Source of the DNA: a virus | Length of the DNA stretch: 30,550 bases | IMG/VR virus record: IMGVR_UViG_3300029267_001809 | Location: 1 to 30,550 of that record | Reading direction: 5' to 3' (one strand) | Shown here: piece by piece, positions 1 through 30,550 of the stretch | How the letters are laid out: the number at the start of each line of letters is the position of its first letter | How positions within the stretch are numbered: position 1 is the first letter of the stretch | Made by a program: the position numbers and the translations under genes | Notes under the pieces: model-generated | The model's input: only the letters and a program-made list of their open reading frames with translations | Told to the model about the DNA's origin: nothing | Databases searched by the model: none

Positions 1-49
1 TCACTATATATCTCTTTGGTGATTGTGCTTGCAAATCTGGAGGAAAAAA

Positions 50-1120
50 TTGAAATCAGTTGACACCAGAATTGACTTCCCATATTCTTTTCCCACTATG
101 CCAAGTTTATGGAAAAGACCATTAAACGGATTTTATTATGTCATTTGGCAGGAATCTGGTAGGCAGCGAAAGCGGTCACTCAAAACAAAAGAGGAAAGGA
201 TCGCAAAAAAGCTGTTTAATGTATTTAAGCGGGATATAGTTCTTAAAAAAGTTGCGCCTATTGGCGGTAAGCTGAAAATCACTCTGTCACAATTCCGGGA
301 TGAATACCTGAATCATGTCTATGCCACCAATAAGGCTCATTCAACGTATGAGGGGTATCAGACGGCCTTGAACAAGGCCATTGACTGTTGGGGTGATATT
401 CCATTGGGTCATATCACTACGCGGCATATTGATAAATTTGTAGGGGATATGTCAAAGGCTGGTCTCGCAGATGCCACGATCAATAAAAACAGGCGGCATT
501 TAAGGGGTGCGCTAAACAAAGCTCACGAATGGGAATACCTCCAAAACCGGACAAAATTCTCCAGGGAAATCAAAGAGGAGGAGTCCATTCGGTATCTCAC
601 AAAAAAAGAACTGTCAGCCGTTTTAAATCAGATTGACGATGATGAATTTGCCGATGTGGTTCTGCTGTCTGCTTATACCGGGCTACGATCTGGTGAAATT
701 TTGAGACTGACAGTCAATGACATCGACAACCCGGAAGGGTTTTTAAGGATCTCGCCAAAACAAAAGAACAAAAAAGAAAGCTGGATACCAATCAATGACG
801 CTGCAAAAGAGATATTGGTTCGGTGTGTTGCCCGTGGGTATGATAATCTTGTCAGATTCAAGACCAGGCAGACCATTTCGAAGAAATTTAAAAAGGCTGT
901 CCGAGCAGCGGGTCTCGAAGCACCACGGTTTCATGACCTTCGGCACACCTTCGGGTCGCATTTGGCGATGGAAGATGTGGGCGAGAAAACAATCCAGGAG
1001 TTGATGCGCCATAAATCCATGGCATCCACAATGGTTTACACCCACGTTTCCCCCAAACATTTAGCGGCGGCATCGGCCAAAATAAATTACGGACCTATGC
1101 CAATCCGAAAACGGAAATAA
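50..1120 (+). CDS. int: Tyrosine recombinase / phage integrase
   Basis: This is a site-specific tyrosine recombinase that would integrate and excise the phage. The C-terminal catalytic domain is complete: TGLRSGE carries the first Arg (about residue 213), HDLRHTFGSH carries the His-x-x-Arg pair (about 295-298), a later His is at about 321, and the Tyr nucleophile lies in TMVYTHVS (about 330). Residues 75-165 look like a SAM-like core-binding domain. The N-terminus (SLWKRPLNGFYYVIW) resembles the arm-binding part of phage integrases. I chose the TTG at 50 because GGAGG at 39-43 lies six bases upstream. The frame is open from an ATG at 23, and an internal ATG at 98 lacks a clear ribosome site. 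It reads towards the tRNA-Sec fragment, which is its likely attachment site. Identity is secure; the exact start is less so. Confidence 0.93.
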   Translation: MKSVDTRIDFPYSFPTMPSLWKRPLNGFYYVIWQESGRQRKRSLKTKEERIAKKLFNVFKRDIVLKKVAPIGGKLKITLSQFRDEYLNHVYATNKAHSTYEGYQTALNKAIDCWGDIPLGHITTRHIDKFVGDMSKAGLADATINKNRRHLRGALNKAHEWEYLQNRTKFSREIKEEESIRYLTKKELSAVLNQIDDDEFADVVLLSAYTGLRSGEILRLTVNDIDNPEGFLRISPKQKNKKESWIPINDAAKEILVRCVARGYDNLVRFKTRQTISKKFKKAVRAAGLEAPRFHDLRHTFGSHLAMEDVGEKTIQELMRHKSMASTMVYTHVSPKHLAAASAKINYGPMPIRKRK

Positions 1121-1136
1121 GGACAAAATCAGGACA
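1120..1136 (+). repeat. Left pair of AGGACA repeats (candidate integrase arm sites)
   Basis: Two direct copies, AGGACA at 1120-1125 and CAGGACA at 1130-1136, immediately follow the integrase stop. The same word recurs on the far side of the tRNA-Sec fragment. Spacing and position suit arm-type integrase sites; this is inference from pattern only. Confidence 0.4.
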
Positions 1137-1175
1137 GTGGCTTGTAAGTTATTGAATTTATTGGTGTGGCCAACT

Positions 1176-1242
1176 GACTTCAAATCCGGTGTATCGGGCT
1201 AAAACCTCGATAGGTGGGTTCGATTCCCATGCACTTCCGCCA
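1176..1242 (+). other. tRNA-Sec 3' half; candidate attP core
   Basis: The sequence from GACTTCAAATCC to the terminal CCA reads as the 3' half of a selenocysteine tRNA. It has the TTCAAA anticodon loop (anticodon TCA at 1180-1182), a long variable arm (TATCGGGC...CTCGATA), a T arm with GGTTCGATTCCC, and the acceptor strand GCACTTCCG followed by encoded CCA. No matching 5' acceptor strand (expected GGAAGTGC) occurs upstream, and the 5' side of the anticodon stem mispairs, so this is not a complete tRNA. Phages that integrate into tRNA genes carry exactly such a 3' half as attP. Phage genes lie on both sides, as expected for an excised or circular genome rather than a prophage end. Confidence 0.7.
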
Positions 1243-1260
1243 TAATGATTTCAATAACTT

Positions 1261-1301
1261 AGGCTGCTTTCTTAAAGGGATGTAGCCTTTCTTATTTTTT
1301 T
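1261..1301 (+). terminator. Rho-independent terminator after the tRNA-Sec half
   Basis: AGGCTGC (1261-1267) pairs with GTAGCCT (1282-1288), giving seven base pairs with one G-T wobble around a 14-base loop. The tract TTCTTATTTTTTTC follows. It could end integrase transcription in the free phage. After integration it would lie just downstream of the rebuilt tRNA-Sec gene and could serve as that gene's terminator. Confidence 0.6.
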
Positions 1302-1340
1302 CACAAAAGTGTCATAAATTGTCAAATTGTCCACACAAAT

Positions 1341-1369
1341 CAGGACAATTCCAGGACAATTCCAGGACG
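1341..1369 (+). repeat. Triple tandem CAGGAC(A/G) repeat (candidate arm sites)
   Basis: Three direct copies occur at 1341-1347, 1352-1358 and 1363-1369 at an 11-bp period, about one helical turn. The first two sit in the longer unit CAGGACAATTC. An inverted TTGTCC lies at 1327-1332. The same word flanks the other side of the tRNA-Sec core at 1120-1136, which suggests integrase or excisionase arm sites. The third copy runs directly into the ribosome site of the next gene, so binding here could also repress it. Confidence 0.5.
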
Positions 1370-1378
1370 GAGGTATCG

Positions 1379-1795
1379 ATGGGTTTATTCGAGGTTGTCA
1401 ATGACGGAAAAAATATCGAGAGCACCAACTATTTTGATAGCGAACATGCTAAACAAGGATATTTCTACCTGTCAACCAACTCGGGGTGCGTTCGGCTATT
1501 GGTCCCGGATAACCAACTGCAGGCGATCAAAGACTTTAAAGCAGCCAAGTATGTGATCTTGTCACGTGGCCCTTGGCCGGAACAAGAGGGGAAAGACGCA
1601 TTAGAATTATTATTCGAAGATTTCAGCGCCAACCCGTACGTTATTTATATGGTTGAACAACAATGTGATATGTTACCAGACGGTAAAGGAGATTGGATTT
1701 TAGCAGTATGGTCCAGGGAGGGCAAAAAATTTGTCTGCCCTTTAAAATATCGGCACGTAAACAGCATTCCGTATTTAAGGGGATGGGGGGGGTAA
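1379..1795 (+). CDS. Hypothetical protein, 138 aa, next to attP
   Basis: This is a soluble 138-residue protein starting MGLFEVVNDG and ending near a tryptophan-rich tail (LRGWGG). The ATG at 1379 has GGAGG at 1369-1373. An upstream in-frame ATG at 1319 would run through the CAGGACA repeats and has no ribosome site, so I reject it. No membrane segment, signal peptide or catalytic motif is visible. Similar small proteins (FEVxNxGxxIxSTNYFD) seem to me to occur on phages and plasmids without known function, but that is recollection. It is the only plus-strand gene besides the integrase and converges on the late operon, ending six bases before it. In a prophage it would be the first gene inside attL, a place where cargo genes are common. 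No function is assigned. Confidence 0.72.
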   Translation: MGLFEVVNDGKNIESTNYFDSEHAKQGYFYLSTNSGCVRLLVPDNQLQAIKDFKAAKYVILSRGPWPEQEGKDALELLFEDFSANPYVIYMVEQQCDMLPDGKGDWILAVWSREGKKFVCPLKYRHVNSIPYLRGWGG

Positions 1796-1801
1796 TGATG
1801 A

Positions 1802-1984
1802 CTATTGGTGAGTCGGCGACCTCCCCCTGCTCATCCTCAACAGCCCATGCAATAACGTTAATATCTTATCATCCCAAACCCAATCGGTCTTTTTAGCAAA
1901 GATCTTCAATCCTCCAAGAATAATCCCCAGGAGGATTGAGATCCAAAACCAGTTGTTTACGACGAACATGAACGCTGCGACCAT
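1802..1984 (-). CDS. Small single-TM protein, holin-like, 60 aa
   Basis: Residues 1-28 are a strongly hydrophobic segment (FMFVVNNWFWISILLGIILG), followed by a basic loop and the short motif VWDDKILTLLHGLL. The size and the membrane helix followed by a charged tail fit phage holin or holin-like accessory proteins, but no family is certain. It is the last gene of the minus-strand operon and starts seven bases after the preceding 60-aa gene. That neighbour ends in a related VWDDRVLAMFDGIF motif. Its stop lies only six bases from the convergent 138-aa gene, leaving no room for a separate terminator. Confidence 0.6.
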   Translation of the reverse strand: MVAAFMFVVNNWFWISILLGIILGGLKIFAKKTDWVWDDKILTLLHGLLRMSRGRSPTHQ

Positions 1985-1990
1985 GGCCGC

Positions 1991-2173
1991 CTACCCTTTG
2001 TACTCAAATATTCCGTCAAACATTGCCAGCACCCTATCGTCCCATACATGTTTAGGATCGTCGATTTTCTCGATGATTAATTCCCGGAGATACTCAGCAT
2101 AAGCCATCCCGCTCATCGAAAACGCCACGGTCTCGAAATATGGAACTCCTTCGTTCGGTGTTAATTCGTTCAT
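1991..2173 (-). CDS. Hypothetical 60-aa protein with C-terminal VWDD motif
   Basis: This is a soluble, acidic 60-residue protein without a membrane helix. A ribosome site AAGGAGAG lies just upstream of the ATG. The last 18 residues (KHVWDDRVLAMFDGIFEY) resemble the tail of the next gene's membrane protein: VWDD, Leu and Gly are identical and most other positions are conservative. The pair could be partners or diverged copies. It sits between the DUF5675 gene and the holin-like gene, so a lysis-related role is possible but unsupported by any catalytic motif. Confidence 0.55.
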   Translation of the reverse strand: MNELTPNEGVPYFETVAFSMSGMAYAEYLRELIIEKIDDPKHVWDDRVLAMFDGIFEYKG

Positions 2174-2280
2174 TTTGGCTCTCCTTTCGCTAAAGGTTAA
2201 AGGTTAGATGTTCTCAATATATGGCCATAAACCCACTTTATGGCCGTTTGACCTCTGCTATCTCACAGTCCTACACTACA

Positions 2281-2688
2281 TTAATAATGTTCCGTGATAG
2301 TCAGAGTCGCTATACCGTATGGTTCCAGGATCTTGACAAATTCCCTATGGGTTTTACCAGAATTAAGGACAGCACGATTTCCACGGAATTTCCCCCAATG
2401 TTCGCCCAACAATATGCATCCAGAGGTGTTGTGTATTGTGTTCCCAGGATGAAAGAGTATCCCCTCTCGACCTGGTATATCTGCGATGCGCCATGTAGGG
2501 CCGAATTTGCCAGACATATATGGGTAGCAATAATACTGTTGTGCTGGGATCGAGGAGATCCCTTTACTATTCAATCTGTCTGGGGGCTCAAGCGTTACAC
2601 AGAATAATTCCTTGTTCAATCGTAACACCCCAAACGTGCCGTACCTGTAGCGCTCTTCGAGGCGGATAATTTCAATACTTGGTTTCAT
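2281..2688 (-). CDS. DUF5675-like protein, 135 aa
   Basis: The protein shows the DUF5675 pattern: an N-terminal beta-rich part (YGTFGVLRLNKELFCVTLEPP), then a conserved FHPGNT (about 80-85) and a Thr-Ser-Gly-Cys-Ile-Leu-Leu-Gly segment (about 88-95). The His-x-Gly-Asn followed by Gly-Cys recalls the active-site layout of L,D-transpeptidase-type folds, so a peptidoglycan-related activity is possible but not shown. Such genes are common in phage late regions. The neighbours are small membrane and coiled-coil proteins, which fits a lysis or cell-wall group. No signal peptide is present. The ribosome site is weak. Confidence 0.65.
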   Translation of the reverse strand: MKPSIEIIRLEERYRYGTFGVLRLNKELFCVTLEPPDRLNSKGISSIPAQQYYCYPYMSGKFGPTWRIADIPGREGILFHPGNTIHNTSGCILLGEHWGKFRGNRAVLNSGKTHREFVKILEPYGIATLTITEHY

Positions 2689-2730
2689 AGTCTTAACCTG
2701 GTTATTTCTCCAGTTATTGGTATTTTCATT

Positions 2731-3033
2731 TCACATACCTTTCAATCGAGTTTCGATCGCTGTTAAGCGACTCTCTATGGCCACCTGCCCATTGGCAAAA
2801 ACATCTTTCGCCTTTTCACGTTTTTTGTCCATTGTGAGCAGCAGCTTTTTCAGCTCGTCGAATTTTTGCCCACAGATCTCAGTAGTAACATATCTTGGCT
2901 GCTGGGCATCCGTGAACATTGTTGCCCTGTGACATTTTTCCATTTTTGCGATCCTCATCCAAACCCAGCGGAACATAATAGCGATCAAACCTAAGATACT
3001 GCCGGTTGTCAGCACTTGTGATACAACCTCCAT
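2731..3033 (-). CDS. Membrane-anchored coiled-coil protein, 100 aa
   Basis: An N-terminal membrane helix (about residues 5-25, LTTGSILGLIAIMFRWVWM) is followed by a charged helix rich in Lys and Glu that ends in a heptad-like stretch (AIESRLTAIETRL). The layout resembles phage XhlA-type or spanin-like lysis accessory proteins, but the sequence does not settle it. I chose the ATG at 3033 because AGGGG lies seven bases upstream. The ATG at 3048 is in frame but has no ribosome site. It lies between the prohead protease and DUF5675 genes. Confidence 0.62.
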   Translation of the reverse strand: MEVVSQVLTTGSILGLIAIMFRWVWMRIAKMEKCHRATMFTDAQQPRYVTTEICGQKFDELKKLLLTMDKKREKAKDVFANGQVAIESRLTAIETRLKGM

Positions 3034-3093
3034 GATGACACCCCTCATGTATTAAAAGGGAGTATCTCCATCGATAATCCCTACCTGCCTATA

Positions 3094-4110
3094 TTAATCA
3101 ATTAAAATCCCGCGCCCCGCAGCAGCACTTCCATACTCTGGGGCTTCTTTCGTTTGATGAAGAGGCAGAATCACATCACCGATGCTATTGCCCTCCAACG
3201 GAAGACTTGCGATATCAATTTGGTTTGCTGACTCAAAGAATTGGGTAAGCACCTCGAAATCGTCTTCATTAGCCATTTCAATGATGGCATCCAGCACATT
3301 TTCAGGGATCGCGATATGGGTTTTCCTGGAGGACTCAAGGATAATTTTGCGACGCTTTTCTTCTATGTCCTGGATAGCGGCCAACTTGCTTTTCACTCGG
3401 TCAAACTCTTCTTTCGTATTTTCAGCATGTTCCCGAAGATGGTCTTCATAGATTGCCGAGGCCTCCAATTTCTCTTGCAACTCGATATTGTGTAGCTGTG
3501 TCGATGCAAGCCAACTATCCAAGTACCGTTCTGCAGTGTCCTCGTTTACCCCGGTCTGGCAGATGTTCTCCAAAATTACATCACGGGTGTTTCCATCAGC
3601 ATTCTCCAAGAGAAATCCCCTATTTTCGGCGAATCCAGGATTCAAGACATAATCAAATCCATAGAACGCACTCGTCTGGGTTTTTCCATGGGCACCACCG
3701 TCATTGCCCCCCATTGCCCACGAAAACCCGCCGATTTTTGATTTATTAAGACCAGCGACGATTTTGCCGGATTCATTGTTCTCGATGATTTCCTGGTGAT
3801 GTTCCACATCCCCTTCTTCATCAATCTCAAAAAATGTGGTCACATTGCTCGGAACATTTTCCAGAATAACGGTTTGTCCTCCGGGGAGTTTCACTGTCTC
3901 CATTTCAGATAAGTTCAATTTGCCCGCGAGTTGCCGACGGCCGTGGCCAAAATACCCAAAGGCCTCACGCAGTCGGATTCGTTCCCGCGTTTCAGGGGCG
4001 AAACAAACGTTTCGGGCCGATTCTAAAACATAGTTGCGATGATGCCCTGTGTATTTTCGGCCCTCTCGAAACAGATTGAAATTACATTTGATCACTTGTC
4101 CCATTGTCAT
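3094..4110 (-). CDS. Putative prohead protease fused to scaffold
   Basis: This 338-aa protein directly follows portal and overlaps its 3' end by 29 bases, the usual place for the T4 gp21-type protease. Residues 50-165 form a compact domain with VEHHQEI (about 102-108), GKIVAGLNKSKIGGFSWA (115-132) and GFDYVLNPGF (151-160). GGFSWA with Ser130 sits where head-maturation proteases carry a catalytic serine. Residues 205-262 are a charged coiled coil typical of scaffolds, and the end is acidic and loose. It contains several hydrophobic-x-Glu sites like those T4 protease cleaves (VLE|SA at 30, ILE|SS at 259, FFE|SA at 293). Catalytic residues are my inference. A pure scaffold is the alternative. 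Confidence 0.55.
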   Translation of the reverse strand: MTMGQVIKCNFNLFREGRKYTGHHRNYVLESARNVCFAPETRERIRLREAFGYFGHGRRQLAGKLNLSEMETVKLPGGQTVILENVPSNVTTFFEIDEEGDVEHHQEIIENNESGKIVAGLNKSKIGGFSWAMGGNDGGAHGKTQTSAFYGFDYVLNPGFAENRGFLLENADGNTRDVILENICQTGVNEDTAERYLDSWLASTQLHNIELQEKLEASAIYEDHLREHAENTKEEFDRVKSKLAAIQDIEEKRRKIILESSRKTHIAIPENVLDAIIEMANEDDFEVLTQFFESANQIDIASLPLEGNSIGDVILPLHQTKEAPEYGSAAAGRGILID

Positions 4111-5674
4111 TCACCTCATCCTGTGGTTTCAGCTTGCTGAATACCAGTTTGAATTTTTCTTCATCCATTTGGAGAAGATCCGTATACACCCAATTATTCA
4201 TTGCTGCCGGGTCATACCCTTTCATTTCCGGATCCAAAGTCTGGATCAATTGAGCTACCAGCATAGCGAAGTTTACCCGGGCCTCCCGGTTCTCGGCATC
4301 TTCTCTTTCCATGGCAGTGGATACAGAGTTGAAAACGACTCGCCAGGGCTTTTGACCTGGGAGAAAGGCCTTGTTGAATTTGTAAGCGACATGAATGTCG
4401 AAAAGACGCTCCAGACCCGTCAAAAGTGATCTCCGTAGCATGCTGGCTTTTATAGCAGCAAGAATGCTGATTCGGAAAAACCCCCCATCTCCAAGCCCCC
4501 CGGAAAGCATTTCGCCGAATCCCAGAAGGGCCGGATCGATCCCTAATGCGGACCCCATACGTTTTATGTGAAACTCCACGTCAGTAAGCGCCTCAATGTT
4601 CGGATTGCCTTCCACCGTTGAAATTTCAAGTCGCCCCTTGCCGTCCCCCCAAATTGGGATAAGTCTGTTGATAGCGGTCTGGATATAACCACGGCGAAAC
4701 GAATCGATCGCTTTTCGTTCCTCTGTTTTCTGTAGCTGTTGCGCTACTGTATTCAGATACAGGGCTGCTTTTTGAGGCGTCAGTTTCCCTGTATTCACCC
4801 CGACTAACCGCTCAAGGCGTGCCGCATTTTTCCGTGACATCTTCAATGACTGGATTGCATCCATCAAATCCAGCCAAGGATGGAACGCCGTCTCGATCAG
4901 GCTTTGGCCATAGTTCTGTGATTCGACAAGCCCCTCAGCGCCGTAATCATCCGATGCAATATCAAACGGTATCTCCTCGTACCGCGTGGGCTCTAAATCG
5001 GTATTTGTTGACCAATGAGGTATGCGGAATACGATATACTTCCAGGGTTCCATCAACCGGAGACCCCCGCCATAGGGTCCCTGATATGCAGAGGAGAACC
5101 CTACCAACTGCCCGGCCCGCTCGTAGATCATGTTGAATCGCGGATGGGTATAGAAATCAGAGCGTACGAGTTTTACCCCAGTTTTTTGCCCCCCATAAAC
5201 CCGGGCAAACCAACACCCGTATTTTGCGGCATTGTACGCCCAGGAATGACAGCTTTGGTTAATGACCTCTTTGAACGTATTGCGGAGATCAACCGTTATG
5301 GGGTCGTCTTCGTCCGCTGTGCTTTCGATAGTCACGATTTCGCCCGTGTTCGGGTCGGCGGAAAGGGCATGGGAGATATGCATTTTAATAGCACTATCAA
5401 TGGTCGGATCGACCGCCATCGTATCCAGAATGGCATATTTGGCAAGCCTGTTTTTGGGGAAAACACCCAGGGCGATAGTGTCGTCGTCGCCCATAGTGGA
5501 CCCTGCCGTTTCTCCGGCCTCGCTGGCCTGAGTGGGCAGCAACCAATCTGCACCTTCGCCGGTTGTGACCGGCATGTTGTCAATAGGTGTTTTTTCCTCT
5601 TCCGGCGTTTGAAATCCTGGAAAGAGGCGCCGCCATAGTGTTTTTTTGCTTTCAGGCTTGTCTTTTTTTGCCAT
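4082..5674 (-). CDS. Portal protein (T4 gp20-like)
   Basis: At 530 aa this has the size and layout of myovirus portals, which form the dodecameric DNA channel at one capsid vertex. Evidence includes an N-terminal basic and acidic lead, AILDTMAVDPTIDSAIKMHI (about 81-100), then SRKNAARLERLVGVNTGKL near 280-298. The last corresponds to the Arg-rich stem and 'vxTGxL' region of gp20-type portals. FRRGYIQTAI and RMGSALGIDPALLGFGEM follow in the usual order. The C-terminus is acidic. It follows two tiny genes, and its own 3' end overlaps the protease gene. The ribosome site is weak (TTTGGGG). Large terminase, normally nearby, is not in the window. Confidence 0.85.
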   Translation of the reverse strand: MAKKDKPESKKTLWRRLFPGFQTPEEEKTPIDNMPVTTGEGADWLLPTQASEAGETAGSTMGDDDTIALGVFPKNRLAKYAILDTMAVDPTIDSAIKMHISHALSADPNTGEIVTIESTADEDDPITVDLRNTFKEVINQSCHSWAYNAAKYGCWFARVYGGQKTGVKLVRSDFYTHPRFNMIYERAGQLVGFSSAYQGPYGGGLRLMEPWKYIVFRIPHWSTNTDLEPTRYEEIPFDIASDDYGAEGLVESQNYGQSLIETAFHPWLDLMDAIQSLKMSRKNAARLERLVGVNTGKLTPQKAALYLNTVAQQLQKTEERKAIDSFRRGYIQTAINRLIPIWGDGKGRLEISTVEGNPNIEALTDVEFHIKRMGSALGIDPALLGFGEMLSGGLGDGGFFRISILAAIKASMLRRSLLTGLERLFDIHVAYKFNKAFLPGQKPWRVVFNSVSTAMEREDAENREARVNFAMLVAQLIQTLDPEMKGYDPAAMNNWVYTDLLQMDEEKFKLVFSKLKPQDEVNDNGTSDQM

Positions 5675-5694
5675 TTAGAACCCCAAAGAAAAAG

Positions 5695-5817
5695 TCAAAT
5701 CATCAACCCCACACATAACCCCAGCACGAACCAGAAAGCTCCCATTGCCATCGTAATCAAGTCAGACGGCATAATACGGCATTCTTCGATCCATGCTTTT
5801 TTGAATCGCTCAATCAC
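5695..5817 (-). CDS. Tiny membrane peptide, 40 aa, GTG start
   Basis: This short gene starts with GTG at 5817, preceded by GGAGG seven bases upstream. It encodes an amphipathic, charged N-terminus (MIERFKKAWIEE) and a C-terminal membrane helix (MAMGAFWFVLGLCVGLM). Its start overlaps the stop of the preceding 44-aa gene (AGTGATTGA), indicating translational coupling, and portal starts 20 bases after it. The strong ribosome site and overlap support it as real. Function is unknown; small anchored phage peptides of this type sometimes accompany lysis or head-assembly genes. Confidence 0.55.
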   Translation of the reverse strand: MIERFKKAWIEECRIMPSDLITMAMGAFWFVLGLCVGLMI

Positions 5818-5944
5818 TTTCGAACCTCCACGTAAAGGCAAAAGCACAGGTAAACCCGTCGATACGCTCATTGCTTTGAATCCACGTTGCGTAATCCAGG
5901 GAAATAAAAACCAAAACAGTTGAAAGTTTTCTGTGTTTCATCAT
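5810..5944 (-). CDS. Possible 44-aa peptide between the DGR block and portal
   Basis: An open frame of 44 codons begins with tandem ATGs (5944 and 5941) six bases after the stop of the 109-aa gene and ends inside the start of the 40-aa membrane peptide. The product (MMKHRKLSTVLVFISLDY...) has a short basic start and a hydrophobic stretch, possibly a weak signal or membrane segment. No strong ribosome site is visible (GTGAGAA). Support is mainly from its fit without gaps into the overlapping operon. It could be spacer. Confidence 0.35.
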   Translation of the reverse strand: MMKHRKLSTVLVFISLDYATWIQSNERIDGFTCAFAFTWRFESD

Positions 5945-5949
5945 AATTC

Positions 5950-6279
5950 TCACGAAAACGTATAGTACCGGGCAACCCGTTTTATTTGGGCAAAAAACGG
6001 TATTTCATCCGCGTACTGTCCGATTTGCCTTGCCAAAACCTTGCTCCCCGTGAAAACAATCATGGTTTCACCTTTTAAGCGGAATTGAAGTGTCAAACAT
6101 TCGGTCGCATCGCCCTTTGGATATTTGCTCGTTAAAATGCGATAGCCGGTAATTTCGATTTCTTCTCCGAGGATGTCTTCAATCTTGCATTTTTTACCTT
6201 CCAATGCCGGGGTTTCTTTTGAAAAATCTGAAAAACATTTACGTTTAGAACGTGACTCTATATCGACAACGGCGCCCAT
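5950..6279 (-). CDS. 109-aa protein downstream of the DGR reverse transcriptase
   Basis: This basic, beta-rich small protein has a clear conserved-looking core: EIEITGYRILTSKYP (about 44-58), LTLQFRLKGETMIVFTGSKV (65-84) and a closing FAQIKRVARYYTFS. The pattern 'ITGYRIxxSKxP...LQFxxxGxxxVxFTGSxVLxxQ...IPFxAxIxxxxRYYTF' resembles small genes I recall beside DGR and phage reverse transcriptases, with a fold like a compact nucleic-acid-binding barrel. That is recollection, not a search. It follows the 154-aa gene by three bases. A role in DGR cDNA or RNA handling is possible but unproven. Confidence 0.65.
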   Translation of the reverse strand: MGAVVDIESRSKRKCFSDFSKETPALEGKKCKIEDILGEEIEITGYRILTSKYPKGDATECLTLQFRLKGETMIVFTGSKVLARQIGQYADEIPFFAQIKRVARYYTFS

Positions 6280-6282
6280 AAT

Positions 6283-6747
6283 TTAAGACCCGCTGACGAT
6301 GCTGCTTAAAGACACATCTGGTTTTGTTGTATCAAACTGGCTGAAATTCCACATAATCAACTCCGGTGTGCTGGATGCCAGGATTTCGGCTTTTTTGGTG
6401 TAGTAGTAACCCAAACAACTTTGTATCCAAGGGAAAATGGCCTTAATGGCTGTTTTAGTTTCTTCCGGCACGTCATCCATTGCGATCATGGCCTGGAACG
6501 TCTGCTGTGTACCGGCATCGTAGTAGCCGTAAATATAGGCCCCAATGTCCTCATTCAGTTTCCGGGCAATCAACGCCTGTTTTTCAGCCAATGACGGGTT
6601 TTTAAGAACAAAAAGAGACCGTGCACGGTATTGCTGCGTTCCCTCTTCACCCTCACCCACCGTTACCTGCTCAATACAAAATGGCACCCGGTACTGCTGA
6701 TCATCGTATTTTTCTATATTAGGCTGATCCATACTGTAACTGTACAT
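6283..6747 (-). CDS. 154-aa protein translationally coupled to the DGR reverse transcriptase
   Basis: The start codon at 6747 lies inside the last codons of the reverse transcriptase gene (29-base overlap), with AGGAG seven bases upstream. The product is acidic, with an N-terminal beta-type part (YRVPFCIEQVTVGEGEE), a middle segment rich in Gln and Ala, and a C-terminal helix-rich stretch (IFPWIQSCLGYYYTKKAEIL, about 105-124). It does not look like the small basic Avd protein of classical DGRs. Position makes it a candidate DGR accessory, or simply a virion protein translated from the same message. I do not recognise a family. Confidence 0.62.
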   Translation of the reverse strand: MYSYSMDQPNIEKYDDQQYRVPFCIEQVTVGEGEEGTQQYRARSLFVLKNPSLAEKQALIARKLNEDIGAYIYGYYDAGTQQTFQAMIAMDDVPEETKTAIKAIFPWIQSCLGYYYTKKAEILASSTPELIMWNFSQFDTTKPDVSLSSIVSGS

Positions 6748-7798
6748 TTGCCGCTCCTTTCGAATAATAAGGGTTTTTAATATTTAATGCCGTTGCTGCT
6801 TCGGCAATCTGTTTTTGTGTCAATGTTGCGTATTTTCGCCACAGGTTTCGGCCGTTAGCGTGCACAAACCATCCGAAATAACTCATGATCGCGCAAATGT
6901 CGCTGTCTGTGGCCTTGTTCTGCTTAACGATCTTCGCAGATCGTCTTTTGAATGCCGTTGAAATTGATTTTCGGATTAAAGTGTGGCTGCCAAAAAACCG
7001 GTATCCTAAAAAATCAATGCCGCGGATACTGGTTGGGAATATCTGCCAATCGCCCTTAACGGTCAATTTTAAATTCGTACTGAGGTAGCGTTGAATCTCA
7101 AAAAAGAGTGGATGAAGAACGGATTTGTCTGAATTTAAAACTACGATATCATCACAATAGCGTGCGTAATACCGACAGCGCTTTTTTTCCTTCATCCAGT
7201 GATCGAAATATGTGAGATACAGGTTTGCCAAATACTGGCTGAGGTAATTCCCAATCGGAACTCCCGGAGCACTGTCAATGATTTCATCAAGAAGCCACAG
7301 TGTGTCCGGGCATTTTATTTTCTTGCGGACAATGGCTTTCAAAACATCATGATTGATGGACTGGTAAAACTTTCGGACATCCAGTTTCAGGCAATAGCTG
7401 GTCCCCTGTTCGTCATTAAGAAATCTGTTCATCCGTCGCACACCGTCATGAATTCCACGTCCTTTCATGGACGAATATGTGTCTCGAATAAACAACCGCA
7501 TCCAAATAGGCTCTAAAACATTCATAATGCAGTGGTGTATGATTCGGTCCGGATAATAAGGCAATTTTGCGATATCGCGCAATTTGTTTCCCTCAACCCT
7601 CTGAAACCGTACATATTCAGCATTTCGGAATGTCTTGTTTTTGAGTATATTATGAATCCTGGCCACGTATTTCTCCGGGTTTGCGTCGATCATCTTTACT
7701 TCTTCGTAAAATCGTTTGCCGCGTCTGGCATTTTCATGGGCAAGAAGGATATTGCCCGTGTTATAGATTTTCGGATATAAATTCCCGTATCGCTTCAT
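6719..7798 (-). CDS. DGR reverse transcriptase
   Basis: This 359-aa reverse transcriptase would copy the adjacent template RNA with errors at adenines. The polymerase motifs are complete and ordered: LKLDVRKFYQSI with catalytic Asp140, GVPIGNYLSQYLANLYL (179-195), YARYCDDIVVL with the Asp216-Asp217 pair, and GIDFLGYRF (260-268). The (I/L)GNxxSQ form in motif 4, rather than the retron or group II intron form, is characteristic of DGR enzymes. There is no maturase, thumb-X or endonuclease extension, and the length is normal for the family. It lies just after the template repeat and target gene. No clear ribosome site precedes its ATG, so translation may be low. Confidence 0.92.
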   Translation of the reverse strand: MKRYGNLYPKIYNTGNILLAHENARRGKRFYEEVKMIDANPEKYVARIHNILKNKTFRNAEYVRFQRVEGNKLRDIAKLPYYPDRIIHHCIMNVLEPIWMRLFIRDTYSSMKGRGIHDGVRRMNRFLNDEQGTSYCLKLDVRKFYQSINHDVLKAIVRKKIKCPDTLWLLDEIIDSAPGVPIGNYLSQYLANLYLTYFDHWMKEKKRCRYYARYCDDIVVLNSDKSVLHPLFFEIQRYLSTNLKLTVKGDWQIFPTSIRGIDFLGYRFFGSHTLIRKSISTAFKRRSAKIVKQNKATDSDICAIMSYFGWFVHANGRNLWRKYATLTQKQIAEAATALNIKNPYYSKGAANVQLQYGSA

Positions 7799-7897
7799 AA
7801 TACTACTACTGTGCTTGTGTTGCTCCCCAGATGTTCAGTTTTGCCTTACCGATCTGTAACGGGAGGCGTTATGTGTTTCGCCAAGTGGCGAGGTTTC

Positions 7898-7934
7898 GGA
7901 CGGTCGGTTGATCACAAGTAGCTGACCGACCGCC
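7898..7934 (-). other. Hairpin spanning the 3' end of the template repeat
   Basis: CGGTCGGT (7901-7908) and ACCGACCG (7925-7932) form a perfect 8-bp inverted repeat around a 16-base loop. G7898-G7899 can pair with C7933-C7934 if A7900 is bulged. One arm lies in the template repeat, the other just beyond its 3' end in coding sense. The matching VR end has no second arm, so the hairpin is specific to the template copy. It may mark where the RNA template is primed. Confidence 0.5.
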
Positions 7935-8046
7935 GATATTATCATTGCGATTCGAAGCCGTGTTATTCGCATTGCGATAAGCGACCCCCGCATTCGCGCC
8001 ATTATTGAGGTTGCCCCCTGACAGAAGCGCCCGCCAACCGGCGGAA
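7916..8046 (-). repeat. DGR template repeat (TR)
   Basis: This 131-bp segment is a non-coding near-copy of the 3' end of the target gene, aligned without gaps to 8140-8270. Read in the target frame it gives GGNLNNGANAGVAYRNANNT..., with ten AAC/AAT codons, the usual DGR template design: any adenine change still cannot create a stop. Of its 27 coding-strand adenines 21 differ in the VR, while only two of 104 other positions do. It lies between target and reverse transcriptase, in the same orientation. An interval of about 90 bases separates it from the target stop and 117 bases from the reverse transcriptase start. Confidence 0.93.
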
Positions 8047-8137
8047 TCCGCCCGAAACCCGAGAAAACCGGGCAACCGCGTGCGCCTTGCGCCTTGCGTG
8101 TTGTTGCCCTATTCGTTTTGTGAATCAGGTTCATTTT
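8047..8137 (-). other. Spacer between target stop and template repeat
   Basis: No gene is seen here. The interval is GC-rich with several small structures: a near-palindrome GGCGGAATCCGCC at 8040-8052 straddling the TR edge, a 4-bp GC hairpin CCCG-agaaaac-CGGG at 8058-8072, and a doubled GCGCCTT at 8082-8095. These may belong to the 5' part of the template RNA. Open frames across it are accidental. Confidence 0.4.
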
Positions 8138-9547
8138 TTAAGCAGCCGACCGACCGCCGACAGCACCATAGCGATCCGAAGCCGCGGCACTCGCAGCGCG
8201 ATAAGCCACCCCCGCCATCGCGCCAGCATCGAGGCCGCCCCCCGACAGAAGCGCCCGCCAACCGGCGGAAGAACTCGCGTAGGAATAGTCGGTTATGAAT
8301 GTATCCGAGCCGCCCCCGGACACGGAAGACGGTAGAAACGTATCCGCGTGTAGTGCGGACTGATAACCAGATGTCAGCGGTAGATCAATTCCCATGTCGT
8401 CATAATTAGTATCCGTGTCGTCCGCAAAATTAGCCGGATTATTACAGACATAGACATTTGCGTCAGTTAGGGGATCACCTACGAATTCGACATTTATCCC
8501 GTCAAGCCATTTCCAAAGGTGCCCGTAAAAATTCTCAATTCCACGGAATGAATTTGCTATGATGATATCCGGAGTACCTGAGAAATCATTGCTACATCTC
8601 AATGCCGATAGTGCATCACCGTATGTCACCGAGCCGGAGACGTTCCCTAATGTAGCTGTAATCCCGGTTTTACATCGTTTGGCGAGGTCCCATGCGCCGC
8701 CCTCTGTGTAACCGGGGATGCCATAGGTTGCAGACTGACTGTACCAATTCGCATACTCTGTTAAATACAACAGGATCATGGCATGATCGGCCCAGTAGCA
8801 ATTTTGGTAATAGCTCCCATCCACCGCACACGCGGTTCGCAATTCCGTGCGGTTAATGTAGGTCATGGGGATGTAGCCGTAAACGCTATGGATTTTATCC
8901 CCTGCCGCATATAAGCTACTGCCAGTTCCGTCCACATAACTGCCCGCTGTGTCATCATACAGGACACCCTCAAATGCGGAGAAATATTTGTAATCCGATA
9001 GATCGCCACCCCCCAGGAACCAAGGATGATTCACGCTAAAAACCTGTGACTCATCCGATTTGGTCAGGTAAAACGGGTTGAATCCAATCAACAGGTAACG
9101 ATAATCCCCGTCAACCTCGTCAATAAACTCAAACCGTTTGGTCTGGACCATCACTTGGCCGTCCGTACCGTCAATATTTGCAGCATCACCGTTTTCCTTA
9201 TAATTCGCGTCCTCGGGATGTAAAAAATACTGAAAGACTGTCGAGCTATTCAGGATGCAGCGTTTCATCGCCTGTTGGACCGGAAATTCCTGATAGTCAA
9301 ACGGGACAAACACGCCCGCCGCGACAACCCCCTTTACCATTGCCGGGGAACTTGCGCTTGTGTCCCATCGGACGCCGTAGGCGGACATGAGACCCATGGT
9401 TTCCAGGACATTGCCCAGGGTCGCTGGGCTGATAACCTTTGCCGCTTCCGACAGTCCCCTTGCTTCCTCTCCGGTTGCATACACGTCTGCGGTTACGCCG
9501 TTTAGCGCATCAACAATTCCACCGATTGATTTGTTTGTAATAGTCAT
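8138..9547 (-). CDS. DGR target protein, probable tail adhesin with C-type-lectin-like end
   Basis: This 469-aa protein carries the variable repeat at residues 427-469. The ending GWRALLSGG...AGVAYR...GGRS is the framework of the C-type-lectin-like fold used by many DGR targets, in which variable residues form a ligand surface. The larger N-terminal part is rich in Tyr, Asp, Gly and aromatic residues and has no signal peptide, fitting a virion tail or receptor-binding protein. I chose the ATG at 9547 because AAGGAGG (9554-9560) lies six bases upstream; an upstream in-frame ATG at 9583 lacks this. It follows the broken fibre gene directly. Variation here would alter host attachment; the receptor is unknown. 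Confidence 0.88.
   Translation of the reverse strand: MTITNKSIGGIVDALNGVTADVYATGEEARGLSEAAKVISPATLGNVLETMGLMSAYGVRWDTSASSPAMVKGVVAAGVFVPFDYQEFPVQQAMKRCILNSSTVFQYFLHPEDANYKENGDAANIDGTDGQVMVQTKRFEFIDEVDGDYRYLLIGFNPFYLTKSDESQVFSVNHPWFLGGGDLSDYKYFSAFEGVLYDDTAGSYVDGTGSSLYAAGDKIHSVYGYIPMTYINRTELRTACAVDGSYYQNCYWADHAMILLYLTEYANWYSQSATYGIPGYTEGGAWDLAKRCKTGITATLGNVSGSVTYGDALSALRCSNDFSGTPDIIIANSFRGIENFYGHLWKWLDGINVEFVGDPLTDANVYVCNNPANFADDTDTNYDDMGIDLPLTSGYQSALHADTFLPSSVSGGGSDTFITDYSYASSSAGWRALLSGGGLDAGAMAGVAYRAASAAASDRYGAVGGRSAA
8140..8270 (-). repeat. DGR variable repeat (VR) in the target gene
   Basis: This is the diversified copy of the template repeat. It encodes the last 43 residues of the target protein and abuts its TAA stop (8138-8140). 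The ten template asparagines have become Gly, Asp, Ala, Met, Ala, Ser, Ala, Asp, Tyr and Ala, while flanking residues such as GWRALLSGG, AGVAYR and GGRS are unchanged. The GC-rich 3' end (GGCGGTCGG in coding sense) is the likely initiation-of-homing region. Two differences, at 8207 and 8216, are not at template adenines. Confidence 0.93.
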
Positions 9548-9558
9548 ATCTTGCCTCC

Positions 9559-9927
9559 TTAATTTTTGTCGATCAGTATCCAATCAAACGTACATGACGT
9601 ATCGGACCCTGTGCATTTAACTGTGTATCCATCGGTTGCTTTGCTAACCACGTAGATGCTGCCAACATTAAGCGGATCAGCCGTTGGTGTAATTGTTACC
9701 ATATAGGTGGTCCCTGTCAGAGTCGCACCGATTGAAATGGCCACGCCGGTTGTGCTGTTAAATGTGCCGCTTCCAGCATATACGCCTAATGCCGCTTGGG
9801 CTTGGGCAGTGGTTTGAGTGATAAGCCCTTTTGATCCATCTGTAAAAACGGGCAATGACGCTGATACACCTGACAACGTCACCCCAACAAACTCCGGTGT
9901 ATCAGTCGTCTCCAGGTCCTGGTCCAT
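9559..9927 (-). pseudogene. Tail-fibre gene, 3' fragment
   Basis: This fragment starts at an internal ATG (MDQDLETTDTPEFVGVTLSG) and ends in a beta-rich domain (GTTYMVTITPTADP...TCTFDWILIDKN) just before the DGR target's ribosome site. The frame is open further upstream to 10092, but that stretch reads a different frame from the fibre sequence there and looks spurious. The start has no convincing ribosome site. It shares the first 37 residues with the middle fragment through the 146-bp direct repeat. If the frame were restored at the G-run near 9963, this would be the C-terminal domain of one longer fibre protein. Confidence 0.5.
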
Positions 9928-9962
9928 AGCATAGACTTCATTGGCACCCTGACCGGTGTCCC
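9817..9962 (-). repeat. 146-bp perfect direct repeat, copy 1
   Basis: Identical base for base to 10169-10314. It encodes the fibre motif MDQDLETTDTPEF...SKGLI in the frame of the 3' fragment. The copy boundary at 9962/9963 falls in a run of five C (G in coding sense), exactly where the reading frame is lost. Confidence 0.95.
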
Positions 9963-10279
9963 CCGATGGCCCCAGGTGCCGCCAGTTTGGCCGCAATGTT
10001 GGCTGGCGTGGTTGCCTTGTCTGTTGCAGACCCCGTAACAATCTCGGCATCAGTTGAAAATTCGACAACCCCTGTAGCTTCATCAGTCGCATCCTGTTTT
10101 AATGCCCCGAATGCCTCAGCCGCCGTCGTCTGGCCAGTTCCTCCCCGATCAATGGGGACAGTGCCGGAAGTGATAAGCCCTTTTGATCCATCTGTAAAAA
10201 CGGGCAATGACGCTGATACACCTGACAACGTCACCCCAACAAACTCCGGTGTATCAGTCGTCTCCAGGTCCTGGTCCAT
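9938..10279 (-). pseudogene. Tail-fibre gene, middle fragment
   Basis: The reading frame begins in the second copy of the direct repeat (MDQDLETTDTPEFVGVTL) and continues through typical tail-fibre linker sequence: IDRGGTGQTTAAEAFGALKQ, then DEATGVVEFSTDAEIV and ATTPANIAAKLAAPGAIGG. It then enters the first repeat copy in the wrong frame and stops after six residues (HRSGCQ). Phage fibres usually continue in frame after APGAIGG. The two repeat copies are 352 bp apart, which is not a multiple of three, so the frame cannot continue. No ribosome site precedes its ATG. Confidence 0.5.
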
Positions 10280-10314
10280 AGCATAGACTTCATTGGCACC
10301 CTGACCGGTGTCCC
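10169..10314 (-). repeat. 146-bp perfect direct repeat, copy 2
   Basis: Identical to 9817-9962 at an offset of 352 bp. Its right edge at 10314/10315 is where the signal-peptide ORF passes into the wrong frame. Full identity in a fast-evolving fibre gene points to a very recent event, or to an assembly error. Confidence 0.95.
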
Positions 10315-10575
10315 GTCTTTGTCGATTTCAACAATCTCTCCCGAGGCTTTATCGTTGCCAATTCCAAACATTATAGAATCGTTGTTGTCACCCCCGGCAT
10401 CCTCACGTATCCCGATCCATGCTTTTGTCTCCCCGGTTGTGGGGGGAGACAAAAATATCGTAGGATCTGGGTTGTAAATCCGAAGATCACCCAAAAGAGT
10501 TTTAGTTTCCGCATATGCAAATCCTCCAAAAAGTAGGGGGATTACCATCAAAGAAATTATCAATTTTCTGTTCAT
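10231..10575 (-). CDS. Fibre-like protein with signal peptide, probably truncated, 114 aa
   Basis: A good ribosome site (AAGGAG) precedes the ATG. The N-terminus MNRKLIISLMVIPLLFGGFAYA is a textbook signal peptide with an AYA cleavage site, unusual for a virion fibre. Residues 23-90 are a beta-rich domain (LRIYNPDPTIFLSPP, GIREDAGGDNNDSIMFGIGN). After EIDKDG the frame enters the direct repeat out of phase and ends in a nonsense-like basic tail (SMLWTRTWRRLIHRS). One extra G would rejoin it to the MDQDLETT fibre sequence. It is probably the 5' part of one fibre gene spanning 9559-10575, either truly rearranged or misassembled. Confidence 0.6.
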   Translation of the reverse strand: MNRKLIISLMVIPLLFGGFAYAETKTLLGDLRIYNPDPTIFLSPPTTGETKAWIGIREDAGGDNNDSIMFGIGNDKASGEIVEIDKDGTPVRVPMKSMLWTRTWRRLIHRSLLG

Positions 10576-10590
10576 CGTTTTTTCTCCTTC

Positions 10591-11064
10591 TTAACCGATA
10601 AGAATTCTTGTGAGATCCACCGTCCAATCATCGCTGGTCGCTTCGCATTTCAGTTGGACGTCATGGCCATCTTTTTCAATTGAAAATGATACCGCTTCCA
10701 GAGTTGTGCCGATATCCGGGCTGGCTTCCTCTGGTATCGGGGCGATGGCCCCGTCCTCTTCTCGATCCCAACATGCCTGGATTCGACCGGTCCGCATATT
10801 GGCCCCATCACCCTTGTCTACTACGTAATGCCAAATAGCCCCCCGGGCTACCGTATCGACAATTGTATCAACAGCAATTACCCCCGTATCTACAACTTGC
10901 GAATCCAGGGAAACCGCTCTCCCAAGAACATGCCCACCTACCGTTAACCCGTCCCCTACACGAAGCTCTTTACGTTCCAGATCGAATACGGGCTCCCCTT
11001 CGACCGGTGTGTAGGCGTCTACATCATCCGCTTGTCCTCGTTTAAACTTAATTACATGGCTCAT
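10591..11064 (-). CDS. Tail-fibre protein with Mtd-N-like head domain, 157 aa
   Basis: Residues 3-47 (VIKFKRGQADD, EGEPVFDLERKELRVGDG) match the short trimerising module found at the N-terminus of phage tropism determinants and other tail fibres, pattern 'KRG...EGE...D....L+vGDG'. The rest is beta-rich (GAIWHYVVDKGDGANMRTGR). The ribosome site GGAGGT is formed by the last codons of the preceding 91-aa gene. It lies in the appendage cluster and is likely to be a virion part that carries or caps a longer fibre. The related module in the Bordetella phage belongs to its DGR target, whereas here it is in a separate gene. Confidence 0.62.
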   Translation of the reverse strand: MSHVIKFKRGQADDVDAYTPVEGEPVFDLERKELRVGDGLTVGGHVLGRAVSLDSQVVDTGVIAVDTIVDTVARGAIWHYVVDKGDGANMRTGRIQACWDREEDGAIAPIPEEASPDIGTTLEAVSFSIEKDGHDVQLKCEATSDDWTVDLTRILIG

Positions 11065-11065
11065 T

Positions 11066-11341
11066 TTACAATTGACCTCCTTCGATTATTCGCGGCAAAA
11101 CCCCGCCGTCCCAGTTTTGAGCAACTATTTCTGTGTCTTCATTCCCCAATATTACATATTTTACAGTAGGACATCGTTCTACAAAATCAGACAATACATC
11201 AACCGCAATATCCGCTGGGATCTGACCGATTATCGCATCTTCCCCGAATGCAAACGCTGGTATGACGATATCCGTGTATTGTGCTACTATATGTTTCTCA
11301 CCGCCGCTAAAATTTTCCAGTTTAACGTTTGATACAATCAT
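11066..11341 (-). CDS. Hypothetical 91-aa appendage-cluster protein
   Basis: This is a small acidic protein of mixed alpha and beta character (MIVSNVKLENFSGGEKHIVA, TVKYVILGNEDTEIV). No family is recognised. It begins three bases after the 203-aa gene stop, with GGGGGA as ribosome site. Its own last codons supply GGAGGT for the next gene. This tight coupling suggests stoichiometric production with neighbouring fibre proteins. A minor tail or fibre-associated component is the likeliest role, from context only. Confidence 0.6.
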   Translation of the reverse strand: MIVSNVKLENFSGGEKHIVAQYTDIVIPAFAFGEDAIIGQIPADIAVDVLSDFVERCPTVKYVILGNEDTEIVAQNWDGGVLPRIIEGGQL

Positions 11342-11344
11342 AGC

Positions 11345-11956
11345 TTATTCCCCCAAAACGCCGCCATCCAGCGTGAAATTCTCGACTGTGAGACCTGCAA
11401 AGGTAGGGCTGCTATCGGGTGATAACGTCTGACCCTGAGCTGCGACCATGGCGTAGTCCTCGGCCGTTAAATGATAATGCTCATTGATTGCCCCCCCCAG
11501 CATGCCAGACAACTTTTCGTGCGCCTGCACCCATGTGATAATCTTTATCCATCGTTCGCCGTTCCACTTGACATGATTTCCAGCATCCCAGGATGCAATG
11601 CCATCGAGGGGATGGGACCCAGGGACCGTCACGCGCCAATACCATCCAGCTTCCGGTAATTCGTGCGGGTCCTCGCCCGAACTGGCATCCCAAACACCTT
11701 GATAGTTTTCGTCAACCAGGTAATCAGGGGCAACATAGATGGTATCATTTGTTGGGACACCCTCTTCCACCCCGAGGGCTGTAATGGACAGATACGGGTG
11801 TTCAACCTCCAGATTTTGGATATTCGCAGATGCGTTTTCGGATGGAATTTGGGCCTCAAGTTCCACCGCATCACCCGGAATATTGATATAAAAGCCGGTC
11901 CCTCGAAAAACAACGGGAGACGATTTGTAATTCGTGATTTTGAGTTGTGTTATCAT
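11345..11956 (-). CDS. Tail-fibre/appendage protein, 203 aa
   Basis: An N-terminal beta domain (LKITNYKSSPVVFRGTGFYI) is followed by a Trp-rich middle (YQGVWDASSG, ASWDAGNHVKWNGERWIKI) that resembles carbohydrate-binding or 'WDAG' modules of phage fibres. HYHLTAEDYAMVAAQG and then SPDSSPTFAGLTVENFTLDG at the C-terminus match the repeated linker of many tail fibres. A strong AAGGAG precedes the ATG. It would attach to, or be part of, the adsorption apparatus. The C-terminal linker usually leads into further fibre sequence, but here the protein stops, so a modular arrangement over several genes is possible. Confidence 0.65.
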   Translation of the reverse strand: MITQLKITNYKSSPVVFRGTGFYINIPGDAVELEAQIPSENASANIQNLEVEHPYLSITALGVEEGVPTNDTIYVAPDYLVDENYQGVWDASSGEDPHELPEAGWYWRVTVPGSHPLDGIASWDAGNHVKWNGERWIKIITWVQAHEKLSGMLGGAINEHYHLTAEDYAMVAAQGQTLSPDSSPTFAGLTVENFTLDGGVLGE

Positions 11957-11957
11957 T

Positions 11958-12386
11958 TTATTTTCTCCTTATATTTTTGGATAACGCCCGTATTTCCATT
12001 TCCTCATCGCCGGAGGTATAATCAATCGAGTCTCCGTCCTCAGTTTCCAAAGCGTGGTAAGGATTCTCCGCCATTTGCCCTGGCATAAATCGCGTATCTT
12101 CATATGCCCATGCCGCCAAAAGATTGTAGACGGGATCGCCATAATCCAGAGCATCAAACCATTCTTGGTCAATATGTCCCCCAAAATCAGTGATGCCATG
12201 ATCAATCAATATCGCCTTTACCAGCCACCAATACGGGCCATAGGTCCGATAACGCAAGGGCTGTTTTCGCAGGATGCCAGCGATCCCGCTCAACATTTTC
12301 GTTTCCCATTCGGCCGCGGTCTGATTTGCGGTCGCTTCAATAAAAAATGGGGTCAGTTCGTCTTTCGTGGGCTGTTGAATCCTCAT
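11958..12386 (-). CDS. Hypothetical virion-assembly protein, 142 aa
   Basis: This is a soluble, acidic, aromatic-rich protein beginning MRIQQPTKDELTPFFIEATA and ending in an acidic then basic tail. AGGAGG lies seven bases upstream of the ATG. It sits between the giant polyvalent gene and the appendage genes, spaced by ten bases from the former. Helices around residues 23-60 and a Trp/Tyr cluster (YRTYGPYWWLVKAIL) are visible. No family is recognised. A tail or baseplate attachment protein would fit the position, but this is inference. Confidence 0.6.
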   Translation of the reverse strand: MRIQQPTKDELTPFFIEATANQTAAEWETKMLSGIAGILRKQPLRYRTYGPYWWLVKAILIDHGITDFGGHIDQEWFDALDYGDPVYNLLAAWAYEDTRFMPGQMAENPYHALETEDGDSIDYTSGDEEMEIRALSKNIRRK

Positions 12387-12396
12387 TCTTCGCCTC

Positions 12397-15300
12397 CTAC
12401 TCTAAGAGTTCATAGACTTCTTTCAGATCGACGCTGCTTGGAATATGCCACCAGGCCCCCTGAAAATTATCGTCTGCATTTTTAAAGAAACTCGCCCGAT
12501 ATCGCGTTTTCAGTATATCTTTAGCTCGGAAAAGTTTGCCGGATTTAGCATGCACGTCTTGTAAAAACCATCGCGCAAAGGGTTCATACTGTGTGCCGCG
12601 TCTTCCCTTAAATCCCGGTGCCACCATATTTGTCATGTTCGTTTTGACCGTAACTCCAAGGTTCTGAAACGCATCGGCAACATTGGCTGGGACTTCCTTA
12701 TAGTTCGGGTCTTTTTTCAGATCTTCAAACGCCTTCCGTTTCTCTTCCTCTTCCCGCCGCTCTTTCTCCAGCATCATCTTGTCGATTTCAATGTGCTGCA
12801 ACTGCATCCAAATGTCGTCAAGCGCATCCAGGTTGTCTACGGCCCCCGCCAGGTTTTTTTGGGCAAGAGCTAAACCTTCATGATATTTCTCATTTAGCTT
12901 GTTCATCCGTGCTTTAACGATCATCACAGACCCATCATCGTCTGGAAGCAGTTCGTCCATGACATATCGCAAGGCCTCGGCCGCGGCCGTCCGCAGTTGC
13001 GTTTCCGTCGCCATTGTGCCGTATGACATAGCAGTTTGCCGCCAATCGCTGCCAAAAAGCACGTTCATCACATATAGTACACTACCTTTCACCAGGTTTT
13101 TCCGTTGATATTCAAGGAACATCTCACAGACTTCTTTCCGGAAATTTTCATCCTGGGGTTCCGGGTACACAATTTGGCGTTTATCTTCAATTTCGCTGAA
13201 TCCCATTGCATCCAGTCCATCATTGGTGCGCACCAGACAATCATCTTGTCGCGCAATATTGATTTCATGGACGTGATCCAGGAATAACTCCTTACTGAGC
13301 TTCCCCTCGACCAGATCAATATAATGCCATTCCTGACTCATCATCTTTTTCAGTGCGATTTCGTCTTCGGAATACGAAACCTTTTTCATATCTTTCGCGG
13401 GCCACATGCCAATAGGCGTTACACTACCGCTACCCTCTTGATATTCTTGGGGTATATTGATGTAATTCGTCACACTTTCAAACTTAATCCATTTCTGTTT
13501 TGGGTTCACTTCGGTGATTTGCAATAGCCTCCCGCCATACATTTGCCGCAACCGGGGGGCTGCATGGTCGTTGTCATCCGCCGTGAGGATTTCGTAGGTA
13601 TCCCCCTTTGCCACCACCACGCCGGTCAAGGACGCCACCGCGTTTTCAGGATGGTCAATTAGGGATTCGTCAAACGGAAGACCCTCTTTCTGTGCTCTGT
13701 GACGCAACATTCCCGACACCTGCTTGACACGGGCTTCCAGGGTGGTTTTCTTTTTAGCGTAATCCACATCCAGGCTTGATAAACGGTTTTTAGCGTTATC
13801 CAGGGACCGTTTGGTTGTTTCGATTAGCCCTCTCAGCTTCGCCCGGATTTTCTCACCTTCATATATATCCGCAACCCGCACCTCATACTTCCGCAATTTC
13901 TCTTCCCGGACCTGGATATTCTTTTCCAGTTTGGCCCGATCCGCCTCTTTAGTCGCATCCAGATTTTGGAGCGTGTGCGAAGCACTGGCCAACACCTGCA
14001 GGCTGTTGACAGATATCATAGCTTCCCGGGCCTTCCGTTCCGCCGCCTTTTTTGCCAGCTTTTCCATCCGGTGTTTTTTAGCCTCTTCCGGGTCAGCATC
14101 CAGCATGTCCACATAATCGTCCTGATCCAACGCATTGGCGTTTTCGGCCCGCGCGCCCTTGCCCTTAAACAACTCCGTCATCCAATTGGATTTCTTCTTT
14201 AAAAGATCCAGACGGTACTGGTCGAATGATCCTTTCCCTAAATAGTAGTAAATATCAATATGCTCTGCCGTATTCCCCTGTCTGACGCCGCGCCCGTTGC
14301 GCTGCTGGATGCTGGCCGGGGTCCATGGCAGGGTCAGGTGGTGTACAGCAGTGGTCCCTTTTTGCAGATTCACCCCCACCTCGGCTTTTTTGTTCGCCAC
14401 AATGATTTTCAGCTTGCCGCTGTTATACAGGTTGGATATCTGTTGCAGCTTCGCGCCGTTGGCAGTATCCGCATTTATAATGCCTATCACATCTTTCCAG
14501 AGGGGAACCTCATTCACAATCAACCGCCGTATTTTATCATGCTGTGATTTTTCCTCCGTGAACACAAGTTGCTTTCCCTTCTCCTCAAAATGCTTTCTCA
14601 ATCTCTCAACCAGCTTGGCGTATTTCGGGGTTATCGGGTGCCCGACGTCAGCTTCATCAATGTGCATCTCGGGGAATTTTGAGACAATCAGATTTTCAAA
14701 ATCCTCCGGCACTACCAACACATAGGTATCCCCTTCCATCCGGGTCGAGTGCTCAAATGGGATATTCTGTGTTATCCGCTCGCCTTCTTCTACGATTTTG
14801 GCCGTAATTGCATTTGGCATCTTGTCAATAATGGCGTCCACCTTGTCCTTGTCTTTCACCGCAAAATGAAAAGTCATGGTGTGATGATACAGGTCCATGT
14901 CTGTAGTCACCCTGTCCATGTCGCGCATCACCGTAAACATGCTTTCCTCGGAACCGGGTTTTGCAGCAGCCTTAGCCCTTTCCCTAAGTTCGTCGTACAC
15001 TGCCTGTTGTTCATCCGTCAGATCTACCATGTCGTTGTGTTCGTCGTGAGGAGGTAAGGGCAAATCCACGTCTTGTGCATTCTTCATAATGGTGTATTTG
15101 TGGTACAGGTTTCGTAGACCGTCCAGATTTTGAAAACCGGTCAAACCCTCCACGCTCGCCACGTCCCCGGAAACCTTTACTTTATCGACTATTTCGATAT
15201 ATCCAAACACCCGCACGAAATCATCCACAGTATAGATGCCAAATCGCTCAAATTCATCTATAGGGCAGCACAGTGACAGTATATTATAGATTTCAAATGG

Positions 15301-18300
15301 GCTGTTGGTCACAGGAGTGGCCGATAGCAGGTATGCCCCCCGACCGCCGTTGGCACCCCGGAGGTAGTTCATTTTCATCGCCATGTCGAGGGCTCGTTGT
15401 GCAGAAGGCGCTGTTGGCAGGTAGGCGATTTGTTTAGTGTTCTCACCTGCTTCATAGGAATTTTTGAATTCGTGGCACTCGTCTACAATCACATCAGTGA
15501 AACCCATGTCCTCAAAAAACGGAAGTTCACCCTTCTTCTGGGTGCCTTCATCGGAATACTTCTGCGCCAGGTTCAACCGGTCCTTATCGCCTTGATAGGA
15601 TCGGCTGCGTTCACGCCCACCACCAGCAGCAGCACCTTGGCTGTTTTCATTGACCGCCTTATCCGCCTGCTTTTCGCTGATTAGCGCCCTGTCAACCATC
15701 TTGTTAGCAAACCCGCGCTTCGTGCTGGGCCGCATGGGAATGGTGCCATACTTCTCTTTTGTCATAATGACTAAACTGTAATTTCCCTGGGGTATTTTCC
15801 ACATATCTTCCCATACTTGTTCCTTGCTGTCTGTACGGACCAGCGCGTCACGGTACTCCAGTTCCCCCGTATGCTTGTTCTTTTTCGGGTTTCCCCGCTC
15901 GTCTTTCACAACCTCCCGCTTAATATTGCCATCCTTATCGGTTTTCGGTTTAAAACCGACTGTGAGCACGCCATCATGGTTCCCTAAGAATTTCTTGGAC
16001 GAATGATACCAGTTGGCTAACACGGCATTCGGAACTACGATACAGGTCTTTTTTGACCGGCCCATCTGTTTGTTGTAGGCGTAAAGGCCCAAGGCAGAGA
16101 AGGTCTTTCCGAGTCCCACGTCAAAGGCCAAACATCCCCGGCCCTCTTCCGACAGCCGTTGTATGGCCGCCGATTGGAAATCGTGGAGCTTCACCTGCGG
16201 AGAAACCCCTTTAAGTTTCAGTCCTACGCCGCCATATTCATGTTCCAAATATCCATTAAATTTCTGATTATACCTCTCTACCAGTTCAAGGATATCCCCA
16301 TGCTGCTGCATCCACACCTGGAATTGTTCCTCAAGCGCCCTTGCGTTCCCCTGGTATGCCTCTTTGGTATCTTTCTTGGATGATGTGACATTTTTGCCGT
16401 TCAGGTACTTATTGAGCTGCTTCATCCAACCAGAAGCGGTTTCATACCCAATAAATTTCCCAAACGGGTCGGTGGGGTCTTCAACAAACTGGTCTTTTAA
16501 CGTCTTCTCACCGGTAACTGGGTCCTCCTCCTCAATTTTCTTCCATACACCATATCGTATACTCGGATATCCGTTGTCTCGGAGAAAATCCACTACGTAT
16601 TTCCGGCTGAACCATTTTTGCCTCAGACCAAAATCAATGTCCTCCGATTTCGTGCTTCTCCGCCGCTTCATGATGTAATCGATCTGTTTTTGGTATTTGG
16701 CCGTAATCCGGGGGTCTGTTTCATCGGCCATAGCTTTTGTCATTTCCTGCAATTTCGGATAAATGTCCCCGCTGCAGTACCGGCCCAGGGGCATAATCAT
16801 GCCTTCCGGGGTAACAGCCACGGCATCGTCTTCTGCGATATCCCCCAGGGATTCGATTTTGCGATTCCCCGCATATAATTTTTGTACATCCTCCAGTTCG
16901 ATGTTCTCAATACCCTCCCGGATATTCAGGTGTTCTACAATCGACCGCAGATTGGTTACGTCAAATTCCATGTGATCGTTCGCCACCTGGCCGGATAGCA
17001 GGTCTGAAAAATTCCCGGTTTCGTCCATCGCATTCAGAAATAAGCCAAACATCCGTGAGCTTTCCCCGGTCAGGACCAAACCCTTATTGTTCTTCGGGTG
17101 GCCGTATTTCTCGACTTCCGCCACAACAATATCCTGCAATTCGGACCGCATGGCGTCCGCATCAGTCGCATCATCACCCTCCGCCGCCGCCTTCAACCGA
17201 CCGATCATGCCGCCGATAACCGATCCACGCCAGACCTGTTCGCGGAATTCAGCCCTGGGTTGAGACATGGCAAATTCAATCGATTGTGCATGGAAGGGGC
17301 TCATGAGGTCCGGGAAGGCCTTCCACGAGGCAAACGCCTGATCCGCCGTGAGCTGTAAGGCCGTTTTAGGGGATGATAGAATGCTTTCCAATTCACCATA
17401 CGTTTTTGCGCCATACTTGGCCGCCTCCAACACCATGCCGTCGCCGGATCCCGCCTTATGGATTTTCACCCAGTCACCGGCTTGCAGTTCGTACTCTTCA
17501 CTATTGATAATGCGCCGATCTCCCTCGGCATAATTCTTTACCACGGGTTCCGCTATTTCCAGAGCATCCCAATCAATCCGGCTGGAGAACCGTATTGCAA
17601 GCTTGCGCTTGAGGCCCTCGTTATCAATATCTCCATCGACTGTTTCCCTGCTCCAACGATCTCCCTCAACTTTGGGGGTGTACTTGCCCATAATGTATTT
17701 CCGGCCTTCACCCTTCCAGTATTCCCCGGATATAAACTGATCCCACAATACACTGGCTTCCTGCAGGGTTTCCAGGTGGATGCTATCAATCTTTTCCAGG
17801 AGATCCCTGGGGTGTTTTTTGAACACCACGATATCAACTACAGTATCCGTCCCTTGGGCCGCAAACGTCTTGCTGGGGAGTTTGTGCGCGCCCAGGAATT
17901 CCGCCTTTTTCGATACCGCTGTACGAAATTGCGTCCATTTCCCACCCTTAGCCCCTACGATATTGACCGGTGCCACGAAACACGCCAGCTTTCCTGGCTT
18001 AATTTTGTCCAGGGCACGGAGGATGAAATATCGCTCGATCCGCTTTTCGTTTTTATACGCCGGATCATCATGAGCACAGGCCCCCCGGGCATCCCCGAAT
18101 GGCACGTTGGTGATACACCCATCAAAGGTATCATCCGGGGTTTCCATCACAAGCTGTTCAAAGGGCCTATTTTGGATACTATCTTCAGGATTCAGAAGTT
18201 GTGCGATTTTCGATCCCGTTGAATCCAGGTCGCACCCGGTCATAATAGCGCCCTTGGGTTTGGTCCCGGAAAACACGCCAGCCCCTGTCGATGGATCCAG

Positions 18301-21300
18301 GATATTTCCGTTCTCGAAACCGTTCGCCAAAATGGCATCCCACACCCCTTCGGCCACATGGGTAGGTGTGTAATACTCATATTGCGAGTTCTCTGTCAGA
18401 CCACCCTTCCCAGAATACTGTTTCAGAATCCCGATTTCTTCTTGCGTCAGCTTTCCCGGATCATTCACACGCGCAATGATTTCACGTGCCTTGGTGTTCA
18501 ACTCTTCACGGGCCTTTTTCCCTTTCATCTTCAGACCGTAATCGCTATTTCCATCATCCTTGTAGTCGGTGATGCTTTTCTTGATTTTCATGGCCGCGAC
18601 GCCAAACAGCCTGACGAACACAGACTTGATGTCATCCAGGGTTTTCGCTCTTTTTATCGGGATTGACCATGACACTATGCCGGATGTTTCAAAAATGGGA
18701 TCATCCTGTTTCATTGACAGTTCTCCGCTTGCCGACTCAAAAAGGTTTCCGTTTTTATCTGAGTATTCTTCTTCCACTTGTGCAATCGCCCGATTGATGA
18801 TTTCCACCTCGGTGGGAGGTGCTGGTTTTTCGAACAAGGACTCTTGATCACGCATGGATAGATGATCCTGGAGGATATCCGCCGCCACCTGGAGCACCCT
18901 GCCGATCCGTTTCCCGCTTCTGATATGCTTGTCAATAAACCGCGCAAACGCCTCTGTCCCTTCCGGAATATCCCCAAACAGGCCCCCTTGGGATAAAATT
19001 TCATCGATTACGACATTCTCTTCACGGGATTTTCGCACCAGCGCCCCGGCTGCAATCGCATGTTTAGGAATATCGATCCCGTCAAAATCTTCTGCAAACG
19101 CCCGGGCTTTCACGAAATCTTTTGCCGCAAACGTGAGGCCGTTCAGGATGTTTCGTAGATCCGGGTTGGTCTCTTCTGCTACCAGGGCCAACACAGACTC
19201 ATCTTCATAGGCTTTTTGGAAAATGGCTGCCTGAATCCGGTCAATCAACTGTTTCGTGGGCCGTCCGTCCGCCGTCAAGTATCCCGCCGACTCGTTTACC
19301 CCTAATTTCTGGATATATCGTTTAATGAAAGCCGTATTAGAAGAAGCCGCTATGTTGCCGTCCTCGGAAGGCGCGAATATGGAAAGATCCGATTCCGTGA
19401 GGGTCTCTGCGTCCATCTTGGCAACCTCAACGGGTGACATTTGCGCCAGTTCGTCTTTGTTGGCATCCCGCGCAAACTGAGCACGATCCGCCACTTTCCC
19501 CACGCGCATACGCACCAGGACAGGCATTTCCATGTTCGCCACGTCAGTTCCGGCCATGCCGAATTCTTGAGAGTGTTGGATTAGCCATTCACGGTATTCC
19601 TTCCCCTTTTCCCCAACGCTATAGGCGGCCCGGAGCGCCATAGTTCGCCCGTTCCCGGATTCCACTGCCAAATCCGGCCCAGCAATAGGAGCACCGGTCG
19701 ATGCTTGGGGGCTCGCCGCCATCCTTTCGGGATTTAGCTTGTTTGCCATCTCTTTAATTTGTAGCTGCATAGCCCCCCGGTCACGTTGCCGGGGTTGTAC
19801 TTCTTGAGGATAATCCTTGGATAATGCCATGCTGTCATCATGGGAAGTCTTTAAGTCCCCTACTTCCACAATCGCGTATTGCATCTTGACAGGCGTATTG
19901 TCGAACAAAAAAGCAGATGTCGGATTCCCTACAATGTGCTTGACTTTCGACATTGATTCTGTTAGATTTTCTGTAACATTATCACCGGGAGGAAAACTTA
20001 TGGTTGAATATTTATTGTACGATGAAGAGTCCCCCTTCGCCTTTGATAAGGATTCTTGGGAGACATTCTCCATGGGGGGAAGCGACAGGTCTACTTGGGC
20101 TAAAGTTGATGATCCTGACATGGCTTTCAGGATCAGGTCAAACTCTCGCGTCATTTCCGAGACAGAAGCTAAAGTTTTAGCAGACGATTTGACACGGGAA
20201 GAGGAGGAAGAGCGGGCCGCTTCAGCATAAACCTTCCGACTTAAATCGTTTAATTCTTCCATCACTCCCCGCGCCACAAACCGGGTATCCCCCTCTGCCT
20301 TTTCCGCAACCGGGGATAGCTGTCTTGTTATGTCATAAATCTCATGCCCCAACCCCTTTTCCTTGGCATCGATCATTGACTGCGTGTTTAGTTGCAACTC
20401 TGCAATGTGACCGTTTGGGAGAGAAATGTTCATGAAGATATCCCGATATCCACTTGGCAGGGGTGTTTCGTAACGGTTTTTGAGCCGGAAAACGCAGTCT
20501 TCATGTTCCAGCATCCTGAACGCCCTTGCTGTCTCATTGACAGTATCGAACACCAACGTCCCGGCCAGGATGTCTTTCAGCCCAGCAAAGGTTCCGTGCT
20601 TATCCGCATTAACCTTTTCTATGGAACGTTTCTTGCTTTTCAGCCCCGGCCTTATCATCACTTTGCCGCCGGTTTTGGCACCCCACTTTTCCATGAAATC
20701 CGTGAACAGGGGTTGCGCTTCGGCTGCCTGCTCATACAGATCGTCCATGGTCTCGACGCCCTGCTGTTTCAAGGTTTTCTTGACCTCGACAACCGCATGC
20801 CCCTCGCCAAGGTCTTTGAGTGCCTGCAATGTCGTGTTGCCGTCCAGGATCTTATATTTCCCGTTTCCCATAGCCAGGGCATGAATAGGGCCGCGCTTTT
20901 TTCCGGTCCCTGCCTGGACGTCTTTCATGTATTGGTGGGCATGTTCAAGACGTTTAGGGGTCGGCTTTTCACGCCGAACCAATTTATCAATCGGCACGAT
21001 AATGCTGCGGTCAGTGGCCTCGAAATAGGGAGACGCCTCCGCATCTGTGGGCACCCGAAACAAAATTTTGAAAATGTTAGAAATATCATAAAAACTATCG
21101 GCTTCGTCCAAGGCATATTCCCAGTTGGAAGAATCAATTACATCCGGATCTGCCATTTCAAAGATAGTCTCTGCTGATTCCATAATGTTCCTTTGGCCTA
21201 ATAGTTCTTCCACTTCCTGGAAGGTCTTGTTTTCAAAGTCGTGAAAAAATGATTGTCTTACCGAATCCTTGTTTCTCATGAATGCTTCGATTACATCAGC

Positions 21301-24057
21301 GTCACTATTGAGATCGGCAGCTTTCGCCCTGACATATGCGTTAACTTCCTCCTGCGACACACATTTGAGAACCCATCCATCCAAATCTTTATTTTGCTGG
21401 ATTCGCCATTCCGCGCCAGGGGGTTCATCGTTATTCGGGTCAATGGCCGCATAAAACACACCATGGCGGAAATCCCCCTGCCATTCCTTATCCCCTATAA
21501 GAGGCCTTGGGGCATTCATAATAATCCAGCCTTCAGGTACATCCTGCAGCCTTTCATCTTCCAGGGAGACTATGGCCTTCATGCCGGAGACCATGGATTT
21601 TACGGTAGGCTTTTGGGACCTCTCGAAGTCTGTTTCAGGGTAATGCTGCCCTTGACCGTTCACGGCAATGTATTCCACACCCTCACTCCTGGTTATATGG
21701 GTGATTTCACCGCCCCAAAACTCAGGATTCAGGCCGCTTTCTTTCGTGGGTCGGACATAATCCCCGATATTGAAGCGGGGCCCTTTTTCCTGCCTTGCTT
21801 CTTTGAGGGTCCCGCCGTTTTGATTGACCATTTCGGCATATTTGGCAAGGGACTTTAAAAATTCAGGGTGTTTTCCGATCCCGACCACGTTCCCGGACTC
21901 TGCATCAAATATCCGCCATGCGCCGGTGCCGGTCTTTTCATCCTTGTAAAGTTCGTAATCCACGTCATCTAAGCGGATCGCATGCGTGACAACCGCATCT
22001 TTCAATCCCAATATGTCTTGTTTTTCGCCTACTTTTCGCAGCGGGGGAGGGCTGTTATCCAGGTCACGCAGTTTTTTGATGTTCGGGTATTCGGCTAAAA
22101 CTGATTCAGGGATGTCCTTTCCCATTTGATATGCCATGGTTACTTGTTCTTCATGAGAGAGGGTCAAAAGGTCAAACGATCCGTCACTAAACGCTGCATC
22201 AATCTCTTCTCTTGCTTCTTGCGCCGCTTTGTTAACTGCCCTTTCATTTGCCTGGCTACCGGAAGGTGAACCACTGATAACATCCGACATTGCGATAACT
22301 GCATCCCTTTTAGCTTTTGTGTAACGATTGTAGGCAGGGAACTTATCTTTTTTAAGAGATAGATTCGTAGCAAATTGGATATTTGCAAAGTCCTCACTTG
22401 TCATCTCCCAGGGTTGTTTGGGTTTTTCTTTCAGTGATTCTCCCCTTATCGCACTCAAAACTTTTTCGATGCTTTTAATTTCACCACTATTCAAGTCATG
22501 AGTAATGAGGGCCTTCACTTGGTCGGGGGCAATTGCTTGTAATCCAAGTAGACGTGATTGCAGTTTTTCCTTGGGTTCGAAAAGATAGTTGGGAGACAGA
22601 TCACTAATCATAATTCCGCCGTCTTCGGTGTAACTGACGGGTCCGTAACCTGCTTCTTCCGCCCTATCTGCTGCTTCTACGAAAACCAACAGCGCCTCCA
22701 ACGCTGCTTTCGATTCGTTATCCGGGTTGCTACCCATTTCACCACGGATTATTTTTTTCCAGGGTTTTTCGTTCCTGCCTACAATCTTGAAAAAAGATTC
22801 CTTGTCGTAATCATAAACCCCTGAATTCTCTATTTTTTTAATAGTGTTTTCGTCTAATGCATCTTGGTCTCTTAATTTTCTGATATGCGATTCCAGTTCG
22901 GAGTACAAAGCATTTTCTATCTCAAAGCCCTTGTCTTTTTTTAATGTTCGTTCCAGCTTGGAAAGAATTTTAAGGGTTTCACGAACCAGAGTGTCCCATC
23001 CAAACAACCCGTCAAAAACCACCAGGATATCATCCAGGGTTTTCGCGTTTCGAATTTGGGTTTTCCAATCACCCGCTGATTCCAGTACCGCATCCCCAAC
23101 AGGCTTTTTGGTATTCCCGGCTTTTAGCCAGTCCTTGAATTCATCAACCGTCATTTCGGCCATACTCCCCAATCCCTTCCAACCTTTCTCATAATTGGAT
23201 AGATAGGCTGCCTTAGCCTCTTTTTCGGTCTCGAATCCCATCAAACACTTGTGCTCGTCAAACTTCCTTGTTTCGGGATTGATCTGGTTCACGACGAACA
23301 CCTTGTCAGCGCCTTCTGGGTCCGGTCCAAGAAACACGTCTACATGGTCACCGTCATTGCCTTCACTGCGCTTGATATAACCATAGTGGTGATGTATCTT
23401 CGAAGTCCATTTCTTCCCGTTTTGGTCTGTCCCGGATCGGTCGGACCCTGCCGGGTTCTCAATGGCGATATCCAGCCCCAAGATTCTGACATGGCCTTTC
23501 TTGTAGTTCCCAGATTTCTTTTGCGCTTCCGTGGGTTCGGGTTCATCGTTCTTCGGCGAAGACGCGGCATTATCGGCCTCACGGTCGATCTTGGCCGATT
23601 CGATAACAGGATCCTCTTCCGGTTCCACAACCAAACCCGGCCACCCGGCCAGGTACCAGGTTTTTCGACCCCTATGCCATGCCAAAAGCGAGATAAAACC
23701 CTGCCATATGATCTCTATGCGTTTGTTCCCGGGAGGACCGTACTTCCGCTTTATGCGGCCTCTCGCAAGGGATTCCACGGCCTGCATAAGATCATCTTCC
23801 GTGGAAGCACCCCCCTTAGCAAGAATATTAGCAATGCCGTACCCGTCCATATAGTCGGAGGATTTAGAACCCGCTCGCCCCCACAAAAAGGCGATCCATC
23901 CCGTATCCGGCCGGAACATGGCATCTACATAGTTTGCCTGCCTGGCCAGGACCCACTGAAGATTGTCCTGAGCAGGCATGACCATTTCGGTAGGCTTGAG
24001 GCCCTGTAGGTATGAGGCCCCTTCAAAAATTTGGGTCGCTTTTGGGCTAACAAACAT
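12397..24057 (-). CDS. Giant polyvalent protein, 3,886 aa (InPase, ParB, RelA/SpoT-like, DdrB, MTase, helicase)
   Basis: One uninterrupted frame fills 38% of the window. Domains in order: an N-terminal region; an inorganic-pyrophosphatase-like domain (about 183-312, SGNYKKGHVRILGLDIA, DGDHVDVFLGP); a ParB-like domain (about 1015-1090, KILDGNTTLQAL, Asp1072); a RelA/SpoT-like domain (about 1136-1245, GYRDIFMNI at 1203); a DdrB-type ParB domain (about 1392-1690, GPDLAVESGNGRTMALR); an N6-adenine methyltransferase (about 1890-2080, ILDPSTGAGVF with Asp1921, TNVPFG at 1984); and an SF2/SNF2-like helicase (about 2610-3300, GLGKT with Lys2651, DECH at 2859, QQRNGRGVRQG at 3251). A coiled coil follows. 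The methyltransferase-helicase pair resembles P1 DarB. Such proteins are thought to enter the host with phage DNA and counter restriction. Confidence 0.85.
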   Translation of the reverse strand: MFVSPKATQIFEGASYLQGLKPTEMVMPAQDNLQWVLARQANYVDAMFRPDTGWIAFLWGRAGSKSSDYMDGYGIANILAKGGASTEDDLMQAVESLARGRIKRKYGPPGNKRIEIIWQGFISLLAWHRGRKTWYLAGWPGLVVEPEEDPVIESAKIDREADNAASSPKNDEPEPTEAQKKSGNYKKGHVRILGLDIAIENPAGSDRSGTDQNGKKWTSKIHHHYGYIKRSEGNDGDHVDVFLGPDPEGADKVFVVNQINPETRKFDEHKCLMGFETEKEAKAAYLSNYEKGWKGLGSMAEMTVDEFKDWLKAGNTKKPVGDAVLESAGDWKTQIRNAKTLDDILVVFDGLFGWDTLVRETLKILSKLERTLKKDKGFEIENALYSELESHIRKLRDQDALDENTIKKIENSGVYDYDKESFFKIVGRNEKPWKKIIRGEMGSNPDNESKAALEALLVFVEAADRAEEAGYGPVSYTEDGGIMISDLSPNYLFEPKEKLQSRLLGLQAIAPDQVKALITHDLNSGEIKSIEKVLSAIRGESLKEKPKQPWEMTSEDFANIQFATNLSLKKDKFPAYNRYTKAKRDAVIAMSDVISGSPSGSQANERAVNKAAQEAREEIDAAFSDGSFDLLTLSHEEQVTMAYQMGKDIPESVLAEYPNIKKLRDLDNSPPPLRKVGEKQDILGLKDAVVTHAIRLDDVDYELYKDEKTGTGAWRIFDAESGNVVGIGKHPEFLKSLAKYAEMVNQNGGTLKEARQEKGPRFNIGDYVRPTKESGLNPEFWGGEITHITRSEGVEYIAVNGQGQHYPETDFERSQKPTVKSMVSGMKAIVSLEDERLQDVPEGWIIMNAPRPLIGDKEWQGDFRHGVFYAAIDPNNDEPPGAEWRIQQNKDLDGWVLKCVSQEEVNAYVRAKAADLNSDADVIEAFMRNKDSVRQSFFHDFENKTFQEVEELLGQRNIMESAETIFEMADPDVIDSSNWEYALDEADSFYDISNIFKILFRVPTDAEASPYFEATDRSIIVPIDKLVRREKPTPKRLEHAHQYMKDVQAGTGKKRGPIHALAMGNGKYKILDGNTTLQALKDLGEGHAVVEVKKTLKQQGVETMDDLYEQAAEAQPLFTDFMEKWGAKTGGKVMIRPGLKSKKRSIEKVNADKHGTFAGLKDILAGTLVFDTVNETARAFRMLEHEDCVFRLKNRYETPLPSGYRDIFMNISLPNGHIAELQLNTQSMIDAKEKGLGHEIYDITRQLSPVAEKAEGDTRFVARGVMEELNDLSRKVYAEAARSSSSSRVKSSAKTLASVSEMTREFDLILKAMSGSSTLAQVDLSLPPMENVSQESLSKAKGDSSSYNKYSTISFPPGDNVTENLTESMSKVKHIVGNPTSAFLFDNTPVKMQYAIVEVGDLKTSHDDSMALSKDYPQEVQPRQRDRGAMQLQIKEMANKLNPERMAASPQASTGAPIAGPDLAVESGNGRTMALRAAYSVGEKGKEYREWLIQHSQEFGMAGTDVANMEMPVLVRMRVGKVADRAQFARDANKDELAQMSPVEVAKMDAETLTESDLSIFAPSEDGNIAASSNTAFIKRYIQKLGVNESAGYLTADGRPTKQLIDRIQAAIFQKAYEDESVLALVAEETNPDLRNILNGLTFAAKDFVKARAFAEDFDGIDIPKHAIAAGALVRKSREENVVIDEILSQGGLFGDIPEGTEAFARFIDKHIRSGKRIGRVLQVAADILQDHLSMRDQESLFEKPAPPTEVEIINRAIAQVEEEYSDKNGNLFESASGELSMKQDDPIFETSGIVSWSIPIKRAKTLDDIKSVFVRLFGVAAMKIKKSITDYKDDGNSDYGLKMKGKKAREELNTKAREIIARVNDPGKLTQEEIGILKQYSGKGGLTENSQYEYYTPTHVAEGVWDAILANGFENGNILDPSTGAGVFSGTKPKGAIMTGCDLDSTGSKIAQLLNPEDSIQNRPFEQLVMETPDDTFDGCITNVPFGDARGACAHDDPAYKNEKRIERYFILRALDKIKPGKLACFVAPVNIVGAKGGKWTQFRTAVSKKAEFLGAHKLPSKTFAAQGTDTVVDIVVFKKHPRDLLEKIDSIHLETLQEASVLWDQFISGEYWKGEGRKYIMGKYTPKVEGDRWSRETVDGDIDNEGLKRKLAIRFSSRIDWDALEIAEPVVKNYAEGDRRIINSEEYELQAGDWVKIHKAGSGDGMVLEAAKYGAKTYGELESILSSPKTALQLTADQAFASWKAFPDLMSPFHAQSIEFAMSQPRAEFREQVWRGSVIGGMIGRLKAAAEGDDATDADAMRSELQDIVVAEVEKYGHPKNNKGLVLTGESSRMFGLFLNAMDETGNFSDLLSGQVANDHMEFDVTNLRSIVEHLNIREGIENIELEDVQKLYAGNRKIESLGDIAEDDAVAVTPEGMIMPLGRYCSGDIYPKLQEMTKAMADETDPRITAKYQKQIDYIMKRRRSTKSEDIDFGLRQKWFSRKYVVDFLRDNGYPSIRYGVWKKIEEEDPVTGEKTLKDQFVEDPTDPFGKFIGYETASGWMKQLNKYLNGKNVTSSKKDTKEAYQGNARALEEQFQVWMQQHGDILELVERYNQKFNGYLEHEYGGVGLKLKGVSPQVKLHDFQSAAIQRLSEEGRGCLAFDVGLGKTFSALGLYAYNKQMGRSKKTCIVVPNAVLANWYHSSKKFLGNHDGVLTVGFKPKTDKDGNIKREVVKDERGNPKKNKHTGELEYRDALVRTDSKEQVWEDMWKIPQGNYSLVIMTKEKYGTIPMRPSTKRGFANKMVDRALISEKQADKAVNENSQGAAAGGGRERSRSYQGDKDRLNLAQKYSDEGTQKKGELPFFEDMGFTDVIVDECHEFKNSYEAGENTKQIAYLPTAPSAQRALDMAMKMNYLRGANGGRGAYLLSATPVTNSPFEIYNILSLCCPIDEFERFGIYTVDDFVRVFGYIEIVDKVKVSGDVASVEGLTGFQNLDGLRNLYHKYTIMKNAQDVDLPLPPHDEHNDMVDLTDEQQAVYDELRERAKAAAKPGSEESMFTVMRDMDRVTTDMDLYHHTMTFHFAVKDKDKVDAIIDKMPNAITAKIVEEGERITQNIPFEHSTRMEGDTYVLVVPEDFENLIVSKFPEMHIDEADVGHPITPKYAKLVERLRKHFEEKGKQLVFTEEKSQHDKIRRLIVNEVPLWKDVIGIINADTANGAKLQQISNLYNSGKLKIIVANKKAEVGVNLQKGTTAVHHLTLPWTPASIQQRNGRGVRQGNTAEHIDIYYYLGKGSFDQYRLDLLKKKSNWMTELFKGKGARAENANALDQDDYVDMLDADPEEAKKHRMEKLAKKAAERKAREAMISVNSLQVLASASHTLQNLDATKEADRAKLEKNIQVREEKLRKYEVRVADIYEGEKIRAKLRGLIETTKRSLDNAKNRLSSLDVDYAKKKTTLEARVKQVSGMLRHRAQKEGLPFDESLIDHPENAVASLTGVVVAKGDTYEILTADDNDHAAPRLRQMYGGRLLQITEVNPKQKWIKFESVTNYINIPQEYQEGSGSVTPIGMWPAKDMKKVSYSEDEIALKKMMSQEWHYIDLVEGKLSKELFLDHVHEINIARQDDCLVRTNDGLDAMGFSEIEDKRQIVYPEPQDENFRKEVCEMFLEYQRKNLVKGSVLYVMNVLFGSDWRQTAMSYGTMATETQLRTAAAEALRYVMDELLPDDDGSVMIVKARMNKLNEKYHEGLALAQKNLAGAVDNLDALDDIWMQLQHIEIDKMMLEKERREEEEKRKAFEDLKKDPNYKEVPANVADAFQNLGVTVKTNMTNMVAPGFKGRRGTQYEPFARWFLQDVHAKSGKLFRAKDILKTRYRASFFKNADDNFQGAWWHIPSSVDLKEVYELLE
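18601..18648 (-). repeat. AKTLDDI module, copy 3, in the giant protein
   Basis: Encodes residues 1804-1819 (AKTLDDIKSVFVRLFG), just after IFE|TS (Glu1790) and before the methyltransferase. A weaker second copy (ADSFYDISNIFKILF, residues 986-1000, bases 21058-21102) follows IME|SA at Glu960. Confidence 0.6.
22999..23046 (-). repeat. AKTLDDI module, copy 1, in the giant protein
   Basis: Encodes residues 338-353 (AKTLDDILVVFDGLFG), twelve residues after the candidate cleavage site VLE|SA (Glu326). Seventeen bases at 23030-23046 are identical to 18632-18648, so the resemblance to copy 3 extends to the DNA. Confidence 0.6.
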
Positions 24058-24072
24058 CCCTATAATCTCCGC

Positions 24073-24903
24073 TTATTCTGCCCCTTCTATCACACCGAAG
24101 GTTTTCCAGGTCCCTGGCTCCCCGGCTTCTGTACATACCCATCCAATATTCCCGCCAGCCGTGGGGGCCGTATTGAAGACGATATCGCCCTGCACCCATG
24201 CGCCGCTGTCGGGGGCCGCTGTGTTATAGGCTGTCCGTTTCCCTGCGGAGTTCTTAAAGTCAGCTTCGGTAATGGTTTGATTACTGAGGTCCATCCCAAT
24301 AGCGCTTTCCCCACCGGTCAATTGGATACCAACGTCCAGATTTCCAAAGAGACGCAATCCGAAATCAATCACAACAGAACTTCCGGAATGTTGATGGAGG
24401 GACAAAAGGGCAGATTTGGCACCACCCGCCAAGGCAGCCAACTGCTTCAGGAAAACAGCAAGGCCAGCGAATTCGTCGGAGTCAACGACAACACTATCGT
24501 CCTCCATATAATTTTTGGCGATCAGGGCGGCTACGGTCCCGGAATAGGACTCCCCCGCCTTCAGTTCACGTTTCAGAAGGTTCTCTTCTTCGCTATCCAC
24601 AGCGAGAGGTTCGATCACATGGCCATCGGAGTCCAGAGACGCGACCCCACCCGCTTCCCCCTTCTCAAAATACGGGATATTGCTCAACGGGTCCGGGTTT
24701 ACGCCGTCATCAGTTGCGGCCCCAGCCGATGCAGACAATAAATTGGATTCACTATTAATTTTCAAAACAGCGGCCGCGGCCAAACTCGAATCAATGTCAA
24801 AGGTCGTGGTTGCATTCCCTGCACAATACACATGAAACCCTTTACCTATGATATCTTCTGCCTCTCCACCGGCATTCACAACTGTAATGGTTGATTTCAA
24901 CAT
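24073..24903 (-). CDS. Phage appendage/tail-spike-like protein, 276 aa
   Basis: The C-terminal 55 residues (AYNTAAPDSGAWVQGDIVFN, GWVCTEAGEPGTWKTFG) match a short beta module frequently found at the ends of phage spikes and fibres, pattern 'GDxxxNtxP..GGxxGWvCt..GxPGtWk.FG'. The N-terminal half is Ala- and Gly-rich with low complexity, and the middle (SEEENLLKRELKAGESYSGT) is charged. AAGGAG precedes the ATG by nine bases. It sits immediately before the giant gene, with 15 bases between them. A receptor-binding or capsid-decoration role is plausible; family membership beyond the C-terminal module is unclear. Confidence 0.65.
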   Translation of the reverse strand: MLKSTITVVNAGGEAEDIIGKGFHVYCAGNATTTFDIDSSLAAAAVLKINSESNLLSASAGAATDDGVNPDPLSNIPYFEKGEAGGVASLDSDGHVIEPLAVDSEEENLLKRELKAGESYSGTVAALIAKNYMEDDSVVVDSDEFAGLAVFLKQLAALAGGAKSALLSLHQHSGSSVVIDFGLRLFGNLDVGIQLTGGESAIGMDLSNQTITEADFKNSAGKRTAYNTAAPDSGAWVQGDIVFNTAPTAGGNIGWVCTEAGEPGTWKTFGVIEGAE

Positions 24904-24928
24904 TTTGTAATTCTCCTTTTTTATGGTG

Positions 24929-25291
24929 TTATTCTTTTATACCATCATCGTCCCGTTCTTCTTCCCGGGTTTCCCCGTCATCGCCCACTTGGGCCGGGGA
25001 TTCCTTCGGGACGTAGCCAATAATTGAAAAGCTGATAATAAGCTTCCTCTGCGATAAATCTGCAAGTGCCGCGCTTATGCCCATAGGGGTTGCTCGATCA
25101 ATATTTACCAGAGTGCCGTACATACCAATGGCGCTTTGCATATCTTCCCTTAGCATCCTGACAGCTATCCCTGAACCCCTCATTTCGACATCTTTCGCGA
25201 TATGCCATTCCGTTACAGGCAGTTTTATCAGCACATCACCTAACGGGGCCTGCACTATAAAAAGATATGGCGTTTTAATTTCTATTTCCAT
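24929..25291 (-). CDS. Hypothetical 120-aa protein
   Basis: Starts at the ATG in a TAATG overlap with the metallopeptidase stop (25289-25293), the usual sign of coupled translation. A longer frame to 25348 would overlap that gene more deeply and is unlikely. The first 90 residues are alternating beta and alpha (MEIEIKTPYLFIVQAPLGDV), and the last 25 are highly acidic (GDDGETREEERDDDG). No family is recognised. The acidic tail and the setting among virion and ejected proteins suggest an internal or packaging-linked role, but that is only inference. Confidence 0.6.
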   Translation of the reverse strand: MEIEIKTPYLFIVQAPLGDVLIKLPVTEWHIAKDVEMRGSGIAVRMLREDMQSAIGMYGTLVNIDRATPMGISAALADLSQRKLIISFSIIGYVPKESPAQVGDDGETREEERDDDGIKE

Positions 25292-27111
25292 TACGGCAAC
25301 TCCGGTATATGGTCCAGGCTCTTTGGGTTTTCGGGATTTTTGTACCAATTGGGGACAATGCTTTTCAAGACGGTTTCCATGAGTTGATATAACGCCTGTT
25401 TAGTATGCGTATGATTATCTAACAACCACAGGTATGCAAACCCATAGGCATTACTCTTGGTCCCAAACAACAGTCGTACCATCTCATCGGGATTCTCATT
25501 CACACTGGCATGTACTCTGTAGTGAGAAGGGCGCTTCCCGCCGAATTTCGCTATGGGTATGACCTGAACCCTGTGTTCATTTCCTTCCAGGAATTTGCCG
25601 GAACCGGATTTTTTGGATAACTCATCGTAAAAATCGGATTTTCTTTGTACTCTCTGTAAGTGCTTACCCCCCATTTCAACCCGTTCCTCCAGCATTTTGA
25701 TGGGGGGGGGTGAAAGCAGAAGACCGTTGATTATATGGAACATCTCGGGATCGTCCTTATATAGTCGTCCGAGAGATTGAGGTTTTGCATACATCTGGAC
25801 GCCCATGGACATCACTTCGGTGATCGCATCGGGATAGATCTTGCCAATGTATGGTGAAAAAAACTCATCCTCATAAGCTCGCTCATCTTTTCTATACCGT
25901 TTTCCGGGGTCCAGCTTGCTTAGGGGCTTGATGGATTTCCCAGCGCAACGGTTAGCCAAAAACTGATTTGACAACATCTTTATCGGTTGATCGTTTTCGA
26001 GTAGATGGGCCATTTCATGAAATAAAGTTACCTTGCTAAAATCTCCGTCTATCGAAACTTTGTTGTTCTTCATCCAGGCACATGCTCTCCGCCTGCCTTC
26101 CGTCACAATAGACACATAAGGCAGGCGGCCTCCGGTCAACCGATAGAATTCGGCCATATCCTTGCGAACGTCTTCAATCAGATACCCTTGTGTCTTAAGT
26201 CGCCTTTCCGCGGCCGGGCTCACCTCCTGGGCATCGGCCCACACTGTGGCCTGTGATTCAGACACCGGGCTCGCCTGCAAGATCTCATCTGCCACACGGG
26301 CATAAAATTCACGTTGCACGTCATGGTGTTGAGCCAATAAGGGTCTGAGCTCCCTATCTTGCCGAGATTGTAATAGATGGAGTGCTTTGGGCTTATTTTT
26401 CAGCTCAAATCGTAGTGCTTCATCGTGTAACTTCGCGATATCGTCGGCAATTTCCCCTGCTTGCAATTTAAGCTCTTCATATCGTTGATGTTCTTGAGCA
26501 TCAAACGAAATATCAATTGCTTCCGCACGGAGGTGGTCATATTGCGTATTCAGCGCCGAAAGCCGGTTAGCGTAATCGTCAAGTCCTGCCACATACGTCT
26601 CCCGGGCCGCGTCTATCTGTGGTGCAAATTTTTTAATAATCTCATCCTGTTTCTTCAGGATCTCTGTTTCGTGTGTCAGCAGCCCGTCAAGATCTGCTTC
26701 AGAAACCGCCTCTTGACTTCTTTTCGAGAATTCTTGATTTAGTATGGTTCCAATTTGCTCAGGATTTGGTACGGATTCCAGGTCATACCTCAATTTCGTA
26801 ATATCAACACGGGCGACCACGGTCATCGCTTCTGCATTTGGGTCCTGCACAAAATTTTTCAGATCATGGCCCAGCTGATACCGGCGCTCAAGATGCTCTG
26901 TCGTATAGAATTCCGTGTACTTCCTTTTCATAATCATGGCGCTTTCCAGGCCAACCCTGTCGAGCCCTATTTTATACGCCCGCTTCACATCAGGGAAAAT
27001 CTTTCGAAACAGGTCAAGAATATCTCCTACGGACTCAGAGATCTTGATATGTTGTCGATATGAAGACGGGTCAGTATAGGGTTTAATTCTGATCGACGGA
27101 TTAGTAGGCAT
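25291..27111 (-). CDS. Zinc metallopeptidase domain protein, 606 aa
   Basis: A zincin motif HEMAH (His365-Glu366-x-x-His369) followed by AITEVMSMG, which could supply a third ligand, marks a metallopeptidase domain in residues 330-480. Residues 130-300 are long charged helices (coiled coil), and the C-terminus forms another folded part (AYGFAYLWLLDNHTHTKQAL). I chose the ATG at 27111, which overlaps the preceding gene by 11 bases; the frame remains open to 27222 but that part reads as out-of-frame sequence of the upstream gene. HExxH domains are common parts of polyvalent phage proteins. It might process host proteins or the co-encoded giant protein. Substrate unknown. Confidence 0.75.
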   Translation of the reverse strand: MPTNPSIRIKPYTDPSSYRQHIKISESVGDILDLFRKIFPDVKRAYKIGLDRVGLESAMIMKRKYTEFYTTEHLERRYQLGHDLKNFVQDPNAEAMTVVARVDITKLRYDLESVPNPEQIGTILNQEFSKRSQEAVSEADLDGLLTHETEILKKQDEIIKKFAPQIDAARETYVAGLDDYANRLSALNTQYDHLRAEAIDISFDAQEHQRYEELKLQAGEIADDIAKLHDEALRFELKNKPKALHLLQSRQDRELRPLLAQHHDVQREFYARVADEILQASPVSESQATVWADAQEVSPAAERRLKTQGYLIEDVRKDMAEFYRLTGGRLPYVSIVTEGRRRACAWMKNNKVSIDGDFSKVTLFHEMAHLLENDQPIKMLSNQFLANRCAGKSIKPLSKLDPGKRYRKDERAYEDEFFSPYIGKIYPDAITEVMSMGVQMYAKPQSLGRLYKDDPEMFHIINGLLLSPPPIKMLEERVEMGGKHLQRVQRKSDFYDELSKKSGSGKFLEGNEHRVQVIPIAKFGGKRPSHYRVHASVNENPDEMVRLLFGTKSNAYGFAYLWLLDNHTHTKQALYQLMETVLKSIVPNWYKNPENPKSLDHIPELP

Positions 27112-27490
27112 TAACCAGTTCCCGTAAGGCGCTTTCCATAACCGCCGCATCCGCATCCTTGACCATCTTATCCTGGTTTGCATCACAATAGTTAATGGTC
27201 GGGGGTTTGATGGGCTCGACATCTTTGATCTCCGAAACTATTTCTTTCAAAACACCTACAAACTCCAACGGTTTCAGATTGTTGTACTTTCCAGCCACAA
27301 GTTCCCTAAGCTTTTCGTTTTCGCCCGTGTCTTTCTCTTTGATTTTCACGGACAGTTTTTCAAAGGTGTCTTTCAATTCCTTCTGCGCTACACGTTTCTC
27401 TTTAAATGACAGGTTCCCTGCCTTCAGTTCGTCCATCTTGGCCGCTACGACCTTTTGCAATTCCCGTTTTTGCTTGAAAGATAAACCCAT
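27101..27490 (-). CDS. Charged helical protein, 129 aa
   Basis: The protein is Lys- and Glu-rich with two similar N-terminal segments (LSFKQKRELQKVVAAK and LSFKEKRVAQKELKDT), an internal duplication of a helix-turn unit. The C-terminal end holds VMESALREL. It lies three bases after the DarA-like gene, with GGAGG provided by the last codons of that gene. No enzymatic motif is seen. Its position between DarA-like and metallopeptidase genes suggests an accessory of the same ejected-protein set. Confidence 0.62.
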   Translation of the reverse strand: MGLSFKQKRELQKVVAAKMDELKAGNLSFKEKRVAQKELKDTFEKLSVKIKEKDTGENEKLRELVAGKYNNLKPLEFVGVLKEIVSEIKDVEPIKPPTINYCDANQDKMVKDADAAVMESALRELVNAY

Positions 27491-27492
27491 AG

Positions 27493-29634
27493 TTATGCTG
27501 CCTCCTTCATTTGTTCAAGGACCACAGTATAGTGGTCCGCTGCTTCGTTTAGCAGATCGTCAAACTCTTCCATACGGCCAGCATTTTCCAGCTCATCAGC
27601 TGCTTGGTCCAGTACTCTGTCAATGGCGTCCGGGTCGTCATCCAGGTCCCCGTTAAGAATACGGTTCAGCATTTTGACTGCCTCGGGTTCTTCGGTTTCT
27701 GGGGTGGGCTCGGGTGCTTTTTCCTGATCCGGCTCTGGCTCAGGTTCGGGGGTAGGTTCACTTGCGTGGGATATAGCCACCTTATCATTCCCATCAAATT
27801 TCCACGTTTTACCCTCTTCTCCCATTCGTCTCGTAAACTCGATGCTCTCATCGTCAATATTGCCTTTTTTAGTTTCGAGAGATCGCTTTAGACTCGCTGT
27901 AGTCCGGTTTTCAAATTTGGCCCGAACCTTTTCGACTAATGAAGGTTTCACGTTGCCCATCCCCTTGTATGTATCGACATAATCCATCGCAGCATCCACG
28001 GCTGCTTCTATATCCGAATGGAATTTTTCACCATAAAAGGATTTAGATTCTTTGTTTACAGTTGCCAAGAAAGAGCTATCTATTGGAGTGAGATACAAAT
28101 GAACTTGGATTCGCGACTCAAAGCCATTTTCGCCTTTCAGATCAAATGCGGTATGGATGGATTGTCCGCTCACAGAGCCCCCGGCATTTGGATCTATGAC
28201 ATATCCCCGTGCCTCCATTTTTTGCTCGACCTTATCGAATTGCAATTGCAACTCTTCCGAGGTCATCGCTTCTGATAATTTTGTAATGGTTCCTTCATGC
28301 GCCCATGCCGCGATTTTTTGCCCTGCATTTGTTTGGATCTGATACTGAACCTTTCCAGAAACATCATCTTTTGTGATCTCTTTAATCCAACCCTTATATG
28401 ATTTCCCATCAGGCATTTCATAACGCACCATATCATTTATCTTGACATCCACTTCCGGTCCGGGCTCCGGGGTAGGTTCCGGCCGGTTCGCATACCCACG
28501 GACATACATGTCGTCTACATATTTATCCCATTCTTCTTGTGTCATTTTCCCGTTCTGGAAATACTCCCATACTCGCCCAGCCGATTCCGCATTCCCTAAA
28601 CGGATACCAGGGATCTTTTCTCTGCCAATATTTGCAAGCCTAAGCCTTTCCGCCGCTTCTTCGTCGTATCCTCGCTTTGTTTGCAAGTCCTGTATTATCC
28701 GTCGGAGTCCATCGACCCCTTTATCTTCTATCACTGCCTGGATATTCACTTCCGTCATTCCCAGGTCCAGAGCCTCCCGTTCAAGGGCGGCGATAGCGGC
28801 ATCTTCCTCTCGCGCTTTTTCCTGCTCCCGCGCTTTTTCTTCCGCCGCCTTCCAGCCATCAATTTGTTTTTGCAGATCCGCATTTAGCGCAATAGCCGCG
28901 CTAAGTTGCGCCTGTACGTTTTTGATGGTCATATCCATGTCCTCGGAGTCTTCCCTTTGCGCCGTGATTTCCATCATGAGGTCATCCCGTGCGGCCGAGG
29001 TAATCTCCAGATCTGCCTGAGCCGTCCTCAATTCGGCTTTTTGTTTCCCCACCTCTTTTTGGCGTTTCTGGAATCGTTCGGAGTTCTTGGCCGCGATCTG
29101 AGTAATCCGCTTTGAAATTTGCTCCAAGGAGACCTCTCGGTCCTCTTCAGGCGAAACAGCTTGTGTAATATCGCGCTTGTTCAGTAGCCATCGGAAAGCG
29201 ATGATCTTGTCATCGGGCATAATTTTGAGATTATCGTCGTCAGGAGAATGGAAAACGATACTGATTACCTGCCCGTCTGAAAGCGGGATTTGGACAGTGA
29301 TTGACGCGAAAAGGCCGGATCTCTTGACCTTACCAATTATGGCCTCCTGTGCGGTAATCTCATCAAAATTCTTGTTCAATGCCCGGACCAGCGCAGCCAT
29401 TCTCCGTTTAGTTTGGGAGAACTTACGCACAATCACGGCCTCCAGGAGCATCTCAACACCTGGGTTGTATTCTGTCTCGATTTCGTCCATGGTCGCGGTT
29501 TCACACAAAAGTGCCTCATCTTCCGCATCAGCAGACAGCTTGTAATAGATGTCTGCCAAATCCTTGTCGGAGAACGGCTTTGCGAGTAAATCAAGCGTCA
29601 TGTTTACCTTTATACCTTCACTTATTGGATTCAT
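27493..29634 (-). CDS. DarA-like defence-against-restriction protein, 713 aa
   Basis: Residues 1-190 carry the DarA N-terminal pattern: IPLSDGQVISIVFHSPD (about 117-132), FRWLLNKRDITQAVSPEE (147-164) and RITQIAAKNSERF. In phage P1, DarA is an internal head protein needed for packaging other Dar proteins that protect injected DNA from type I restriction. Residues 190-320 are a coiled coil, followed by proline-rich linkers (EPTPEPGPE near 405, EPTPEPEPEPDQE near 625) separating two small domains, and an acidic C-terminus. The start at 29634 overlaps the previous stop (TAATG) with GGAGG upstream. Co-location with the DarB-like giant protein supports the same job. The central domains are not identified. 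Confidence 0.78.
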   Translation of the reverse strand: MNPISEGIKVNMTLDLLAKPFSDKDLADIYYKLSADAEDEALLCETATMDEIETEYNPGVEMLLEAVIVRKFSQTKRRMAALVRALNKNFDEITAQEAIIGKVKRSGLFASITVQIPLSDGQVISIVFHSPDDDNLKIMPDDKIIAFRWLLNKRDITQAVSPEEDREVSLEQISKRITQIAAKNSERFQKRQKEVGKQKAELRTAQADLEITSAARDDLMMEITAQREDSEDMDMTIKNVQAQLSAAIALNADLQKQIDGWKAAEEKAREQEKAREEDAAIAALEREALDLGMTEVNIQAVIEDKGVDGLRRIIQDLQTKRGYDEEAAERLRLANIGREKIPGIRLGNAESAGRVWEYFQNGKMTQEEWDKYVDDMYVRGYANRPEPTPEPGPEVDVKINDMVRYEMPDGKSYKGWIKEITKDDVSGKVQYQIQTNAGQKIAAWAHEGTITKLSEAMTSEELQLQFDKVEQKMEARGYVIDPNAGGSVSGQSIHTAFDLKGENGFESRIQVHLYLTPIDSSFLATVNKESKSFYGEKFHSDIEAAVDAAMDYVDTYKGMGNVKPSLVEKVRAKFENRTTASLKRSLETKKGNIDDESIEFTRRMGEEGKTWKFDGNDKVAISHASEPTPEPEPEPDQEKAPEPTPETEEPEAVKMLNRILNGDLDDDPDAIDRVLDQAADELENAGRMEEFDDLLNEAADHYTVVLEQMKEAA

Positions 29635-30224
29635 TATGCTGCCTCCTTTAGGGCGTCCAATTCTGCCTGGAGAGTTTCAGACCTCTGTGTTTCCTCGTCA
29701 AGCCGCGCCCGTAAATTGGCCAAGGTTGTTTGTTTATCTTCAATCTCTTCAGTTAAACCCTGTAATTCTTCCCCAAGGGCCTCATTTTCTTCTTTTGCTG
29801 ATGTCAAGGCCCCCGAAACTTGTTCCAACTGTTTTTTCGCGCTTGTTGTGGCTGGTTTCGGTTTCGGGATCTGGACCCTCTTCTTTGCCAAGCGCGTTTG
29901 TTGCTGTTTCAGGAATTTGGGCTCATTCTTTTTGACAAAAGTGATGACTTCCCCAACCGCCTTTTTCAGGTCGTCTACATGCTTAATGGGGATAGCTTTG
30001 TTGTTTAGCTTCACCTGGAAAATAGAACCATTGGCTTTGGCTTTCAAAAGTAGTTTCTGCCCACTTTCAAAGTGCAAAGTGGCTGCCTTTGTTTGGTAGC
30101 CAGACTCCCGTTTAGGTCGGTTGTTGGCAACCACCTCTTTGATGTGAAGATCCTGTTTCTCGAAGGCATTGATAACCTTCTTCAAACCTCTCTCGTTGAA
30201 GTTCTTAAAATCTATTGAAATCAT
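29634..30224 (-). CDS. DarA-associated coiled-coil protein, 196 aa
   Basis: An N-terminal domain (MISIDFKNFNERGLKKVINA, RESGYQTKAATLHFESGQKL, up to about residue 100) resembles small proteins I recall next to DarA in phages and mobile elements. It is followed by a basic linker (RVQIPKPKPATTSAKK) and a long coiled coil (about 130-196). The ATG overlaps the upstream stop as ATGA, with AAGGAG ahead. Its last codons (KEAA) provide the GGAGG for the DarA-like gene, so the pair is translationally coupled. Role inferred as a partner of DarA; no enzymatic motif is visible. Confidence 0.62.
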   Translation of the reverse strand: MISIDFKNFNERGLKKVINAFEKQDLHIKEVVANNRPKRESGYQTKAATLHFESGQKLLLKAKANGSIFQVKLNNKAIPIKHVDDLKKAVGEVITFVKKNEPKFLKQQQTRLAKKRVQIPKPKPATTSAKKQLEQVSGALTSAKEENEALGEELQGLTEEIEDKQTTLANLRARLDEETQRSETLQAELDALKEAA

Positions 30225-30550
30225 GATGCTTTCTCCTTTTCAGGCAGTAGCCCCTCGAATACAATTTTAAAGCCTTTCCAATGATGAAAATTATCGGATA
30301 AATCGTCAGGGGTTACTCCTATCCAATAATCGAAAATACCCGCAAAATAGAAGAATTTAGCCACCAATTCAGAGCATACTGCCCCCCTAAACCCTCGAAT
30401 CCTTGACAGAGGCGGAAAAAGGTGGAAAAACAATCGATATAGGGGGAACTCATCCCCTTTATGCCTCTGGATATTGTCAAACGCAGCCAGGAACACGTTT
30501 AGATCAATAGAATCATGCCTGGCAATCAACATGGGTTTTCCGGCATAATC
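30221..30550 (-). CDS. Permuted papain-like (YiiX-type) peptidase, 3' part only
   Basis: The visible 109 codons are the C-terminal part of a gene running off the right edge; the frame is open through 30550, and a Met at 30532 is probably internal. The segment AVCSELVAKFFYFAG followed by GVTPDDLSD is the C-terminal Cys half of the circularly permuted NlpC/P60 (YiiX/YebB-like) fold, whose His half would lie upstream, outside the window. Such amidase or peptidase domains recur in polyvalent phage proteins. Here it opens the DarA-like operon. Catalytic competence cannot be judged from this fragment. Confidence 0.6.
   Translation of the reverse strand, partial: DYAGKPMLIARHDSIDLNVFLAAFDNIQRHKGDEFPLYRLFFHLFPPLSRIRGFRGAVCSELVAKFFYFAGIFDYWIGVTPDDLSDNFHHWKGFKIVFEGLLPEKEKAS

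Follow-up and report, generated by a model that had tools for sequence, protein, structure and literature searches.

The window, a 30,550-nucleotide stretch of viral DNA spanning positions 1 to 30,550 of IMG/VR record IMGVR_UViG_3300029267_001809, almost certainly contains a diversity-generating retroelement (DGR) acting on a phage tail protein. The cassette itself is an ordinary one, real and of a known kind. A second component, a small gene linked to the DGR reverse transcriptase (RT) and predicted to encode an OB-fold protein, is probably real, widespread in this RT lineage and un-named in the databases searched. We propose the encoded protein as a partner of the RT, and consider a DGR with such an RT-linked OB partner a quite probable explanation of the locus as a whole.

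Independent repeat detection recovered two 131-nt copies in the window. If, on the minus strand, the downstream one is taken as the template repeat (TR, 7916-8046, between target and RT) and the other as the variable repeat (VR, 8140-8270), the two align over 131 nt without gaps and with 23 mismatches. In the VR, 21 of the 27 TR adenines are altered, 15 being G there, 4 C and 2 T; of the 104 other positions, 2 are altered (T55G and C64G; Fisher p = 6e-17). All ten template Asn codons are altered, and 17 of 43 codons and 14 residues are changed. The VR retains just 6 A, each paired with an A in the TR, and the direction from TR to VR is therefore clear. Realignment reproduced the figures of the original prediction, made from the sequence alone, for the gap-free pair, the altered adenines and other positions, and the Asn codons. 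Its claim that a VR so different from the TR reflects mutagenic homing agrees with the adenine-specific pair. Because of this adenine bias, which recurs in relatives, chance or a simple old duplication under relaxed selection is extremely improbable as the origin of the repeats, and no point supporting that origin was found. The original prediction had also proposed searching the phage for more VRs; a search of the 30,550-nt record with the TR gave two matches, the TR itself and the known VR, and none beyond.

An inverted repeat with an imperfect stem of about 12 bp spans the 3' end of the TR (7896-7936, minus strand; z -2.22, 5 of 200 shuffles as good), and the TR RNA folded together with the spacer gave z -2.33. 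Directly downstream of the VR, no hairpin or cruciform better than shuffles was found (z 0.13). An ORF covering the TR (7835-8134) had no family match and was set aside as a chance frame. The window contains no tRNAs, and no known RNA families at gathering scores.

The target is a tail protein of 469 aa encoded at 8138-9547 on the minus strand, with the VR as its C-terminus and the stop codon at the VR end; the program-made ORF, with a TTG start, extends to 9583. It matches phrog_5302 (tail protein) at 1.5e-61, has no Pfam match, and its best PDB sequence match is not significant. An AlphaFold model built from 16 sequences reached a mean pLDDT of 75, and was poor at the N-terminus (first 50 residues) and in part of the VR (pLDDT below 50 at 437-445 and 460-469). 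Comparison of this model with TaqVP (5vf4), a DGR variable protein of Thermus aquaticus, gave Z 16.7 and 3.5 Å over 247 residues (model range 92-462), the next match having Z 2.3, so that the predicted fold resembles that of TaqVP at a sequence identity of just 17%. TaqVP has a C-type lectin fold, according to the available part of PMC6328139. In the model, the VR falls at the C-terminus of a putative C-type-lectin-like target, in a part modelled with low confidence. The DGR reading of the original prediction is thus supported by the RT, the adenine-specific pair and the C-terminal VR in a variable protein of DGR-like type. Its placement in a phage appendage cluster is in keeping with the tail-protein target and with a nearby gene for a protein with an Mtd N-terminal domain (10591-11064, minus strand; PF18454, 2.9e-8).

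Among the small ORFs beside the target lie two 159-nt copies (9804-9962 and 10156-10314), 96% identical and 352 nt apart, which is not a multiple of three. The overlapping contig L003 ends inside this repeat, and the pair is either a duplication or an assembly artefact. Four other records (L085, L087, L088, L114) contain relatives of the target (33-58% identical), and an RT of the same kind was not found in them, in a search run with no positive control; these are targets without a DGR, or their DGR lies elsewhere.

The RT (359 aa, 6719-7798, minus strand) matched RVT_1 at 9e-17 and phrog_1423 at 5e-118. Among solved structures, its best match was 8ub7 (2e-40; next, 4e-17), the chain of which is the RT of BPP-1, as the BPP-1 protein matches it over the full length. 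The SQ motif marks DGR RTs. The translation contains the motifs IGNYLSQ and YCDD, and thus the GxxxSQ motif 4 of DGR-type RTs, and the use of SQ as such a mark is in line with the available text of PMC3521204. The order of target, template and DGR-type RT on one strand, as originally predicted, was borne out for the minus strand. The predicted span of 7916-9547 encloses the target, TR and VR, and the RT lies outside it.

Overlapping the RT end is an ORF of 154 aa (6283-6747, minus strand), which is weakly similar to a small neighbour family (E 8e-5 to the family profile). Members of this family also lie beside the targets of L085, L088 and MetMV, for which the search lacking a positive control gave no RT. 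The ORF was considered as an Avd-like gene and rejected, because its weak relatives accompany targets where the RT was not found; it is probably not part of the DGR.

To place the cassette among its relatives, the best 80 of 111 IMG/VR stretches encoding RT relatives were taken. An adenine-biased TR/VR pair was present in 76 of 88 sequences scanned (87 loci and the window), or in 73 of 85 loci once the window, L003 and L083 were left out, with pairs retained only when at least 75% of mismatches fell at A. Over 86 distinct pairs, including that of the window, 1438 of 2177 adenines and 44 of 5844 other positions were altered, a bias partly selected by the filter. VRs of different loci with a common TR (at least 97% identical) differed in 205 of 241 pairs, at 2400 of 4633 TR-adenine positions versus 59 of 11868 others; these pairs share members and are not independent, and the comparison is less selected than the TR/VR sum. 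The original prediction had set adenine-specific change in relatives against equal change at non-adenine template positions, and it was the former that was found. Because VRs sharing a TR differ almost only at TR adenines, the DGR mechanism has been at work in the lineage, and we infer that it is still active in the window phage.

An alternative is that the DGR is a relic that no longer works, the difference between TR and VR being old. Only one overlapping contig of the same phage was found in IMG/VR (L003, identical in DNA to L083 and L294), and the VR is identical in the two contigs covering it, so that no population variation of the VR was seen in the window phage, as expected of a relic. 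Against this, the contigs share 9,218 identical nt, with the VR among them, and may represent one population. The RT is also intact, with few non-synonymous against saturated synonymous differences to its relative in L004 (pN 0.15, pS 0.80), and outside the template adenines the two repeats match at 102 of 104 positions. A relic therefore appears improbable.

In many relatives (among L037-L082), a single TR has two VRs upstream of it, at about 200 and 600 nt, and L078 has three VRs for one TR; in these relatives one DGR serves paired targets.

The RT-linked gene, a feature that did not appear in the original prediction, lies at 5950-6279 on the minus strand and encodes a protein of 109 aa, which we propose as a DGR subunit. 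Homologs are found directly behind the RT in many relatives; in the window, the ORF at 6283-6747 stands between the two. Two explanations of this arrangement were weighed: that the gene encodes a partner of the RT, or that the DGR is of the ordinary sort and the OB-like gene a syntenic passenger with no role in homing, such as an ssDNA-binding protein of phage replication.

Among 89 RT loci that had 450 nt or more of downstream sequence, a profile search found the OB gene in 66, counted as loci and not as independent lineages. In the reverse direction, three subsets of the OB family retrieved 178 loci; of these, 175 were new, and the profile confirmed 174 of the 175. Excluding three with too little upstream sequence, 171 were testable, and a DGR-type RT was present in 169 (130 of 132 when loci with OB DNA already in the RT-fetched set were removed); the queries were RT-linked family members, which favors close kin. 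In all 169, the RT preceded the OB gene on the same strand; the median gap was 15 nt, and 162 gaps were of 300 nt or less, with one of 2,714. The presence of the RT in front of OB in 169 of the 171 testable loci argues against a passenger. No RT was found in the remaining two, L208 and L213. An adenine-biased TR/VR pair was found in 96 of 130 distinct OB-fetched loci. In many of the other 34, the best repeat was spaced near 400 nt with many non-A differences; these repeats are probably paired targets, and 96 of 130 is hence probably a lower bound.

A search of 395 genomes of one phylum, none picked for DGRs except the centre genome, gave six OB matches including that genome. All six had an RT within the 1.5 kb taken to each side, which also counts against a passenger; OB lay behind the RT in five and before it in one (L303). 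The upstream position is shared by L105. The four records with target relatives and no RT found also lacked OB, and three of them hold the neighbour family, again unlike the behavior of a passenger. Furthermore, and likewise against a passenger, RT and OB are joined in one open frame in six loci: L046, L048 and L099 (with the same lengths and borders), L075, L228 and L242. Searching phage records with the window OB protein gave two matches, and a second family query returned the same two; one OB subtype gave 29 matches, from phages of Bacteroides or Phocaeicola and from two uncultured phages.

In favor of a passenger, OB is missing from 23 of the 89 testable RT loci. One of these is the nearest relative, L004, which has an RT 76% identical to that of the window and an adenine-biased TR/VR pair. 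No OB was found in the 23-kb L004 record or in those of 12 further RT loci without OB, with L029 as a positive control, nor any Avd in the seven of these records scanned with the bAvd model; the records may be fragments. It seems that OB is not strictly required in cis and that some DGRs have neither OB nor Avd; where OB is lacking, the subunit may have been lost, replaced or supplied from elsewhere.

The fold of the OB protein was then considered. Searched by itself, the ORF at 5950-6279 matched nothing in Pfam, PHROG or NCBIfam, and a search of 42 family members against Pfam and NCBIfam gave scattered matches in one or two, none convincing. PHROG 19665, with no assigned function, matched 39 of the 42 members, and did not match the window protein at 0.01 or 0.1. 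Comparison of coding sequences gave a median dN/dS of 0.06, with 97 of 97 pairs below 0.5; by these sequence comparisons the gene is coding and under purifying selection. A model from 37 sequences had a mean pLDDT of 84, a core above 93 and the strand order b-b-b-a-b-b, which fits that of a five-stranded OB barrel. Foldseek returned no match below 0.001. Realignment of its list placed the OB domain of RuvBL2 (Z 7.3), the bacterial SSB 3lgj (Z 6.4) and Rim1 (Z 6.0) on top, where Z values below 8 can reflect merely a common arrangement; this weak structural match is a further point for the passenger explanation. The best PDB sequence match of the family profile was not significant, and the predicted pI of members ranged from 5.0 to 9.7. 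From the model, an OB fold is likely for the family. Taking both sides together, we regard the passenger explanation as rather unlikely, and prefer that of a partner of the RT.

The accessory protein Avd is common in DGRs, though not universal. Searches of the window with PF22296 and PF05635 gave no match, and the controls were likewise silent. A purpose-built Avd profile found none in the 10-kb stretch of the window, and found the Avd of BPP-1. The bAvd model, run over 16 records that did not include the window, matched BPP-1 at 2e-37 and none of the other 15. It was also silent on the whole records of five OB-bearing phages, p00, LoVEphage, BKO1-TP3, ANMV-1 and vir525, in a search that was positive for BPP-1. 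The original prediction had called the DGR complete: RT, TR/VR pair and target are all present, and the word holds only if Avd is dispensable, as none is detectable.

Among 319 loci, many of them overlapping or near-identical, an RT was present in 303, OB in 251 and Avd in 31 (BPP-1 and 30 loci fetched by Avd), and OB and Avd occurred together in none. A further 31 RT loci had neither, some for want of flank. Loci taken from genomes extend just 1.5 kb to each side. In the 30 best Avd loci, an RT was in reach in 25. At the genome level, two of the six OB-bearing genomes had a PF22296 match on another contig, one of them above the cut-off. Because 178 of the same 395 genomes match PF22296 (50 pass its cut-off), this family also picks up proteins that are not necessarily DGR Avds. 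The exclusion of OB and Avd thus holds at the level of the locus, and Avd could be supplied in trans in prophages.

In an RT tree of 63 tips, the seven Avd-associated RTs formed one group (SH-aLRT 92), and the OB label needed 8 changes, compared with 15.7 in shuffles; the tree was made by a quick method, with many weak forks and Avd rows that are partly fragments. The OB-lacking RTs are scattered, and losses or replacements seem likely.

By analogy with known DGRs, the RT would reverse-transcribe the TR RNA, making errors at A, and the resulting cDNA would replace the VR, rewriting the C-terminal, presumably ligand-binding, end of the tail protein. The OB protein, beside or fused to the RT, would bind the cDNA or the TR RNA there and do the job of Avd, a role that we favor on balance. 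A broader and more tentative proposal, to which we give somewhat less than an even chance, is that the subunit of a DGR can be of either of two unrelated kinds, which are not combined in one cassette. One RT clade would use Avd, and a large set of neighbouring RTs, from phages (including this P1-like phage), prophages and archaeal viruses, would use an OB-fold protein, encoded separately or fused to the RT. The OB protein would then bind cDNA or template RNA and be needed for homing, so that the DGR works without Avd.

According to the available part of PMC10053308, a survey cited there suggested one DGR-associated protein with no Pfam or CDD family. The OB family is likewise without a convincing Pfam or NCBIfam match. 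We take the cited survey to be that of Wu et al. 2018, and it is conceivable, if not quite an even bet, that its un-named protein is the OB protein. This identity would bear on novelty and not on role: the link would be known, the fold and the exclusivity perhaps not. An OB-fold DGR partner is not described in the available parts of PMC4372165, PMC8144416, PMC6642488, PMC10053308, PMC8867640, PMC12386605, PMC10743442, PMC12875486, PMC6199706, PMC12135933, PMC3521204, PMC4159848, PMC7159879 and PMC7824862, a comparison outside which lie the surveys Wu 2018 and Carrasco-Villanueva 2024.

Among the closest known systems, the DGR of Bordetella phage BPP-1 (mtd, avd, TR, brt) has the same order of target, TR and RT, a tail receptor protein as target, a homologous RT and a repeat of 134 nt, versus 131 nt here; its A-specific change is known from the literature. 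In BPP-1, avd lies between VR and TR, whereas the window has no detectable Avd and an OB-like gene behind the RT; the BPP-1 record has no match to the OB profile. The DGR of the archaeal virus ANMV-1 (adtA), a different virus from the window phage, has target, RT and then an OB homolog directly behind the RT, as in the window (49% identical over 86%). In both ANMV-1 and vir525, the OB gene following the RT is annotated as hypothetical. A figure legend in the available part of the ANMV-1 paper labels an Avd ORF; the bAvd model was silent on the ANMV-1 record and also on the 64-aa ORF before its RT.

In the hankyphage (Bacteroides phage p00), a transposable phage and not a P1-like one, the annotated RT has the OB domain as its C-terminal part, fused where it is separate in the window. 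The phage records jmh42, jmh43, jmh47 and jmh51 also have the OB match inside the RT feature, and the corresponding strains are named in the available text of PMC12135933. The same text reports DGR activity of hankyphages and labels an Avd, whereas the p00 record gave no bAvd match here. The cassette alone adds a member to the well-known tail DGRs, in a P1-like kind of phage. Were OB a true subunit, it would help to explain how Avd-less DGRs work and make a compact RT-OB fusion available for the study of mechanism, and the step from cDNA to VR would become testable in the hankyphage.

The phage setting was examined by comparison with Enterobacteria phage P1, which has homologs of the window portal, pro, Ulx, DarA, Hdf and the DdrB region at 30-35% identity. 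The P1-like prt (portal) lies at 4082-5674 and pro at 3094-4110, both on the minus strand and assigned by homology to P1. The Dar/Hdf/Ulx genes are at 11958-12386 and 27493-30224, in an order with the portal that is unlike P1. In P1, darB and prt adjoin and are divergent; in the window, ulx and prt are separated by a block of 6 kb that includes the DGR. The annotation of the first 32 kb of P1 lists the Cin inversion gene and no RT; P1 carries Cin, and its relative in the window a DGR. A literature search found no paper joining 'P1-like' and DGR. The record, a 30.5-kb piece, combines homologs of P1 virion and Dar genes, and hdf and darA also stand beside a DGR in a second record, L086. The best target match among phages is a Methanosarcina virus, while the portal is P1-like. 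An integrase is encoded at 23-1120. On the minus strand, 12397-24057 is a single ORF of 3,886 aa for a giant polyvalent protein with pyrophosphatase-like, ddrB-ParB, RelA/SpoT-like and SNF2/helicase domains and DarB-like matches.
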